Assembly: GCA_015478725.1 (NCBI GenBank)
Contig: JADMIG010000017.1
Coordinates: 1-57,083 of the forward strand
From: Chloroflexota bacterium
Lineage (GTDB): Bacteria > Chloroflexota > Limnocylindria > Limnocylindrales > CSP1-4
Reading direction: 5' to 3'
DNA: 57,083 nucleotides
Shown here: piece after piece, positions 1 through 57,083 of the stretch
Layout of the letters: the number at the start of each line of letters is the position of its first letter
How positions within the stretch are numbered: position 1 is the stretch's first letter
Notes under the pieces: generated by a model
Told to the model about the DNA's origin: nothing
Databases searched by the model: none
What the model saw: the letters and a program-made list of their open reading frames with translations, nothing else
Translations under genes and position numbers: made by a program

Positions 1-120
1 GTACATCCGGACCGGGTCGTCGATCCCGATCATGTCCGCGGAGAGCGCCTCGAGCCCCTCGGGGGGCGCGCTGCGAGCTCCCTCGCGTCGAGCCTGAGCT
101 GCCGGTCGCGAGAATCCTCG
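1..120 (-). CDS. Partial sigma-70 factor (region 1.2 fragment), runs off the left edge
   Basis: Reading the minus strand to the window edge gives a peptide ending in GIDDPVRMY, the hallmark start of region 1.2 of RpoD/SigA-type primary sigma factors (usually followed by LxEIG). About 20 residues before it (EGLEALSADMI) also fit a sigma N-terminal linker. Upstream of about position 66 this frame stops looking like protein, while the neighbouring frame looks better. The switch falls on a run of six G at 61-66, so a one-base frameshift is possible. The rest of the gene would lie left of the window. The call rests on a short motif, so it is tentative; region 2 or 4 motifs beyond the edge would confirm it. 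Confidence 0.45.
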
Positions 121-477
121 ATCATCGTCGCCCTCCGGCGGATCGCCTCCGCGGCGGTCCCCGCCTCGGCCACCACCGGGAACCCCTCCCGATCGTGGGC
201 TGCGGACGCGCTGGGCGCAACCCCGCACCCGTGCAGGCCAGCGACGATGCGCCGCTCCGTGGCCTCGACCCGATCCCGGGCCGGCGACCCTGGCGCGAGC
301 GCGAGCCGCGCGGCGCGTTCCCAGCGGATCTGTCACCGGAGCAGCTCGCTGGGGCGGTGCTCTGCCGGCACCGAGTGGACCGACATCCGGGCTCGCGCCT
401 CTGCGGCGCCCCGGGGCAGGGCACGAGCCGGGTGGCCCACCCTGGCTCCGGCCGCGAGATCGTCGTCACCGGCCGCA
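121..477. other. Unassigned stretch, possibly degenerate coding sequence on the minus strand
   Basis: No intact gene is recognised here. On the minus strand a frame from about 332 down to 66 has protein-like composition (for example VEATERRIVAGLHG and AEAIRRRATMIEDSRDR) but follows an in-frame TGA at 333-335 and has no good start. It could be a decayed gene or the N-terminal part of the sigma-like fragment displaced by a frameshift at the G6 run at 61-66. I recognise no family. Confidence 0.3.
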
Positions 478-831
478 TCAACAGGTGACGTGCAGGACGG
501 CCGCCACGTCCCCCGGATCGGCCGCCTGGAGCAACCGGCAGGCCACCTCCGTCGGCTCGGCGACGATCTCCACCCCGCGCCGGCGGGCCTCCTCGTACAG
601 CTCGGGCATGATCGGCAACTGACCGGAGACTCCCGTCCCGATGATGAGCCGCCGGGCTGACCACGGGATCGCCTCGCCGGCCGAGAGCGGCGTGTGGCCA
701 TACCGGTCCCGGTAGGCCCGCGACACTCCCTTCTTGCGACGCCGCACGACGCCGCCTTCAAGCACGACATCGTGCTCGAAGCGCCGCCCACCGATCTCGA
801 TGAGCCCGAATGAGATGAGCCTGGCGTCCAT
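478..831 (-). CDS. Mth938-like domain protein (MTH938/NDUFAF3 family)
   Basis: A 117-residue protein, the usual length for stand-alone Mth938-like proteins. The N-terminus (ISFGLIEIGGRRFEHDVVLEGG) followed by SAGEAIPWSARRLIIGTG and a C-terminal part with PELYEEARRRGVEI and EVACRLL is the family pattern. The family is widespread, related to mitochondrial complex I assembly factor NDUFAF3, and has no settled bacterial function. The ATG at 829-831 gives a full-length domain. It stands alone on the minus strand between degenerate sequence and a chimeric ureohydrolase, so its context gives no functional clue. The family call is firm; the role is unknown. Confidence 0.8.
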   Translation of the reverse strand: MDARLISFGLIEIGGRRFEHDVVLEGGVVRRRKKGVSRAYRDRYGHTPLSAGEAIPWSARRLIIGTGVSGQLPIMPELYEEARRRGVEIVAEPTEVACRLLQAADPGDVAAVLHVTC

Positions 832-930
832 CGCGACCTCCCGCGACCATCATCCCGCGAGGCGGCCGATGCGGGGCTCGTCATCCTCGCGGTGTGTGCC
901 GGACTGCAGCTCCTGGGCCATCGCTATGTC
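814..930 (+). pseudogene. Fragment resembling the nucleophile loop of a GatD/CobQ-type glutamine amidotransferase
   Basis: The frame of the following ureohydrolase stays open upstream to a TGA at 811-813. Its first residues read EAADAGLVILAVCAGLQLLG, which matches the strand-nucleophile-elbow segment (LAVCxGxQLLG, catalytic Cys) of class I glutamine amidotransferases such as GatD of the MurT/GatD pair. No other amidotransferase sequence is present, and ureohydrolase homology begins right after, near residue SEMFLPYL. It therefore looks like a broken gene fused in frame to another broken gene, by deletion or by assembly error. The length is too short for certainty. Confidence 0.4.
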
Positions 931-1728
931 TCCGAGATGTTCCTGCCGTACCTCCGTGATTTCGACATCAACGTCTTCGACGAGTTCCACCTCGCCGACG
1001 TCGGGGATGTCCCGATGATCCCCGCCGATGCCGCGCGCTGTCGGTCCTACATCGAGAAGTACGTCGACGAGGTCCTCGCCGCCGGCGCCATGCCGATCTG
1101 CATCGGTGGCGACCACTCCATCCCGATCCCGATCGGGGCGGCACTTTCAAAGCGGATCACGGGCAAGTTCGGCTACATCCACTTCGACGCTCACATCGAC
1201 TGCCAGCCGAACTTCGCGGGCGAGCGCTTCACGAATTGGTCGCACGTCGCTCGGATGATCGAGCTGCACAACTGCGACCCGAAGAACGTGGCGATCGTCG
1301 GCGCGCGGGGTGCGCTCAATCCACCCGAGCAATGGGAGTTCGCACGCGAGAACGGGATCCGGATCTATCGGATGAACGAGATCGAGGATCGGGGCATCCG
1401 AGAGGTCGTCAATGAGGCACTCGACATCGTCACGGACGGCACGGACGCCTTCTACTGCAGCCTCGACTCGGACGTCGTCGACGCCTCGGCGATGCCGGGG
1501 ACGGACGCTCCGGAGCCAGGTGGGCTCACCTCCCACGAGATCCTCCGCGCGTGCGAGCTCATCGGGGCTCGGAAGCCCGCGGTCCTCGATATCGTCGAGC
1601 TGATTCCGGCCTATGACAACCCCGCCATGATTTCGCTCCGCCTCGCGGGGTACATGATCATGCACCTACTCGGAGGCATGGCAACCGGTGGTGAGCGGGT
1701 CCGCACGAAGATACGCGAAGGGATCTGA
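892..1728 (+). CDS. Ureohydrolase (arginase/agmatinase family), N-terminally truncated
   Basis: Metal-dependent C-N hydrolase of the arginase/agmatinase/formimidoylglutamase family, which acts on guanidino or formimino groups using a dinuclear metal. Ligand motifs are present: GGDHS, DAHIDCQP and SLDSDVVDASAMPG, with the PEPGG motif after it. The usual first 60 or so residues (the P-x-D-x-G...R-G...GP..IR loop near the active site) are missing when compared with the homologue at 52564-53514. Instead the frame runs into a GatD-like fragment. The GTG at 892 is the first start codon in frame but lies inside that fragment, so a true start is not evident. Probably a non-functional or chimeric gene. 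The substrate cannot be told from sequence. Confidence 0.7.
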   Translation: MCAGLQLLGHRYVSEMFLPYLRDFDINVFDEFHLADVGDVPMIPADAARCRSYIEKYVDEVLAAGAMPICIGGDHSIPIPIGAALSKRITGKFGYIHFDAHIDCQPNFAGERFTNWSHVARMIELHNCDPKNVAIVGARGALNPPEQWEFARENGIRIYRMNEIEDRGIREVVNEALDIVTDGTDAFYCSLDSDVVDASAMPGTDAPEPGGLTSHEILRACELIGARKPAVLDIVELIPAYDNPAMISLRLAGYMIMHLLGGMATGGERVRTKIREGI

Positions 1729-2139
1729 CCTCCCTCCCGGCAGCGGGCGAGCACGCTCACGGCCGACGGCCCTCGCCCGACGTCCCTCCTGGATCCCACG
1801 GACGTTGCGCGATGAGCGGCGTGGGCGTGGCAGCGCGGGGGACCCAGTTCAGGTTGGGGATTCCCTCGCCCCCTCCGATCGGAAGTCCTCATTGAACGAC
1901 CGTCGACGAGTAGGCGATCGCGGATCGCTGAGAAGAGGGTGGCCTAATGTGCCTGCGTCGGCGATGATCCGGGGACGATGGAGGCGGATGGGGTGATGGG
2001 CTTGGTACTGGCGTCCTGACCGACGCAGCCCGGCCAGCGCTGAGACTCACAGCTGACGTCTCGATTTCGCGTGCACCGCAAGCCGCGGCCGATCCAAGTT
2101 CTGCTCCACCCGTTCACAATCTGCTTACGAGGATGCCTG
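1729..2139. other. Intergenic region with a candidate terminator hairpin
   Basis: No gene seen. Shortly after the ureohydrolase stop there is an inverted repeat, CGGGCGAG at 1744-1751 and CTCGCCCG at 1772-1779, with a 20-base loop that itself contains GGCC-GAC-GGCC. It could fold as a transcription terminator but has no T-run. Towards the right end, GAGGA at 2129-2133 is a ribosome binding site for the GTG start at 2140. No convincing promoter was identified. Confidence 0.4.
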
Positions 2140-3021
2140 GTGCTCGTCGACATTCCCGCGCGCCTGGACGGCCGGGTGGCCCGTGACGGGATCGGGATCC
2201 ACTACCAGGTCTTTGGTGATGGAGAGCAGACGATCCTCCTGCTCCCGAATTGGACGATCGTCCACTCCGACTTCTGGCGTCTGCAGGTTCCGTACTTCTC
2301 CAGTCGCTACACGGTGGTGGCGTTTGACGCTCGCGGCAATGGGGCGTCCGATCGACCGGTCGAACCTGGCGCCTATGCTGATGCCGAGGGAGCGGAGGAT
2401 GCCGCGGCTGTCCTTGACGCGGTCGGGGTGGAGCGTGCGGCGATCATGTCAGTCTCCGCGGGAGCTAACTGGGCGGCATTGCTCGCAGCCAACCACCCAG
2501 ATCGGGTGGCTGGCGCCGTCTTCATCGGATCGAGCCTACCGGTTGCGCCGAACAGTCCAGCGCGGACCGCCGCAATCGCGACATTCGATGAGCCCCGGAC
2601 CTCACACGAGGGCTGGGGGAAATGGAACCGCCACTACTGGAATCAGGATTGGTGGGGCTTTCTTGATTTTTTCATGCACCAGTGCTTCACGGAGCCGAAC
2701 TCGGAGAGCTACGTCCGCCACTTCGTCGAGATGGGCCTCCAGACCACCCCTGAGATCGTGGCCGCGACGATCGACGCGCCGAGCCTCGATAGGGACGAAG
2801 CGCGACGGGTCGCGTCTGCGATCGCCTGTCCCGTCCTCGTGATCCACGGCGATTCCGATGCGATTGCCCCTCTCGAGAAGGGCATTGAGCTCGCCCGCCT
2901 GACGCGAGCTGGGCTCCACGTGCTGTCAGGGGCAGGACATGAACCGGAGTTGCGCCAAGCAGACCACACAAATCAGCTCATCGAGCTTTTCCTTGAGCGA
3001 ACGTGGCCGACCCGGGGCTGA
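2140..3021 (+). CDS. Alpha/beta hydrolase fold protein
   Basis: A 293-residue alpha/beta hydrolase. The catalytic Ser sits in SVSAGAN (an S-x-S-x-G version of the nucleophile elbow), the acid in HGDSDAIAP, and the His in SGAGHEPEL. FDARGNGASDRP is the usual strand-4 signature. The oxyanion-hole HG of most members is replaced by PN in LLLPNWT, and the middle is Trp-rich (WGKWNRHYWNQDWWGF), which may form a lid. The GTG at 2140 is chosen because GAGGA lies six bases upstream; an earlier in-frame GTG would add 23 unlikely residues. It is convergent with mct. The role could be esterase, lactonase or C-C hydrolase; the sequence does not decide. Confidence 0.8.
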   Translation: MLVDIPARLDGRVARDGIGIHYQVFGDGEQTILLLPNWTIVHSDFWRLQVPYFSSRYTVVAFDARGNGASDRPVEPGAYADAEGAEDAAAVLDAVGVERAAIMSVSAGANWAALLAANHPDRVAGAVFIGSSLPVAPNSPARTAAIATFDEPRTSHEGWGKWNRHYWNQDWWGFLDFFMHQCFTEPNSESYVRHFVEMGLQTTPEIVAATIDAPSLDRDEARRVASAIACPVLVIHGDSDAIAPLEKGIELARLTRAGLHVLSGAGHEPELRQADHTNQLIELFLERTWPTRG

Positions 3022-3089
3022 TGACGACCATCGTCGCCCGCCGAATCAGAAGCTCCACGGGGGTCGGTCGCCGGTGCCAGTGAGCGAGC

Positions 3090-4337
3090 TCACGCCACGA
3101 TCCGGGCGTCACGCAGGATGGCGAGCTCGGCTCTCGACATTCCCAAGATGCTCGTAAGGATCTCATCCGTGTGCTCGCCAAGGATCGGTGCGCGACGGAC
3201 GGCTCGTTGACTCCCCGTGATCCGCAGAGGCGACGCCGGCATCCGATAACGGCCGACACCCGGGTGTTCGACCTCCGCGAACATGCTATTCGCAAGTGAA
3301 GCTCGTGGGTCGTGTGCGACCATCTCGCTGATCGTTTGGTAGGGCGCCCAGGTTGCGTGGTGTTTCGTGAGGCACTCGCGGATCTCTGAGAGATCACGGT
3401 CCGCGAACCACGGAGCCAGGAGTCCCACGATCCGCTCGCGGGCCGCGTACCGATCGCTCTCGGTTCGGAGGTCGAGACCCATCGCGCGTTCAAGCGCCTC
3501 CATGGGCTCGATCGTCGCCGTCGCACGGACCAGGGCCGTCCATTGGCGAGGCGTGATCGCGACGACCATGAGCCGTTGCCCGTCGCGAGTGGAGAAATCG
3601 TGTCCGAAGGCCCCATACAGATGGTTCCCCTCACGCTCTTCTTGCGCGGCGCCTAGTTCCGATGCGGCGAACCGACCGAGGTTGGCGACCATGGCAAGAG
3701 CGACATCCGAGAGCGCGATCTCGATGAGTCGGCCGCGGCCCGTCCTGAAGCGACTGCGCTCGCCAGCGAGGAGGGCGACCGCAGCCAAGGTCCCCGTGGC
3801 GATGTCCCAAGCGGGTAGGACCGAGTTGATCGGACCATCCGCGTCCGGAGGCCCGGTCAACCATGGATATCCGGTCGCGGCATTGACCGTGTAGTCCACC
3901 TGGCTCGTACCATCTGGATCACCAGTCACGGAGACCATGATGAGATCCGGTCGGACTGCCCGCAGCGCCTCGTACGCGAGTGGGCCACGAGCCGGCAAAT
4001 TCGTCAAGAAGAGCCCTCCTCCTTCGCCCGGCGCCGTTGCGAGTCGAGCTGCGATCCGTTGGCCCTCCTCGCTGGCGAGATCGAGCGCAACGGAGCGTTT
4101 ACCCTTGTTCAAACCCGACCAGTAGAGGCTCTGGCCGCCAAGAGCGAGCGGCCAGCGACGATAGTCGATGCCACCACCAGGGGGATCGACGCGGATGACG
4201 TCAGCGCCTAGCTGGGCCAAAGTCATCCCGCCCAGCGGTGCGGCTACAAAAGCCGACACCTCAATCACTCGCATGCCATCGAGGATTCCGATCGGAGGGG
4301 CGTCGGGCCGGGGATCTCTCTCATCGGACATCGCCAT
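3090..4337 (-). CDS. mct: 2-methylfumaryl-CoA isomerase (mesaconyl-CoA C1-C4 CoA transferase)
   Basis: A 415-residue class III (CaiB/BaiF) CoA-transferase that moves CoA within one molecule from C1 to C4 of mesaconate in the 3-hydroxypropionate bicycle of Chloroflexus. The match, from memory of that protein, runs along most of the length: SAFVAAPLGGMTLAQLGADVIR near the N-terminus, then YWSGLNKGKRS, VDYTVN, LPAWDIATG and NHLYGAFG, ending in LGEHTDEIL. Asp178 in LPAWD is the expected CoA-ester nucleophile. It is the last gene of the locus A operon, 19 bases after the LacI gene. No other recognisable bicycle gene is present, so it may serve C5-dicarboxylate or sugar-acid CoA esters instead. The family call is firm; the exact substrate is inferred. 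Confidence 0.82.
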   Translation of the reverse strand: MAMSDERDPRPDAPPIGILDGMRVIEVSAFVAAPLGGMTLAQLGADVIRVDPPGGGIDYRRWPLALGGQSLYWSGLNKGKRSVALDLASEEGQRIAARLATAPGEGGGLFLTNLPARGPLAYEALRAVRPDLIMVSVTGDPDGTSQVDYTVNAATGYPWLTGPPDADGPINSVLPAWDIATGTLAAVALLAGERSRFRTGRGRLIEIALSDVALAMVANLGRFAASELGAAQEEREGNHLYGAFGHDFSTRDGQRLMVVAITPRQWTALVRATATIEPMEALERAMGLDLRTESDRYAARERIVGLLAPWFADRDLSEIRECLTKHHATWAPYQTISEMVAHDPRASLANSMFAEVEHPGVGRYRMPASPLRITGSQRAVRRAPILGEHTDEILTSILGMSRAELAILRDARIVA

Positions 4338-4356
4338 TCGACTCCGCGCCGCTGCC

Positions 4357-5397
4357 CTAGACGGACAGATCCGGCCGCGGAGGCGGCCCGGTCGATGCCC
4401 GCACCACGACCACGGGTTCGTCCTCGATCATGCGGTCCTCGACCGATCCACCTTCGACTGCGCGGAGAAGCATTCGGACCGCCTCCTGGCCCATCCGGAA
4501 GTTCGCCATCCGGATCGTCGTCAACGGCGGCGACATGTGGGCCGCCAACGCATGGTCATTGAACGCGATGAGGGAGATGTCGCTCGGGATCTGGAATCCC
4601 GCTTCCCGAATACCGGCGAGGACCCCCATTGCCTCGAGAAGACTCGCCGCGAAGATTCCGGTCGGGCGGTCATTCGGCGGCACTGCGAGGAGTCGAGCGA
4701 TCGCGTCGCGCCCGCCCTCCTCGGTCGGCGGTGCCTTGACCACCCAGGCGCTTGCAACCTCGAGACCGCCCTGCCCCATCGCCCGACGGTACCCGCGTTC
4801 GCGTCGCCGGGCGGTATCAGTATCCGCGTCGAGTCCCACAAACGCGATCCGTTGGTGCCCCAACTCGATGAGGTGGCGGACGGCCTTGACGCTACCGACT
4901 TCGTCGTTGACCACGACTGAGCCGTGGATGCCGACGGTCCGGCGGTTGACGAGCACGAGCGGCAGCGCCCGCTCCGCCAGTTGGGCGACGAATTGGTCAT
5001 CAAGTGTCGCGAAGGCGACGATCAGGCCGTCGACTCTTCCGTCGGAGATCAAGCGCGCGTAGTGCTCTTCGCTTTCGCCGCCGATCCGTCGGAGCGCGTT
5101 CGCCTCGACAACCATGACCAACTTGCCCGCCTCAGCGGCTGCGGCCTGGATCCCATGGATGACCTCGCTAAACCCCACGTTGTCGAGGCTCGGGATAACG
5201 AGACCGATCGTGTCGGTGCGTCGAGTTCGGAGTCCGCGAGCCAGAGCGTTTGGTCGATACTGGAGCGCCCGCGCGGCACCAAGGATGCGTTCGCGCGTGT
5301 CATCGCGGACGGCCTGACGCGGATCGCCTCGCAGAACGCGCGAGACCGTCGACGGGTCGACCTCGGCGAGACGAGCAACATCCTTCAGATTTGGCAT
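4357..5397 (-). CDS. LacI-family transcriptional regulator (locus A)
   Basis: A 346-residue LacI/GalR-type regulator. The N-terminal helix-turn-helix (NLKDVARLAEVDPSTVSRVL) is followed by the hinge helix (YRPNALARGL) and a periplasmic-binding-protein-like effector domain (IGLVIPSLDN, then ISLIAFND, HMSPPLTTIR). It would bind a sugar-like effector. It lies between E1 beta and mct in the minus-strand operon, so it probably controls its own operon. The best candidate targets are the ACAATCGTTTGT-like sites at 17.7 and 20.2-20.3 kb, which overlap the three locus A promoters. The link between this protein and those sites is inferred from position, since a second LacI (42.0 kb) is also in the window. 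Confidence 0.9.
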   Translation of the reverse strand: MPNLKDVARLAEVDPSTVSRVLRGDPRQAVRDDTRERILGAARALQYRPNALARGLRTRRTDTIGLVIPSLDNVGFSEVIHGIQAAAAEAGKLVMVVEANALRRIGGESEEHYARLISDGRVDGLIVAFATLDDQFVAQLAERALPLVLVNRRTVGIHGSVVVNDEVGSVKAVRHLIELGHQRIAFVGLDADTDTARRRERGYRRAMGQGGLEVASAWVVKAPPTEEGGRDAIARLLAVPPNDRPTGIFAASLLEAMGVLAGIREAGFQIPSDISLIAFNDHALAAHMSPPLTTIRMANFRMGQEAVRMLLRAVEGGSVEDRMIEDEPVVVVRASTGPPPRPDLSV

Positions 5398-5474
5398 CGA
5401 ACTTCGCTCCGAGCGGGAGCGGTCATCGTTGCGTCCTGACCTTCACCTGCGAAGAGCCGGCGCGCTCCGGCCGC

Positions 5475-6506
5475 CTAGCCATGACGACATAATGCCTGCG
5501 CTGCGGCTTCGATAGCCACGGCACTCGGCACGATCTCGTCCTCGAGCGGTGGGCTATACGGGATAAGCAGGTGCCCCGGAAGGCTGATTGCCTGTGGGGC
5601 GGCCCGCCACACGACACCACCGGAGGCCAGCAGCGAGATGATCGTCGCGCCCCATCCGCCGGCATGAACCTGCTCCTCGACGACGAGCAGTCGGCCGGTG
5701 CGGTCGACCGAATGGCGAATCGTGGGCAGGTCGAGTGGCCTGATCCAGCGCAGGTCGATGACCTCGGCCTCGACGCCTGCGGCGGCGAGCTCGTCGGCGG
5801 CCATAAGCGCTCGCTCGACCATCAGCAATGTGGCAACGATCGTCACGTCACCACCCTCGCGGAGGACCGCCGCTCGACCAATCTCAGCGACCGAGCCCCG
5901 CTCCACCGGACCCTTTCTGGCATAGAGCCCCTTGTGCTCGTGAAAGATGACCGGGTTGTCGTCCCGGATCGCGGCCCGGAGCAGGCTGTAGGCAGAGCCG
6001 GGTGTCGCGGCGGTCACCACCCGCAGGCCCGGCAAACCCATGAACCAGCTCTCGCCCGTCGCCGAGTGTTGCGTGCCGAAGCGACCCGTCGCGCCGGAGA
6101 CTGAGCGGATGGTCACCGGGACAGAGCATTTCCCGCCGCTCATGAAGCGGTACTTGGGGAGCTCGTTGACGATGGCATCGGCGGCGGTCGGCAGGAAGTC
6201 GCTGAACATGAATTCGACGACTGGACGGAGCCCCATGAGGCTCATCCCGAGGGCCACCCCGGTGAACCCGTTCTCGCAGATCGGAGTGTTGATCACGCGC
6301 TCGGGTCCGAACCGCTCGAAGAGCCCGACATTCGTCTTGAACACGCCGCCGTCGCTCGCGACGTCTTCCCCCATCAGGACGACGGCCGCATTCGTCGCCA
6401 TCTCGTCGAGCAGAGCCGCGTTGATTGCCTCGCGGTAGGTGAGCTCCACCGTCTCGGCTACCCGGACGTCCGCATCGCGCGCGCTTGGGTCAATCTGCGT
6501 AGACAT
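5475..6506 (-). CDS. 2-oxo acid dehydrogenase E1 component, beta subunit (pyruvate/acetoin type)
   Basis: A 343-residue transketolase-like beta subunit of a heterotetrameric E1, which pairs with the alpha subunit to decarboxylate a 2-oxo acid on thiamine diphosphate and pass the acyl group to lipoyl-E2. Typical elements: LTYREAINAALLDEM, VVLMGEDVASDGGVFK, the strand SLMGLRPVVEFMFSDF and the C-terminal VIDLRWIRPLD and RTGRLLVVEEQ. The ATG at 6506 overlaps the end of the E1 alpha gene by 17 bases; an upstream start would add a nonsense N-terminus. Residues do not distinguish pyruvate from acetoin or sugar-derived 2-oxo acids. The E2 parts are at 20.3-21.3 kb; no E3 is seen. Confidence 0.9.
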   Translation of the reverse strand: MSTQIDPSARDADVRVAETVELTYREAINAALLDEMATNAAVVLMGEDVASDGGVFKTNVGLFERFGPERVINTPICENGFTGVALGMSLMGLRPVVEFMFSDFLPTAADAIVNELPKYRFMSGGKCSVPVTIRSVSGATGRFGTQHSATGESWFMGLPGLRVVTAATPGSAYSLLRAAIRDDNPVIFHEHKGLYARKGPVERGSVAEIGRAAVLREGGDVTIVATLLMVERALMAADELAAAGVEAEVIDLRWIRPLDLPTIRHSVDRTGRLLVVEEQVHAGGWGATIISLLASGGVVWRAAPQAISLPGHLLIPYSPPLEDEIVPSAVAIEAAAQALCRHG

Positions 6507-7458
6507 AACGCGCGGTCTCCTCCAGGTTCGGATACGGGGCCGCCAAGGCCCGCTCAGCAGCAGCGTCGATGTCCCGCTGGACCTCGGTGGATAGGGCCGC
6601 CTGCGCATCGCTTGTGAGGGTCCCCTCGGCCGCCAGCCGCCTGCCGAGGATAGCGATCGGATCTCGCGCCTGCCAGTGCTCGAGCTCGCCGTCGGGCCGG
6701 TACTTGGCCGGGTCCGACCGGCTGTGCCCGCGGTACCGGTAGGTCTTCATCTCGAGGAGCGAGGGCCCGTCGCCGGCCCGGGCCCGCTCGACCGCAACGG
6801 CGACCGCCGCGCGGACGACCTCCACGTCCTGCCCGTCCACGATCGTCCCCGGGATCCCGAACGGGTCCGCCCGACGGGCAAGGTCGTCGATGGGAGTGGT
6901 TGCCCGAAGGGGCGTGTACTCCCCGTACAGATTGTTCTCGATGATGAATACAACCGGGGCAGACCAGACGGCGGCCATGTTCAGTGCTTCGTGGAAGGTC
7001 CCAATGTTGGTGGCCCCGTCGCCGAAGAACGTGAGCGCGACGCGAGCTTGGCCTTGGAGCTTGAAGGCCATCGCGGCCCCGACCGCGATCGGCAGGCCGG
7101 CCGCCACAATCGCGTTCGAACCGATGTTGCCCATGGAGAAGTCAACGAGGTGCATTGAGCCCCCGACGCCGCCCGAGCCGCCAGTCCGGCGGCCCATGAG
7201 CTCGGCGAAGGCCGTCTCCGGGGCCATCCCACGCGCGAGCGCCTGGCCGTGGCCGCGATAGGTGTTCGTGAGGACGTCGTCTGGGCGCATCGCGGCGATG
7301 GCGCCGACCGAGACTGCCTCCTGGCCCTGACAGAGGTGGGTGGTGCCCTGGATATGGCCACCCATGAACAATTCCTGGACCTTCTCCTCGAAGCGCCGGA
7401 TCTCGAGCATCCGGCGATACCAGGCGGGTCGTGGATCGGCGTCCGTCTGAGCGCTCAT
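6490..7458 (-). CDS. 2-oxo acid dehydrogenase E1 component, alpha subunit (pyruvate/acetoin type)
   Basis: A 322-residue thiamine-diphosphate-binding alpha subunit. The cofactor motif runs from GDG (146-148) to ENN (174-176). The phosphorylation-loop region RYRGHSRSDPAKYR is also present, as is HLCQGQEAVSVG at the N-terminus. The gene starts with ATG at 7458 and overlaps the end of the CaiB/BaiF gene (ATGA junction), and the next gene, E1 beta, overlaps it in turn, so the two subunits are probably translationally coupled. Sitting inside a sugar-acid catabolic operon, it may act on a pathway-specific 2-oxo acid rather than pyruvate; this is inference. It is paralogous to the subunit at 41034-42050. 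Confidence 0.92.
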   Translation of the reverse strand: MSAQTDADPRPAWYRRMLEIRRFEEKVQELFMGGHIQGTTHLCQGQEAVSVGAIAAMRPDDVLTNTYRGHGQALARGMAPETAFAELMGRRTGGSGGVGGSMHLVDFSMGNIGSNAIVAAGLPIAVGAAMAFKLQGQARVALTFFGDGATNIGTFHEALNMAAVWSAPVVFIIENNLYGEYTPLRATTPIDDLARRADPFGIPGTIVDGQDVEVVRAAVAVAVERARAGDGPSLLEMKTYRYRGHSRSDPAKYRPDGELEHWQARDPIAILGRRLAAEGTLTSDAQAALSTEVQRDIDAAAERALAAPYPNLEETARYVYAD

Positions 7459-8756
7459 GCCTCACCTCCGTTGGGACGAGTCGAAGTCATCGTGTCTGGG
7501 CCACCGATCACTCCGGCCGAGCGCCAACGTTCGAGTTCCGCGTCAGAATGCCCGAGCTCGTCACCGAGGATCTCCTGATTGTGCTCGCCCAGTTCGCCGC
7601 CGAGATATCGCACCTTGCCGGGCGTGTCCACGAGGCGCGGGATCGCGTTCTGGATCCGAACCCGGCCAAGCTTCGGATCATCGACCGTCGTGATCGTCTC
7701 GCGGGCCTGGTACTGCGGATCCTCGAAGATGTCGGCGATCGAGTAGATCGGTCCGATCACGGCCTCGGCGGCCTCGAAGGTAGCCATCACCTCGGCGCCC
7801 GTGTGCTGTGCGATCCAGCCACCGATGAGGAGGTCAAGCTCCTTCTGGTGCAGGATCCGGCCCGTGTGGTCCGCGAACCATGGTTCTGAAGCAACCTCGG
7901 GGTGGCCGACGAGCTTCATCACACGCTCCGCGATCGACTGCGAGCTCGCCGACATCCCGAGCCAACGTCCATCGCTGGCCCGATATGCGTTCCGCGGGGC
8001 CGTCCACTCGGTGCTACTACCGGTCCGCCCCTGCACCACCCCGAGCTGGTCGTACACGAGCGCCTGCGGCCCAAGAATCCAGAACAGTGGCTCATAGATC
8101 GCTAGGTCGATCACCTGCCCCGGCGCATGGTGTATGTCGCGGTGGTAGATCGCAAACATGGTCGCGAACGTCCCGAAAAGGGAGGCGACGCCGTCCCCGA
8201 GCGCGAACGGCGGGAGTGTTGGTGGACCGTCCGGCTGACCGTTGATGTGAGCGTATCCGCTGATCGATTCGGCGACCGTCCCGAACCCTGGCCGCGGACT
8301 GTACGGGCCCGTCTGACCGAACCCGCTCGTGCGCACCATCACGAGTCTCGGGTTGATGGCGTGCAGCACGTCCGGGCCCAGGCCCCATCGCTCGAAGGTT
8401 CCCGGACGAAAGCTTTCAATCAGGACGTCGGCGTCGGCGATCAGCTCCTTGAGCAGGGCGGCGCCCTCGGGCGTGCTCAGGTTGAGCGACACCAAGCGCT
8501 TGTTGCGGCTGACAAACGCCCACCAGAGCGAGACGCCGTTCTTCTGCCAGCCGAGCGTTCGCAGGGCATCACCCCGAGGATGCTCAACCTTGATGACGTC
8601 CGCGCCGAAGTCCCCGAGAAGAGTCCCGATAACCGGGCCGGCAAAAAGCACGCCGGCATCGATGACCCGGAGACCGCTCAGCGGGCCCGGCGAGGCAGGA
8701 TCGGCGCCGGGCGTCGTCCGAGGCCTGGGCTGGGCGCCTGACGACTCGTCCGTCAT
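7455..8756 (-). CDS. CaiB/BaiF family (class III) CoA-transferase
   Basis: A 433-residue class III CoA-transferase, which moves CoA between carboxylic acids through an aspartyl-CoA intermediate. LSGLRVIDAGVLFAGP, LGDFGADVIKVEHP and RNKRLVSLNL form the N-terminal Rossmann part; Asp188 in FALGD is the expected nucleophile; the C-terminus has LGEHNQEIL. The start ATG overlaps the stop of the VOC gene and its stop overlaps the E1 alpha start, so it is firmly in the operon. It would activate or transfer CoA to an acid intermediate of the pathway, possibly succinyl-CoA-dependent. It is a separate subfamily from the Mct-like protein at 3.1 kb. Substrate unknown. Confidence 0.9.
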   Translation of the reverse strand: MTDESSGAQPRPRTTPGADPASPGPLSGLRVIDAGVLFAGPVIGTLLGDFGADVIKVEHPRGDALRTLGWQKNGVSLWWAFVSRNKRLVSLNLSTPEGAALLKELIADADVLIESFRPGTFERWGLGPDVLHAINPRLVMVRTSGFGQTGPYSPRPGFGTVAESISGYAHINGQPDGPPTLPPFALGDGVASLFGTFATMFAIYHRDIHHAPGQVIDLAIYEPLFWILGPQALVYDQLGVVQGRTGSSTEWTAPRNAYRASDGRWLGMSASSQSIAERVMKLVGHPEVASEPWFADHTGRILHQKELDLLIGGWIAQHTGAEVMATFEAAEAVIGPIYSIADIFEDPQYQARETITTVDDPKLGRVRIQNAIPRLVDTPGKVRYLGGELGEHNQEILGDELGHSDAELERWRSAGVIGGPDTMTSTRPNGGEA

Positions 8757-9235
8757 CGCGCCTCCTCGGAAGCATAGTCGCTGAACGACTGTTTCGTTTG
8801 GATGAGCTCGACGCGAATCCCGTCCGGGTCGATCATGTAGACGGCGCGTCCCCCCTTGTTCGGTCCGATCGTCGGAGTCACCGGCGCGGAAACGGACTCC
8901 ACGCCTTTCGCGACGAGGTCCGCGTACAGCGCGTCGAGGTCGTCCACGAAATAGGCGGTATGCGCGGTCCCCGGATTCGCGGTCCGGGTGTCGACAGGCA
9001 TCCGCTCGACATTCCGGTACTCGAGGAGCTCAAGAAAGACCTCGGAATCGGGGGGTCGCAGGATCGCCGCGTGAAGATCCACTTCAGGGTAGCCGACGAG
9101 CTCGCCGATGTAGGGGGCCTGCGGGTTCCAGGCGAACACGACCTCGAACCCGAGCACGTCCCGATAGAACGCCACGGACCGCTCCAGGTCGCGCACCTGA
9201 AGCCCGGTGTGATGTGGTCGAGTGATCGCGGCCAT
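8753..9235 (-). CDS. VOC (glyoxalase/dioxygenase fold) family protein
   Basis: A 160-residue vicinal-oxygen-chelate protein with two beta-alpha-beta-beta-beta modules. The four expected metal ligands are visible: His in RPHHTGLQV, Glu in EVFLELLEY, His in GTAHTAYFV and Glu in IRVELIQT. Members include glyoxalase I, methylmalonyl-CoA epimerase and ring-cleaving dioxygenases; the single-domain size fits the epimerase or glyoxalase group. It sits between an MR-family dehydratase and a CoA-transferase, overlapping the latter by four bases. An epimerase of a 2-substituted acyl-CoA or of a keto-sugar intermediate would fit, but this is a guess from context. Confidence 0.85.
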   Translation of the reverse strand: MAAITRPHHTGLQVRDLERSVAFYRDVLGFEVVFAWNPQAPYIGELVGYPEVDLHAAILRPPDSEVFLELLEYRNVERMPVDTRTANPGTAHTAYFVDDLDALYADLVAKGVESVSAPVTPTIGPNKGGRAVYMIDPDGIRVELIQTKQSFSDYASEEAR

Positions 9236-9260
9236 CAGGACGAGGTGCTCCCTTCAGGGT

Positions 9261-10394
9261 TCATAGGTCGTCGAGAAGGCCGTCCGGATCGACCACGGTC
9301 TGCGTGGCAATCCAGGCCGGATCCACAAGGCGACCGAAGCCGGGCGACTCGGGCAAGGGATCCATCAACCCATCTCGGACCACGGGCTGGGCGAGGCTGT
9401 CGTCCATCGGATGGACGCCGGTGCCCGGGATCCCCCACTCGATCGGAGACTCTGTATGTCCGAGGGCGCCCAGGACCTGGGAGTGGATGTGCGGGTACAT
9501 GTGAGGCGACAGGAATTTGCCGGCCGCCGCGACCGCCGCGGCGATCGGACGCAAGCGGGTGATCCCACCGTTGGTCGTGGCATCCACCCGATTGACATCG
9601 ACCGCGTCGTACTTCAGGAGCGCCTGCGGATGGTACGAGCCGCCCTGCTCGTCGCCCATCGCGACCGGCGTTGCGATCCCCTTTCGGATCTCGGCGACCA
9701 TCGCCGCATCGCCGGGCGGGACGATGTCCTCAAACCAGCCGATGTTCAAACCATCGAGTCGCCTTCCGAAGGCGACCGCGTCGGCTGCCGTCTTGTGCAG
9801 GAAGTTCGCATCGATCCCAAGCCACGCCTCGGGGAACGCCTCGCGGGCTGCACGCAGACGTTCGATGGAACCATCCTGGGTCGGGGCGATCGGCAGCTTG
9901 AACCGGCGCCAACCTCTGTCCCACAGGCCGGCCATCTGGGCGACGGTCGCCTCTGCGGAGATCGACGGCGGGTAGCCGACGATCGCGGTCGCGGGCATCC
10001 GCTCACGACCACCGCCGAGAAAGGCCGCGATGGACTGACCAGCCGCCCGGGCGGCGAGGTCCCATGCGGCGAGATCCACGAGCGACAGGGCCCGCATCCC
10101 GATGCCTGCTGCGTGCACGGCGTTGTTCGCCCAGAGCGCCTTGAAGAACAGTCGCTCCGGATCGTCGAGCGGTTCGGCAACGTAGGCCGGAGCGATCGTC
10201 CGGTCGACGATCGCCGCAAGCGGGCCATCCCGCGTCAGGCAATACGCGAAGCCGCGCAGCCCGCTCTCCGCGTCGATTCGGACGAGGGCAAACTCGCGAT
10301 GGCGCATGACCCATGTGCCGAAATGGATCGGCACCTCGAGGGTGTGGATGATCGTCGCCACCCGAATGCGGGTGATCCGGTCGAGGTCGGCCAT
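9261..10394 (-). CDS. Mandelate racemase/muconate lactonizing family protein (acid-sugar dehydratase-like)
   Basis: A 377-residue enolase-superfamily enzyme. The N-terminal capping domain (FGTWVMRHREFALVRI) precedes a beta-barrel with metal ligands Asp195 (GIDAN), Glu222 (WFEDI) and Asp248/Glu249 (MGDEQGG), and His298 in LSPHMYPH as the likely acid/base. The usual KxK on the second strand reads FKLP, with only Lys166. Such enzymes abstract a proton next to a carboxylate and mostly dehydrate aldonic acids to 2-keto-3-deoxy acids. It is closely similar to the product at 18213-19352 and related to that at 47648-48778, so these form one expanded subfamily. It follows the SDR gene by nine bases. 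Substrate unknown. Confidence 0.88.
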   Translation of the reverse strand: MADLDRITRIRVATIIHTLEVPIHFGTWVMRHREFALVRIDAESGLRGFAYCLTRDGPLAAIVDRTIAPAYVAEPLDDPERLFFKALWANNAVHAAGIGMRALSLVDLAAWDLAARAAGQSIAAFLGGGRERMPATAIVGYPPSISAEATVAQMAGLWDRGWRRFKLPIAPTQDGSIERLRAAREAFPEAWLGIDANFLHKTAADAVAFGRRLDGLNIGWFEDIVPPGDAAMVAEIRKGIATPVAMGDEQGGSYHPQALLKYDAVDVNRVDATTNGGITRLRPIAAAVAAAGKFLSPHMYPHIHSQVLGALGHTESPIEWGIPGTGVHPMDDSLAQPVVRDGLMDPLPESPGFGRLVDPAWIATQTVVDPDGLLDDL

Positions 10395-10403
10395 CGTGTC
10401 CCC

Positions 10404-11210
10404 CTACGCCGTCAAGTAGCCGTCGTCGCACATCAGCGTGTGCCCGGTGACGAGCTCGGAGGCATCGCTCGCGAGAAAGATCGCCGCACCGATCAGCTCG
10501 CGCGGTAGACCCAACCGTGGGCGGAGCATCCGCGCCTTGATGAAATCCGCGGTCAGGGACGTCCGCTGGGCCGCCTCGCGAGTCAGGGGGGAGTCCATCA
10601 GGGTTGGGCCGATGGCGTTGACGCGAACCCCCCGGTCGCGCCATTCGAGAGCCAGGCCGCGCGTGATCCCGAGCACCCCACCCTTCGAGGCAAGGTACGC
10701 GCTCGCCCATGGATATCCGACAAAGGACCCGATCGAGCCGAGGTTGATGATGCTGCCCGAGCCTTGACCCAGCATCTTCCGGCCGAATGCCTGGCAGCAC
10801 AGGTAGGTGCCCTTGAGGTTCAGCTCCACGATGAAGTCGAATCGGTCCTCCGGGAACTCCTCGGCGGGCGAGCGATAGGCCGTGCCCGCGCTGTTGACGA
10901 GGATATCGACCCTACCGAGTTCGGCGACCACCGAGTCGGCGAGGGCATCGACCTCGGGTTTGGACGTGACGTTCAGCCGGCGAACGTGGGCCGTACCACC
11001 CTGCTCGCTGATGGTCGCTGCCGTGGCCTCGACGCCCTCTTCGTTGATGTCGGCCAGGACGACCGTCACTCCGGCCTGGGCGTACCCGATCGAGATCGCT
11101 GCGCCCAGTCCGCTGCCGGCGCCGGTGACAACCGCGACCCGGTCGCGCAGGTCGAACAGTGAGCCGACGAATCCGGCGGGAATCGCCAGATCGTCGTCAG
11201 GAAAGCTCAT
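10404..11210 (-). CDS. Short-chain dehydrogenase/reductase (SDR)
   Basis: A 268-residue classical SDR, NAD(P)-dependent. TGAGSGLG is the dinucleotide loop, LADI suggests NAD preference (acidic residue after strand 2), NSAG replaces the usual NNAG, and the catalytic set is Ser in NLGSIGS and YxxxK in YLASK. The C-terminus ends in VTGHTLMCDDGYLTA. The ATG at 11210 overlaps the isomerase-like gene by four bases; longer upstream frames are not protein-like. In this operon it would oxidise a hydroxyl of a sugar, lactone or sugar acid, but the substrate is not readable. It is one of three SDRs on the minus strand of locus A, which suggests several oxidation steps. Confidence 0.92.
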   Translation of the reverse strand: MSFPDDDLAIPAGFVGSLFDLRDRVAVVTGAGSGLGAAISIGYAQAGVTVVLADINEEGVEATAATISEQGGTAHVRRLNVTSKPEVDALADSVVAELGRVDILVNSAGTAYRSPAEEFPEDRFDFIVELNLKGTYLCCQAFGRKMLGQGSGSIINLGSIGSFVGYPWASAYLASKGGVLGITRGLALEWRDRGVRVNAIGPTLMDSPLTREAAQRTSLTADFIKARMLRPRLGLPRELIGAAIFLASDASELVTGHTLMCDDGYLTA

Positions 11211-11506
11211 CGTGGATCTCCAGGCTCGGGATGGGGATCGTTGGGATGGGCGGCAAGGGGATGAACCTCGACCGACAACCACGGGTAGAAGGGGAGCGAG
11301 GCGATGGCCGCGTGCAGCTCCGTCGAGTTGGGCGCCACCCACAGGCCCCAGTTCGCCCGCCGTCCCGGGATGCGCCACAGGCGGCTGATGATCCCGGCCT
11401 CGCCCAGCTCGCGCGCGCGGGTACGCTCGGCAGTAGTCAGCCGCTGAAGCTCGTTGGGATCGCCATCGGCTGGCCATCGGACTTCGATGTGCACGAGGAA
11501 CTCCAT
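11207..11506 (-). CDS. Muconolactone delta-isomerase-like small protein
   Basis: A 99-residue protein of the muconolactone isomerase (CatC) family, which normally moves a double bond in a five-membered lactone in the beta-ketoadipate pathway. EFLVHIEVRWP at the N-terminus, then ERTRARELGEAGIISRLWRI and NWGLWVAPN are the family pattern, and the length is right (about 95). No other beta-ketoadipate genes are present. It lies two bases after DUF4432 and overlaps the next SDR, so it is an integral operon member. In a sugar pathway it could isomerise an unsaturated lactone or act as a small dimeric accessory protein. The family is fairly clear; the role is uncertain. Confidence 0.8.
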   Translation of the reverse strand: MEFLVHIEVRWPADGDPNELQRLTTAERTRARELGEAGIISRLWRIPGRRANWGLWVAPNSTELHAAIASLPFYPWLSVEVHPLAAHPNDPHPEPGDPR

Positions 11507-11508
11507 GG

Positions 11509-12552
11509 TCAGGCTCCCAGTTCCAGCTGGTTCACGGCGGGCCCGATCGCGGCGCGCAGCGTGACCCCGAACGCGCGACGAGCGCCCGGAGCGAGCTCAT
11601 CCAGCGGCGCGGCTTCGCGTTCGGCGACGCGCCCGAACAGTGCGCAGTTCGCCGGCTCGATGCCCGTCACGTAGATGCCCTCGGCGAGCATCCGCCACTG
11701 CCACAGACGAGGCAGCGACCGTCGGTCGTATTCGACCGCGACACCGATCCCGCCGCTCGGCTCGAACCCTTCGTTGATGATCCCCACCCGGACGCGATCC
11801 GGGCTCGATGCCGCCAGACGATGCTCGAAGACCTGCACCGGGAAGCCCGGCGTCGGGGGCGCGAACCGGTCATGGTCGGGCTCAGCGGCCCGTGAGACGT
11901 CGTCCCAGCCGACAACCTCCGCTGGCGGAGCGAACAGACGAGATGTGGCAGCCACGACCGGGTGGCCGACGTTGATGTGGTAAAGGACAAACACGGGCGC
12001 AGGAAGGTAACCACGATTCTCGATCTCATCGCTGAGCTCGATCCGTGGATCACCGACCGGGAATCGGAGCGTTCGATGGAGTACAAGGTCGACGCCGTAG
12101 ACGGTGGTCTCGCGAACCTCTCCGCGGACGACCACGGCCAGGCCTCGTTCGTCTTCCTCGGTGTCGACCGTCACGTTGCGAGCCGGCAGGTTCGAGACTC
12201 TACCGTGGAGGCCATGATGCTCATCGCCGTCGCGGACAGCCGAGCCAACGTTTTGGAGGCCCGCCGTGAAGAGCAGGCCGCCGTGGAACGAGCGCAACCA
12301 GACATCGTCGCGGAAATAGGACGGGTGGACGATTCCCGTCGGCGACTGCCAGGCGAGCGGATATCCGGAGCACCAGGCCTGACCGATGTCCAGGCCCCGG
12401 TCTGCGATCACCAGCGCGTGGATCCCACCGGCGACGCGGACATCGATCGCGCGGACGCCGTCTTCAGCGCCGTCGCCGAGTCTTACCAACCGGCCACTCG
12501 CAATCTGCCCGAGGTCACCGAGCTCCGGGCGCGGGGCGGGTGCAGTGCTCAT
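11509..12552 (-). CDS. DUF4432 family protein (aldose 1-epimerase-like)
   Basis: A 347-residue protein of the DUF4432 group within the galactose-mutarotase-like superfamily. ALVIADRGLDIGQAWCSGYP and HGLHGRVSNLPA near the N-terminus, VLYHINVGHP in the middle and YVTGIEPANC at the end are typical. Such proteins are found in sugar and sugar-acid clusters and are thought to interconvert sugar anomers or related forms, but few have been tested. The ATG at 12552 shares ATGA with the stop of the upstream SDR, which favours it over an in-frame ATG 12 bases earlier. Its presence supports a carbohydrate substrate for the operon. Confidence 0.85.
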   Translation of the reverse strand: MSTAPAPRPELGDLGQIASGRLVRLGDGAEDGVRAIDVRVAGGIHALVIADRGLDIGQAWCSGYPLAWQSPTGIVHPSYFRDDVWLRSFHGGLLFTAGLQNVGSAVRDGDEHHGLHGRVSNLPARNVTVDTEEDERGLAVVVRGEVRETTVYGVDLVLHRTLRFPVGDPRIELSDEIENRGYLPAPVFVLYHINVGHPVVAATSRLFAPPAEVVGWDDVSRAAEPDHDRFAPPTPGFPVQVFEHRLAASSPDRVRVGIINEGFEPSGGIGVAVEYDRRSLPRLWQWRMLAEGIYVTGIEPANCALFGRVAEREAAPLDELAPGARRAFGVTLRAAIGPAVNQLELGA

Positions 12553-13376
12553 TTGCTCAGCCAAGGGGGCGTCACGTAGTCGTCCCAGGCAGCCCCTTTG
12601 CCGGCATCGACCGGCACCGCTGCGCCGGTGATCCCCGTCGCAAGCGGTGATACGAGGAAGGCGATCGCGGCGGCGATGTCGCGCGAGGTCAGGACCCGCC
12701 CGAGCGGATGTTTGGAGGCGAAGGATTCCAGCACGGCGGCGCCGTCGGGCAGCGTCGCCAGACGTCCCTCGAGGAGGGGGGTCAAGGTGACGCTCGGGCA
12801 GACCGCGTTGACGGTGATCGCCTCCCGGGCGAGGTCCAGGGCTGCGGCCCGGGCAAGATTGAGGAGGGCGCCTTTGGACGTACAGTAGGACGCCATTCCT
12901 GGTTCGGCCTGAAGACCATCAAGGCTCGACAGCACGACTAGCGCTCCGTGGCCACGTCGGCGCATCTGGGGCACCGCCTCGCGAATGACCAGGAAGGCGC
13001 CTCGGACGTTGACGGCCATGACCTTGTCGAAGTGCGCGACCGACGTCGCGTCGATGGGCTGGTAGTCGCCGAGGATCCCGGCGCAGGCGATCGCGATGTC
13101 GACATCACCAAGGTCGGTGTGGGTGGTCTCAAAGGCTCGCCGGACGTCGTCCTCGGATGCAGAATCGCCTTCGACCGCGACCGCGCGTCGTCCTGTTGCG
13201 CGGATGAGTTTGGCCACGCCTTCCGCTGCACGGGGCGTGATGTCAAAGATCGCGACATCGGCGCCGAGGTCGGCAAGAGTCAACGCTGTTTCGCGGCCGA
13301 TGCCAGACCCGCCCCCGGTGACCAGGGCGATGGAACCGTCCAGACGGAGACCCGGGAATGGCGTTCGATCCGCCAT
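12549..13376 (-). CDS. Short-chain dehydrogenase/reductase (SDR)
   Basis: A 275-residue classical SDR. Visible motifs are TGGGSGIG (coenzyme loop), the acidic FDITPRAAE after strand 2 pointing to NAD, IACAG in place of NNAG, Ser in VVLSSLDG, the active-site YCTSK and the C-terminal VDAGKGAAWDDY. It overlaps its neighbours on both sides by ATGA-type junctions (SMP-30 upstream, DUF4432 downstream). The order SMP-30, SDR, DUF4432 suggests that it oxidises an aldose at C1 to a lactone, which the SMP-30 enzyme would then open. That assignment is inference from neighbours. Confidence 0.9.
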   Translation of the reverse strand: MADRTPFPGLRLDGSIALVTGGGSGIGRETALTLADLGADVAIFDITPRAAEGVAKLIRATGRRAVAVEGDSASEDDVRRAFETTHTDLGDVDIAIACAGILGDYQPIDATSVAHFDKVMAVNVRGAFLVIREAVPQMRRRGHGALVVLSSLDGLQAEPGMASYCTSKGALLNLARAAALDLAREAITVNAVCPSVTLTPLLEGRLATLPDGAAVLESFASKHPLGRVLTSRDIAAAIAFLVSPLATGITGAAVPVDAGKGAAWDDYVTPPWLSK

Positions 13377-14254
13377 CAGCCGATCTTCCCAGGATGGAGC
13401 GGCTGACCGGTTCTTCCGAGCGCGATCCGCCAGAGCGCCCCGCCGAACGACGGGTCCGCGCTATCGGCCGGAACGCCGGCGTCGGTCATGTACAGGTTCT
13501 CGCCGTCGAAGGCGCAGTTGGTTGCCGCGTTTCCGCACGCGATGAATTCATCCACGGTGCCGTCGGGCTGCAGGACGTGGATGCCCGCGGCCGTGATGTC
13601 GGTCACGTACAAGCGCCCATCCGCGCCGATCTTCATACCGTCCAGGATCGGGTTCGCGCCGGGCAGCTTACCGAGATCCTCGATGTCCGTCGAACCTGTG
13701 CGCAGCCGTCGAACATGCCCAGTGTAGGACTCGTCCCAGACAATTGACCCATCCCTCTCGATCGCCAGTCCATTGGGGAAGACCGGGGCCGGGAAGGCGA
13801 TGATGACATGGCCAGTCCCGTCCGGCTCGAGCGCGAAGATGTAGCTTGGATCGGGTGCTGCCGGGTTGTAGGTCCCGGGATCCGTGAAATACAGGCGCCC
13901 GTCCGCCCCGAACACGAGGTCGTTGGGTCCGTTGAGCTTGATGCCCTCGATCTCCGTGATCAGGACCTCAGCCGATCCCCCCTCATGATCGACCCGCTGA
14001 ATCGACGGAACACTCATCTCGGCCGCCCGCCACGGCCCCACCGTCCCGCCGTTCTGGCAGACGTAGAGCGCGCCATCGGAGCCAAGGACGCTCGAGTTCG
14101 GCGCCCCCGCTGTGTATGCGTAGCGCCCGACTCCGTCGGGACTCCAGACCGTCAGCTGGCTACGGTAGCTCTCGACGAAGACGACCCGACCATCTGGCAG
14201 AACCGTCGGCCCCTCCGGCCAGCCGAGTCCGCTGGCGACCTGCTCGATGTGCAT
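13376..14254 (-). CDS. SMP-30/gluconolactonase family protein
   Basis: A 292-residue six-bladed beta-propeller lactonase of the SMP-30/gluconolaconase/LRE family, which hydrolyses sugar lactones to acids with a divalent metal. The metal ligands can be placed at Glu in WPEGPTVL, Asn in GPNDLVF and Asp in LYVTDIT, with the repeated blade motif (DGRLYFTDPG, DGRLYVTD). It lies directly after the ABC permease genes and overlaps the next SDR. With an SDR on one side and MR-family dehydratases in the operon it would supply the aldonic acid for dehydration. No secretion signal is seen, so it acts in the cytoplasm. Confidence 0.88.
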   Translation of the reverse strand: MHIEQVASGLGWPEGPTVLPDGRVVFVESYRSQLTVWSPDGVGRYAYTAGAPNSSVLGSDGALYVCQNGGTVGPWRAAEMSVPSIQRVDHEGGSAEVLITEIEGIKLNGPNDLVFGADGRLYFTDPGTYNPAAPDPSYIFALEPDGTGHVIIAFPAPVFPNGLAIERDGSIVWDESYTGHVRRLRTGSTDIEDLGKLPGANPILDGMKIGADGRLYVTDITAAGIHVLQPDGTVDEFIACGNAATNCAFDGENLYMTDAGVPADSADPSFGGALWRIALGRTGQPLHPGKIG

Positions 14255-14287
14255 CGTGGCCTCCCGAAATGACGGTGCGATTGGTCG

Positions 14288-15121
14288 TCAGCGGATCGCG
14301 CCGGACGTGATCCCGCGCACGATGTAGCGCTGGATGAACAGGGAGAAAATGAAGATCGGAATGATGGTGACGATCCCGACGGCGGCAGCGATATTCCAGT
14401 CGATCGGGCGGTCGGCACTGACCAACGTCGCTGCTCCGAGCGTCACGGTCTGGAGATCACGCGAGTTAATGACAAAGAGCGCGACGAGGAACTCGTTCCA
14501 CACGAAGATGGCACCGAAAATCGCCGCGACGATCAATCCTGGGCGCACGATTGGCAGCATCACCCGCAGGAGTAGTTGGGCTCGGCCGCAACCGTCCACT
14601 CGAGCCGCGTCGTCGATCTCCATCGGCACTTCGTCAAAGAAGCCAATCATGATCCAGACGACGAGCGGGAGGGTGAAGGCCACATACGGCAGCACCAGTC
14701 CCACATAGGAGTCCTCCTGGTGGAGAAACGTGACCATCAGGAAGATGGGGATGGCGACCGCGACTCCAGGCATGAACCGGAAGCTGAGGATCGTGGACGC
14801 CCATGTGTCTCTTCCTCGGAAGCGAAGCCGGGAGAACGCATAGGCGGCCGGCGTTCCGACGATCAGGCCAACGAGGGTCGCGATGCCCACCACGATGATC
14901 GAGTTCCCGACGAACGCGAGCATCCCCTGGGTCCCGATCACTTCGGTGTAGTTCCTGACGATCGTCGACCAGTCGAAGCTCAGGGTCGGTGGCACGTCTG
15001 AGGCGATCTCGATCCGTGTCTTCAATGACAGGATGAGGAGGTACGCGAATGGGCCGAGGGCGACGATCGCGATGAGCGCGAGCACAACGTACGCAGCCAC
15101 CCGCCCGACGACGTGTCTCAT
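14288..15121 (-). CDS. Carbohydrate ABC transporter permease (MalG-like)
   Basis: A 277-residue inner-membrane permease with six predicted hydrophobic segments, starting YVVLALIAIVALGPF. The cytoplasmic EAA loop (MEIDDAARVDGCGRAQLL...LPIVRPG) that docks the ATPase is present. The C-terminal FIQRYIVRGITSGAIR is typical of MalG/UgpE-type permeases. The ATG at 15121 overlaps the stop of the partner permease. It belongs with the permease at 15118-16023 and the binding protein at 16095-17627. No ATPase gene is present in the operon, so a shared MsmK/UgpC-like ATPase encoded elsewhere probably powers it. Confidence 0.92.
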   Translation of the reverse strand: MRHVVGRVAAYVVLALIAIVALGPFAYLLILSLKTRIEIASDVPPTLSFDWSTIVRNYTEVIGTQGMLAFVGNSIIVVGIATLVGLIVGTPAAYAFSRLRFRGRDTWASTILSFRFMPGVAVAIPIFLMVTFLHQEDSYVGLVLPYVAFTLPLVVWIMIGFFDEVPMEIDDAARVDGCGRAQLLLRVMLPIVRPGLIVAAIFGAIFVWNEFLVALFVINSRDLQTVTLGAATLVSADRPIDWNIAAAVGIVTIIPIFIFSLFIQRYIVRGITSGAIR

Positions 15122-16023
15122 GCGCCCTCCTGCCCGCGCAAGCGGACGAAACGGAGGGTCACCGTGGAGAGGACGATCAGGACGACGACCATCACGTAGG
15201 CGATCGCCGCCGAATACCCGTACTGCTGAAAGTCGAATCCGGTCTGGTAGGTCAGAAAGCTCAACGTCGTTGTTGTGCGAGCTGGTCCTCCATAGGTCAG
15301 GCCATAGACGAGGTCGAACGAGCGAAAAGCGTCGATGGCCCGAAAGATGGCCGCAAACGCAATCGCCGGCGCGAGGAGCGGCAGCGTGATGTACCGGAAG
15401 GTCGCCCACCGGCCAGCGCCGTCAACTTGGACGGCCTCAAACACATGCTCGGGTAGCGCCTGCAGCCGGGCGTACACGACGAGGAATACAAATGGGGTCC
15501 ATTGCCAGGTGTCCGCGATCACCAGCGTGCGGATGGCCCAATCCGTCGAACCCAACCAGTTGATGGGCGGCAGACCGAGCCGTCCGATGGCCCAATTGAC
15601 GATGCCCCAGTCGGGGTTGAGCATCGCCCTCCACATGACTCCCACGACGATGGGGGTCAAGAGCATCGGCAGGATGAGCGCTCCGCGTACCAGCCAGGAG
15701 CCCCGCAGGCGCTGGTTGAAGAAGAGGGCGAGTCCAACGCCAAGAACAACTTGCAGGACGACAGCCGACCCCACCATCACTGCGGTGGTCCGTGCCGCGT
15801 TCCAGAAAAACGGATCATTGAAGACCGCGACGTAGTTGTCGAAACCGACCCAGTGGCCCGAGTCTTTCGCAATGCCCAGGTCGGTGAACGAAAGCCGCAG
15901 ACTGTAGAGCAGCGGAAAAACCGAGAATGCGAACAGGTAGATGAGGCATGGACCGAGCAGGAGCAGGACGTCGCGCGTGTTACGCGAGACCAAACGCGAC
16001 GTCCTGCCCCCCCTTTCGGTCAC
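15118..16023 (-). CDS. Carbohydrate ABC transporter permease (MalF/UgpA-like)
   Basis: A 301-residue inner-membrane permease. It opens with a charged N-tail, then TM1 (VLLLLGPCLIYLFAFSVFPL) and the periplasmic SLRLSFTDLGIA segment; the EAA loop reads EAVQVDGAGRWATFRYITLPLLAP, and LTYGGPARTTTTLSFLTYQ is typical of this group. The start is taken as GTG at 16023 because upstream sequence in frame is not protein-like and overlaps the binding-protein gene in a wrong frame; a GTG 27 bases earlier is possible. It is cotranscribed with the partner permease (four-base overlap). Together they import a sugar or sugar-acid oligomer. Confidence 0.9.
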   Translation of the reverse strand: MTERGGRTSRLVSRNTRDVLLLLGPCLIYLFAFSVFPLLYSLRLSFTDLGIAKDSGHWVGFDNYVAVFNDPFFWNAARTTAVMVGSAVVLQVVLGVGLALFFNQRLRGSWLVRGALILPMLLTPIVVGVMWRAMLNPDWGIVNWAIGRLGLPPINWLGSTDWAIRTLVIADTWQWTPFVFLVVYARLQALPEHVFEAVQVDGAGRWATFRYITLPLLAPAIAFAAIFRAIDAFRSFDLVYGLTYGGPARTTTTLSFLTYQTGFDFQQYGYSAAIAYVMVVVLIVLSTVTLRFVRLRGQEGA

Positions 16024-16094
16024 AGGAAGACGACCTACCCTGCCGGTCACCTGAACAGTCGCAGGCGCTCTCGGGCGGCCGTAGTTTTCGTCGA

Positions 16095-17627
16095 TCAGAC
16101 GAGAACGCCGGCCTTGCGGAGCGAGGCTTCCCAGAGCGTCTGGACGTTGGCACAGGCCGTCTTGGCGTCCTGCGCACCGATGAGCGCCTTGTTGAATTCG
16201 ACGTTCATCGACGCGTTCATCCCGAAGAAGTCGGCGAGGATAGACGTCTCGATGGTGTGGGCCCCGGCGTTCGCCGCGCCGGAGATCGGCAGATAGGGCA
16301 GCTTGGCGATCAGGGTCGGATCGTTGTAGGTCGAATTCCGGCTCGGGTCGATCTGGTACTGCAACTCCTCGTAGTTGTTGAACGACTTGCTCGTCATCCA
16401 TGTGAGCGCCCGCCAGGCGGCTGCCTTCTTCGTCGGGTCGGCGTTCGCTGGAATCCCGACCCCCCAGCCACCGAGGATCGCCTGCGACGTCTGACCTGGC
16501 GCGGCTGGGACCGGGGTGACGCCGGTCATCGTGGCGACCTTGGAAGTGGCCGGGTTGTACACCGGCCCGGCGATCGTGGACCAGAAGACCATCTGGGCGA
16601 TCTTGCCGGAGGAGAACGCATCCACGTTCTCCGGGAAGCCATACGAAGTCACGTTCGTCGGCGCATACGGCAGCAAGTCGATGAGCATCTGGAGCGCGCC
16701 GACCGCCTCGGGACTGTTGAGGTTGGGCTTGAAGTCCTTGGTCGCCGGGCTGCCGGTCAGGAGGACGCCGCCCGTGGTGAGGAACGTCGTGTACCAGGAG
16801 ACGGTGGCCAAGGAGAAGTCGTTGGCGCCGATGAAACTGCAGCCTGCCACTTGGCCCGGCTTGTTCAGGGCCTTCGCCGCCGCCTTGAAATCGTCCCACG
16901 TCTTGGCCGGCTGAAGACCCGCCGCGTCGAAGAGATCCTTCCGGTAGAAGTAGACGACCGAGCCGCTGTGCAAACCAGGAATGCCGTAGAGATTGGTCCC
17001 TTTGCCGAGCGTCTTGGTCGTCGGATCGAAGATTCCGACGTTGTTGAGGTTCGCCGTCGCGAAGTCCGAGAAGTCCCAGTCTGGCGGCGTCTCCGCGGGA
17101 TCATCCTTGTATTTGTTGAGCTGCTCGAACGAGCCGTTCGACAGGTAGCCTGTGGTGAGGAAACCCAGATAGTTGACGAGTTCGAACGCAGACTGCGATG
17201 CAGCGAGCTCCTGACCCGTCTTTGGGATGAGAGCGTTGAGGGCGGGCGCGCTGATCGTGAGGTCAATGCCCGTTTCGGTCTTGAGTTGGGCGACTTTGTC
17301 TCCGAGGGCCCGGTGGTCGTTCTCGCTACCGGTCATCAAGATGCTTACCTTGGTACCGGCATACTTCATCGGGTCGAAGGTCCCGCCAGCCGACGATGCC
17401 GCGGGGCTCGATCCGGCGGCCGATGGCCCGCTCGAGCTTGCGGCGGCCGATGGGGCCGCAGTCGCGGCCGAGCCGCAGGCAGCCAGGATTGCGCTGATCG
17501 CGCCGCCGGAGAGGCCAAGGATGGTCGCCCGTCGGACAAATTCACGCCGACTGATCCGGCCGGCGAGCAGACCCTGGACAGCCGCCGAGACGGCGCCGTC
17601 GCCCCTCGGCGTGGCTTCCTGGTTCAC
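16095..17627 (-). CDS. Extracellular solute-binding protein of a carbohydrate ABC transporter (lipoprotein)
   Basis: A 510-residue family 1 binding protein. The N-terminus has a twin-arginine motif (SRREFVRR at 26-33), a hydrophobic stretch and a lipobox ending at Cys51 (ILAAC), then an Ala/Ser-rich linker to about residue 80, so it is probably exported folded by Tat and lipid-anchored. The binding domain includes TVSWYTTFL, VYFYRKDLFDAAG, WDDFKAAAKALNKPG and ILGGWGVGIPA. The start is GTG at 17627, preceded by GAGGAGG. It is the first gene of the long operon that runs to mct; its promoter overlaps a candidate LacI site (17683-17725). The ligand is unknown. Confidence 0.93.
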   Translation of the reverse strand: MNQEATPRGDGAVSAAVQGLLAGRISRREFVRRATILGLSGGAISAILAACGSAATAAPSAAASSSGPSAAGSSPAASSAGGTFDPMKYAGTKVSILMTGSENDHRALGDKVAQLKTETGIDLTISAPALNALIPKTGQELAASQSAFELVNYLGFLTTGYLSNGSFEQLNKYKDDPAETPPDWDFSDFATANLNNVGIFDPTTKTLGKGTNLYGIPGLHSGSVVYFYRKDLFDAAGLQPAKTWDDFKAAAKALNKPGQVAGCSFIGANDFSLATVSWYTTFLTTGGVLLTGSPATKDFKPNLNSPEAVGALQMLIDLLPYAPTNVTSYGFPENVDAFSSGKIAQMVFWSTIAGPVYNPATSKVATMTGVTPVPAAPGQTSQAILGGWGVGIPANADPTKKAAAWRALTWMTSKSFNNYEELQYQIDPSRNSTYNDPTLIAKLPYLPISGAANAGAHTIETSILADFFGMNASMNVEFNKALIGAQDAKTACANVQTLWEASLRKAGVLV

Positions 17628-17682
17628 GGCGTTCCTCCTCTACGACGAGCCCTGCAAGACCGCATGGTCCTGCTCGCGCCGC

Positions 17683-17725
17683 ACCGTACTAGACGGGACC
17701 AACGATTGTCAACAATCCTTTGTTC
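17683..17725 (-). promoter_or_regulatory. Promoter and candidate LacI operator of the locus A main operon
   Basis: On the minus strand there is a perfect -35 TTGACA (forward 17707-17712), an 18-base spacer and a -10 TACGGT (17683-17688). The -35 runs straight into AATCGTT. Just upstream, forward 17712-17725 (GAACAAAGGATTGT on the minus strand) nearly repeats the GAACAAACGATTGT site at 20.2 kb. The site overlaps the last codons of the MaoC gene. Shared sequence with the two promoters at 20.2-20.3 kb suggests one LacI-type repressor for all three. The motif is seen directly; the regulator is inferred. Confidence 0.6.
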
Positions 17726-18185
17726 CGACTCCACGGCAGGCCACCCGGCGTTCTTCCTCGATGGCGGCCACTTCCTCACCGCGCTGGTTTCGACCGACGA
17801 TTCGGCGACGGACGACACCTCCTCGACCATCCGCCAAGGGCACACCAGAGAGGATGACCGACTCCGCCCGCAGGGTGTCGCCGGCAAAGACGGGGCCCGC
17901 GAGGCGGATTGAGATCCAGCCCCAGGACCGGCCGAGGACCGCATCCGCAGGCGGCCACTCGATCGGTTCCGCTAAGCCCGCCACCACGGCGACGGTGAGG
18001 GCACCGAGGACGACCGGTTGGCCATAAGCGGTCGTCCGAGCGTAGTCGGCATTGGCGTGCAGGTCGCTCGCGTTGTTCGAGACCATCGCGAGCCATACGT
18101 GCTCGTCGGAGCCGATCGTCCGACCCCCAGGGTGCTCGATCGTGAGACCGGGCTGAGCGTCCTCGAACGACCATCTCGAGATCAT
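17709..18185 (-). CDS. MaoC-like hot-dog hydratase/dehydratase
   Basis: A 158-residue single hot-dog-domain protein of the MaoC/FkbR2 type, which adds or removes water across an enoyl-CoA double bond. FEDAQPGLTIEHPGGRTIGSD, the segment NNASDLHANADYA and LAGPVFAGDTLRAESVILSG are family features, with Asp and His in DLHANADYA at the catalytic position. It resembles the protein at 22575-23105. The ATG at 18185 is used; a TTG at 18209 with a better-placed GAGG is possible and would add eight residues. It follows an MR-family dehydratase in a short minus-strand operon. In this context it may act on a hydroxyacyl-CoA from a sugar acid. Confidence 0.85.
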   Translation of the reverse strand: MISRWSFEDAQPGLTIEHPGGRTIGSDEHVWLAMVSNNASDLHANADYARTTAYGQPVVLGALTVAVVAGLAEPIEWPPADAVLGRSWGWISIRLAGPVFAGDTLRAESVILSGVPLADGRGGVVRRRIVGRNQRGEEVAAIEEERRVACRGVGTKDC

Positions 18186-18212
18186 GGCCCGAGCGTTCGG
18201 CACGGCCAACGA

Positions 18213-19352
18213 TTACAGGCCTCGGAGGATCCCATCGGGATCATCATGAGGTTGAGAGCGGATCCACTCCGGGTCGACGAGGTGGCCGAACCCGGGTGCC
18301 TCGGGTAACGCTGCCATCCGCCCGCCTACCTCGATGGTCGGCTGGGGCAACGGGTCGTCCATCGGGTGGACCCCCGTGAACGGGATCCCCCACTCGATCG
18401 GCGCGTCGGCGTAACCGAGGCCGGCAAGGACCTGGCTGTGGACGTGGGGGAACATGTGCGGGGCGAATGCCAGCCCCGCCGCGAGGACCTGGTCGATGAT
18501 CCGTCGGCCTCGGGTGATCCCGCCCATGCAGGTGAAATCGACCCGGACCACGTCGACGGCCGCCTCGGTGATCAGCGCCTCCGGGTAGTAGATGCCTCCC
18601 TGCTCATCACCCGTGGCGATCGGCGTCGCGGTGAGCTCACGCAGACGGCGCAGCTGCCCGGCATCTCCCGGTGGGAAGACATCCTCGAACCAACCCAGGT
18701 TGACGTCGGCGATCGAGTTGACGAACGCGGCTGCGACTCCAACATCGTCATACACCCATGCGGCGTCGAGGCCGAGCCAGGCATCCGGGGCTGCGGCGCG
18801 AGCGGCCCGAAGTCGGGCGGCCGTCCGCTCGGGAGTGGCCGCGATCGGCGCCTTGAACCGCCGCCAGCCCGACGCGTAGAGCTCGGCAGTCTGGGCGCCC
18901 GTCTCCTCCGGCCCCATCGTGGCTGGGGGATAGCCGATGATCGCCGTTACCGGCATCGGTCGATTCGCGCCACCGAGCAGCCCGGCGATCGAGAGGTCAG
19001 CCGCCTTCGCAGCCAAGTCCCATGAGGCGAGGTCGACGATCGACAGGGCGCGAAGCCCGATCCCGGCCGCATGGGACGCGAGACTGCGTCGCCAGGCGAC
19101 CGTGAACGTCCTCTCCTGCTCGCCGACGGCTGTCCCGACGTACATGCGCGCGATCGTCTTGCGGATCTGCTCGGCAACGGCACCGTCCCGGGTCAGCGTG
19201 TAGGCGTAGCCGCGCAGCCCAGCTGTGGAGGTCACTCGAACGAGGGCGAATTCGCGATAGTTCATGATCCACTCGCCAAAGACGACCGGCGCGGGGAGTT
19301 GCGCCTGAATCGTCATCACCTCGACGGCATCGATCGTGTCGGTTCCGCTCAT
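18213..19352 (-). CDS. Mandelate racemase/muconate lactonizing family protein (acid-sugar dehydratase-like)
   Basis: A 379-residue enolase-superfamily enzyme, clearly paralogous to the one at 9261-10394. Metal ligands are Asp196 (GLDAAW), Glu223 (WFEDV) and the acidic pair in TGDEQGG; the His dyad region reads APHMFPHVHS. The second-strand KxK is FKAP, again with one Lys (Lys167) followed by Pro. The C-terminus shares EAPGFGHLVDPEW with its paralogue. It overlaps the upstream SDR by four bases and precedes MaoC. It would dehydrate or epimerise a sugar acid. Two close paralogues in one regulon suggest two related substrates or two steps on the same chain. Confidence 0.88.
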   Translation of the reverse strand: MSGTDTIDAVEVMTIQAQLPAPVVFGEWIMNYREFALVRVTSTAGLRGYAYTLTRDGAVAEQIRKTIARMYVGTAVGEQERTFTVAWRRSLASHAAGIGLRALSIVDLASWDLAAKAADLSIAGLLGGANRPMPVTAIIGYPPATMGPEETGAQTAELYASGWRRFKAPIAATPERTAARLRAARAAAPDAWLGLDAAWVYDDVGVAAAFVNSIADVNLGWFEDVFPPGDAGQLRRLRELTATPIATGDEQGGIYYPEALITEAAVDVVRVDFTCMGGITRGRRIIDQVLAAGLAFAPHMFPHVHSQVLAGLGYADAPIEWGIPFTGVHPMDDPLPQPTIEVGGRMAALPEAPGFGHLVDPEWIRSQPHDDPDGILRGL

Positions 19353-20161
19353 CGGTCGCCACCAGCACTCGAGGCCCAGGCCCCCTGGGCCATGAAGCCG
19401 CCGTCGACGCTGAGGTACTCGCCAGTGATGAAGCTTGCCCGGTCGCCGGCGAGGAAGAGGACAGCCTCGGCGATATCCTCAGGGCGACCGATGCGTCCAA
19501 GGGGGTGGACCGATCCGTAGCGCTTCACATTGGCCTCGATGTCCCCGCCTTCAGCCCGAGCCAGATCGCGGACCAACTCGGTATCGATGGTGCCCGGGCA
19601 GATGGCCACGACGCGGATGCCCTCCGCAGCGTAATCGAGGGCCATGTTCCGTGTCAGCGAGAGAATGCCGCCTTTGCTGGCCGCGTAGGCGGGCACGCCG
19701 GGCATCGACTGAAGGCCCTGCACGCTCGACATGTTGACCACAACGCCGCCCCGCCCGGTTTCGCGGATCCGCGGGAGAGCGTATTTGGACATGAGGAACA
19801 CCCCCTTGAGGTTAACCCCGATGATCCGGTCCCAGACCTCCTCGGGCATGTCCTCAAGCCGGAAGTACCAATGAGTCGGCTGGATCCCCGCGTTGTTGAC
19901 GAGGATGTCGAGCCGGCCGAGATGCGCGACCGTCTGGCTGACAATCCGCTCGGCATCCGTCGCCGAGGCGACGTCTCCGACCACCGCGACGACGCGGGCG
20001 CCCGTCGCCCCGAGCTCGGCGGCCAAGGCCTCGGCTGCGGGCCCATCGACATCTGCGATCGCTACCCGAGCCCCGGCTGCGGCGAACGCCCAAACGATCC
20101 CGCGCCCGATGCCGAGCGCGCCGCCGGTGACGAGCACCGCTCTGCCATCGAAGTCGCCCAT
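19349..20161 (-). CDS. Short-chain dehydrogenase/reductase (SDR)
   Basis: A 270-residue classical SDR. TGGALGIG is the coenzyme loop, IADVDGP suggests NAD, and NNAG is intact. The active-site Ser lies in NMSSVQGLQ, the catalytic Tyr/Lys in YAASK, and the C-terminal VDGGFMAQGAWAS closes the substrate pocket. It is the first gene of the short minus-strand operon SDR-MR-MaoC. Its promoter (20204-20233) contains a candidate LacI operator. The order suggests oxidation of a sugar before or after dehydration by the MR-family enzyme; the substrate is not identifiable. Confidence 0.92.
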   Translation of the reverse strand: MGDFDGRAVLVTGGALGIGRGIVWAFAAAGARVAIADVDGPAAEALAAELGATGARVVAVVGDVASATDAERIVSQTVAHLGRLDILVNNAGIQPTHWYFRLEDMPEEVWDRIIGVNLKGVFLMSKYALPRIRETGRGGVVVNMSSVQGLQSMPGVPAYAASKGGILSLTRNMALDYAAEGIRVVAICPGTIDTELVRDLARAEGGDIEANVKRYGSVHPLGRIGRPEDIAEAVLFLAGDRASFITGEYLSVDGGFMAQGAWASSAGGDR

Positions 20162-20203
20162 GTCATCCGCCCTCGGTTAGATCTCCTCGACCTGACTGTA
20201 CCG

Positions 20204-20233
20204 AACGTACCTGATTGAACAAACGATTGTCAA
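20204..20233 (-). promoter_or_regulatory. Promoter of the SDR-MR-MaoC operon with a LacI-type operator in its spacer
   Basis: On the minus strand: -35 TTGACA (forward 20228-20233), 18-base spacer, -10 TACGTT (forward 20204-20209). The operator core ACAAACGATTGT occupies forward 20219-20230, overlapping the -35 and spacer, within a looser dyad ATTGA...TCAAT. Its exact reverse complement lies at 20279-20290 in the divergent promoter, 60 bases away. This position is classic for repression by steric block. Confidence 0.65.
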
Positions 20234-20269
20234 TCCGGACATGAACGGCTTCACCGCGACACCGGAGGG

Positions 20270-20298
20270 TTGCGGGGCACAATCGTTTGTTGTACGTT
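20270..20298 (+). promoter_or_regulatory. Promoter of the lipoyl/E2/CitE operon with a LacI-type operator in its spacer
   Basis: On the plus strand: -35 TTGCGG (20270-20275), 17-base spacer, -10 TACGTT (20293-20298), the same -10 as the divergent promoter. The operator core ACAATCGTTTGT (20279-20290) fills the spacer and is the reverse complement of the site at 20219-20230. The leader to the start at 20346 is about 40 bases and carries AGGAGG just before the ATG. Confidence 0.6.
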
Positions 20299-20345
20299 TC
20301 GCTGCGACTTCGGCCGGGTAGGGCGGCCGTCCCAGGAGGTGGTCG

Positions 20346-20588
20346 ATGCGCGTCCCGATCGAGATGCCCCAGCTTGGCTACGACATGTCCACCGGGCGGA
20401 TCGCGTCATGGCTGAAGGCGGTCGGAGACAAGGTTCAGCGGGGTGAGCCGATCGCCGAGATCGAGACGGAGAAGTCGACTGTCGAGATGGAGGCCCTCGC
20501 CAGCGGCATCCTCGTAGAGATCATCCACGACGCTGGCAGCGAGGTCCCCGTCGGGGAGGTCATCGGCCAGCTCGAGACGGAGGAATGA
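20346..20588 (+). CDS. Stand-alone lipoyl domain protein (E2 N-terminal domain)
   Basis: An 80-residue lipoyl domain, normally the N-terminus of E2 acyltransferases. IEMPQLGYDMSTGRIASWL and the lipoylation loop ETEKSTVEMEA with Lys43 are canonical, followed by VPVGEVIGQLE. The protein ends after the domain with no hinge, no E3-binding domain and no catalytic domain; the catalytic domain is the next gene, overlapping by ATGA. It would carry the acyl group from E1 (probably the pair at 5.5-7.5 kb, same regulon) to the E2 catalytic protein. The ATG follows an AGGAGG. Splitting an E2 this way is unusual. Confidence 0.92.
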   Translation: MRVPIEMPQLGYDMSTGRIASWLKAVGDKVQRGEPIAEIETEKSTVEMEALASGILVEIIHDAGSEVPVGEVIGQLETEE

Positions 20589-21283
20589 GCGCTGGTTGGC
20601 ACGCCGTCGCCCTGAGTCCGATGCGCGCGGCGATCGCTCGCCGGATGGTCCACAGCAAGCAGGTCGCACCGCACTTCTACGTGAGCGTCGAGGTCGACAT
20701 GACCGCCGTCCTGGAGTCTGCGGCTCGGCGCAACGCGGGACACGCCCCCGACGAGCGGGTGACCGTCACGGCCTATCTGCTCCGAGCGTTGGCGATGAGC
20801 CTGGCCAGCCATCGGGCGTTCAATGCGATCTGGGCAGATGACGAGCTCCGGCTTGTCGACGCCATCAACATCGGCGTCGCCATCGCCCTCGACGACGGCC
20901 TCATTGCGCCAGCCCTCCTCGATTGCACGGATCGATCCGTGGCAGCCCTCGCCATTGGTCTCCGCGATCTGACCCAGCGGGCGCGCTCTGGACGACTTCG
21001 GCCGGCGGAGATCAATGACGCCACGTTCACCCTCAGCAATCTCGGGATGTACCCGATCTCGGGCTTCACCGCGATCATCACGCCGCCGCAGGTCGCGATC
21101 CTGGCGACCGCTCGGATCGAGCCGCGAGCGGTCGTCATCGGCGGCGCGGTCGGGATCCGGCCGATGCTAACCGCCACTCTCTCGGCCGATCACCGAGCGC
21201 TGGACGGCGCTTCCGCGGCAGCCTTCCTCGCCGATCTCCGGGCCGCCCTCGAAGCCGCCGCGGAATGGCAGGATCCGGCGTGA
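20585..21283 (+). CDS. 2-oxo acid dehydrogenase acyltransferase (E2) catalytic domain, stand-alone
   Basis: A 232-residue protein equal to the catalytic domain of dihydrolipoamide acyltransferases, transferring an acyl group from lipoamide to CoA. LSPMRAAIARRM is the usual domain start, TLSNLGMYPISGFTAIITPP and AILATARIEP are core strands, and the active-site motif is DHRALDG with His203. No lipoyl or peripheral subunit-binding domain is fused, and the protein starts right at the domain edge. It is translationally coupled to the lipoyl gene (ATGA) and to the CitE-like gene (GTGA). How it would bind E1 and E3 without a subunit-binding domain is unclear; core assembly as trimers remains possible. 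Confidence 0.9.
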   Translation: MSAGWHAVALSPMRAAIARRMVHSKQVAPHFYVSVEVDMTAVLESAARRNAGHAPDERVTVTAYLLRALAMSLASHRAFNAIWADDELRLVDAINIGVAIALDDGLIAPALLDCTDRSVAALAIGLRDLTQRARSGRLRPAEINDATFTLSNLGMYPISGFTAIITPPQVAILATARIEPRAVVIGGAVGIRPMLTATLSADHRALDGASAAAFLADLRAALEAAAEWQDPA

Positions 21284-22578
21284 CGAGCGATCGGCGGTCG
21301 CTCGAGGACCACATCAGGGAGGCCACTCGGCGTCAGGAAGCGGGCTCCTCCGCGCTGACTGGCCGTCGGGTGGCCCTCCCTCTCCGCTTTTGGCGCCAGG
21401 CGGCGCATTTCACGACGCCGGCAGGCGACGAGGCGATGGGCCGCAAGGCGATCGAGGGCGGCACCGAGCCGATGGCGCGGATCCTCGAGCGGATGGGATT
21501 GACCGGCGGCAACCTGGCCGAACGCCTGGAGACCGACCGGGGAGAAGTCGAGCGACTTCTGGCGACACCGCGGCGGGCGCCGCTTGTCATGCTCGACGGG
21601 GAAGACGCCCAGGCCCTCCGCAACGACGTCGTGGCTCAGGGACTCGCCAATGCGGCGAACCTCGTCGCCGGGGCAGATTGGACGGGCGATGGCCCGGCGA
21701 CACTCCGCTTCTTCCGACCGCCCGGCTTTGCCCTCGGCACGACAGTGCACGATCTGTATAGCGTCATGTGGCAGATTGCCGACGCCTCGCCACCGGGACG
21801 ATACGCGCTGGACGGAATCGTCTTTCCCAAGCTCGAGCATCCAGAAGAAGTCGGCCTGCTGTACGACATCCTCGACCAGGGGGAGGCAGCTCTCGGCCTG
21901 GCGCAGGGAACGATCCGTGTTGCCTTTCTGATCGAGTCCGGGTGGGCCGTCGCCCGGTTGGCAGAGATCGCCGTCCGTGCCGCGTCGCGCGCCTGCGCGC
22001 TTATCTTCGGGCTGGCCGACTACTCGGCTGACCTCGGCCTGCCCGCGATCTCGACCGACCACGCCCTGGCAAGCTGGGCGCGGGGGGAGATCGTGGCCGT
22101 CGCCGGCGCCTTGGGAGTGCCGGCGATAGACGGAATGACGCTCGACTACCCGGTCAGCGACCCGGCGCTCGATGCCGCCGCCAACCGCGAACGATTTCTC
22201 GTCCGGATGCGGCTTGTCTATGACGACGCGATCCAGGCCCGCGATCTCGGCATGACCGGCAAGTGGGTCGGCCACCCGGCCCAATTGTTCGCCGTCCTGC
22301 TGGCGTTCGATGCCGCCTTCGCACCGGCAACCCTCGAGGTCGAGGCGGCCAAACTTGACGCCTACCGGGCAGCGGTCAACGAAGGCCGCGGCGCAACTAT
22401 CATCGAGGGCATCATGTCTGATCGGGCGACCGATCGCCACGCCCGGGTACTCCTGCGCCGCGCTACAGCCCATGGCCGGTTCGCACCCGGCCGGGCCTTC
22501 GAGCTCGGTGTAATCGACCGCGATGAGCTGGCCGAACTCAAGAGCGCGTCGATCCTTGGGGGCACGTCTGGATCATGA
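21280..22578 (+). CDS. HpcH/HpaI aldolase/citrate lyase (CitE-like) family protein
   Basis: A 432-residue TIM-barrel lyase of the CitE/malyl-CoA lyase superfamily, which cleaves or forms C-C bonds of 3-hydroxyacyl-CoA thioesters with Mg2+. Matching elements are LDGEDA (105-110), the Arg-containing RFFRPPG (143-149), PKLEHP (183-188), a metal-binding Glu in LIES (217-220) and Asp in FGLADYSADLG (243-253). It is longer than CitE (about 290) or malyl-CoA lyase (about 350), with an extra N-terminal 100 residues. The GTG at 21280 shares GTGA with the E2 stop and has AGGA upstream. Likely reaction: cleavage of a beta-hydroxyacyl-CoA to acetyl-CoA plus an aldehyde or keto acid; the substrate is unknown. 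Confidence 0.8.
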   Translation: MTSDRRSLEDHIREATRRQEAGSSALTGRRVALPLRFWRQAAHFTTPAGDEAMGRKAIEGGTEPMARILERMGLTGGNLAERLETDRGEVERLLATPRRAPLVMLDGEDAQALRNDVVAQGLANAANLVAGADWTGDGPATLRFFRPPGFALGTTVHDLYSVMWQIADASPPGRYALDGIVFPKLEHPEEVGLLYDILDQGEAALGLAQGTIRVAFLIESGWAVARLAEIAVRAASRACALIFGLADYSADLGLPAISTDHALASWARGEIVAVAGALGVPAIDGMTLDYPVSDPALDAAANRERFLVRMRLVYDDAIQARDLGMTGKWVGHPAQLFAVLLAFDAAFAPATLEVEAAKLDAYRAAVNEGRGATIIEGIMSDRATDRHARVLLRRATAHGRFAPGRAFELGVIDRDELAELKSASILGGTSGS

Positions 22579-23105
22579 GAATCGACTGGGAGGGGCGCTT
22601 CCTCGAGGACTTCACCGTCGGTGACGTCTACCGTCACGTCAACGGGCGGACGATCAGCGAGACCGATAACACGTGGTTCACCCTGCTGACGAGCAATACC
22701 CACCAGATCCACGTGAATGCCGATTACGCCGCGCGAACCGAGTTCGGGCGCCCCCTTGTCGTGAGCACCCTGACCTTGGCGATCGTCACGGGACTGAGCG
22801 TGGCTGACGTGAGCCAGAATGCCGTGGCCAATCTGGGTTGGGACAACATCAAGCTGACGTCGCCGGTGTTCGCGGGCGACACCCTGTATGCCTCGAGCGA
22901 AGTCCTCGAAGTGCGGCCTTCTCGCTCTCGACCGGGTCAGGGGATCGTCCGAGTCCGGACCCGTGGCTTCAACCAGCGCAATGAGACGGTCATCGAATTC
23001 GAGCGATCTGTCCTCGTCTATGCGCGCGCGGCTCGGCCTGAGAGACGGGTCGAGACCGACCGCGATGTCGCATCGCCCGAGCCGCCGAACCCTCTCGACC
23101 CGTAG
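22575..23105 (+). CDS. MaoC-like hydratase (mesaconyl/itaconyl-CoA hydratase-like)
   Basis: A 176-residue hot-dog hydratase. FLEDFTVGDVYRHVNGRTI, then NTHQIHVNADYA with the catalytic acid and His, and LTSPVFAGDTLYASSEVLE match the MaoC group that includes mesaconyl-CoA and itaconyl-CoA hydratases. The C-terminal 25 residues are Arg/Pro-rich and not conserved. The start ATG overlaps the lyase stop (ATGA). A MaoC hydratase next to a CitE-like lyase is the arrangement of C5-dicarboxylate degradation (itaconate, mesaconate to citramalyl-CoA to acetyl-CoA and pyruvate), and Mct in the same regulon points the same way. A sugar-derived hydroxyacyl-CoA is the alternative. Confidence 0.85.
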   Translation: MRIDWEGRFLEDFTVGDVYRHVNGRTISETDNTWFTLLTSNTHQIHVNADYAARTEFGRPLVVSTLTLAIVTGLSVADVSQNAVANLGWDNIKLTSPVFAGDTLYASSEVLEVRPSRSRPGQGIVRVRTRGFNQRNETVIEFERSVLVYARAARPERRVETDRDVASPEPPNPLDP

Positions 23106-23256
23106 TCAGGTTATCCGCACCGGGTCGCCGGAATTCACCTTCTGGCGGATGCGACTGCCAGTTCCGGTCGACCAGACCACAGCGTCCAGCAACGGCGGCC
23201 CGGATGTCCGGGTCGCATCGCGCACCCAGAAACCGGGCGGATGGAGGAGGCTCTCG

Positions 23257-24003
23257 ATGGGCTATGCGACGAGCCGTCTGGCCGTAGTAACCGGTGCGGC
23301 GAGCGGGATTGGGCTCGCGACCGCCAAGCGCCTGCTCTCGGAAGGCGCCTCGGTCCTTGCGGTGGACATCAGCGAGGCTGGGTTGGGTCCGATTGCCGAC
23401 CTCGGCGCGACGCCGGTCGTTGCCGACCTGGGCGAGGAGACCGGCCGGGCGCGGGTTATAGAGGCGGGCCGCGGAGCCCAATATCTTGTGAATGCGGCCG
23501 GAATCCTTTTCGTGAAGCCCATCCTTGAGGTGACCACGGAGGATTGGCGGCGGATCTTCCGGATCAACGCCGAGTCGATGTTCTTCCTGATTCAGGGCAT
23601 CGGACCCACCATGCCCGCCGGCGGGGCGATCGTGAACCTGTCATCGGCTTCCGCGAAGCTCGCAACCACAGTTGACCTCGCCCATTACGCAGCCACAAAG
23701 GCTGCCGTCCTCTCGATTACGCGCTCATTCGCATACGCCCTCGCGCCGCATAACGTGCGCGTCAACGCGATCTGTCCCGGGATCATCGACACCCCGATGC
23801 AGGAGAAGGTCCTCGAGGGGATCTCGGCGCTCCGTCGGATCACACCCGAGGAACTCGACGCGGCCCGTGTCAAGACCGTCCCGCTGGGGCGAACAGGCTC
23901 GGCCGACGAGTGCGCAGGGCTGATCTGTTTCCTCCTGTCTGATGCGGCTTCGTACATGACCGGTCAGGCGGTAAATCTGACCGGCGGCTGGGTGATGTGG
24001 TGA
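23257..24003 (+). CDS. Short-chain dehydrogenase/reductase (SDR)
   Basis: A 248-residue classical SDR. TGAASGIG is the coenzyme loop and AVDIS points to NAD; VNAAG replaces NNAG. Ser is in NLSSASAKL, the catalytic pair in YAATK, and the end is TGQAVNLTGGWVMW. The start ATG at 23257 follows GGAGGAGG with a six-base gap; earlier in-frame starts overlap the MaoC gene. It is the last recognised gene of the plus-strand operon of locus A, 151 bases after MaoC. Its short central region (no lid insertion) is like hexitol and 2-deoxy-gluconate type dehydrogenases, but the substrate is not certain. Confidence 0.9.
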   Translation: MGYATSRLAVVTGAASGIGLATAKRLLSEGASVLAVDISEAGLGPIADLGATPVVADLGEETGRARVIEAGRGAQYLVNAAGILFVKPILEVTTEDWRRIFRINAESMFFLIQGIGPTMPAGGAIVNLSSASAKLATTVDLAHYAATKAAVLSITRSFAYALAPHNVRVNAICPGIIDTPMQEKVLEGISALRRITPEELDAARVKTVPLGRTGSADECAGLICFLLSDAASYMTGQAVNLTGGWVMW

Positions 24004-24394
24004 ACGCTGGGGCCAGGGGTCGTGGAGGAGAAAAGGTCGTGTCCCCGATGAAGGTCGTGTCCCCGATGACCGCGAACAGCCGAACCGGCTGACCAAGGAA
24101 TCGGCCATCGGGTCATCCTCGCGTCGTTGGAGTGAAGAACCGACGACGAGGGCAATGCTGGGCGCCGTTCCTCCTGAGGCTCTGTGAGCTCGCCTTGGCC
24201 GGCGTCCGGCTCGTCCTCTTCCACGCCCACCGGGGTGAACCGCGCTGGCTTCGATGGAGGACCTGGGCTGCCAAGGACGGTTGGACATAATGGTCGCCCG
24301 CGCGACATTCTGCTGCGCCGGCTGAATGTCGAAGACGCGCGAACGCGGATTCGATCGGCTGATACGCCGCCAAAGGAGGCGGCCGCACCTGACC
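24004..24394. other. Intergenic region between convergent operons, with tandem repeat and hairpin
   Basis: No gene seen. Just after the SDR stop lies an 18-base tandem repeat (separate entry). Further on there is a perfect inverted repeat, CGACATTC at 24303-24310 and GAATGTCG at 24324-24331, loop 13 bases, which could end transcription from either side. The core of that hairpin (from 24305) recurs with one mismatch at 56354-56371, so it may belong to a dispersed intergenic repeat. Confidence 0.4.
24033..24068. repeat. Perfect tandem duplication of an 18-base unit
   Basis: AAGGTCGTGTCCCCGATG occurs at 24033-24050 and again at 24051-24068 with no mismatch. Short repeats of this kind are found in tandem near the ends of IS21-type insertion sequences, so this may be the scar of an element; no transposase is nearby. 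Confidence 0.6.
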
Positions 24395-25297
24395 CTACGG
24401 GATGAGCGCGCTCTCGATGACCTGGTTGACCGAGAAGTCATGGAGCTGGAGGTAGTGCCGAACGACCTCCTCGAGCGCTCGCAGCGGAATCGGGCCGCTG
24501 AACTCCGTCCCGACGACGGCGACGCCGTGCCGGGCTGCCTCGAAGCGGATCGTCTCGAGCAGCCGCGGCAGCGGCGTATCGACATCGCGGGTCGTCATCG
24601 TCGAGACCTGGATGAGGCCGCGGCTCTCGAGCGCGAGGCCGATCGCCTGGACGTCACGATAGCCGCCGCTGCTCTGGCGGATCACTTTCGCGATCCGCTT
24701 CGCGATTGACACATCGGTCGAGGCAAGGTTGACGTTAAAGCAGATGAGGTGGGAGCGGGCGCCAACGGTGCACGCGCCGTGGCGCGGGTCGAACGCCTGC
24801 GCGCCCTCGTCGGGCGGCCACGCGTCGTCGAGGACCTGGCGGGAGAGGTTCTCGTACTCGCCGAGGAGCTGCTGGGTGAGCTTCCCCGAGCCGACGGGTC
24901 GGCCCGGCCCGGCTGCGGCCGCCCCGTAGTACCAGACAGGGATGCCGCGCTCACCGAGGAATCGCCCGAAGCTGTGGGCAACTTGGACGGCCTCGGCCAT
25001 CTCCATCCCCCGGACAGGGACGAACGGGACGGCGTCGACCGCCCCGACGCGTGGATGCTCGCCTTTGTGCGTCCGCATGTCGATGAGCTCGAGCGCAACG
25101 AGCGCCATGCGGCGGCTGGCCTCGAGGACCGGCTCCACTTCGCCGAGATACGTCAGGACGGTCCGGTTGTGGTTCTCATCGGACGAGACGTCGAGGAGCG
25201 TCACGCGATCCACGCCGCGGACGGCGTCGACGATGCGCTCGATGATGGCGGCGTTCTTCCCCTCGCAGACGTTGGGGACGGCCATGAGAACCTTCAT
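24395..25297 (-). CDS. ftcD: Glutamate formimidoyltransferase (FtcD N-terminal type)
   Basis: A 300-residue formimidoyltransferase, which moves a formimino group from formiminoglutamate (or a similar donor) to tetrahydrofolate. MAVPNVCEGKN, SSDENHNRTVLTYLGE, the catalytic-site HPRVGAVDAVPFVP with His81, and NVNLASTDVSIAKRIAK are family signatures. Only the transferase domain is present; the cyclodeaminase domain of the vertebrate enzyme is absent, as usual in bacteria. It is the last gene of the RpiR-hom-ftcD operon (20-base gap). Its presence says that the locus makes a formimino compound, as in histidine or imidazole breakdown. Confidence 0.92.
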   Translation of the reverse strand: MKVLMAVPNVCEGKNAAIIERIVDAVRGVDRVTLLDVSSDENHNRTVLTYLGEVEPVLEASRRMALVALELIDMRTHKGEHPRVGAVDAVPFVPVRGMEMAEAVQVAHSFGRFLGERGIPVWYYGAAAAGPGRPVGSGKLTQQLLGEYENLSRQVLDDAWPPDEGAQAFDPRHGACTVGARSHLICFNVNLASTDVSIAKRIAKVIRQSSGGYRDVQAIGLALESRGLIQVSTMTTRDVDTPLPRLLETIRFEAARHGVAVVGTEFSGPIPLRALEEVVRHYLQLHDFSVNQVIESALIP

Positions 25298-25317
25298 CTC
25301 ATCCTCTCCGAACCTGA

Positions 25318-26331
25318 TCAGTCGAAGCCGGCTGGGCCGGCCTCAAGGACAAGACCGAGCACGTCCTTGAGCATCGCCTGCGCTGCGCCACGGGGGCTCG
25401 ATCGCCCGCCGGACACCACGATCTGACCGACGACGCCGCAGTCGTAGGCGACCGCCTTCTCGGGCCCGCTCAGCGGGAAGAGGGGGTCGCCGGGCTCCAG
25501 CGCCTCGAGGCCGACCTCGAGGCGGCCAGTCTCAACGTCCGCGCTCGCTACGGCGCGCAGCCGCCGACCGGCCCGGGCGGCGGCTGCGGCCCGGGCCGCG
25601 ACGGACCCGTCAATTGGCTCCCGTTTGATCGCATCGATCGATGCGCCGACCCCCCAGAGGAGGTTGGCGAGGAGGACGAGCTTGGCGGCCGCGTCGCGCC
25701 CGTCGAGGTCGCTCGTGGGGTCCGCCTCGGCGATTCCGCGCGACTGGGCCACGCGGACGGCGTCGGCCAGCGAGCCGCCCGCGTCGAGCTGCTCGAGGAC
25801 AAAGCTGCTCGTGCCGTTGAGCGACCCGCGGATCGCCCGACAGGGGAACCCGCGGAGGCTGACGCGAGCTAGATCGGCAGCTGGGAGGGCGGCTCCCGTC
25901 GCGCCGGAGATTCTCACCCGGTGGCCCGTCCGGATGGCAGCCTCCGCGAGGACGCCCCAACGCCGGACGAGGTGCGTCTTCGTTGCGGTCACGACGTCCA
26001 TCCCGGCATCGAAGGCTGCCAACATCTGCGCCGTCGCGGTGTCGACGAGCCGGTCGTCACTCGGAATCGCCTGGACGGCGACCGAGGCCGCGCTCGAGGT
26101 GAGGAACGCGCCAAGCTCTCCTGCGGGCGTCCATGCCTCGCGCGCGGGGACGGCCTCTGGCCCGGTCGCCGCGGGCCGGAGGATGATCTCCTGGCTCTCC
26201 GTGCGGATCCCGGCAACGGACAGCGCGATGCCGTATCGCCGACGTAGGTCCGTGTCACGCTCGCCGAGGAGCACGATGAAGTCACGCGCCACAGGACCGT
26301 AGCCGAGCAGCGCGATCTGAACGGGTTGCAT
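25318..26331 (-). CDS. Homoserine dehydrogenase family protein
   Basis: A 337-residue NAD(P)-dependent oxidoreductase of the homoserine dehydrogenase family. It starts with a Rossmann domain (IALLGYGPVARDFIVLL), has VVTATKTHLVRRWGVLAE, then the dimerisation/catalytic part GSLNGTSSFVLEQL, EADPTSDLDGRDAAAKLVLLA with the catalytic Asp/Lys region, and a C-terminal Gly-rich GRSSPRGAAQAMLKD. No ACT domain is present. The family normally reduces aspartate semialdehyde to homoserine. Here it sits between RpiR and ftcD in a catabolic operon without threonine biosynthesis genes, so it may run in the oxidative direction or use another amino alcohol. Confidence 0.85.
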   Translation of the reverse strand: MQPVQIALLGYGPVARDFIVLLGERDTDLRRRYGIALSVAGIRTESQEIILRPAATGPEAVPAREAWTPAGELGAFLTSSAASVAVQAIPSDDRLVDTATAQMLAAFDAGMDVVTATKTHLVRRWGVLAEAAIRTGHRVRISGATGAALPAADLARVSLRGFPCRAIRGSLNGTSSFVLEQLDAGGSLADAVRVAQSRGIAEADPTSDLDGRDAAAKLVLLANLLWGVGASIDAIKREPIDGSVAARAAAAARAGRRLRAVASADVETGRLEVGLEALEPGDPLFPLSGPEKAVAYDCGVVGQIVVSGGRSSPRGAAQAMLKDVLGLVLEAGPAGFD

Positions 26332-26356
26332 TCGGCCACCTTTCTCGGGTGCGGCG

Positions 26357-27223
26357 TCAGCGCCGGCCGTTCCTGCCACTGACGTCGGCATCGACGACCT
26401 CGTAGAAGGTCTCGACGAGATGCCGCTGGTCGCGTGACGACCGGCCGGCAGTCCGGTCCGCGTACTCGGCGACGAGCGCGTTAACGACGACCGTCGCTGC
26501 GACGTTCGAGTTGAAGAAGCTCGGCGTGTCGTGGGGGACCGAGAAGATGATGTCCGCTGTCGCAATCGGGGAGAGGAAGCTGTCGGTGATCGCAATCGAT
26601 CGGATGCCGTGAGCGATCGCGTACTCGACGACCTGGATTGTCTTGCGCACATACCTCGGGAAGGCGATGGCGACGACGGTGTCGCCGGGTCCCATCGCCG
26701 CGACGTCATTGACGAGACTGCCGCCGGAGTCGTCCATGAGCCGCGTCTGCGGATGGATCTGCTGAAGCAGGAAGCTCGCGAGGTAGGCGACACTGAACGA
26801 CGTCCGAAAGCCCACGACGTAAATCGTCCGCGTGTCCGCGAGCAGGTCCACGGCACGCCCGACGTCCGCAGGGTCGAGGCGTGCGGCGATCTCCGCGAGG
26901 TTCCGTGAGTCCGCTTCCAGCATGGCCGCCGTAGTTGTCGCCCCCTGCCGGGTCGAGGCCGCCGACGCGTCGTCCCCGGCGCCCGGCTTGAGGGTCTCGC
27001 GGATTGCCTGCTGGAGCTCCGGGAATCCCACGTAGCCGAGGCGGAGCGCAAGGCGGACGACCGTCGACTCGCTCACCCCGATCATGCCCCCGATTCGCAC
27101 CGCAGCCAGCTCGCTCGCGGAGCGCGGCTGCGACAGGCAGAAACGGGCGACCCGGCGCTGGCCGGGACTAAGGCGATCCTGGTTCATGCGAATTCGCTCG
27201 GGCAGGAGGAGCGGACCCGCCAT
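26357..27223 (-). CDS. RpiR/MurR family transcriptional regulator (HTH plus SIS domain)
   Basis: A 288-residue regulator. The N-terminal RpiR-type helix-turn-helix (LSPGQRRVARF, then GGMIGVSESTVVRLALRLGYVGFPEL) is followed by a SIS sugar-isomerase domain (TIYVVGFRTSFSVAYLASFLL, GDTVVAIAFPRYVRKT). The start ATG at 27223 has GGAGA upstream; the longer open frame beyond it is not protein-like. It is transcribed divergently from the amino-acid ABC operon and together with hom and ftcD. Candidate binding sites are the dyads at 27315-27341 and 27518-27541. RpiR members usually sense phosphosugars, but some control amino-acid or polyamine uptake. Confidence 0.9.
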   Translation of the reverse strand: MAGPLLLPERIRMNQDRLSPGQRRVARFCLSQPRSASELAAVRIGGMIGVSESTVVRLALRLGYVGFPELQQAIRETLKPGAGDDASAASTRQGATTTAAMLEADSRNLAEIAARLDPADVGRAVDLLADTRTIYVVGFRTSFSVAYLASFLLQQIHPQTRLMDDSGGSLVNDVAAMGPGDTVVAIAFPRYVRKTIQVVEYAIAHGIRSIAITDSFLSPIATADIIFSVPHDTPSFFNSNVAATVVVNALVAEYADRTAGRSSRDQRHLVETFYEVVDADVSGRNGRR

Positions 27224-27314
27224 TCTGTCTCTCCGTAGGCGCGCCGGGAAGCGCGCATTTCCGATGGTCGCCCGGGTGGCGGTCAGTCGACTGCAATCCG
27301 GGCTCCATCCAAGT

Positions 27315-27341
27315 TCCTGCAGCATAGCGCTTGTTGCAGGA
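27315..27341 (-). promoter_or_regulatory. Inverted repeat TCCTGCA-N13-TGCAGGA over the RpiR promoter
   Basis: Perfect seven-base arms at 27315-27321 and 27335-27341. On the minus strand a -10-like TATGCT lies between the arms, with a weak -35 (TGTATC) 17 bases upstream. The position, about 90 bases before the RpiR start, suggests an autoregulatory operator. Confidence 0.45.
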
Positions 27342-27364
27342 TAGATACAGCATCCCGCGACGTC

Positions 27365-27418
27365 TCCATTGGCCCTCCTCGAGGGCCAATGGACCCCTCC
27401 TGGAGGGCCGTTGGACTC
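27365..27418. repeat. Long hairpin (13-base arms) with a partial second copy
   Basis: TCCATTGGCCCTC at 27365-27377 and GAGGGCCAATGGA at 27381-27393 form a perfect inverted repeat with a CTC loop. A degenerate copy of the right arm (GGAGGGCCGTTGGA) follows at about 27402-27415. It lies between the divergent RpiR and ABC promoters. It may be a protein-binding dyad or insulator-like terminator; no T-run is present. Confidence 0.45.
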
Positions 27419-27477
27419 CAACCGAGCAACCCGTTCGCGCACGACTTGGGAACCACGCATCCCCAATGTGCCGATTC

Positions 27478-27507
27478 TTGACAAGCACCTCGAGGGTGCG
27501 CTCTAAT
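27478..27507 (+). promoter_or_regulatory. Strong sigma-70-type promoter of the amino-acid ABC operon
   Basis: Consensus -35 TTGACA (27478-27483), 18-base spacer, -10 TCTAAT (27502-27507). The spacer contains the palindrome GCACC-TCGAG-GGTGC (27485-27499). The expected start of transcription is near 27514, giving a leader of about 47 bases before the ATG at 27561. Confidence 0.7.
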
Positions 27508-27517
27508 GGGCCCGTCT

Positions 27518-27541
27518 TGCATCATTCCATGAATTGATGCA
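27518..27541. promoter_or_regulatory. Candidate operator TGCATCA-N10-TGATGCA just downstream of the promoter
   Basis: A 24-base dyad with perfect seven-base arms (27518-27524 and 27535-27541) and a partly symmetrical centre. It lies directly after the expected transcription start of the ABC operon, a position where a bound repressor would block transcription. RpiR encoded next door is the obvious candidate; this is inferred. Confidence 0.5.
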
Positions 27542-27560
27542 GCCATTGGAGGAGTACCCC

Positions 27561-28481
27561 ATGTCCTCGCGCAGTCGATTGGCAGCGATCCTGGTGGTCG
27601 CCGCATTCGTCGGTGGGGCGTGCTCGGGCACGACCGCTCCCACTTCGGCGCCGGTGAGCGCTGGACCGTCGTCGACGGCGGCCGCCAGCGCGACTCCCGG
27701 AGCCAGCGCGACCGCGGCCCTCACCGGCCTGCTCGCCAAGGTGAAGGCGGACGGCAAGCTCATCGTCGGCACGTCGAACGACGCGCCGCTGTCCTATGTA
27801 GACTCGACGAAGGGGCCGAGCGGCGCGCTCACGGACATCCTTGTCGAGTTTCTCAAGCGGCAGGGGATCAGCGCGACGATCGACATGGTAACCACGCCGT
27901 TCGGGAGCCTCATCCCTGGCCTCCAGAGCGGGCAGATCGAAATCATCGGCGATGCGATGTACATCAGGCCGGCGCGGGCCCAGGTCATCGACTTCACGAT
28001 GACGACGTTCTACAACCCCGAGGCCCTCGACGTCGTCAAGGGCAACCCGAAGAATATCCATCAGCTTGCTGATCTCTGCGGCAAGAGCGCCGGCACGTAC
28101 ATCGGCACGACCTACGTCGACACGCTGAAGGCGGCGAGCGCGAAGTGCACCGGCGGGACGACTATCGATATCAAGCAGTATCCGAAGATCGAGAACGTCT
28201 TCGCTGACCTCTCCGCGGGCCGCATCGACGCCGGCGTTGTCGACGCCTCGCTCTCGGCCTACGCACTCACGCAAAACCCGAGCCTCAACTTCCAGATCGT
28301 CAGCGACTACATCCCGGAGAGCAAGAGCACGTCGAACTGCGCGTTCGGCATCGCCAAGGGCGACCAGGCATTCCTCGACGCGTTCAACTCGACGTACACG
28401 CAGATGCTGTCCGACGGCACGGTCGCCGCGATCTTCACGAAGTGGGGCCTCACGCCGACTGACTTCTTCCTGAAGCCGTAG
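27561..28481 (+). CDS. Amino-acid ABC transporter substrate-binding lipoprotein
   Basis: A 306-residue family 3 (SBP_bac_3) binding protein. The signal peptide ([17 protein letters not shown]) ends at a lipobox Cys near residue 19, followed by a Ser/Thr/Ala-rich linker to about residue 55. The domain opens with [22 protein letters not shown] and includes [31 protein letters not shown] and a C-terminal [14 protein letters not shown], all typical of polar amino-acid binding proteins. The ATG at 27561 has GGAGGAG six bases upstream. It is the first gene of an operon continuing to the TPP decarboxylase genes; a strong promoter with dyads lies just upstream. Ligand unknown. Confidence 0.93.
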
Positions 28482-28543
28482 GGGCAGCGGGCTTCGAGAT
28501 CACCTTGGGCAGGAGCGGATCCGCCGATGTCGGAGCCTGACGG

Positions 28544-29200
28544 GTGAATTTCGACCGGGCCTCGGAATGGTTGCCCAGTCTCTGGGCGGGCCTACAGCTG
28601 ACGGTCTTCCTCACGTTCGCCAGCATGGCGTTCGCCCTGGTCATCGGCCTCTTTCTGGCTCTCGCCCAGCTCGATGCGCGGAAGAAATACTTCAGCTGGC
28701 CCGCCCGGGCGTTCGTGGAGCTCATCCGTGGGACGCCCCTGCTCCTTCAGCTCTTCTACATCTACTACGTTTTCCCGTTCTTCGGGCTTCGGCTCGACCC
28801 GATCGTCGCCGGTGTCATCGGGCTCGGCGTCAACACCGGTGCGTACCTCAGCGAGGTCTTCCGCTCGGGGATCGACGCCGTCGACAAGGGCCAGTGGGAG
28901 GCGGCCGACGCCCTAGGGATGCCGACGGGCCTGACACTCCGGCACGTCATCCTCCCCCAGGCGTTCCGGATCGTCATCCCACCGGTCGGGAACTACTTCA
29001 TCTCGCTCTTCAAGGACACAGCACTTGTTTCGACGATCTCGGTCTCCGAGCTGCTCTTCTCCGGGCAGCTCCTGGCCGCACAGACGTTCCGGTACATCGA
29101 GATCTACTCGATCATCTTCGTGATTTACCTCGCGATCAGCTACCCGGCCAGCCTCGGCGTCCGCTCGATCGAGCGGCGCCTGCGCATCAGCTCACGATGA
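28544..29200 (+). CDS. Amino-acid ABC transporter permease (HisM/GlnP type)
   Basis: A 218-residue inner-membrane permease. It starts [21 protein letters not shown], contains the typical [19 protein letters not shown], and the cytoplasmic loop [25 protein letters not shown] that contacts the ATPase. About five hydrophobic segments are seen. The start is GTG at 28544, 62 bases after the binding-protein gene. The stop overlaps the ATPase start (ATGA). A single permease gene implies a homodimer in the membrane. It imports a polar amino acid for the enzymes encoded downstream. Confidence 0.93.
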
Positions 29201-30009
29201 ACCACAACGCCGGGCCGTCCGCGACCGCTGCCGCCGCCGGGCCTCTCATCTCGATGCGTGACGTCCACAAGTCCTTCGGCGCGGTCGAGGTTCTGCGAGG
29301 CGTCTCGCTCGACGTCGCCCCGGGCGAGGTCCTCGTCGTCATCGGCCCGAGCGGCTCGGGCAAGACGACGCTCATCAGGACGATCAACGCGCTCGAGCGG
29401 ATCGACGCGGGCTCGATCACCGTCAAGGGCGTCCCGCTCGCGATCCCGGGACCGGATGGCAAGACGCAACGTCCGTCCGAGAGCGCGATGCGAGCCGTCC
29501 GGGCCGAGGTCGGGATGGTCTTCCAGCGCTTCAACCTGTTCCCGCACATGACGGTCATGGCTAACGTCATCGAGGCCCCGATCTACGTGCGCGGCCTCGA
29601 CCGCGCCGCGGCCACGGAGCGTGCTGAGGCCCTTCTCGCGCACATCGGGCTCCTCGACAAGGCGAACGCGTACCCCCATCAGCTGTCGGGCGGTCAGCAA
29701 CAGCGCGTCGCGATCGCGCGAGCCCTCGCGATGCAGCCCGAGGTCATGCTCTTCGACGAGGTCACCTCGGCCCTCGACCCGGAGCTCGTCGGCGAGGTGC
29801 TCCGGACGATGCGACTCCTCGCGGAGGACGGGATGACGATGGTCGTCGTGACCCACGAGATGCAGTTCGCGCGCCAGGTCGCCGAGCGCATCGTCGTCAT
29901 GGATCAGGGCGTGATCATCGAGGAGGGCGCCCCGAAGGAGATCTTCTCCTCGCCGAAGCAGCCCCGCACCGCCGAGTTCCTCCGGCGCATTCTCCACGAC
30001 GACGTCTGA
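29197..30009 (+). CDS. Amino-acid ABC transporter ATP-binding protein (GlnQ/HisP type)
   Basis: A 270-residue ABC ATPase. Walker A is GPSGSGKTT (50-58), the Q-loop is [14 protein letters not shown], the signature is LSGGQQQR, Walker B is [16 protein letters not shown] and the switch His is in [10 protein letters not shown]. The sequence [16 protein letters not shown] is typical of polar amino-acid importers. A slightly long loop ([18 protein letters not shown]) after strand 3 is a group feature. The start ATG overlaps the permease stop. It completes a full three-gene importer, unlike the two sugar importers in the window, which lack ATPases. Confidence 0.95.
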
Positions 30010-30027
30010 CGGCGATGGAGTCTGTGC

Positions 30028-31038
30028 GTGCGCCGGAGTCCGACAGCCGTGGGTGATCGGCTCGACCTTCCGTTCACCGGGCTCGTCTCATTCCTGCGCG
30101 CCCCTACGTGCACGAACCTCGCCGAGCTCGACGCCGACGTCGCCGTGCTCGGCTTTCCGAGCGACGAGGGAACCGGCTGGCTGCCCGGCGCACGACTCGG
30201 GCCCCGCCGCCTGCGCGAGCTCTCGATGCGTTTCGCGGGCGGGACGCCCCAGAGCCACGGGGGCTTCTGGGACATCGATGAGGGTCGTCGCTACCTCGAC
30301 TACGAGCTCGACAACCGGCGAATCGTCGACTGCGGCGATGTCGACGTCATCTACACTCGGCCGGACCAGAGTTGGGACAACGCCACCGCGATGGTCCGGA
30401 CGATCCTTGATCGCGGTGCCATGCCGGTCGTCCTCGGCGGCGACCACGGAATCTCGTACTCGATCGTCCGGGCGTTCTCCGAGCGGCTGACCGTCGTCCA
30501 CTTCGACGCCCACGTCGACTACCAGCCGTTCGTCCATGGTGTCATCCACTCGCACGGGAATCCGATGCGGATGATCACGACGCTCGACCATGTGGAGCGG
30601 ATCATCCAGGTGGGCATTCGCAGCTTCCGGACGCACGAGGAGGACGCCAGCGATTCGATCCGTGACGGGAATGCGATCGTCACGGCGCGGGACCTGCGCC
30701 GGCGGGGACCCGAGGGCCTCGCCGAGCTCCTCCCGAAGGACGGCGCGGTCTACGTCAGCATCGATGTCGATGTGCTCGACCCGTCGATCGTGCCTGGGAC
30801 GAGCGCGCCCGAGCCGAGCGGCCTCTCCTACGACGAGCTCCGCGACGCGCTCATCGCGATCGCCCGCCGCGCCCACGTCATCGGGTTCGACCTCGTCGAG
30901 GTCAATCCGATGATCGACAACGCGGCTCAGCTGACGTCATTTGTCGGCGTCCAGCTCATCGTCGAGTTCCTCGCCCGGATCGTCGAGCACCCAGCCCACC
31001 GGCAGTGCCACCCGCTGCGCCCCGCGTTGGGCTCATGA
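30028..31038 (+). CDS. Ureohydrolase (agmatinase/formimidoylglutamase family)
   Basis: A 336-residue arginase-family hydrolase with all motifs: FPSDEGTGWLPGARLGPRRLRE (substrate loop), GGDHGIS, DAHVDYQPFVHG and SIDVDVLDPSIVPGTSAPEP. Members remove urea from guanidino compounds or formamide from N-formimino amino acids. The start GTG at 30028 has GGAG seven bases before it. It follows the importer genes by 18 bases and overlaps the PLP enzyme gene (ATGA). With ftcD and a COG1228-type amidohydrolase in the same locus, a formimino amino acid such as formiminoaspartate or formiminoglutamate is an attractive substrate; agmatine or another guanidino acid is the alternative. Confidence 0.88.
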   Translation: MRRSPTAVGDRLDLPFTGLVSFLRAPTCTNLAELDADVAVLGFPSDEGTGWLPGARLGPRRLRELSMRFAGGTPQSHGGFWDIDEGRRYLDYELDNRRIVDCGDVDVIYTRPDQSWDNATAMVRTILDRGAMPVVLGGDHGISYSIVRAFSERLTVVHFDAHVDYQPFVHGVIHSHGNPMRMITTLDHVERIIQVGIRSFRTHEEDASDSIRDGNAIVTARDLRRRGPEGLAELLPKDGAVYVSIDVDVLDPSIVPGTSAPEPSGLSYDELRDALIAIARRAHVIGFDLVEVNPMIDNAAQLTSFVGVQLIVEFLARIVEHPAHRQCHPLRPALGS

Positions 31039-32108
31039 CCGGGCAACAGGGGGCCGTCAGCACGACCGCCGGCCGCGCCGCCGCGCCGCCGCTCCCGCAG
31101 GTCGAGCTGTTCACGAAACCGACTCCGCTCGAGCACCTGCCGCGCTTCAGCCATGCTCTCGGCGCGATCGCCGCCGCCGCCGGCCACGATCCGGCCGTCG
31201 ATGTCTGGATGAAACGCGAGGACCTGATGTCGATCGGACTCGGGGGCAACAAACTGCGCAACCTTGAGTTCCACGTGGGCGCAGCCCTCGCGCAGGGGGC
31301 GGACGCGCTCGTGACCTCCGGACGGGGTCGAGCGAACCACTGCCGGCTGACGGCCGCGGCGGCCGCGCGAGCCGGGCTGCGCTGCATCCTTGTCCTCTCG
31401 GGACCGAGGCCGGCCGAGCCGAGCCCCAACGAGCGGGTATGCGAGCTGCTCGGCGCCGAGCTTCGGTATGCGTCGGACTCCGCCGCCGGCACCCGAGACA
31501 CCCTCCTCCGCGAGGTCCTCGGGGAGATACGAAACGGGCAGGGGGTTCCGTACGAAGTCGTGCTCGGCGCATCGGGCGTGGTCGGTGCGTCGGGTCAGGT
31601 GCTCGCCGGGATGGAGCTGTCCGAGCAACTCAGCACGATCGGCGTATCGCCCGACTACCTGTTCGTCGGCGCCGCGACGGGAGGCACATACGCTGGCCTC
31701 CGGGTGGCGCTCTGGCGTGCCGGACTCGCGACGACCGTGATCGGGGTTCCGACCTATTTCTCAACGGCGCCGTCAGAGTCCGTGTTCCGCGGCCATCTCG
31801 TCCTGCTCATGTCCGAGCTCCGTGAACTGTGGGGTGAGGGTCGGTCGGCCGGTCGCTCGCGCTGGAGCGATGAGATCATCCTCGACGACCTGACGTCATG
31901 GCTGCCGTACGGCACCGCTTCACCGGGGGCCGCGGATGCGGCTCATCTCCTGGGCGCGACCGAAGGGATCGCCGCAGACCCGGTCTACACCGCGCGGGTG
32001 GCGGCCGGGATCGCCGCCTGGGCACGGGCCGGCCGCCTCGAGCGCAGGACCGTCGTCCTGTGGCACGCCGGCGGCACACCGGCACTCTTCGAGAACTACG
32101 GAGCGTGA
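31035..32108 (+). CDS. PLP-dependent deaminase (ACC deaminase/D-cysteine desulfhydrase family)
   Basis: A 357-residue fold-type II PLP enzyme. KREDLMSIGLGGNKLRNLEF carries the Schiff-base Lys73; SGRGRANHCRLTAAAAARAG and VGAATGGTYAGL (phosphate-binding Gly-rich loop) follow, and the C-terminus has VVLWHAGGTPALFE. Related enzymes are 1-aminocyclopropane-1-carboxylate deaminase, D-cysteine desulfhydrase and 2,3-diaminopropionate ammonia-lyase. The ATG at 31035 overlaps the ureohydrolase stop. It would release ammonia or sulfide from a small amino acid to give a 2-oxo acid. Its place in the amino-acid operon suggests an alternative substrate or D-isomer branch. Confidence 0.88.
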   Translation: MTGQQGAVSTTAGRAAAPPLPQVELFTKPTPLEHLPRFSHALGAIAAAAGHDPAVDVWMKREDLMSIGLGGNKLRNLEFHVGAALAQGADALVTSGRGRANHCRLTAAAAARAGLRCILVLSGPRPAEPSPNERVCELLGAELRYASDSAAGTRDTLLREVLGEIRNGQGVPYEVVLGASGVVGASGQVLAGMELSEQLSTIGVSPDYLFVGAATGGTYAGLRVALWRAGLATTVIGVPTYFSTAPSESVFRGHLVLLMSELRELWGEGRSAGRSRWSDEIILDDLTSWLPYGTASPGAADAAHLLGATEGIAADPVYTARVAAGIAAWARAGRLERRTVVLWHAGGTPALFENYGA

Positions 32109-32178
32109 ACGAACGATCACGTCCTGCGGACTCCCGCTCGACGCGTCTCTCACAGACTCAACGCAGTGGAGGACCGAC

Positions 32179-33372
32179 ATGAACGAATCGCTGCTCAGAC
32201 CCGCGGCCCGACTCGCCGACGTGCCAGCGTCCAAGATCCGGGTCATCTTCGACCGCGCGCACGAGCTGGAGGACCAGGGAGTCCACATCTACCACCTCGA
32301 GATCGGGCGCCCCGACTTCGACACGCCCGCCCTTATCAAGCGTGCGACCGTGAAGGCGCTCGACGCCGGAGCGGTCCACTACGCATCGAACTGGGGCATC
32401 CCGGAGCTGCGGAACGCGATCGCTGCCAAGCTGGGCCGCGACAACGGGCTGACCTACGCGCCGGCGGACGAGATCGTCGTGACGATCGGTGCGAACGAGG
32501 CGGTGTGGATCGCGATGATGGCCTACCTCGATCCGGGCGACGAGGTGATCATCCCAGTCCCGGCGTGGCCCCACTACGCACAGTGCGTCCGCCTCGCCGG
32601 CGGTGTCCCCGTCTTCCTCCAGCTTCAGGAGGGTGACGGCTGGCGGATCGACCCCGAGGCACTCGGGCGGGCGATCACGCCGCGGACCCGAATGGTCATC
32701 CTCTGCACGCCCCAGAACCCGACCGGAGCGGTCCTCGACCAGCCGCGGCTCGAGGCCATTGCGGCGAAGCTCCAGGGCACGAACGCCATCGCGCTCTCCG
32801 ACGAGATCTACGAACATCTCATCTACGACGGCGTGCGCCACGTGTCGCCGGCATCGCTCCAGGGGATGCGCGAGCGGACGCTCCTGGTCTCCGGCTTCGC
32901 GAAGGCCTACGCGATGGATGGCTGGCGCCTCGGCTACCTCGCGGGACCGCGCGAGCTCGTCAAGTGGGCGCTCCGCGTTCACCAGTACACGACGGTCTGT
33001 GCCCCGACGTTCGAGCAGCACGGTGCGGCGGCCGCCCTCGACGGTCCGCAGGACGACCGCGAACGGATGGTGGCCGAGTTCGCCCGCCGACGGCGAGCGA
33101 TCCTCGACCTCCTCGGCGCTCAGGACGTCCTCAGGTACTCCCCGGCTGAAGGCGCCTTCTACTTCTGGGTCACGTACCCCGAGAGCGCCCCGCCTGCCTC
33201 GGAGCTCGCCATGGGTGTCCTTGAGGAGCAGTACGTCGCCGTCGTCCCGGGGACCGCGTTCGACGAGACGCAGGAGCACGGGCTGCGGATCGCGTACTCG
33301 GCGCCGCTGGAGGATGTGACGGAAGGGATCCGTCGGCTCATCGACTACGTTCGCCGGCATACGAAGCCATAG
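32179..33372 (+). CDS. Class I/II aminotransferase (aspartate aminotransferase fold)
   Basis: A 397-residue fold-type I PLP aminotransferase. HLEIGRPDFDTP at the N-terminus, YASNWGIPELRNAIA, PQNPTGAVL, the cofactor-binding SDEIYEHLIYDG, the Schiff-base Lys242 in SGFAKAYAM with MDGWRLGYLAGP, and the C-terminal GLRIAYSAPLEDV (Arg for the carboxylate) are all present. The ATG at 32179 follows GGAGGA. It lies 70 bases after the PLP deaminase gene. It would convert the imported amino acid to the 2-oxo acid that the downstream TPP decarboxylase uses. The donor specificity cannot be read. Confidence 0.92.
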   Translation: MNESLLRPAARLADVPASKIRVIFDRAHELEDQGVHIYHLEIGRPDFDTPALIKRATVKALDAGAVHYASNWGIPELRNAIAAKLGRDNGLTYAPADEIVVTIGANEAVWIAMMAYLDPGDEVIIPVPAWPHYAQCVRLAGGVPVFLQLQEGDGWRIDPEALGRAITPRTRMVILCTPQNPTGAVLDQPRLEAIAAKLQGTNAIALSDEIYEHLIYDGVRHVSPASLQGMRERTLLVSGFAKAYAMDGWRLGYLAGPRELVKWALRVHQYTTVCAPTFEQHGAAAALDGPQDDRERMVAEFARRRRAILDLLGAQDVLRYSPAEGAFYFWVTYPESAPPASELAMGVLEEQYVAVVPGTAFDETQEHGLRIAYSAPLEDVTEGIRRLIDYVRRHTKP

Positions 33373-33400
33373 CGTCGAACCGGTCGGAGGAGGAAGAGAC

Positions 33401-34690
33401 ATGAGTGAGACGAACCAGGCCATCTCGGAGCTCGTGGGAATCCGAGCACGCCGCCTCCTCGACGTCCGGTCCGGGCGCTACGAGGAGAATGCCGTCATTG
33501 GCGTGCGCGGTGAGCGGATCGAATCCGTCGGAGCGCCGCTGCCGAGCGGAACCCGCATCATCGACCTCGGAGATCGCGTCCTCATGCCGGGCCTCATCGA
33601 TTGCCACACCCACGTCTTCCTCCAGGGGACGCGGGGCAAGGCCGACTTCCCGTATCAGCTCCTCCAGGAGCACCGCGCCCACCGCGTGGTGCGGGCCGTG
33701 CGAGCGCTCCGCATCGCGCTCGACCACGGGTTCACGATGGCCCGGGACATGGGGACCGAAGGCGCCGGCTACGACGATGTCGGGCTTCGCGACGGCGTCG
33801 CGGAGGGGGTCATCCCGGGACCGCGGCTCCAGGTTGCCGGCCCGGCGATGTCGAGCACCGGCACGTATTCGATCTCGGGCTATCGCGACGACTGGAAGTA
33901 CCCGTCCGGCGTCCTTGTCGCCGACGGCGCGGAGGGGTGCCGGCGGGCGGTCCGCGAACAGATGGCGTATGGCCTGGAGTGGATCAAGGTCTACGCGAAC
34001 GGCGGTCCGGGTGAGCGGATGACGGAGGACGGCTACATCGAGTCGGCGCCGAATTGGACCGCCGAGGAGTTCAAGGCCATCGTGGACGAGGCCCATGCCC
34101 GCGGTGCGCGTGTCGCGTCCCACGCGACATCGGACACCGGCGTCCGGATGGCCCTCGATGCCGGCGTCGACTCGATCGAGCACGGCTTCTCTGTTCGCCC
34201 CGAGGTCGCACGGAAGATTGCGTCGCAGGGCGTCTACCTCTGTCCCATGCTCCTGCCGACCGAGTACGTCTCCGAGGTCCGGGCCCGCGAGCGGACCCCG
34301 CTCTGGGGGCACACGCCGGCGATCCAGGCGCGTTCCTTCCGCAACTGCCTCGACGCGGGCGTCAAGGTCGTGTTCGGGACCGATGCCGGCTCGGCACCGT
34401 GGACGGAGGTCAACGAGGCCGAGGAGTTCGCGTTCGAGACGCGGCTGGGCATGTCGTCGATCGAGGCGATCCGGAGCGCCACAACCCTCGCCGCCGAGCT
34501 TCTCGGCGTCGCCGGCGAGGCCGGTACGCTCGAGGCTGGCAAGTGGGCGGACATCATCGCGGTTCCCGGCGACCCGCTCGCGGACGTGGCCGCCCTGACG
34601 GCGGTCGACTTCGTCATGAAGGGCGGCCAGGTTCACCGGCCGCCACTCGCCTTGGTCGAGGGTAGAGCGAGACCGGAGGCCACCGCGTGA
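33401..34690 (+). CDS. Amidohydrolase, COG1228 (imidazolonepropionase-related) type
   Basis: A 429-residue metal-dependent amidohydrolase. The HxH is His69/His71 in PGLIDCHTHV; then come Lys in WIKVYANGG, His in VASHATSD, His in IEHGF and Asp in FGTDAGSAP, the full set for a binuclear or mononuclear TIM-barrel site. The C-terminal EAGKWADIIAVPGDPLADV is typical of the group that includes imidazolonepropionase and Xaa-Pro dipeptidases. The ATG at 33401 follows GGAGGAGGAA. It shares GTGA with the first TPP decarboxylase gene. It would open a cyclic amide or cleave a peptide; the neighbourhood suggests an imidazolone-like ring. Confidence 0.9.
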   Translation: MSETNQAISELVGIRARRLLDVRSGRYEENAVIGVRGERIESVGAPLPSGTRIIDLGDRVLMPGLIDCHTHVFLQGTRGKADFPYQLLQEHRAHRVVRAVRALRIALDHGFTMARDMGTEGAGYDDVGLRDGVAEGVIPGPRLQVAGPAMSSTGTYSISGYRDDWKYPSGVLVADGAEGCRRAVREQMAYGLEWIKVYANGGPGERMTEDGYIESAPNWTAEEFKAIVDEAHARGARVASHATSDTGVRMALDAGVDSIEHGFSVRPEVARKIASQGVYLCPMLLPTEYVSEVRARERTPLWGHTPAIQARSFRNCLDAGVKVVFGTDAGSAPWTEVNEAEEFAFETRLGMSSIEAIRSATTLAAELLGVAGEAGTLEAGKWADIIAVPGDPLADVAALTAVDFVMKGGQVHRPPLALVEGRARPEATA

Positions 34691-35220
34691 CAGCCCAGAC
34701 CGATGCCGTCATCGCGGGCATCGAGCGCCTGAAGCTCGATTTCCTCGCGTACCTTCCGTCGAGCTCGATCGCGCCGATCATCGAGCACTTCCGCGTCCGG
34801 AGCGGCCAGGCCGGCTCGCCGGTCGCGTTCCCGATCTCGCGGGAAGAGGAGGGCGTGGGGATCGTCGGCGGGATCGCGCTCGCGGGCCGCCGCGCCGCGA
34901 TGCTCGTCCAGGACAACGGCCTTGGCAACTCGCTGACGGCCCTCACGACGTTCGCCGTCGCCTACAACGTCCCGCTGCTCGTCCTCGCGAACACACGCGG
35001 CGGGCTCGGCGAGTACAACTCGATGATCCACTCGTTCAGCGGGGGCGTGCCCGCCATGCTGGACGCGGCCCGGATCCCGGTGTTCCTCGTGGACCGTCGC
35101 AACTCGTCCGACGACTGGACCGGGACAATCGTCGAGGCGTACCGACACGCAGAGATGACCCACCGCCCGGTCGCCCTCCTCATGGACTTCTGGGCGCCCA
35201 AGGCGGAGGCCGGCCTATGA
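34687..35220 (+). CDS. TPP-dependent decarboxylase, N-terminal (PYR) subunit, ComD-like
   Basis: A 177-residue protein equal to the pyrimidine-binding half of thiamine-diphosphate decarboxylases. REEEGVGIVGGIALAGRRA holds the catalytic Glu that activates the cofactor, followed by LVQDNGLGNSLTAL and VPLLVLANTRGGLGEYNS. Two-subunit enzymes of this type include sulfopyruvate decarboxylase (ComDE) and phosphonopyruvate decarboxylase. The GTG at 34687 overlaps the amidohydrolase stop, and the next gene overlaps in turn. There are no coenzyme M or phosphonate genes here, so it more likely decarboxylates the 2-oxo acid made by the adjacent aminotransferase. Confidence 0.85.
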   Translation: MTAQTDAVIAGIERLKLDFLAYLPSSSIAPIIEHFRVRSGQAGSPVAFPISREEEGVGIVGGIALAGRRAAMLVQDNGLGNSLTALTTFAVAYNVPLLVLANTRGGLGEYNSMIHSFSGGVPAMLDAARIPVFLVDRRNSSDDWTGTIVEAYRHAEMTHRPVALLMDFWAPKAEAGL

Positions 35221-35792
35221 AGCGGATCGAGGCACTCGAGGCGATCCTTCCGGCGATCGAGACCGTGCCCGTCATCGTCACGTGCGCGGCGACAACGCGC
35301 GAGCTCGCGGCCATCTCCGACCGCCCGAACTACCTCTACCTGCTCGACTCGATGGGGCTCGCCGTCTCGGTCGCGACCGGTCTCGCGCTCGCGCTCGACC
35401 ACGAGCCGATAGAACGGGTCGTCGCGATCGAGGGCGACGGCTCGCTTCTGATGAACCTGAATGCGCTCGCAACGCTCGGTTTCCTCGCGCCTGAGAAGGT
35501 CATCGTGGTCCTGCTCGACAACGGCGTCTACGGCTCGACGGCAGACGTCCCGACATACGCCGGGAAGCTCGACCTCGCCGAGATGGCGCGGTCGGTCGGG
35601 GCGGTCGTCTCCGTCGCGTCGGATCGGGGTGGGGTCGTCAAGGCGCTCGACCGCGCCTTCGCGGAGCCCGGCCCGCACTTCCTCCACGTCCGGATCGAGC
35701 CAGGCAACGCCACGTGCCCGCTCTTTCTCCCAGACCCGGTCGCACTCAAGGTGCGCTTCGAGACGTGGCTCAGGGAGCGCCTCGCCCGCTGA
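35217..35792 (+). CDS. TPP-dependent decarboxylase, C-terminal (PP) subunit, ComE-like
   Basis: A 191-residue protein equal to the diphosphate-binding half of the same enzyme. The cofactor motif is EGDGSLLMNLNALATLG ending in LLDNGVYGST (GDG-x25-N). The ATG overlaps the stop of the PYR subunit, so the two are made in equal amounts. The product would be an aldehyde, which fits the aldehyde dehydrogenase gene that lies convergently 37 bases away. The split architecture matches sulfopyruvate decarboxylase, but that reaction has no support from the neighbours. Confidence 0.87.
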   Translation: MKRIEALEAILPAIETVPVIVTCAATTRELAAISDRPNYLYLLDSMGLAVSVATGLALALDHEPIERVVAIEGDGSLLMNLNALATLGFLAPEKVIVVLLDNGVYGSTADVPTYAGKLDLAEMARSVGAVVSVASDRGGVVKALDRAFAEPGPHFLHVRIEPGNATCPLFLPDPVALKVRFETWLRERLAR

Positions 35793-35829
35793 ACCCGCGG
35801 CGGGGCGGTCGACTCGGGCCGCCGGTCGG

Positions 35830-37350
35830 CTACCAGCCCGTCGCGATGTACTTCGTCTCGAGGAATTCGGCCATTCCGACATCGGCGCCCTCGCGTCCGA
35901 GCCCGCTCTCCTTCACGCCACCGAACGGGGCGGCCGGGTCAGAGACGAGGCCGCGGTTCAGCCCGATCATCCCGGCCTCGAGCGCCTCGGAGACGGCGAG
36001 CCCCCGCGCGAGGTCCTGCGTGTAGACGTATGCGATGAGGCCATACGGAGTCGCGTTCGCCGCGGCGATCGCCTCGCCGAGATCGCGGAAGGGGATGATC
36101 GGGGCGACGGGGCCGAAGATCTCGTCGTCGAGCAGCACGGATCCCGGCCGGACGTCGGTCAGCACGGTCGGCTCGACGAAGTAGCCCTTGCCGCCGATCG
36201 GCCGGCCGCCGCAGACGATCCGTGCGCCGCGCGCGACGGCGTCATCGACGAGCCGGCTCAGCTTGTCCCGGGCCTCGGCGTTGATCAGCGGCGCGCACTC
36301 CGTGTCGGACGCCGTACCGGCGCCGATCGTCAGGCGTGACATCGCAGCGCCGAGCTTCTCGGCGAACTCGTCGGCCACGCTCTCCTCGACGTAGAATCGG
36401 TTCGCGGCCGTGCAGGCCTGGCCGCCGTTGCGCATCTTTGCGATCATCGCGCCCTTGACGGCCTGCTCCATGTCCGCGTCGGCGAAGACGAGGAACGGCG
36501 CGTTCCCACCGAGCTCCATGGAGCAGCTGACGACGCGCCGCGACGCCTCCGCCAGGAGCGTCTTGCCCACGGTCGTAGATCCGGTGAAGGATAGCTTGCG
36601 GACTTCGGGTCGGTTGAGCATCGCCGCGACAACCTTCCCCGAGCGCGAGGATGGGACGACGTTGACGACCCCGCCGGGCACGCCGACCTCGGCGAGGATC
36701 TCGGCGAGTGCGAGCGCCGTGAGAGGCGTCGCCGAGGCGGGCTTGAGGACGACGGTGCAGCCCGCGGCGAGGGCCGGGCCGATCTTTCGCGTCGCCATCG
36801 CGGCGGGGAAGTTCCACGGCGTGACGAGGACGGAGACCCCGATCGGCTGGTGGAGGACGACCATCCGGTTGCTGCCGGAAGGGTTCGTCCCGAGCCAGCC
36901 TCGGTTCCGGACCGCCTCCTCCGAGAACCAGCGGAAGAACTCGGCGGCGTACCGGACCTCCCCGCGGGAGTCGGAGAGCGTCTTGCCGTTCTCGATGCTC
37001 ATGATGTAGGCGAGTCGCTCGGCCTGCTCAAGCATCCGCTCGAACGCCGCGCGCAGGAGCTCACCCCGCTCCCTGGGCGGCGTCGCGGCCCAGGGAGCAG
37101 ACGCCCTCGACGCTGCCCCGCACGCCGCGATGCCGTCCTCGACCTCGCCGTCGGCGACCTCGGCGATGACCTCCTCGGTGGCGGGGTCGCGGACGGCCAT
37201 CGTCGCGCCGCTGCTGGACGGCCGCCACTCGCCGCCGATGAAGAGACCGGTTCGGGGCAGGGCGATCTCCGTCCCGTCGGCGGCGAATGCTACCGGAGGG
37301 CGCGATGCCCCGGATCGGGGGGTGGTGTCGGTGCCAAGCCCTGCGGTCAT
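35830..37350 (-). CDS. NAD(P)-dependent aldehyde dehydrogenase (succinate-semialdehyde dehydrogenase-like)
   Basis: A 506-residue aldehyde dehydrogenase. TPWNFPAAMATRKIGPALAAG, FTGSTTVGKTL, catalytic Glu279 in MELGGNAPF and nucleophile Cys313 in NGGQACTAANR, then FGPVAPI and PFGGVKESGLGREG are canonical and close to the GabD group. The first 30 residues are not conserved. The ATG at 37350 follows GAGGAGACGAG. It is transcribed towards the TPP decarboxylase operon and would oxidise the aldehyde that enzyme produces. Substrate preference is inferred only. Confidence 0.93.
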   Translation of the reverse strand: MTAGLGTDTTPRSGASRPPVAFAADGTEIALPRTGLFIGGEWRPSSSGATMAVRDPATEEVIAEVADGEVEDGIAACGAASRASAPWAATPPRERGELLRAAFERMLEQAERLAYIMSIENGKTLSDSRGEVRYAAEFFRWFSEEAVRNRGWLGTNPSGSNRMVVLHQPIGVSVLVTPWNFPAAMATRKIGPALAAGCTVVLKPASATPLTALALAEILAEVGVPGGVVNVVPSSRSGKVVAAMLNRPEVRKLSFTGSTTVGKTLLAEASRRVVSCSMELGGNAPFLVFADADMEQAVKGAMIAKMRNGGQACTAANRFYVEESVADEFAEKLGAAMSRLTIGAGTASDTECAPLINAEARDKLSRLVDDAVARGARIVCGGRPIGGKGYFVEPTVLTDVRPGSVLLDDEIFGPVAPIIPFRDLGEAIAAANATPYGLIAYVYTQDLARGLAVSEALEAGMIGLNRGLVSDPAAPFGGVKESGLGREGADVGMAEFLETKYIATGW

Positions 37351-37633
37351 CTCGTCTCCTCGTCGCGCGATCGCCCACCGGATGAGCAGGCGGACGCGCC
37401 CCTCGATTGTAGGAACTGTCCGACGGATCGTCGCCCTAGACCGCCTTGGTTCGGATCGCGCTCGCCGACGATCGCCGCGCCAACGATCTGGTCGGGCTGA
37501 ATGGGCTTGAACCGCCGGGTTCCACACCCAGGATCGTGCTGCCTGAGTGGATCGCGAACGCGCTGCGGAGGAGCGCATGAGTCGCCGGGCCGAAAGGAAT
37601 AGAACGTGGGCTTGTCGGGAGAGTTACGGCCGG

Positions 37634-38005
37634 CTAGACCCTTGGCAGACTCAGAAGGTTGTTGCTGGTCGTCCTGTCCGGGTCCGTCCGGAGGTAGTCG
37701 TTGAAGGTGCAGGATGGGCACGTCACCACCACGACATTCGCGCGCGTCCCGCCCGCATCGGTGTAGTAGCGGTCGCCACCGGGCTGGTGCAGGTCGCTGA
37801 CGACCGTCTCTGACTCTGGAGAGACGACCAGCAGCGCGGCGTCGGCGCGTCCCTTGATGGTTTCGAGATCTTCCAACAACGTCCGGCCCGGTGTGAACGC
37901 GTCCCACCACGGCAGAAACTCAAGCGTCGGTCCTTGGAACTTCTGCAACACAGCCTTGGCTTGCGACTTTGCGGCCGACGACTCCCCGCCGAGGTGTATG
38001 CCTCG
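37634..38005 (-). pseudogene. Relic of a TIR-like (CAP12/PycTIR-type) nucleotide-binding protein
   Basis: In one minus-strand frame the peptide HLGGESSAAKSQAKAVLQKF continues to EFLPWWDAFTPGRTLLEDLE and ADAALLVVSPESETVV. This is the pattern of TIR-like nucleotide-binding domains (I-GG-SSxA...W-x-x-FxPGxTxLExL...D-A-VLVxSPDD) seen in anti-phage effectors and related proteins. After the weak ANVVV (for RDNVVFE) the homology stops. No start codon exists in frame before the GGESS region, and an ATG lies in another frame upstream, so the gene looks frameshifted and truncated. The match is short and from memory of the family. Confidence 0.45.
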
Positions 38006-38105
38006 GCCGGGCTCAATCCTTGGGCATCGAGGACGGTTGACCGAGCCATTGTGCTTCCGTTTCGGAGACGCCGAGTCATTACCAACGAGGCAGGGGGCCG
38101 AGCGT

Positions 38106-38324
38106 CTAGGCCAGAGTACGAAACGGATAGAAGATCGCCGTTGGGTCCGGCCGGAGGATCAGGGTTACAGATCGCCTGATATACCCGTGTAACTGCGGTT
38201 CATATATCACCCTGAGCTCGCTGGCCCGTCGCTCGGGTTTCGGATTGAAGTCGTCCGGATGATTCACGAGGACGATTGCGTCCATCTCCCGCCCTTTCGC
38301 CTGATGACGCGTCATCAGGCGAAC
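38106..38324 (-). pseudogene. Relic of the C-terminus of a UvrD/Rep-like ATP-dependent helicase
   Basis: The last 72 codons of a minus-strand frame read RLMTRHQAKGREMDAIVLV, then SELRVIYEPQ, then RRSVTLILRPDP and FYPFRTLA. This is the motif V (HQAKGxExDxVxLV) to motif VI (LxYVAxTRAR...L) region that ends superfamily 1 helicases. Motif VI is corrupted (IYEPQLHGYIRRS instead of YVAxTRARxS), and no other helicase motif lies upstream before the next gene. It precedes the TIR-like relic on the same strand. Confidence 0.45.
38296..38323. repeat. Perfect 28-base palindrome
   Basis: The 14-base half TTCGCCTGATGACG (38296-38309) is followed directly by its exact reverse complement (38310-38323), with no spacer. 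It lies where the helicase-like homology begins. It could be a rearrangement junction or a protein-binding site. Confidence 0.8.
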
Positions 38325-38651
38325 TGGGGAAGGCGGAACGACGAATCCCTTCACCATCACTCCCCGTGCAGGTCGTCGAGGGCCATTGCTTCCATGTGCG
38401 GACGCGCTGGCGAGCCGGTAGAGGGGCCTTGCCGCCGAGGTCATCAGCGATCGCGTTGGTCGCAGAGGTCGACGAACTCGGGGACGCACTCCTCCGCGAC
38501 GCCAGGCGACGCCAGGCGCCGCCCGGAGCTGACGAAGCTCGCCGACTCGTTCGCGGCCAGTGCGGGCCGTGTCGGCCCGCGGGACCTTGTCTGTGCCGGA
38601 GTTCTCCTCGTTGTCGGACGCCGACCCTTGACCCCGAGGTGCGTCGGCAAA

Positions 38652-40031
38652 TCATGGCGTAGATCGGAGGGCGGTCGCGCCGCGGGCTATCGGGAGGTCC
38701 ATGCGACGGTCGCGCTGGACATCGTCCAGCGAGGTCGCGATCGCGGCAACGAGCTCGTCGACCTGCTCTTCGTTGATCACGAGCGGCGGACACAGGAACA
38801 ACACGTTCCCTGGATGGAGGACGAACGTCAGCACCCCGTTCTCCCGCAGCCGGCTGACGATGGCCTGGCCGATGTCGAGGGGGAGCTCATCCGGGCGGTC
38901 CGCGTCTCGGAGCTCGACACCGTAGATGAGACCCGTTCCGCGGACGGCGATCACAAGGCCGCGGCCGAGCAACCCCTGGAGCGCGCGCTCCAAGTACGAT
39001 CCGACGGTCGCCGCGTTGGTGACGAGGTGCTCCTCATCAATGATCTTCAGATTGGCCAGGGCCGCCGCGCAGGCGACCGGGTGGCCCCCGAACGTGTGAC
39101 CATGAGCCAAGGCGCGGTGCGGCGCTCCGCGGAACTCAGTCGCGATCTTGCGACTCGCGATTGCGGCGGAAATGGGAATGTAGCCGCTCGATAACCCCTT
39201 CGAGACCGTCAGGATGTCGGGCGTCACGCCCGCTCGGTCGCTGGCGAACATCCGGCCCGTGCGGCCGAAGCCGGTGATGGCCTCATCGGCGATCAAGAGC
39301 ACGTCGTGCTCGTCGCAGATCTCGCGGAGGCGGACCCAGAACGCGTCATCTGCTGGGTAGATGCCGGACGCCGTCGCGACCGGATCGATGATCACCGCGG
39401 CGACCGTGTCAGGTCGCTCAAACCTGATGAGCGCGTCGAACTCTTCGGCATCGTCAGGTGCGGCCACGAACCGGCCGATCGGCGGGAGTGGCTCGAAGTA
39501 CTCCTTGTGGGTGCGGTAGTAGCTGCCATCGATCGCCATTGCCCCGTACGTGCATCCGTGGTACCCACCCCGCCTCGCGATAACCTTGAACTTCCCCTGC
39601 CGCCCACGAAGGTAGTGGTACTGACGCGCGATCTTGAGTCCGGCCTCAACGGCCTCGGAGCCACTTGATGCGAAATGCACCGCGTCGAGGTCGCCGGGTG
39701 CGAGGGCTGCCAACCGGTCCGCGAGCTCCACCGCCGGGCGCGAGACGTACCGGAGCGTGTCGAGGAATTCGAGCTGCGAGAGCTGGGCTGCCACCGCGGC
39801 GGCAATCTCGATCCGACCATGACCGATCGCGACCGCCTCGAGTGAAGCGATGCAGTCGATGTAGCGGCGACCGGATTCGTCCCAGAGGTAGATGCCGTCC
39901 CCGCGGGTGAGTACCAGTGGACCGCCCTGGGCCACGACGTCGTCGATCGGCACATTGCCCATCCAGAGGTGGTCGAGAGCGTGACCGCCGATCCGTTCAG
40001 CGGTGGTCATGTTCGGATCGGGACGGGTCAT
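38652..40031 (-). CDS. Class III aminotransferase (omega-amino acid:pyruvate type)
   Basis: A 459-residue fold-type I PLP enzyme. GIYLWDESGRRYIDCIAS opens the domain; FASSGSEAVEAGLKIARQY, RRGGYHGCTYGAMA, LLIADEAITGFGRTG (Asp249 for the cofactor) and TVSKGLSSGYIP with Schiff-base Lys278 follow; HGHTFGGHPVACAAALANL completes it. It is the last gene of the LacI-E1alpha-E1beta operon of locus B, 37 bases after E1 beta. Such enzymes move amino groups from omega-amino acids, amines or glutamate-1-semialdehyde. Its presence hints that the locus B substrate carries an amino group, or that the 2-oxo acid is made from an amino acid. Confidence 0.92.
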   Translation of the reverse strand: MTRPDPNMTTAERIGGHALDHLWMGNVPIDDVVAQGGPLVLTRGDGIYLWDESGRRYIDCIASLEAVAIGHGRIEIAAAVAAQLSQLEFLDTLRYVSRPAVELADRLAALAPGDLDAVHFASSGSEAVEAGLKIARQYHYLRGRQGKFKVIARRGGYHGCTYGAMAIDGSYYRTHKEYFEPLPPIGRFVAAPDDAEEFDALIRFERPDTVAAVIIDPVATASGIYPADDAFWVRLREICDEHDVLLIADEAITGFGRTGRMFASDRAGVTPDILTVSKGLSSGYIPISAAIASRKIATEFRGAPHRALAHGHTFGGHPVACAAALANLKIIDEEHLVTNAATVGSYLERALQGLLGRGLVIAVRGTGLIYGVELRDADRPDELPLDIGQAIVSRLRENGVLTFVLHPGNVLFLCPPLVINEEQVDELVAAIATSLDDVQRDRRMDLPIARGATALRSTP

Positions 40032-40068
40032 CTGGTGGTCTCCTCAGGCGTCGGATCCGTGCGGCCCG

Positions 40069-41046
40069 CTACGCCGCAACGAGACGGCTCGCCGCCGCGA
40101 CGATCCGGGCTGCGTCGGGAATCGCCATGGATTCCAGATTCACGGCATACGGCAGCGGCATCTCAGCCCCACCGATCCGCACGACGGGGGCATCGAGATG
40201 ATCGAAGGCATACTCCCCGATCGATGCGGCCACCTCGCCGGCGAACCCACCCGTCAATGGGGCCTCCTGAATCACCAGACATCGTCCCGTCTTCTGCACG
40301 GAGGTCGCAACCGTGTCGTAGTCGAACGGACGGAGGGTCCGAAGGTCGATGACCTCGGCGTCGACCCCATCGGCGGCAAGAGCCTCGGCGGCTGCAAGCG
40401 CTTGCTTGACCATGGCGGACCAAGCGACAAGCGTGATCTGACTTCCTACCCGGCGCACCACAGCCCGACCGAATGGATCACCCGAAGAGGCAGCGTCGAG
40501 GTCGGCGATATCGCCGAAGAGGGCCTTGTGTGCGATGACGATGCAGGGGTCATCATGTCTCGTTGCCGCGAGAAGCAGGTGGTAGGCGTCCGGCACCGTC
40601 CCGGGCAGCGCGACCGTCAGGCCGGGTATCTGAGCGAACACAGCCTCGAGGGATTGCGAGTGCTGCGCGGCGTTCCCCTTCCCGCCTCCTCCCTGGGTCA
40701 GGATCGTCATCGGCGTCTGGAACTGCCCTCCGGTCATGAACCGCGTCTTCGCAGTCTGGTTGATGATCTGGTCCATCCCGACGAGGGTGAAGTCGACGTA
40801 CATGACCTCGACGATCGGGCGCAAGCCGCACATCGCGGCACCGAGAGCAGCCCCGATGAACGCCGCCTCGGAAATCGGCGTGTCCCGCACGCGCTCGGCG
40901 CCGAATTCGTCCTGAAGGCCGGCGGTGATACGGAACACCCCGCCGTAGTGGCCGATGTCCTCGCCCATGAGGAACGTCCTGGGATCGTCGCCCAGCGCCT
41001 GCTTGAGCGCGAGCCGCATGGCCGAGACGTAGTTCACGCGTGCCAT
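40069..41046 (-). CDS. 2-oxo acid dehydrogenase E1 component, beta subunit (locus B)
   Basis: A 325-residue E1 beta subunit. NYVSAMRLALKQALGDD, FLMGEDIGHYGGVFRITAGL, EVMYVDFTLVGMDQI and AEVIDLRTLRPFDYDTV are typical. The ATG at 41046 overlaps the E1 alpha gene by 13 bases; the longer frame upstream is antisense noise. It differs clearly from the locus A paralogue (5475-6506), so the two E1 pairs are not a recent duplication. No E2 or E3 gene is near; it may share the split E2 of locus A. Confidence 0.9.
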   Translation of the reverse strand: MARVNYVSAMRLALKQALGDDPRTFLMGEDIGHYGGVFRITAGLQDEFGAERVRDTPISEAAFIGAALGAAMCGLRPIVEVMYVDFTLVGMDQIINQTAKTRFMTGGQFQTPMTILTQGGGGKGNAAQHSQSLEAVFAQIPGLTVALPGTVPDAYHLLLAATRHDDPCIVIAHKALFGDIADLDAASSGDPFGRAVVRRVGSQITLVAWSAMVKQALAAAEALAADGVDAEVIDLRTLRPFDYDTVATSVQKTGRCLVIQEAPLTGGFAGEVAASIGEYAFDHLDAPVVRIGGAEMPLPYAVNLESMAIPDAARIVAAASRLVAA

Positions 41047-42050
41047 GCGTCGCCTCCTGTGGATCGAGTCCCTCCGGTCACCGCAACGGGCACGAGCGCG
41101 ACCGCGGGTTCCCACTCCGGCCGCGGAGCCCGCAGGGCGGCGGCCTCCGCCTCGTCCAACTCTTCTGCCACGTCTCGCTCGACGCGGCCGAGCGTCTCTT
41201 CGGTTGCACCCTCCCCGAGCAGACGACGCCGTGCGAGTTCGATCGGGTCGCGGGAGCGCCAGGCTTCGATGTCTTCCGCTGTACGGATCGTTTCGGGGTC
41301 ACCGTGATAGTGCCCTGAGAACCGATAGGTCTCGAATTCGATGAACGCCGGACCCGCGCCCGCTCGGAGTCGGTGGATCGCCGCCGTGGCGACCTGCCGC
41401 ACCGCCTCGACATCCATCCCGTCGGCACGCTCACTGTCGATACCGAGACCGCGAGCGCGCTCGGCGATCGTCTCGGTCCGGATCATGTCCCGCGCCGGCG
41501 TCATCTCGGAGAACTGGTTGTTCTCGCAGGCGAACAGCACGGGCAGATGCCAGACGGCCGCGAGGTTGAATGCCTCCATCACGGCGCCCTGGTTCACCGC
41601 GCCATCGCCGAAGAACGCCACTGCGACGCCGTTGGAACCCGTGAGATGGCGGGCGAGGGCGGCACCGACGGCGATCGGCACGCCTGCGCCCACGATGGCA
41701 TTCGAACCGAGGTTTCCGACCGACGCGTCGGCAAGGTGAAGCGACCCGCCCAGACCGCCGCAACAGCCGGTGGCTCGCCCGCACATCTCCGCGAGGATCG
41801 CGCCGGCCGGGGTGCCCATGGCGAGCGCGTGATGGTGGCCGCGGTAGGTAGCCGTGATGACGTCCTCATCCCCGAGCGTGGAGCAGACCCCCACCGCGAC
41901 CGCCTCTTGGCCGATGCCGAGGTGAATCGAGCCGCGAATCTCACCTCGGTCGTGAAGACTCCTGCATCGCTCGAGGAACCCGCGGATGAGGGCCATGCGG
42001 GCATAGCGTCCGCGCGGCTCCCCGAGAGCCGCGCGGCGTCCGACAGTCAT
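41034..42050 (-). CDS. 2-oxo acid dehydrogenase E1 component, alpha subunit (locus B)
   Basis: A 338-residue E1 alpha subunit. SIHLGIGQEAVAVGV, TYRGHHHALAMGTP, GGLGGSLHLAD, and the thiamine diphosphate motif from GDG (148-150) to ENN (176-178) are present, with FSGHYHGDPETIR at the position of the phosphorylation loop. AEMCGRATGCCGGLGG carries a Cys pair not seen in the locus A paralogue. It overlaps the LacI stop (ATGA) and the E1 beta start. Pyruvate, acetoin or another 2-oxo acid could be the substrate. Confidence 0.92.
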   Translation of the reverse strand: MTVGRRAALGEPRGRYARMALIRGFLERCRSLHDRGEIRGSIHLGIGQEAVAVGVCSTLGDEDVITATYRGHHHALAMGTPAGAILAEMCGRATGCCGGLGGSLHLADASVGNLGSNAIVGAGVPIAVGAALARHLTGSNGVAVAFFGDGAVNQGAVMEAFNLAAVWHLPVLFACENNQFSEMTPARDMIRTETIAERARGLGIDSERADGMDVEAVRQVATAAIHRLRAGAGPAFIEFETYRFSGHYHGDPETIRTAEDIEAWRSRDPIELARRRLLGEGATEETLGRVERDVAEELDEAEAAALRAPRPEWEPAVALVPVAVTGGTRSTGGDAWHA

Positions 42051-43108
42051 CGCGTGCTCCCTGGTGCATCAGTTGGGCGGCGCGTTGAACCACGCACCAC
42101 GAGACGGCTGTGGATGACGCGCGTCGTCGGCTCGGTGACCTCGCCACGCAGGGCGCCCAACAGCAAGTCTGCGGCCTCACTGCCGATCTCCTCGACCGAA
42201 CGGCTCACGACGGTCATGGGCGGGTTGTTGAGGACGAGCGCGTCGATGTCGTCGCAGCCCACGAACGACAGGTCGCTCGGGATGTCCTTGCCTGCCTCTC
42301 TGACGGCTTGGAGCACCCCCGTCGAAATCTGGTTGCCCCCAGAGATGATCGCCGTCGGCGGCGTCGTGTCCGCGAAGAGCCGGAGTGCCTCCCTTCGCCC
42401 GAATTCGTGTCCGGAGCTCCCGAGGCGCACGGCCGGCTCCGCCGTTGACAGGTGCTGGGCCATGCCCGCCAGGTAGCCGGCCAGCCGCTCGCGCCCGGGA
42501 CGCACGATCGTGTCCCCGCCGATATAGGCGATTCGGCGGTGACCGAGCTCTGCCAAGTGCGCCACCGCCTCAATGAGACCACGCCGGTGCTCGATAAGCA
42601 CCCGGTGAGCGCCCGAGACCGGCAGCTCCCGATCGAGCAAGACGATCGGCACCCGCATGGACGAGAGCAATTCGATCAGTCCCGCGTCGGCCTCGTCCGT
42701 GCACGAGAGCAGGAATCCATCGACCTGACGGCTCGCCATCGTCTCGATCAAGGACCGCTCCCGTTCGGGTCGACCATCGGAGATGGCGAGCAGCATCGAG
42801 TACCCGGCCGCGCCGAAGCGCGCCGCGGCGCCGCGGGCGATGTAGCCAAACAGCGGATTGGCAATGTCCGGGACGAGGAATGCAACGGTGCGCGTAGCCC
42901 CAGTTCGAAGGCTGCGCGCGAGCGCGTGCGGCCGATAGCCGACGGCTTCCGCGGCGGCGAGCACTCGCTCGCGAAGCTCGGGACTGGCCGACCCGTTGTT
43001 GAGCACCCGTGATGCCGTCGAAAGCGCGACATCGGCGCGGGCAGCCACCTCACGCAACGTCGGTCGGATCGGCAAGTTCGAAACGGTTCCACCACTTTGG
43101 GCCGTCAT
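42047..43108 (-). CDS. LacI-family transcriptional regulator (locus B)
   Basis: A 353-residue LacI/GalR-type regulator. The helix-turn-helix (TLREVAARADVALSTASRVL) and hinge (YRPHALARSLRTGATRTVAFL) come first, then the effector domain (DIANPLFGYIARGAAARFG, IAYIGGD, DLSFVGCDDI). The ATG at 43108 is chosen because upstream in-frame starts overlap the -10 of the most likely promoter (43116-43144); this makes the mRNA nearly leaderless. It is followed by E1 alpha with an ATGA overlap, and is divergent from the sugar ABC operon, whose leader carries ATCGTTTCGAT. It probably controls both operons of locus B. Confidence 0.88.
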   Translation of the reverse strand: MTAQSGGTVSNLPIRPTLREVAARADVALSTASRVLNNGSASPELRERVLAAAEAVGYRPHALARSLRTGATRTVAFLVPDIANPLFGYIARGAAARFGAAGYSMLLAISDGRPERERSLIETMASRQVDGFLLSCTDEADAGLIELLSSMRVPIVLLDRELPVSGAHRVLIEHRRGLIEAVAHLAELGHRRIAYIGGDTIVRPGRERLAGYLAGMAQHLSTAEPAVRLGSSGHEFGRREALRLFADTTPPTAIISGGNQISTGVLQAVREAGKDIPSDLSFVGCDDIDALVLNNPPMTVVSRSVEEIGSEAADLLLGALRGEVTEPTTRVIHSRLVVRGSTRRPTDAPGSTR

Positions 43109-43115
43109 GTCTTGT

Positions 43116-43144
43116 AGCATAGCGTCGCTGCTGGTGCGTGTCAC
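43116..43144 (-). promoter_or_regulatory. Promoter of the LacI-E1 operon (locus B)
   Basis: On the minus strand: -35 GTGACA (forward 43139-43144), 17-base spacer, -10 TATGCT (forward 43116-43121). The expected transcription start falls next to the ATG at 43108, which suggests a very short leader or leaderless mRNA. Confidence 0.5.
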
Positions 43145-43157
43145 CACCGATTCAGGC

Positions 43158-43212
43158 TTGACGCAGCCTTCGCCCATATGCTTCTATGGCGCTCCGATGG
43201 AATCGTTTCGAT
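43158..43212 (+). promoter_or_regulatory. Promoter of the sugar ABC operon and candidate LacI operator (locus B)
   Basis: On the plus strand: -35 TTGACG (43158-43163), 18-base spacer, weak -10 TTCTAT (43182-43187). Shortly downstream is the perfect dyad ATCG-TTT-CGAT (43202-43212). It shares AATCGTTT with the locus A operators, which suggests a related LacI-type binding mode. The leader to the ATG at 43279 is about 85 bases. Confidence 0.5.
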
Positions 43213-43278
43213 GACGAGGAGTCGGGGCGGTTGGTACGGCCCGGCGTGTGCCGGGGCGTACCACGAGGAGGAGAGTCG

Positions 43279-44673
43279 ATGACAGTGGCATGGTCGAGGC
43301 GTCGCCATGGCGGCCGGGTGGCCGCGTTGGCGACTGCCATTGTTCTCGTCGCGAGCGCCTGTTCTGGCGGGGCCGGGACGGCGGCGCCGAGCAGCGCTCC
43401 GAGCGGCAGCGGTACTACCGCGTCAAGCGCCGCGGTGGGCACCGCCACGCCCACGCAGGCATCCGCACCCATTACCCTCACGATCTGGAGCCCTGAGAAT
43501 CGTCCTGACGACGCGACCGCGCATCAGTGGCTGATCCAACAGTTCGAGGCCGCGAACCCAAACATAACGGTCCAGATCACGACCACGTCATGGGACGCCC
43601 ACTTCGCCAAGATCGACGCAGCGGCGGCGGCCGGCAACCTGCCGGACATCGTCTACACCTGGCAACCGAATACGGCGGCACTGATGGCGAAGGGGATGCT
43701 CGCCGACATCACCGACGTCTACAACACCCTTGGCCCCGACAACTTCCCGGCCGGTGAACGCCAGGTCCTGTCCCAGAACGGCAAGATGTACGCGATCCCG
43801 TTCATCGGCTACCCGCACGCCCTCTGGTACCGCAAGGATTGGTTCAGCCAGGCCGGGCTCCAGGCTCCGCAGAGCTGGACGGATATCGTCAATGACGCCA
43901 AGGCCCTCACGAACAGCAACCACTACGGCATCTGCCTCTTCGACAAGGGCCTCGACGCGTACTACGTCACGGACCTGATGCTCGCGGCGGGTGCCCAGGC
44001 GTTCGACGCCCAGGGCAACGTGACGATCAACTCTCCGGCGACGGTCAACGTCCTGAACTTCATCAAGACCATCAACGACCAGCACCTGACCCCGGCAGGC
44101 TGGACGGCGATGAACATGGATGACGCGAAGCTGCCCTTCATCGCCGGCAAGTGCGCGATGAAGATCGACTCGGCATCGTTCCTGGGGGCACTCCAGGCGA
44201 ACAATGCGGACCTGCTGCCCAACGTCGGCGTCGTCCCGATCCCGCTGAACGGCGGCCAGTACGCTGGTTGGGCCGGTACGAGCCAGTACGGGATCACGGC
44301 GGCCTCCCCCCATCAGGCAGCGGCGAAGGCGTTCCTGGAGTTCATGTTCCAGGCGCAGAACTACACGGGATTCATCGGGCGTGAGGTGCTCGGGTTCGTG
44401 CCTGAGTTCAAGCCCGTCGCCGACGGCACCGACTTCTACAACCAGGGCCGTATCAAGCCGCTCGCGGATATCTACAAGGCCGCGGCCAAAGCTGCCGCCA
44501 CAGGCTACGCCGGTCCCACCTACGGTGACCCGAGCGTCAGCAAGCAGAACGCCCTCGTCTACAACCAACAGGTCTACTCGGAGATGGGCGCCCGGATCGA
44601 ACAAGGTCAGAGCCCGCAGAGTGTGGCCGCCTGGGCGGCGACACGCATCGCCGAGCTGCTCAAGGGAGGCTGA
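43279..44673 (+). CDS. Extracellular solute-binding lipoprotein of a carbohydrate ABC transporter
   Basis: A 464-residue family 1 binding protein. The signal peptide (RVAALATAIVLVASAC) ends at a lipobox Cys near residue 28, followed by a Ser/Thr/Ala-Gly linker to about residue 60. The domain shows ITLTIWSPENRPDDATAHQW, FEAANPNITVQI, LPDIVYTWQPNTAALMAKG and MYAIPFIGYPHALWYRKDWF. The ATG at 43279 has GAGGAGGAGA before it. Unlike the locus A protein it has no twin-arginine motif and uses Sec. It is the first gene of the plus-strand operon of locus B. Ligand unknown. Confidence 0.93.
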   Translation: MTVAWSRRRHGGRVAALATAIVLVASACSGGAGTAAPSSAPSGSGTTASSAAVGTATPTQASAPITLTIWSPENRPDDATAHQWLIQQFEAANPNITVQITTTSWDAHFAKIDAAAAAGNLPDIVYTWQPNTAALMAKGMLADITDVYNTLGPDNFPAGERQVLSQNGKMYAIPFIGYPHALWYRKDWFSQAGLQAPQSWTDIVNDAKALTNSNHYGICLFDKGLDAYYVTDLMLAAGAQAFDAQGNVTINSPATVNVLNFIKTINDQHLTPAGWTAMNMDDAKLPFIAGKCAMKIDSASFLGALQANNADLLPNVGVVPIPLNGGQYAGWAGTSQYGITAASPHQAAAKAFLEFMFQAQNYTGFIGREVLGFVPEFKPVADGTDFYNQGRIKPLADIYKAAAKAAATGYAGPTYGDPSVSKQNALVYNQQVYSEMGARIEQGQSPQSVAAWAATRIAELLKGG

Positions 44674-44707
44674 TCGGGACCGTTCGGCCCCAGTACCCTA
44701 GCCCCTG

Positions 44708-45649
44708 ATGTCTGTGCGCCTCGGCGCGCGCACGCGGCCCCGATCACTGCTCGCTCGAATGAGCAGCGACCGGGGCCGTGGCAGCCTCTTCGGCTTTGCG
44801 CTCGTCCTCCCGGCCCTCCTCATGTTCCTGGTCTTCGCCGCGCGACCCGTCGTGGAGACCATCGCCACGAGCTTCCTCCGGCGTGACCTCACCCAGCCCG
44901 AGCTGGGCACGCCGTTCGTCGGGCTGGCGAACTACGCGCAACTGTTCTCGCTCTCCACGTTCTGGACCACGGTCACCAACACGGTGGTCCTTTCAACGGC
45001 CTCCGCCATCGCCCAGATCGTCTTGGGCCTGGGCGTCGCCTTGCTGCTCAACGAGGCCTTCCGCCTGCGCTGGCTTCTCCGCGCAGCCGTCATTCTGCCG
45101 TGGGCGATGCCGACGGTCGTTGCGGCGTTCGTGTTCCGCTGGCTCTTCGATGCGTCGTTTGGTCCGGTGAACGCCATCCTCGAGGCGATCGGACTGGTGG
45201 CGCAGCCGATCGCGTGGCTCGGGTCGCCCGATACGGCGCTACTCACGGTGATCATTGCCCACGTCTGGAAGGGCATCCCCTTCGTCATCCTCGTGTTCCT
45301 TGCTGCCCTCCAGACCGTGCCACGTGAGCTGCACGATGCGGCGCAAGTGGATGGGGCCGGCTACTGGAGCGAGCTGCGCCACATAACCTTGCCGCAGCTC
45401 CGCTACATCATCGCGATCACCTTGATCCTGCGGTTCATCTGGACGTTCAACTGGTTCGACTTCACCTACCTGTTGACCGGCGGCGGTCCGGGACAGGCGA
45501 CGATGACGTTGCCGATCCAGGTGTACATCACCGCGTTCCGCACGTTCCAGCTCGGGCTCTCGAGTGCCTACGCGACGCTGATCGCGGCCGTGCTGATGGT
45601 GCTCACCGTGGGTTTCCTGCGCCTCACCATCCGCGAGCAGCACACATGA
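44708..45649 (+). CDS. Carbohydrate ABC transporter permease (MalF-like)
   Basis: A 313-residue inner-membrane permease. A basic N-tail of about 25 residues precedes TM1 (LFGFALVLPALLMFLVFAA). The EAA loop reads ELHDAAQVDGAGYWSELRHITLPQL, followed by WTFNWFDFTYLLTGGGPGQ, the group signature. A second ATG (at 44759) could be the true start and would remove the Arg-rich tail. The stop overlaps the next permease start by four bases. It pairs with the permease at 45646-46476. No ATPase gene is nearby, as in locus A. Confidence 0.9.
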   Translation: MSVRLGARTRPRSLLARMSSDRGRGSLFGFALVLPALLMFLVFAARPVVETIATSFLRRDLTQPELGTPFVGLANYAQLFSLSTFWTTVTNTVVLSTASAIAQIVLGLGVALLLNEAFRLRWLLRAAVILPWAMPTVVAAFVFRWLFDASFGPVNAILEAIGLVAQPIAWLGSPDTALLTVIIAHVWKGIPFVILVFLAALQTVPRELHDAAQVDGAGYWSELRHITLPQLRYIIAITLILRFIWTFNWFDFTYLLTGGGPGQATMTLPIQVYITAFRTFQLGLSSAYATLIAAVLMVLTVGFLRLTIREQHT

Positions 45650-46476
45650 GGGGCCAGGCCGCGTACGCGCGGACCGCGCTCGGCGTGCTCATCTTCCTGC
45701 TCGTCATCTTCCCGATCTACCAGATGGTGCTCCTTTCGTTCCTGCCCCAGCGGGCCATCCTCTCATCGTCGGTCGTGCCCAACCCGTCAGATCTGACGAT
45801 CGAGAACTACGTTCGCGCGTTCACCAACGGCACCATCTCGCCGACGGTCTACGTCAACAGCGCGATCGTGGGCATGGCCACGACGGTCATTGCCACGAGC
45901 ATCTCCGTGCTCGGCGGCTACAGCCTGGCGCGCTTCCGGTTCTTCGGCAGCCGGTTCATGGATCGGTTCGTCCTGCTCGCCTACGTCATCCCACCGATCC
46001 TGCTCGTCGTGCCTATCTACGTGACGATGGTCAACTGGCACCTGCAGGACACGCTCGTGAGCGTCGTTATCTCGGACACCATGCTGACGGTGCCCTTCGG
46101 GATCTGGCTGCTGCGTGGCTTCTTCCGGGACATCCCCGTCGATCTCGACGAGGCCGCCCGGGTGGACGGCGCGTCGCGATTCGACGTCCTGCGTCGCATC
46201 GTGCTCCCCGTGTCACTGCCCGGTCTCGCGGCCGTGGCGGTATTCGTCTTCATGGAGTCGTGGAACGAGTTCCTCTTCGCCTCGGTGCTGCTGAGCTCCA
46301 AGGCGAACCTGACCTTCCCGGTCGGCCTCTACTCCGTCGCCGGAACCTACGGCGACATCCGGTGGGGCGAAACGATGGCCGCCGCGACGATCGGCGCCGT
46401 CCCGATGTTCGTGCTCTTTCTGATCTTCCAACGCTGGTTGGTGGCAGGCCTCACAAGTGGAGCGGTCAAGGGATGA
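45646..46476 (+). CDS. Carbohydrate ABC transporter permease (MalG-like)
   Basis: A 276-residue inner-membrane permease with six hydrophobic segments. TM1 is ALGVLIFLLVIFPIYQMVLL; the EAA loop is VDLDEAARVDGASRFDVLRRIVLPVSLPG; the C-terminus FQRWLVAGLTSGAVKG is typical. Translation is coupled on both sides: the ATG overlaps the MalF-like stop and its own stop overlaps the MR-family gene (ATGA). Together with the two preceding genes it imports a sugar or sugar acid. Confidence 0.92.
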   Translation: MRGQAAYARTALGVLIFLLVIFPIYQMVLLSFLPQRAILSSSVVPNPSDLTIENYVRAFTNGTISPTVYVNSAIVGMATTVIATSISVLGGYSLARFRFFGSRFMDRFVLLAYVIPPILLVVPIYVTMVNWHLQDTLVSVVISDTMLTVPFGIWLLRGFFRDIPVDLDEAARVDGASRFDVLRRIVLPVSLPGLAAVAVFVFMESWNEFLFASVLLSSKANLTFPVGLYSVAGTYGDIRWGETMAAATIGAVPMFVLFLIFQRWLVAGLTSGAVKG

Positions 46477-47651
46477 CAGACCTTCGCGACGATACCCTCA
46501 CCTCGCCCGACGGTGAGCGGACAGCCACGACGAGACCCGTGAGCCTGCACGTCGAGGAGGTCGAGGTGATCCCTCTTCGCGTGCCCCTCTCGCGCGTGTT
46601 CCAGGGGTCCAAGTACTCCATGGACCACCGCTGCACCCTGGTGGTGCGGGTGATGACTCGTGAGGGCGTGGTCGGACTGTCCTACAACGGCGACGAGCCG
46701 AACACGCAGCTGGAGATCGCCCGGATCATCCGCGACGAGCTGCTGCCGCTGATCCGCGGTCAGGAGTTGCCGGCAAACGCACGCCTGTGGGACCTGATGC
46801 TCCCGCCGAGCTACGACATCCTGCGGGATCGCCGCCTGGTGATCATGGCGATGGCCGCGCTCGACTCGGCTCTCTGGGATGCGGCCGGGAAGGCCATGGG
46901 GATGCCGCTCTGGCGGGTCTGGGGCGGCAGCCGCTCGGCCATTCCAGTGATCGCGATCGGGGGTTACTACAACCAGTCCGACGCTGCCATCGGCGCCGAG
47001 ATGGAGGACTACCAGCGTCTCGGGATCGCCGGCTGCAAGTTCAAGATCGGGGGCGCAACACCTGCCGAGGATGCCCGTCGAGTCGGCATTGCTCGTGCCG
47101 CGGCCGGCGAAGACTTCGTCCTGATGGTCGACGCGAACCAGGCCTACACGGTGTCGGAGGCGCTCGACTTCGCGCGACGTGCCGCTGGACTCAACCTGCG
47201 CTGGTTCGAGGAACCCGTTCGCTGGCTCAACGATCGCGTCGACCTGCGCGTCGTCCGCCAAAAGTGCGACATCCCGATCACGGCCGGGCAGAGCGAGTTC
47301 ACCCGCGCGGGTGTCCGCGACCTGATCGTTTCGGGGTCGATCGACGTCTGCAACTTCGACGCCTCATGGAGCGGTGGACCGACCGAATGGCTCCGGGTTG
47401 CCGCGATCGCGCTGGCCTATGGGGTGGAGATGGCCCATCACGAGGAACCGCAGATCGCGGCGCATCTGCTCGCCGGCGTGCCGAACGGCACCTACCTTGA
47501 GTGCTTCCACCCCGACCGCGACCCGATCTTCTGGCATCTCCTCGCGAACCGCTCCGGTCCCGCCGACGGCCTGTACCAGATGACTGACGCCCCGGGGCTT
47601 GGTCTCGAGCTCGACGAAGCCTTCATCGCCCGTTGGAGGGAGGATCGGTGA
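46473..47651 (+). CDS. Mandelate racemase/muconate lactonizing family protein (locus B, first copy)
   Basis: A 392-residue enolase-superfamily enzyme. The capping domain has PLRVPLSRVFQGSKYSMDH; the barrel has the intact KxK (CKFKIGG), Asp in MVDANQAYT, Glu in WFEEPVRW, Glu in TAGQSEFT and His in MAHHEEPQI. This matches the classic mandelate racemase active site better than the other three MR-family proteins in the window. It probably dehydrates or epimerises an acid sugar. The ATG overlaps the permease stop, and its stop overlaps the next MR gene. Having two different MR-type enzymes in series suggests a racemase followed by a dehydratase, or two isomeric substrates. Confidence 0.9.
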   Translation: MTDLRDDTLTSPDGERTATTRPVSLHVEEVEVIPLRVPLSRVFQGSKYSMDHRCTLVVRVMTREGVVGLSYNGDEPNTQLEIARIIRDELLPLIRGQELPANARLWDLMLPPSYDILRDRRLVIMAMAALDSALWDAAGKAMGMPLWRVWGGSRSAIPVIAIGGYYNQSDAAIGAEMEDYQRLGIAGCKFKIGGATPAEDARRVGIARAAAGEDFVLMVDANQAYTVSEALDFARRAAGLNLRWFEEPVRWLNDRVDLRVVRQKCDIPITAGQSEFTRAGVRDLIVSGSIDVCNFDASWSGGPTEWLRVAAIALAYGVEMAHHEEPQIAAHLLAGVPNGTYLECFHPDRDPIFWHLLANRSGPADGLYQMTDAPGLGLELDEAFIARWREDR

Positions 47652-48778
47652 CCGAAGGCGTCATCGATCGCATCGAGGCGTGGCATTGCCGGATCGCGCT
47701 CGACACGCCGATCGTGCTCGGGGATCTCGTCATCGAACACCGCGACTTTGTCGTCGTACGGGTGCGCACATCCGACGGAGTCGAAGGGGCGGCGTACGCA
47801 TTGTCCCGCGGTGCGCCCGTCGATCTGACCGTCACCGAGGTCCTGGCTCCGCTGCTCCTCGGACGCAGCGCCCTCGATATCCCGCGTCGCATCGAGGACC
47901 TGACCCGCGCCGTCGTCGCCCTCGGTCCGACGGGGGTCGTGCTGCGCGCGATCTCACTTCTGGATATCTGTCTCTGGGACATCAAGGGACAAGTCGCCGG
48001 CCTGCCCGTATGGCGCCTGCTCGGCGGGTACCGCGAGGCCGCCGAGGTCATGATGGTTGCACCGTACGCGGGACCGCTCGAAGCGGACGCCAAATATGCC
48101 GCGCGCCTGGTCGAGCCTGCGGCCCGTGGCTACGCTGCCTTGAAGCTGTACCCGATGGCTGACCCATTCGCCATGGCTCGCCGCCTCGAAGCCGTGCGAG
48201 CCGCGGTGGGCGACCAGGTTGGGCTCGTGGTTGACATGGCCTGGTCATGGCGAACCGTCGAGCAGGCTGTCGAGGCCGTCCAGGCATGGGAGGACTTCGG
48301 CTTGTCGTGGGTCGAGGATCCCTTCCCAGCGTCCGACTGGCACGCAATCCGGGCATTGGCCGACGCGGTGCGGACACCGATCGGCGCAGGCGACGAAGTC
48401 TCGGTCCGATCTACGATGGACGCGCTGATCAGTGAACGCGCCGTCGACCTCGTGCGGCTCGACGCGACCGCCATCGGGGGTTTCAGCCAGTTCGCCTCGG
48501 TGCGCGAGTCGGCGCATCGTGCCGGCTACGCGATCTCACCGCACGCCTACCCTGAAATCCACCGCCACTGCGTCTTCGCCTGGCCCGACGTGGGCCCCGT
48601 GGAGATCTTTCCGCCCGGCAGTCCGACCTGGGGGGCCTCGCGGTTCCTCGCCGCTGAGATCGAACTGCCACGCGGGTCCACTGAGATCCTGGCACCGACC
48701 GACGCCGGCCTTGGGCTGCGTGTTGACTGGACGGCGGTCGCGTCGCTGTCAACCCGCTCGACGTCTACCGCACGATAG
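47648..48778 (+). CDS. Mandelate racemase/muconate lactonizing family protein (locus B, second copy)
   Basis: A 376-residue enolase-superfamily enzyme of the same subfamily as the two in locus A: it shares the N-terminal VIEHRDFVVVRVRT and SPHAYPEIHRH around the active-site His. Metal ligands are Asp in VVDMAW, Glu in WVEDPFP and the acidic pair in GAGDEVS. The second-strand motif is LKLYP, so the second Lys of KxK is missing here too. The GTG at 47648 (GTGA overlap, GGAGG upstream) is preferred over an ATG 15 bases earlier. It precedes an SDR gene. Substrate unknown; an acid-sugar dehydratase is most likely. Confidence 0.88.
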   Translation: MTEGVIDRIEAWHCRIALDTPIVLGDLVIEHRDFVVVRVRTSDGVEGAAYALSRGAPVDLTVTEVLAPLLLGRSALDIPRRIEDLTRAVVALGPTGVVLRAISLLDICLWDIKGQVAGLPVWRLLGGYREAAEVMMVAPYAGPLEADAKYAARLVEPAARGYAALKLYPMADPFAMARRLEAVRAAVGDQVGLVVDMAWSWRTVEQAVEAVQAWEDFGLSWVEDPFPASDWHAIRALADAVRTPIGAGDEVSVRSTMDALISERAVDLVRLDATAIGGFSQFASVRESAHRAGYAISPHAYPEIHRHCVFAWPDVGPVEIFPPGSPTWGASRFLAAEIELPRGSTEILAPTDAGLGLRVDWTAVASLSTRSTSTAR

Positions 48779-48789
48779 GAGGCAACAGC

Positions 48790-49569
48790 GTGGAGGGATC
48801 CCGGCAGGTCGCGGTCGTGACCGGCAGTGCCAGCGGCATCGGCCTCGCGATCATCGAACGTCTCGTCAAGGCTGGCTACGTCGCGGTCATCGTCGACGTC
48901 AACGAAACGCTAGGACAAGAACAGGCCACCCGGCTGAACCGGGCAGGAAGCGCGGTCGAGTTTCGCCGAATGGACGTCACCGACGAGGCACAGGTCGATG
49001 ACGTCCTCGGGCGTGTGGCGACGGACCTCGGCTCGCTCGACCTCTTGGTCAACAACGCCGGGATCACCACGCACGGGCTCATCGAGGACCTGTCGCTGGT
49101 CGATTGGCACCGCGTGCTCGACGTCAACCTCGACGGCGTCTTCAGGTGCCTCCGCGCCGCTGGCCGCATCATGCTCCGTCAGGGATCCGGCAGCATCGTG
49201 AACATCGCGTCCGTAGCATGGGAACGGGGCTCCCCCGGGCGAGCCCCGTACAGCGTTTCGAAGGCCGGCGTCGTGTCGCTGACCAAGGTCGCTGCCGTCG
49301 AATGGGCGGCGCGAGGTGTGCGCGTCAACGCGGTTGCTCCCGGCTACATCGACACCCCGATGCTGCGCACCGCGTATGAGCACGGCGCCATCGACGAGCG
49401 CGACGTGCTCGCTCGGATCCCAGCAGGGCGGGTGGCCCAGGCGACGGAGATCGCCGAGGTCGTGGCATTCCTCGGTTCACCTGCGGCGTCCTACGTCACG
49501 GGCCAGACGCTCGCCGTCGATGGTGGCTTCCTGGCGGACTATGGGGTGGGCATGAAGCGGAACGAATGA
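48790..49569 (+). CDS. Short-chain dehydrogenase/reductase (SDR, locus B)
   Basis: A 259-residue classical SDR. TGSASGIG is the coenzyme loop, IVDVNE points to NAD, NNAG is intact, Ser lies in NIASVAWER, and the catalytic pair is in YSVSK. The C-terminus ends with TLAVDGGFLADYGVG. The GTG at 48790 follows AGGAGG, 11 bases after the MR gene. It closes the plus-strand operon of locus B. It would oxidise a hydroxyl of the sugar acid before or after dehydration, in parallel with the SDRs of locus A. Confidence 0.92.
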   Translation: MEGSRQVAVVTGSASGIGLAIIERLVKAGYVAVIVDVNETLGQEQATRLNRAGSAVEFRRMDVTDEAQVDDVLGRVATDLGSLDLLVNNAGITTHGLIEDLSLVDWHRVLDVNLDGVFRCLRAAGRIMLRQGSGSIVNIASVAWERGSPGRAPYSVSKAGVVSLTKVAAVEWAARGVRVNAVAPGYIDTPMLRTAYEHGAIDERDVLARIPAGRVAQATEIAEVVAFLGSPAASYVTGQTLAVDGGFLADYGVGMKRNE

Positions 49570-50204
49570 CCGCCTGCGTCGCCGGGGTGGAGAATGTCCC
49601 TCGCGTCCCTGTTGTTGAGGGTGGACTTCCACGTCCGCGCGTCCTTTGTGCGCTAGGAAGTCGAGTTTCACCAGATTGAGCGATTGGTATCACCCCAGTT
49701 CGCCCCCGCGGATTGAGGTGATCCGGCCGATGCCGATGGAGTCGACATCGGTGTCCCCCGAGCGGGTGATCCGCCAGTGGGCAAAGAGGGTCGATCAGAT
49801 CCTTGCGGTTGATCTCCCAGATAATGAGCTTCGTGAGGAGGAGCAGCCAACGGGATCGTCGGCTCCGGCGAAGCAAGCTGGAGTGCGCAGATCAAGAACG
49901 TGGCTTACCTCGAGTGGGTCGAACATCACGTCCACCGACCACGACCCGCAGGTGCCTCGCAGCAGAGACGCTGGGCGCCGTCGCGCATGTTGAATCGCTT
50001 GTCGGGATTGTAGCTCTCCCCTTCCAGGAGGGCCTCGATAGGGTCGTTCCGCGAGCGTGGTCAGCAGAAGTGCTTCCCGAAACTCGGCAAGTCCTGCTCC
50101 TGCAAACTTGCCTCTTGAAGTGTGGGAAGTTGTGTGTAGCATAGTCCGAAACTGCGACTCGCTTGTGGACGCAGGTGTGGAGGCGGAGGAGGCATGGGCG
50201 CGAC
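49570..50204. other. Intergenic region of about 630 bases, possibly with an insertion-sequence remnant
   Basis: No intact gene is seen. Around 49889-49930 a plus-strand frame reads AQIKNVAYLEWVEHH, a little like the C-terminal LEWVDWYN segment of IS3-type transposases, but nothing else supports it. GTGGA-CT-TCCAC near 49620 is a small hairpin that could end transcription of locus B. The right end carries the promoter for the APC permease (50115-50142). Confidence 0.35.
50115..50142 (+). promoter_or_regulatory. Promoter of the APC permease operon
   Basis: -35 TTGAAG (50115-50120), 16-base spacer, -10 TAGCAT (50137-50142). The expected start lies near 50149, giving a leader of about 55 bases with GGAGGAGG at 50185-50192. 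Confidence 0.5.
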
Positions 50205-51797
50205 ATGAGCGCTGGAACGCAACAGATCTTCGTCCGGAATTCGACCGGTCTACGCAAGGAAGCCGGCACGTTGGACGTCTTCGTCTACAACGTCAACAAC
50301 CAGAACATCGGGCTCGGCGTCGCGTTCCTCTTCACGGCGATCGCCGCCTACCCTGGGGGCAACTTTCCGCTCTCGGCCATCCTCGGGAGCCTCCTCGTCG
50401 TCCCGCTGTATTTCGTCTACTCCCGGATGTCGGCAGACATGGCCCGCTCGGGTGGCGACTATGTCTGGACGAGCCGGATCTTCGGCGCACGCTGGGGTCC
50501 GGTCGTTGGGTTCACCCTCGCGTGGACGTGGATCATGCTCGCCGTCACCGCAATCGGCGCTCCGGCAGCATTCTTCGCCCAACTTGGGGTCGCCGGTTGG
50601 ATGCGAGAGCTCGGCAACGCGACCGGGTCAGCATCGTTCACCGACATCGGCAACTGGGTCAGCAGCCAGATCGGCACGATCGTCGTCGGGACCGTCCTGC
50701 TAGTTGCGTTCACCTACATCCTGATCCGCGGCGTACGGACCTACATGCGGATCCAGAACGTTGCCTTCCTCCTCGCGATGGCAGGTGTCGTGCTCGGGGT
50801 CATCGCCGCGCTGACGGCGAGCGCTGGCGCCTTCCCGGCGCACTTCGACGCATACGTCAGCTCTCTCGGAGGGATCGCGAACGCATCAGCGAAGGTCGCC
50901 TCAAACACCCCGGCGGCCACCGGGTTCTCCGCCCAGTCGACGTTCTACGCAATGCTCTGGACGATCTACATGGTCCTCTTCGGCGCCACCTCCTGCTACA
51001 TCGGCGGCGAGGTTCGACGCCCCGGACAGACGCAGCGCATCGGGATGATAGGGTCGCTCATCCTTACCGGTATCTCGATCGCGCTCTTGATCGTGGTCGT
51101 TGAGCAGGCGATCGGGCAGTCGTTCCTCCAGGGCCTTGCCTCCACAGCGCCGGGCGATTTGGGGCTGGCCTTCAATCCGACGTACAACGAGCTGCTCGCG
51201 ATCGCCTTCTCGCCGAGCATCGCGTGGTCGCTCCTGCTCGGGTTTACCTTCCTGTTCTGGACCTACGTCTGGATGCCGATCAACTTCTTCACCGCGACTC
51301 GGCTCATGCTCGCCCTGAGCTTGGACGGGTACTTGCCGGCAAAAGTGTCCGACGTCCATCCGCGGTTTGCGACCCCGCATGTCGCGATCCTGATCGCCTT
51401 CGTGCTCGGTGAAGCATCACTCGTCCTGTTCGTAGTGGGCATTCTGTCGGTGATCACGCTCCTCTGGGCTGGGGTCCTCATGTTCGCCGTGACGGGCGTG
51501 GCTGCGATCGTCTACCCGTATCGCCTCCCGGCGGTGTGGGCGGCCGGCGGTGCGAACCGGATCGCCGGCATCCCGGTCATCTCGATCTGGGGAGCGCTCC
51601 TCGTTCCGGCCATGCTGATCGTGCTCTGGATTCTCTGGTTCGACCCCTTTGTTGGGATCGGGGCGAGTTCAACGGGGGTGCCCCTCAACGTGGGACTCCC
51701 GATCGTCGGGTTCATCCTGTTCTGGGTCATCTGGGCGTTCCGGAAGAGCCGCGGTTTCGACGTGCGCCTCTCGGCGACCGAGATTCCCCCCGACTGA
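50205..51797 (+). CDS. APC-superfamily amino acid/amine permease
   Basis: A 530-residue membrane transporter with about 12 hydrophobic segments. TM1 is entered by GTLDVFVYNVNNQNIGLGVAF, and the conserved MARSGGDYVWTSRIFGARWG loop after TM2 marks the amino acid-polyamine-organocation superfamily. The ATG at 50205 is used; GGAGGAGG ends 12 bases earlier, so a GTG at 50175 cannot be excluded. It is the first gene of an operon with a DeoR regulator, a ureohydrolase, BtpA, a phosphoesterase and a PfkB kinase. It probably imports the nitrogen-containing substrate of the ureohydrolase. Confidence 0.9.
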   Translation: MSAGTQQIFVRNSTGLRKEAGTLDVFVYNVNNQNIGLGVAFLFTAIAAYPGGNFPLSAILGSLLVVPLYFVYSRMSADMARSGGDYVWTSRIFGARWGPVVGFTLAWTWIMLAVTAIGAPAAFFAQLGVAGWMRELGNATGSASFTDIGNWVSSQIGTIVVGTVLLVAFTYILIRGVRTYMRIQNVAFLLAMAGVVLGVIAALTASAGAFPAHFDAYVSSLGGIANASAKVASNTPAATGFSAQSTFYAMLWTIYMVLFGATSCYIGGEVRRPGQTQRIGMIGSLILTGISIALLIVVVEQAIGQSFLQGLASTAPGDLGLAFNPTYNELLAIAFSPSIAWSLLLGFTFLFWTYVWMPINFFTATRLMLALSLDGYLPAKVSDVHPRFATPHVAILIAFVLGEASLVLFVVGILSVITLLWAGVLMFAVTGVAAIVYPYRLPAVWAAGGANRIAGIPVISIWGALLVPAMLIVLWILWFDPFVGIGASSTGVPLNVGLPIVGFILFWVIWAFRKSRGFDVRLSATEIPPD

Positions 51798-51800
51798 TCC

Positions 51801-52571
51801 GTGCGCGAAATCCGACTCCAGCGAGTGCATGAGGCGGTCGTCGAACATGGGTCCGTTCAGGTCCCACGACTCGCGGCGGAATACGACGTCTCGGAAGAGA
51901 CGATCAGGCGTGACCTCGACCGCCTCGCTCGGCTCGGTCTAGTCGTCCGGACCCGGGGCGGCGCGGTCGCCCCGGGAACCTCGTTGACTGAGCGCGACCT
52001 CCAGATCCGGGCCCAGGAGAATCGCCCGGAGAAACGGGCGATCGCACGGGCCGTGGTCGAGCGGCTCGTAAAGAATGGGATCTCGATCGGCCTTGACACC
52101 GGGAGTACAACGCTCGAAATCGCGCGCGCACTCCGGGGCCGAAGCGTGACGGTCGTGACGAACAGCCTTCCAGCAATCAACGAGCTCGCCGGCACGGACG
52201 TCACGCTCGTTATCCTTGGGGGAACGTTCCAACCACGCTCGATGAGCGTCGTCGGGGCGATGACGGAACGAGCGGCTGATCAACTCCACTGCGATCTCGC
52301 CCTCATTTCTGCACCGGCCATGACGGCCGAGCACGGCCCGATGGATACCGACCTCGAAGCCATCGAGGTCAAGCGTGCCTTCATTCGCCGAGCCAACCGG
52401 TCGTACGCTGTCGTGGACCACACGAAACTCGGCCGGACCGCGTTCTCGACGATCTGCGAACCGACGCTGCTGACCGGCCTCGTCACCGATGATGGGGCCG
52501 ATCCAGTGATCCTCGACGCCTTTCGAGCTCTCGGGCTCGATGTCATCACAGGGACTCGAACCGATGCCTAA
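51801..52571 (+). CDS. DeoR-family transcriptional regulator
   Basis: A 256-residue regulator. The N-terminal DeoR helix-turn-helix (QVPRLAAEYDVSEETIRRDL, then LVVRTRGGAV) precedes the ISOCOT-type effector domain with the sugar-phosphate loop GLDTGSTTLEIA, VTNSLPAINEL and VVDHTKLGR. The GTG at 51801 lies three bases after the permease stop, so it is cotranscribed and probably controls this operon. DeoR members usually respond to phosphorylated sugars, which fits the PfkB kinase at the operon end. Confidence 0.92.
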   Translation: MREIRLQRVHEAVVEHGSVQVPRLAAEYDVSEETIRRDLDRLARLGLVVRTRGGAVAPGTSLTERDLQIRAQENRPEKRAIARAVVERLVKNGISIGLDTGSTTLEIARALRGRSVTVVTNSLPAINELAGTDVTLVILGGTFQPRSMSVVGAMTERAADQLHCDLALISAPAMTAEHGPMDTDLEAIEVKRAFIRRANRSYAVVDHTKLGRTAFSTICEPTLLTGLVTDDGADPVILDAFRALGLDVITGTRTDA

Positions 52572-53514
52572 CCCGCCCCTCCCCAATCCAAGCGAACTCG
52601 GCGTGATCCAGTCCGGCGTCGCGACGTTCTTCGGGCGCCCGCACGCGTCGCTCGATGCGCTCGAGGGCTTCCGCTGCGCGATCGCTGGTGTCCCATGGGA
52701 CGAGGGGAACGCCGGTCGCAACGGCGCGAACTACGGCCCGCGCGTGTTTCGCGACACCTCAAGCTGGTTCCTTGGCTATGACGCTCAGCGCGACTTCGAC
52801 CTGTGGGACGTGTTGCCGACGGCAGACGTTGGCGATGTCACGGTTCTGCCGCCGAATGCCGAGCGAACGATGGGGTTCATCGCCGACCACGTCGAGGAGG
52901 TCCGCACACGCGGCGTGTTTCCGGTCCTCGTCGGCGGCAATCACAGCTTGGCGATCGGAGCGGCACAAGGGGCGGCCCGGACCGTGGGCCGGATGGGCTA
53001 CCTCAGTATCGATGCGCATCTCGATACCGCGCCGGACTGGCAGGGTGAGCGGTATATGAGTGGATGTCCGACGTTCCGGGCGGCCGAGATCCCGAATGTG
53101 GCGCCCGCTAACGTCGTCGTCTTCGGCGTGCACGGCTGGCTCAACCCGCGCTCGCAAGTCGAGGCGGCGAGGGAGAACGGGATCAGCTGGTTCGGCGTCG
53201 AGCAGATCGAGGAGATCGGTCTCGAGCAGGCCCTCAGCCAGGCGATCTCGATCGCCTCCGATGAAGTCGATGGGCTGTATGTCAGCTTCGATCAGGACTC
53301 AATCGATGCCTCGCACTTTCCTGGCACGGGCACCCCGGAGCCAGGTGGCATGTCGTCACGCGATGCGCTCAAGGTCGCCCGCCTCCTCGGCCGGGCCCGG
53401 CCGATCGCGTTCGATCTCGTCGAACTCGCCCCGATCTACGACCTGTCCGGGATCAGTCCGCGGCTGTCCTGCGGGTTGGTTATGGCCTTCCTGTCCGGAT
53501 TGGTGGGTCAATGA
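52564..53514 (+). CDS. Ureohydrolase (arginase/agmatinase family)
   Basis: A 316-residue, full-length ureohydrolase. The substrate loop (GVPWDEGNAGRNGANYGPR), GGNHS (Asn replacing the usual Asp), DAHLDTAPDW and SFDQDSIDASHFPGTGTP with PEPGG are present. The two metal-binding Asp pairs are intact. The ATG at 52564 overlaps the DeoR stop; an earlier ATG at 52540 is possible. It hydrolyses a guanidino or formimino compound, presumably imported by the APC permease. The Asn in GGNHS and the pairing with a carbohydrate kinase set it apart from standard agmatinase. Substrate unknown. Confidence 0.88.
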   Translation: MPNPPLPNPSELGVIQSGVATFFGRPHASLDALEGFRCAIAGVPWDEGNAGRNGANYGPRVFRDTSSWFLGYDAQRDFDLWDVLPTADVGDVTVLPPNAERTMGFIADHVEEVRTRGVFPVLVGGNHSLAIGAAQGAARTVGRMGYLSIDAHLDTAPDWQGERYMSGCPTFRAAEIPNVAPANVVVFGVHGWLNPRSQVEAARENGISWFGVEQIEEIGLEQALSQAISIASDEVDGLYVSFDQDSIDASHFPGTGTPEPGGMSSRDALKVARLLGRARPIAFDLVELAPIYDLSGISPRLSCGLVMAFLSGLVGQ

Positions 53515-54368
53515 GTACGAACGGGGGCGGTCTGCCGAAGCCAAATGAGGTCCAGCGTCTCTTCGGACGACGCGGGGCACTTGTCGGGATGCTCCACCTG
53601 CGTCCGTTGCCCGGAGCCCCCAAGTACCGGGCCGAGGAAGGCGTGGAAGGCGCCATCGAGCAGGCACTTCGTGAAGCACGTCTGCTCGTGTCCGCCGGGT
53701 TCGACGGCCTGATCGTGGAGAACGGCTGGGACATCCCATTCGTCCCTCCCGACCGCGTTGGCCACGAGACGACTGCCGCGATGGCGGTAATCCTCCGGGT
53801 GCTCCGAGACGAGGTCCAGGTTCCGATCGGCGTGAACTGCCTCGCGAATGCTGTTGACTCTTCGATTGCTGTAGCGGCAGCCGGCGGCGGCGCGTTCGTG
53901 CGGGCCAATCAATGGGTCAACGCGTATGTCGCGAACGAGGGAATCCTGAGCGGGCGGGCCGGCGAAGTGAGCCGCTACCGGCACGGCATCGGTGCAGACG
54001 AGGTCCGCGTGTGGGCGGACGTCCTGGTCAAGCTCGGGAGCCACGCGCTGACCGCCGACCGGCCGCTCGTTGAGCAGGTCCGCGACCTCGAGTGGTTCGA
54101 TGCTGACGCCGTGATCGTGACCGGCCGGCGCCTTGCCGATCCGCCGGTCTACGAGGACGTGCAGGAGGTCCGGTCAGTTACCGACCTCGCGGTGGTCGCC
54201 GGATCGGGTGTCACCGATGAGAATATCGGTCGGCTCCTTTCCGTCGCGGATGCCGCGATTGTCGGTAGCGCGCTCAAGAGCGGCGGCGTCTGGTCGGGGG
54301 AGATGGAACCGGCGGCCGTGAAGCGCATCGTGGCAGCACGCGACGCTGCCCTGGGCCCAGGACGATAG
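53511..54368 (+). CDS. BtpA/SgcQ family protein (TIM-barrel)
   Basis: A 285-residue protein of the BtpA/SgcQ family. GALVGMLHLRPLPGAP at the N-terminus, ALREARLLVSAGFDGLIVENGWD, VPIGVNCLANA, FVRANQWVNAYV and VVAGSGVTDENI are the signature blocks. BtpA was linked to photosystem I stability, while SgcQ lies in a sugar-phosphate operon of enterobacteria; the barrel resembles phosphate-binding aldolases and nucleoside-type enzymes, and no reaction is established. The start overlaps the ureohydrolase stop. Next to a PfkB kinase it may act on a phosphorylated sugar or nucleoside. Confidence 0.9.
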   Translation: MSTNGGGLPKPNEVQRLFGRRGALVGMLHLRPLPGAPKYRAEEGVEGAIEQALREARLLVSAGFDGLIVENGWDIPFVPPDRVGHETTAAMAVILRVLRDEVQVPIGVNCLANAVDSSIAVAAAGGGAFVRANQWVNAYVANEGILSGRAGEVSRYRHGIGADEVRVWADVLVKLGSHALTADRPLVEQVRDLEWFDADAVIVTGRRLADPPVYEDVQEVRSVTDLAVVAGSGVTDENIGRLLSVADAAIVGSALKSGGVWSGEMEPAAVKRIVAARDAALGPGR

Positions 54369-54377
54369 GGAATTCCC

Positions 54378-55331
54378 TTGGCGAAGAAGCTCACGATCTT
54401 CTATGCGTCCGACATCCATGGCTCGGAGAAGGTGTTCCGCAAGTTCCTCAACGCAGCCCCCTTCTACAAGGCGCAGGCTGTGATCTTCGGTGGTGACCTG
54501 ACCGGCAAGTCCCTTGTGCCGCTCGTCGAGGTCGCGCCCGGTCGTTTCGAGGCAAAGGCCGAGGGTATCGCTGGTGAGGTGGAATCAGGAAGCGCCCTGG
54601 AGGCCCTCGAGACGGCGATCCGGGGGCGGGGTTCCTACCCGTACCGCACGACACCGGCCGAGCTCACCGCGATGAACGCCGATCCGGACCTCGTCCGGAC
54701 GATCTTCCGAACGGTGATGAGCGAGAACGCCGAACGATGGGTGACCCTTGCGGATGAGCGGTTGCGAGCAGCGGGCATCCCGGCGCTGATGATGCCCGGC
54801 AACGACGATGAGCCGGAGGTGAAGCGCATCCTGACACAAGGCGACTGGATCACCGATGCGGAGGGTCGGTGTGTCGAGCTCGAAGGGTTTCAGGTGATCA
54901 GCTGGGGCTACGCGACAACGACTCCGTGGCACAGCCCTCGCGAGATCACGGAGGCGGAAATGGCGGTCGCGCTCGACGGGCTGGTTGACCAGCTCGACGT
55001 CCGTCGCCCGGTGATCTTCAACTTCCACGACCCACCGATCGAGTCCGGTCTCGACCTTGCCTACAAGATGACGCCGGATATGAAGCTTGTCATGGCCGGT
55101 GGTCAGGCATTGCTCGCTCCGGTGGGGAGCACGGCGGTGCGCGCCGTGCTCGAACGCGTCCAACCCGTACTCTCCCTCCACGGCCACATCCACGAATCTC
55201 GGGGGATCGGCAAGGTCGGCCGAAGCGTCGTGATCAACCCAGGAAGCGCCTATTCAGATGGGACGCTCCAGGGCGTCTTGATCACGCTGACCGAGGACAA
55301 GGTCGTCGGCCAGCAACTCGTGACGGGCTAA
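54378..55331 (+). CDS. Calcineurin-like metallophosphoesterase
   Basis: A 317-residue metallophosphoesterase. The metal-binding motifs appear in order: ASDIHGSEK, FGGDLTGK, MPGNDDEP, FNFHDPP and LHGHIHESRG, then a GSAYSDG end block. An insertion of about 80 residues lies between the second and third motifs. The start is TTG at 54378, with AGGGA upstream and nine bases after BtpA. It would hydrolyse a phosphomonoester or phosphodiester in the pathway or a signalling nucleotide; the position between BtpA and PfkB suggests a pathway role. Confidence 0.88.
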   Translation: MAKKLTIFYASDIHGSEKVFRKFLNAAPFYKAQAVIFGGDLTGKSLVPLVEVAPGRFEAKAEGIAGEVESGSALEALETAIRGRGSYPYRTTPAELTAMNADPDLVRTIFRTVMSENAERWVTLADERLRAAGIPALMMPGNDDEPEVKRILTQGDWITDAEGRCVELEGFQVISWGYATTTPWHSPREITEAEMAVALDGLVDQLDVRRPVIFNFHDPPIESGLDLAYKMTPDMKLVMAGGQALLAPVGSTAVRAVLERVQPVLSLHGHIHESRGIGKVGRSVVINPGSAYSDGTLQGVLITLTEDKVVGQQLVTG

Positions 55332-55341
55332 GGAAACCTGC

Positions 55342-56268
55342 GTGGCCGCGCCCATTGCACCACCCGACCGGGCGAGAGCCGATGGACCCGTCATTGCCGT
55401 CATCGGTGATGCCGCACTCGACCTCTCCTTCGAGGTTGCCTCGTTCGATGGGGTCGACGAGAAGGTCGAGGCGACCAGCAGCCGCGAGCTCGGCGGGACC
55501 GGGGCGAACGCCGCAGCGGCGATCGTTCAACTCGGTGGACAGGCGCGCCTCCACGCGGTCGTCGCGCGGGACCCGATCGGGGACTTCATCCTTAGACAGC
55601 TCATCGATCGTGGGCTCGACACGGCCGACATGGCGATCGTCGACGGCCGCTCGACGGTGGCAGTGATCCTGCGCAGCCGCGAACGGCGCCTCGTCATCGT
55701 CGACCGTGGCGTCGCGGACAAGGTGAGCCATCTCGATCCGGCGGTCGTCGCCGATGGCGCGGCGGTCGTGTATCTGAGCGCCGTGCCCTGGGCAGTGGCT
55801 GCGAACATCATAGCTAAGAGCACCGTTCCCGTGGTCGTCGGCCTCGAGGCGCGTCAGCTGGCCGACCTCGGGGCTGGTGGCACGCCCCAAGCGGTTGCTC
55901 AGGTGCTCGATCGAGCTCATGTGGTGCTGACGAATGAAGCCGGAGCGGGCGCTCTCGCCGAGATCCTTCGTCAGCTCGCGACGGCCACCGTCGTCGTGAC
56001 GCGCGGCGCAGCGGGCGCCATGCTGCGAGTCCATGGCGGACCGTATGTTGAGGTCCACGCCCCTGCGATTGACGTGGTCGATGCGACCGGCGCAGGCGAC
56101 TGCTTCGCCGGGGCCCTGTGCTACTTCCTCGCAGGCGGCAGCCGGATCGAGTCAGTCGTCCGATTGGCGACGATCGCGGCGAGTCTCTCAACCCGGCAGA
56201 GAGGCGCGCAGGCGGGTCTTCCGGGCGAGGCGGAGGTTCGTGCGATTTTCCAGAATCAAGCGCTCTAG
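55342..56268 (+). CDS. PfkB-family carbohydrate kinase
   Basis: A 308-residue ribokinase-type kinase. The N-terminal IAVIGDAALDLSFEVASF and GGTGANAAAAIVQLGG bind substrate; the C-terminal VVDATGAGDCFAGALCYFLAGG is the ATP-site anion hole with catalytic Asp in GAGD. It would phosphorylate a sugar, nucleoside or related alcohol. The GTG at 55342 lies ten bases after the phosphoesterase. It is the last gene of the operon. A kinase plus a DeoR regulator implies that a phosphorylated intermediate induces the operon. Confidence 0.92.
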   Translation: MAAPIAPPDRARADGPVIAVIGDAALDLSFEVASFDGVDEKVEATSSRELGGTGANAAAAIVQLGGQARLHAVVARDPIGDFILRQLIDRGLDTADMAIVDGRSTVAVILRSRERRLVIVDRGVADKVSHLDPAVVADGAAVVYLSAVPWAVAANIIAKSTVPVVVGLEARQLADLGAGGTPQAVAQVLDRAHVVLTNEAGAGALAEILRQLATATVVVTRGAAGAMLRVHGGPYVEVHAPAIDVVDATGAGDCFAGALCYFLAGGSRIESVVRLATIAASLSTRQRGAQAGLPGEAEVRAIFQNQAL

Positions 56269-56639
56269 GCCATTCTTTGCGCGGCTCTGCCCCGAGGGAC
56301 AGCTCGGCGTCATCTCGGGCCGGGCCTGGCCGACCCTTGGACTCCATGTCCCCACATTCTGCTGCGTCGGCAGAGCACGACGGGCAACGATCGGACGCTC
56401 AAGCGGACGTGAGGCTGAGGTAACAGGCGAGCTGGGCGTCAGCGAATCCGCCGTCGCCTGAGCGAAGAATCGTTGCCGTCGGAGGCACGGCCTGGCGGGT
56501 CCCACGGCAAATGCTCCGCCTCAGGAGCGCGGGCCTTTCGCGGGGCAGCGAGGCCCGCAGGACGCGACGATGCCCCGCGTGTGGGCCGGGGCATCGGTCA
56601 GATGGCGGTTGGTGACCGGCGGCGCGGGTCGCCTGCCGG
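56269..56639. other. Intergenic region between convergent genes with two terminator-like hairpins
   Basis: No gene seen. Two strong inverted repeats lie side by side: GCGGGCCT/AGGCCCGC (56529-56536 and 56551-56558) and GATGCCCCG/CGGGGCATC (56569-56577 and 56587-56595). The second is 45 bases after the YceI stop on the minus strand and is the likely terminator for it; the first could serve the PfkB operon. Neither has a T-run. An 18-base motif at 56354-56371 nearly matches 24305-24322. Confidence 0.5.
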
Positions 56640-57038
56640 TCAGGCCGTTGCGGCGACCGGCTCGACCGCGGGTGCGACGAGCTCGAACTCGAGGTGGATC
56701 TTGATCTCGTCACCGACGAGCCAGCCACCACTCTCGAGGGAGACGTTCCAGGTGAGGCCCCAGTCGTTGCGGTTGATCTTCGTGTCGGCGCTGACGGCGG
56801 TCAGTCGGCCGCCCTGCATGCCGGGCACGGTGCCGAGGAGCTCCGCGGCGAGGACGACCGGGTGGGTCTGGTCCTTGATCGTGAGGTTGCCGCTGATCTC
56901 GTAGTCGCGAGCGCTGATCTTCGCGATGCTCGTGCTCACAAAGAGCATCTCCGGATACCGCTCCGAATCGAGGAAGTCGGCGCTACGAAGATGGCCGTCG
57001 CGCCGCTCCTGATTCGTCGTGATGCTCGCGGTTGCGGA
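56640..57038 (-). pseudogene. YceI-family protein, N-terminally truncated
   Basis: The reading frame gives the C-terminal two-thirds of a YceI domain, a lipocalin-like beta-barrel that binds isoprenoids. ASITTNQERRDGHLRSADFL, then YPEMLFVS and VVLAAELLGTV and the final NDWGLTWN with EIKIHLEFELV are canonical. The N-terminal strands (about 70 residues, including HSxVxFxVRHM) are missing: the frame runs into a tandem repeat at 57039. The gene was most likely cut by an insertion element whose end lies at the window edge. If a real N-terminus exists to the right of the window, it would have to be separated by that element. Confidence 0.7.
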
Positions 57039-57080
57039 TTTCGCTCCAATCCGATCACCCGTTTCGCTCCAATCCGATCA
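57039..57080. repeat. Two direct copies of a 19-base repeat at the right edge (probable insertion-sequence end)
   Basis: TTTCGCTCCAATCCGATCA occurs at 57039-57057 and 57062-57080, separated by CCCG (period 23). Multiple short repeats at an element end are typical of IS21-type insertion sequences. It starts exactly where YceI homology stops. No transposase lies inside the window. Confidence 0.65.
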
Positions 57081-57083
57081 GTC

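Follow-up and report, generated by a model that had tools for sequence, protein, structure and literature searches.

A predicted local LacI-family regulon of three operons for sugar or sugar-acid processing in a Chloroflexota bacterium

Comparative genomics of the LacI family (Ravcheev et al. 2014, PMC4052901) has described operators that are even palindromes with a central CG pair and that are located, for the most part, 30-140 bp ahead of the start codon. The same study reported 72% autoregulation across the family, as well as overlapping double sites whose spacing peaks at 13 bp. The solved repressors PurR and CcpA are global regulators with their own operators and effectors. Within the phylum Chloroflexota, the LacI-family regulator RhmR of Chloroflexus aurantiacus was proposed for a sugar uptake operon (PMC3870299).

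We analysed a stretch of 57,083 nucleotides (the window) from a Chloroflexota bacterium, in which a LacI-family regulator, LacI1 (4357..5397, minus strand), is encoded near the distal end of a long operon. As in the local sugar regulons of PMC4052901, the regulator lies in a sugar cluster, the sites are even palindromes with a central CG at the usual distance from start codons, and autoregulation is predicted. Unlike those regulons, the present one, predicted from sequence, includes a dedicated 2-oxoacid dehydrogenase and CoA-ester enzymes, and neither the LacI1 clade, nor the core operator ACAAWCGWTTGT, nor the regulon content was matched to a described regulon in this analysis. When the literature was searched for the core palindrome, only an unrelated retrotransposon paper came up. 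LacI1 resembles PurR and CcpA across the DNA-binding and effector domains, but it is a local regulator. Its likeness to RhmR is at the family level; the RhmR operon is one for rhamnose oligosaccharides with other genes.

Three operons make up the locus. Operon 1 (3090..17627, minus strand) runs without large gaps from a solute-binding-protein (SBP) gene to a CoA-transferase III gene. Its first half encodes, in order, the SBP, two ABC permeases (the upstream one identified through its orthologues), an SMP30/gluconolactonase-like protein, an SDR, a DUF4432 protein and another SDR; an enolase-superfamily dehydratase, a glyoxalase-like protein, CoA-transferase III, E1 alpha, E1 beta, LacI1 and a second CoA-transferase III follow. 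Operon 2 (17709..20161, minus strand) encodes SDR3, a second enolase-superfamily dehydratase and a MaoC-like hydratase. The divergent operon 3 (20346..24003, plus strand) encodes a lipoyl protein, an E2 acyltransferase, an HpcH/malyl-CoA-lyase-like protein, a RipB-like MaoC protein and an SDR. Together, they extend over 3090-24003, or 20.9 kb, in agreement with the original prediction of a regulon of about 21 kb.

The enzyme assignments are leads only, because the NCBIfam scores of the CoA-transferase, HpcH-like, MaoC and dehydratase proteins are below the curated cut-offs. The best match of the 3090-4337 product was 2-methylfumaryl-CoA isomerase (499 of 725 bits), that of 21265-22578 was malyl-CoA lyase, and that of 22575-23105 was the RipB itaconyl-CoA-type hydratase, all three below cut-off. 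These are odd partners for a sugar-acid cluster having its own 2-oxoacid dehydrogenase. No solved structure near the dehydratase 18213-19352 was found at E 1e-30.

The window contains four operators of the ACAAWCGWTTGT type, two of them perfect and two differing at one position, distributed over two promoter regions. A whole-genome motif scan showed that these four are all the sites with at most one mismatch in the 3.45-Mb genome, while the reversed pattern, used as a control at the same threshold, gave zero sites genome-wide. When two mismatches were allowed, six matches were found in the window against 1.2 expected, and none of 100 shuffles reached six. Exact copies of ACAATCGTTTGT are found at operator B (20219..20230, minus strand), in the promoter of the SDR3-enolase-MaoC operon, and at operator C (20279..20290, plus strand), in the promoter of the lipoyl-E2-HpcH-MaoC-SDR operon. 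As had been noted earlier, B and C are exact reverse complements 60 bp apart, measured from start to start; the arms are 13 bp long with 48 bp between them. Their opposite orientation means little because the site is a near-palindrome, and the information lies in the shared 13 bp.

The remaining two operators lie at the promoter of the SBP operon. Operator A2 (17712..17723), which reads ACAAAGGATTGT along transcription on the minus strand and ACAATCCTTTGT on the plus strand, has one mismatch and overlaps the first base of the -35 box TTGACA. A 20-mer of this region, GTCAACAATCCTTTGTTCCG, is identical in the related genome G010 and has equivalents in G005, G017 and G036, indicating that A2 is the conserved operator of this promoter. 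Operator A1 (17698..17709, minus strand; ACAATCGTTGGT, one mismatch) is an overlapping second site in the promoter spacer. No counterpart of A1 was seen in the relatives. The centres of A1 and A2 are 14 bp apart, close to the 13-bp peak of PMC4052901. This corrects the original prediction, which missed the doubling of the site: the conserved operator at 17.7 kb is the one at the -35 box, and the spacer site was seen in this genome only. The even palindrome has a central CG in A1, B and C, and CC in A2 as well as in its G010 counterpart. The extended operator consensus is TTGACAAWCGWTTGTCAA, and the four sites precede the three operons: A2 is 85 bp from the start codon, the others 56-71 bp.

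The ACAATCGTTKGT core is present in each of three promoter-like sequences, and these promoters with their TACGTT or TACGGT -10 boxes were found as originally described. The promoter of operon 1 (17683..17712, minus strand) reads TTGACA-N18-TACGGT, and both boxes are kept in relatives. That of operon 2 (20204..20233, minus strand) reads TTGACA-N18-TACGTT, its -35 box lying inside the extended operator. The candidate promoter of operon 3 (20270..20298, plus strand; TTGCGG-N17-TACGTT) is weaker and has no orthologous alignment. A generic sigma-70 scan reported no promoter, since TACGGT and TACGTT match TATAAT at only three of six positions. The 17.7-kb promoter call is based instead on conservation: all five SBP promoters compared, that of this genome among them, have TTGACA, and three of the five have TACGGT, with spacers of 17-18 bp. 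The last base of the operator in these promoters is also the first base of TTGACA, and in SDR3 promoters the flank of the operator itself forms TTGACA. The MaoC gene of operon 2 ends (stop codon 17709-17711) inside the 17.7-kb operator region, so operon 1 might also be transcribed by read-through from operon 2.

Orthologues of LacI1 that are 60-69% identical were found in six other genomes of the family (G064, G011, G010, G036, G017 and G005), the named counterparts of which are Chloroflexi MAGs; the next relatives have 46% identity or less. A motif scan upstream of the orthologous operons, which was the check proposed with the original prediction and covered the target promoters that are assembled, found the motif in four of these genomes, so the absence that would have spoken against the prediction was not observed. 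In G010, where most of the window's gene order is preserved, the motif precedes SBP and also lies in the SDR3-HpcH interval; in G005 it precedes the SBP gene and the SDR3/enolase operon. In G017, whose contig ends before the SDR3 upstream region, it precedes SBP and a separate CoA-transferase-LacI operon. G036 has it upstream of the CoA-transferase-LacI operon, the lipoyl gene and, in degenerate form, SBP. The presence of the motif at the relocated operons of G017 and G036 indicates that the operator stays with its genes when they are rearranged. The LacI1 orthologue is also present in G064 and G011, with no site in the cluster; an SBP orthologue was found in neither assembly, so the SBP target promoter falls outside the comparison there.

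To score the sites independently of the window, we built a matrix from eight sites of other genomes only. The four operators were the top four matches in the window, at 28.4 (operator B), 20.7, 20.7 and 17.1 bits, followed by a next best of 9.6. In 300 simulated windows, 17.1 bits was reached 14 times (~0.05 per window); therefore, site C alone is no proof, and the case rests on the set. With one genome left out at a time, both sites were the best matches in G010, G005 and G017, and in G036 the two training sites ranked first and third. Ten of the 12 sites with at most one mismatch in G000, G005, G010 and G017 fall in this cluster. Exact ACAAWCGWTTGT occurs in five of the seven family genomes with a LacI1 orthologue versus two of 100 without (Fisher p = 4e-6, indicative only because related genomes are not independent).

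Matches outside the cluster were also inspected. Those in G065 and G105, neither of which has the orthologue, are not close to any cluster homologue, and an extra G010 site (C185) lies between proline-racemase-like and TetR-like genes; we regard both cases as unrelated or due to chance. The G011 sites at C119 and C133 are likewise without cluster homologues. Specificity is less clean in G036, which has several additional motif matches elsewhere together with LacI paralogues. Further related palindromes are present on its contig 3 (13193, 41365 and 43336; L056:5194, L057:17366 and L057:19337), and one of them (TGACCAAACGTTTGACCA) lies just upstream of a LacI paralogue, possibly one with shifted specificity.

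LacI1 has an N-terminal helix-turn-helix (PF00356, 52 bits versus a cut-off of 27) and a periplasmic-binding-protein-like effector domain (PF13377, 135 bits versus 26.5), and it matches the PurR and CcpA structures over its full length. It was the sole regulator found among the scanned proteins between 3090 and 24003. The DNA-binding helix VDPST(V/A)SRVLR is near-invariant among its orthologues. In G017 and G036 the orthologue lies directly behind the CoA-transferase gene that bears the operator, and the CoA-transferase of the cluster is found in the same genomes as the LacI1 orthologues, its G005 copy scoring below threshold because the reading frame is broken. On G005 contig 26 (L063:13336-15605) both the LacI1 orthologue and the CoA-transferase are split between frames, by decay or by assembly error. 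Its position in the cluster, its co-occurrence with the motif and the genes, and its near-invariant helix make LacI1 the best candidate for the protein that would bind these operators. The genome has nine LacI-domain matches, eight of them above cut-off, and a distant paralogue is a possible alternative binder; none adjoins a copy of the motif.

Taken with the conservation of the motif, the co-occurrence with LacI1 orthologues supports the reading, already put forward in the original prediction, of a LacI regulon over three operons: the operators are very probably the sites of the local regulator LacI1, which would repress these operons until released by a pathway metabolite. Repression is the likely mode because the operators overlap the -35 box or the spacer, positions from which bound regulators normally repress. 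Most likely, a LacI1 dimer would bind each site, cover the -35 box or the spacer and so block RNA polymerase at operons 1, 2 and 3. Since the LacI1 gene lies, by position, inside operon 1, it would be autoregulated, and the metabolite would act as the effector that frees the operator. The two identical operators 60 bp apart in the divergent promoter region could also suit a DNA loop, or LacI1 might bind as an activator. We consider both very unlikely: the operator positions speak for repression, SDR3 is preceded by only one site in G010 and G005, and LacI1, as read from its sequence, ends after the effector domain with no obvious tetramerisation tail.

The window encodes a second LacI-family protein, LacI2 (42047-43177), and binding of the same sites by this protein has very little in its favour beyond its presence there. 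The region around the LacI2 start, which adjoins an ABC operon in divergent orientation, has GAAACGGTTC at 43080 and GAATCGTTTC at 43200; both follow the motif GAAWCGNTTC, with another half-site, and the region contains no ACAATCGTTTGT with up to two mismatches. In addition, the recognition helix differs (ALSTASRVL in LacI2 versus DPSTVSRVL in LacI1), and the LacI2 locus is 19 kb away. The GAAWCGNTTC pair (43080-43089 and 43200-43209) around the LacI2 start and the divergent ABC operon likely belongs to a separate regulon, and a second E1 alpha-like dehydrogenase gene (41034-42050) adjoins the LacI2 gene. It is equally hard to credit a GntR/FCD-type operator at 17.7 kb in place of the two LacI sites: A1 and A2 do jointly make a 14-bp palindrome, GATTGTCAACAATC, within a 19-nt imperfect inverted repeat, but the scanned predicted cluster proteins contain no GntR domain, the TTGT-N2-ACAA palindrome expected at every promoter occurs only at 17.7 kb, relatives keep a single ACAAWSGWTTGT-type site in its place, and LacI operators overlapping at ~13 bp are documented (PMC4052901).

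The regulation by LacI1 predicted here is that of an ordinary, textbook-type local LacI regulon, the instance being new and the kind already known. The content of the regulon appears more unusual than its regulation, as the gene assignments suggest that a sugar or sugar acid is taken up, oxidised, dehydrated and processed as a CoA ester, in a pathway that ends in CoA esters. It is quite possible, if somewhat short of probable, that the regulon forms one unit for a non-phosphorylative pathway of Chloroflexota, so far undescribed, that acts on a sugar or sugar acid. In such a pathway, lactonase and enolase-type dehydration would be followed by the dedicated E1/E2/lipoyl 2-oxoacid dehydrogenase, which would produce a CoA ester, and RipB-like hydratase, malyl-CoA-lyase-like and mesaconyl-CoA-isomerase-like enzymes would finish it. 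A literature search for a pathway of this kind gave nothing specific.

If this reading is true, the gene membership of the pathway can be read from the operator map. For a poorly studied lineage of Chloroflexota, known here only from metagenome assemblies, the operators link about 22 genes, encoded on both strands, as a single predicted functional unit. This unit may help to decide on pathway membership, and the operator would provide a ready assay for the inducing sugar.

Follow-up and report, generated by a model that had tools for sequence, protein, structure and literature searches.

An E2 acyltransferase divided between two genes

The window, by which we mean the whole 57,083-nucleotide stretch of DNA analysed, corresponds to contig C17 in a draft Chloroflexota genome of 3.45 Mb and 151 contigs. 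On its forward strand two overlapping ORFs encode what in a normal E2 acyltransferase is a single chain: a free-standing lipoyl carrier protein of 80 aa (20346..20588; PF00364 (Biotin_lipoyl), 66.7 bits, profile positions 3–72 of 73) and an E2 catalytic domain of 232 aa that lacks the peripheral subunit-binding domain, PSBD (20585..21283; PF00198 (2-oxoacid_dh), 223.4 bits, positions 5–229 of 232). The two ORFs share the four bases ATGA, GGAGG is located just 5′ of the E2 start, and a purine-rich stretch lies 5′ of both starts. The 80-aa protein carries a putative lipoylation site, the lipoyl-lysine motif EIETEKSTV, and the active-site motif of the 232-aa protein, DHRALDG, is of the DHRxxDG type. 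The Pfam profile search detected no E3_binding (PSBD) match in either protein, and neither a PSBD nor a linker is located between the two. The ORFs and domain matches therefore agree with an earlier note, made from the sequence alone, which had described separate, overlapping lipoyl (80 residues) and catalytic (232 residues) genes, the absence of the PSBD and linkers of a normal E2, and the lack of an E3 gene in the window, where we likewise find no PF02852 match.

The AlphaFold2 model of the 232-aa E2 (pLDDT 94.8, pTM 0.91) aligns over 230 residues with the Listeria E2 domain 3mae_A (Z 32.1, rmsd 1.7). The best NCBIfam match of the lipoyl protein is the acetoin dehydrogenase E2 equivalog NF011457, at 80.6 bits against a cut-off of 307. 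As judged by fold and motifs, the 232-aa protein would work chemically like an E2, yet the standard-E2 label would fail for the three features tested: the lipoyl domain is absent from the chain, being encoded by a separate ORF here and in 26 other places (see below), the PSBD is missing, and the tail of the window E2 has no hydrophobic C-terminal element.

Occurrence of the split form in the order

The E2 protein was searched against 126 genomes of the order. The split family matched at E ≤1.1e-52, and the best match beyond it, at E 1.3e-44, is a fused E2. Other genomes with the same split, which the earlier note had proposed to look for, do exist: with the window included, the family occupies 27 places in 26 of the 126 genomes, and in all 27 a separate lipoyl ORF is located immediately 5′ of the E2. 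The lipoyl-lysine hairpin motif is kept in 28 of 28 lipoyl sequences scanned, and the split E2s have retained the DHRxxDG motif. The spacing of the two genes varies from –8 to +50 bases and falls in all three frames (18 other pairs measured, the Shinella plasmid discussed below apart). One of the 27 E2 catalytic domains is broken by an in-frame TAG (G115; L077/L129), and one is cut by the contig end (G113).

This order-wide picture bears on whether the split is real. The ATGA overlap and the clean domain ends had already been taken to argue against a frameshift, and the 27 conserved places with their varying spacing in all three frames rule out a frameshift or assembly error in the window. While nearly all members of the family come from draft metagenome assemblies and G115 does contain an in-frame TAG, the probability that a normal fused gene was disrupted by errors in sequencing or assembly is negligible, as no PSBD sequence is found between the genes and an independent split is present on a closed Shinella plasmid.

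The order-wide search also returned several weaker E2 matches whose open frames are short; some are located at contig ends. One such locus, L090 (G017:C102:12021-12821), is a short frame with a partial PSBD and an E2 catalytic domain, with the lipoyl match absent in the listed frame; it may be a broken gene or another variant.

Origin of the split E2s and their C-termini

For a wider sample, 80 loci were picked from named genomes by their similarity to the split family, a selection that would miss other, unrelated splits. Thirteen of these loci have a split pair and 65 a fused E2, while two are truncated by contig ends. Apart from one bin of Lysobacterales and two of Acidimicrobiia, the split hosts are Chloroflexota, with Ca. 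Limnocylindrus and Ca. Aquidulcis among them; the split, PSBD-less pattern is more general than seen from the window alone. In the 57-sequence tree, all 23 split E2s fall into a single clade (100/100) nested within fused ones; lipoyl, PSBD and catalytic domains are all present in its four closest fused relatives (L133–L136). As judged by this topology, the sampled clade has a single origin from a fused, PSBD-bearing E2; a normal E2 thus lost its linker and PSBD when it was split. Transfer across phyla is suggested by the Lysobacterales and Acidimicrobiia members.

At the Lysobacterales locus and at the Acidimicrobiia locus L137, two E1 alpha/beta pairs stand ahead of the split pair, and the contig of the Acidimicrobiia locus L132 starts inside the first of two E1 pairs. 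In L130:3726-7729 and L137:1781-5802, the two E1 pairs that precede the split pair come after a hydantoinase/caprolactamase-beta-like gene, and the second E1beta has GQY in place of the canonical GED motif, which may be a sign of unusual thiamine chemistry.

The split E2s mostly lack the hydrophobic pair of C-terminal residues, which is present in two of 21 unique split tails as compared to 49 of 66 fused E2s. The 21 unique tails were obtained from 38 split rows, with duplicates, from two collections (counting duplicates, three of 38 have the pair). Rows dropped from this count are L083 and L144, in which the C-terminus is missing, L140 and L201, which are contig-truncated and of unclear fusion state, and L091 and L093 from the window genome itself, left unclassified by the script. 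Since 17 of the 66 fused E2s also end without the pair, the trait is not specific to split E2s.

Candidate E1 and E3 partners in the window genome

PF00198 is found four times in the window genome: in the split E2 and in copies on C1, C18 and C34. The latter three are complete E2s, with lipoyl and PSBD matches in the same gene, each adjoins its own E1, and the PSBD is confined to them. The only E3 above the lipoamide-dehydrogenase cut-off is encoded in the C1 operon. The earlier note had held that a complete E2 elsewhere in the genome, if used by the window E1, would speak against its reading. Complete E2s are indeed present, three times over, but each is located beside its own E1, and the window E1 therefore need not use them.

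Of the three E1alpha genes with no adjoining fused E2, two are located in the window and the third is on C4; the three fused E2s could serve such orphan E1s. Both pairs in the window are on the reverse strand. Pair 1, the probable partner of the split E2, consists of E1 alpha (6490..7458; TIGR03182, 353.9 bits, under the cut-off of 393.9) and E1 beta (5475..6608, with the true start probably near 6506; NF006667, 299 bits, under the cut-off of 321). The second pair consists of E1 alpha at 41034..42050 (TIGR03182, 318 bits) and E1 beta at 40069..41115 (NF006667, 346.7 bits, above the cut-off of 321). Pair 1 is some 13 kb away from the split pair in the window. Calling orthologs at ≥70% E1alpha identity among the split-bearing genomes of the window family (f1, window included, loci available), we found pair 1 in nine of 11. 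In two of these, G003 and G004, it is divergent from the split pair and about 200 bases away, with the E1 beta there being 71% identical. The exceptions are G106, in whose available loci we found the split pair and no pair-1 ortholog, and G017, which has two split pairs, each adjoining a fused E1alpha-E1beta gene. This distribution points to the E1 pair at 5475–7458 as the most likely partner of the window split pair.

One operon of G017 (L082:2935-8666) is composed of E1a, E1b and lipoyl genes followed by a fused E1 (737 aa), a lipoyl gene and the E2 catalytic domain, and so has two free lipoyl proteins; its first E1beta reads LGCDV where GED is expected.

The split E2 is the only E2 found in Limnocylindrus

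The Limnocylindrus sample comprises the 15 pair-bearing genomes of the small-genome family f2 (0.8–1.2 Mb, completeness 60–92%), including the genus g28 (Limnocylindrus/Aquidulcis). Four of the 19 f2 genomes have no split E2 match (G108, G114, G117 and G121, as inferred from the handles not listed), and the E1 and PSBD tests cover the other 15. In 15 of 15 there is one PF00198 match above the cut-off, the split E2 (G115 has one additional hit below it). Profile searches of the same 15 genomes detected no PSBD and no E1_dh (alpha/beta E1) above the cut-off, and the Transket_pyr matches give no hint of an alpha/beta E1. An AceE-type E1 (PDH_E1_M) was found in 12 of the 15, the exceptions being G124, G111 and G109; one AceE scores 1267 bits against TIGR00759 (cut-off 860). 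All 15 have an E3 at E <1e-40, three of them by partial matches, and in the AceE-checked genome the E3 (479 bits) adjoins lipoyl synthase. No aceE or lpd was seen near the split genes in the Limnocylindrus loci read. The adjoining genes encode an MFS-like protein, a protein with a weak match to DUF2130 and a peptide ABC transporter; an E1 beside the pair was accordingly rejected, the E1 being the AceE encoded elsewhere.

At 60–92% completeness the absence of a gene from one genome means little; absence from 15 of 15 is hard to explain by gaps. A hidden fused E2 or PSBD was rejected, as none was found in these 15 genomes. In the simplest reading, the Limnocylindrus pyruvate dehydrogenase appears to run on the split E2. 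As this is the only E2 found there, the main doubt, that another E2 is used, is removed. The words ‘pyruvate’ and ‘lipoyl’ do not occur in the main text of two papers on the genus (PMC13212565, PMC6169038), and our literature search, with subscription papers and preprints outside its scope, found in the texts it returned no description of a split PSBD-less E2 or of a Limnocylindrus pyruvate dehydrogenase.

A second split on a Shinella plasmid

On a closed Shinella plasmid, a run of genes on one strand leads from E1alpha and E1beta through an 80-aa lipoyl protein, glpD and a class II aldolase to a stand-alone E2 of 225 aa and a sugar ABC transporter; lipA is located close by on the opposite strand. 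Much like the window, the cluster combines a free 80-aa lipoyl protein with a stand-alone E2, and this E2, too, has no hydrophobic C-terminus; unlike in the window, the two genes, annotated separately in the record, are 2.7 kb apart. A single origin of the Shinella and Chloroflexota splits was rejected (AU p = 0.0085, with the caveat that the Shinella branch is long), which argues for an independent origin of the former. Our literature search found no published description of the Shinella cluster.

The Shinella cluster emerged from a plasmid search in which 269 records matched. Nine hits were inspected (H3, H4, H6, H8, H9, H11, H14, H15 and H19), and only one of the nine, H9 from Shinella, has a stand-alone E2. 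A search with the Shinella E2 returned four records, among them H27, again from Shinella and with an identical E2, and H28, an Arthrobacter plasmid. The latter (L268:2202-4317) encodes a stand-alone 228-aa E2 that adjoins lpdA and is 51% identical to the Shinella split E2.

A proposed untethered 2-oxoacid dehydrogenase

Textbooks see the reason for the existence of 2-oxoacid dehydrogenase complexes in three features: a swinging arm that is tethered, a subunit-binding domain and a large E2 core. We consider it likely that the split pair belongs instead to an untethered 2-oxoacid dehydrogenase, with a cut-down E2 devoid of docking domain and linkers, a diffusible lipoyl carrier and, probably, a trimeric state of the E2. 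The E1, most likely the alpha/beta pair at 5475–7458, would decarboxylate a 2-oxo acid and acylate the lipoyl group of the 80-residue carrier; the acylated carrier would then diffuse to the small E2, probably a trimer, which would pass the acyl group to CoA, and the shared E3 encoded on C1 would reoxidise the carrier. The apparent pyruvate dehydrogenase of Ca. Limnocylindrus would be made up of the same parts, with an E1 of the AceE type. The overall mode would be nearer to the glycine cleavage system, with its mobile lipoyl protein, than to a tethered megacomplex.

Published studies offer precedents for several of these steps: canonical E2 trimers are joined via a conserved hydrophobic C-terminal 3-10 helix, while actinobacterial E2p is unable to join and thus stays trimeric (PMC10581250); E1 accepts an isolated lipoyl domain as a substrate (PMC6270654); and the E2 domain of OdhA uses lipoyl groups given in trans (PMC10415282). 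Taken together with the C-terminal loss, the isolated-lipoyl substrate and the OdhA precedent lead us to prefer a model in which the E2 is a trimer and its lipoyl carrier is diffusible.

The earlier note had gone further in holding that some other means of recruiting E1 and E3 is required, a claim that we could not substantiate: among the E1 and E3 proteins scanned we saw only ordinary domains and no replacement for the PSBD, and it is simpler to suppose that there is no stable recruitment and that the lipoyl protein diffuses. The main rival to the untethered reading nevertheless is a stable assembly in which the role of the PSBD is taken over by an unrelated adaptor or by surfaces that E1, E3 or the lipoyl protein has newly acquired. 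Such an arrangement has a counterpart in the PSBD-less eukaryotic E2o, which uses MRPS36 (PMC9974300), and the one clade does pair with alpha/beta, fused and AceE-type E1s, so that partners can change. We nonetheless regard it as unlikely, given that no extra domain is present on the scanned E1 and E3 proteins and that no conserved small neighbour gene was noticed, with the neighbours differing among the f1, Limnocylindrus and Lysobacterales/Acidimicrobiia loci.

It is also conceivable, if rather improbable, that the window E1 works with a fused E2 and that the split pair serves some other reaction, such as the trans-acylation of a lipoyl carrier that some other enzyme has charged. The genome does contain three complete E2s, its E1 genes are 13 kb from the split pair, and G106 has a split pair without the pair-1 ortholog; however, every fused E2 adjoins its own E1, the pair-1 orthologs of G003 and G004 are found close to the split pair, and no other E2 was found in Limnocylindrus.

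Comparison with known systems sets the untethered arrangement apart from each of them. The fused E2 (lipoyl-PSBD-catalytic), the direct ancestor by the tree, agrees with the split form in its catalytic fold, its active-site motif and its lipoyl domain, while the split form consists of separate proteins, without PSBD or linkers and with the C-terminal trimer-joining element mostly lost. The H-protein of glycine cleavage is a free lipoyl carrier that moves between enzymes; the 80-aa protein, in contrast, is an E2-type lipoyl domain, and its GCV_H match (21.3 bits) is under the cut-off of 22.2 and far below the Biotin_lipoyl score. The actinobacterial OdhA/KGD with AceF likewise has an E2 domain without its own lipoyl domain or PSBD, lipoyl groups supplied in trans and no large core (PMC10415282), but in OdhA the E2 forms one chain with E1 and the PSBD is retained by the donor AceF, whereas here the 232-aa ORF is an E2 domain only, with nothing fused to it. 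Eukaryotic E2o (DLST) is also described as lacking the PSBD (PMC9974300), but its lipoyl domain stays on the chain of a 24-mer with MRPS36 as the dedicated adaptor.

We lean slightly towards the view that untethered 2-oxoacid dehydrogenases have evolved at least twice and that Limnocylindrus, a streamlined freshwater genus, has a whole pyruvate dehydrogenase without a docking domain or a large E2 core. If so, a free-living cell could oxidise pyruvate without tethering and megacomplex assembly. A natural family without tethered swinging arm, subunit-binding domain and large core, to which the apparently sole pyruvate dehydrogenase E2 of a lake bacterium belongs, would allow a direct test, with small proteins that can be expressed one by one, of what tethering and channelling are worth. 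The family also shows how a single acyltransferase can be paired with three E1 architectures.

Operon context and possible substrate

Downstream of the split pair, on the same strand, are a CitE-like C-C lyase of the HpcH/HpaI type (21265..22578; PF03328, 61.9 bits), a RipB-like MaoC-type enoyl-CoA hydratase (22575..23105; PF01575, 71.9 bits; NF038241, 201 bits, under the cut-off of 340) and, at the operon end, an ORF called by eye as a short-chain dehydrogenase (SDR), with its start inferred (23257..24003). The CitE-like gene directly follows the split pair in G062 as well, and is about 1.5 kb downstream of it in G061. The divergent operon encodes an SDR, enolase-superfamily enzymes, MaoC, further SDRs, a CoA-transferase and the E1 pair, along with ABC sugar-transporter genes and an SMP-30-like lactonase that were called by eye. 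Overall, the divergent cluster at 4357–24003 has LacI, E1, CaiB, glyoxalase, enolase-superfamily, SDR, SMP-30, ABC and MaoC genes on one side and lipoyl, E2, CitE, MaoC and SDR genes on the other. This gene content suggests sugar-acid catabolism via CoA thioesters, and would fit a route by which oxidative decarboxylation of a 2-keto-3-deoxy acid yields a 3-hydroxyacyl-CoA, which is then cleaved. Parts of the cluster are conserved in G085 and G062.
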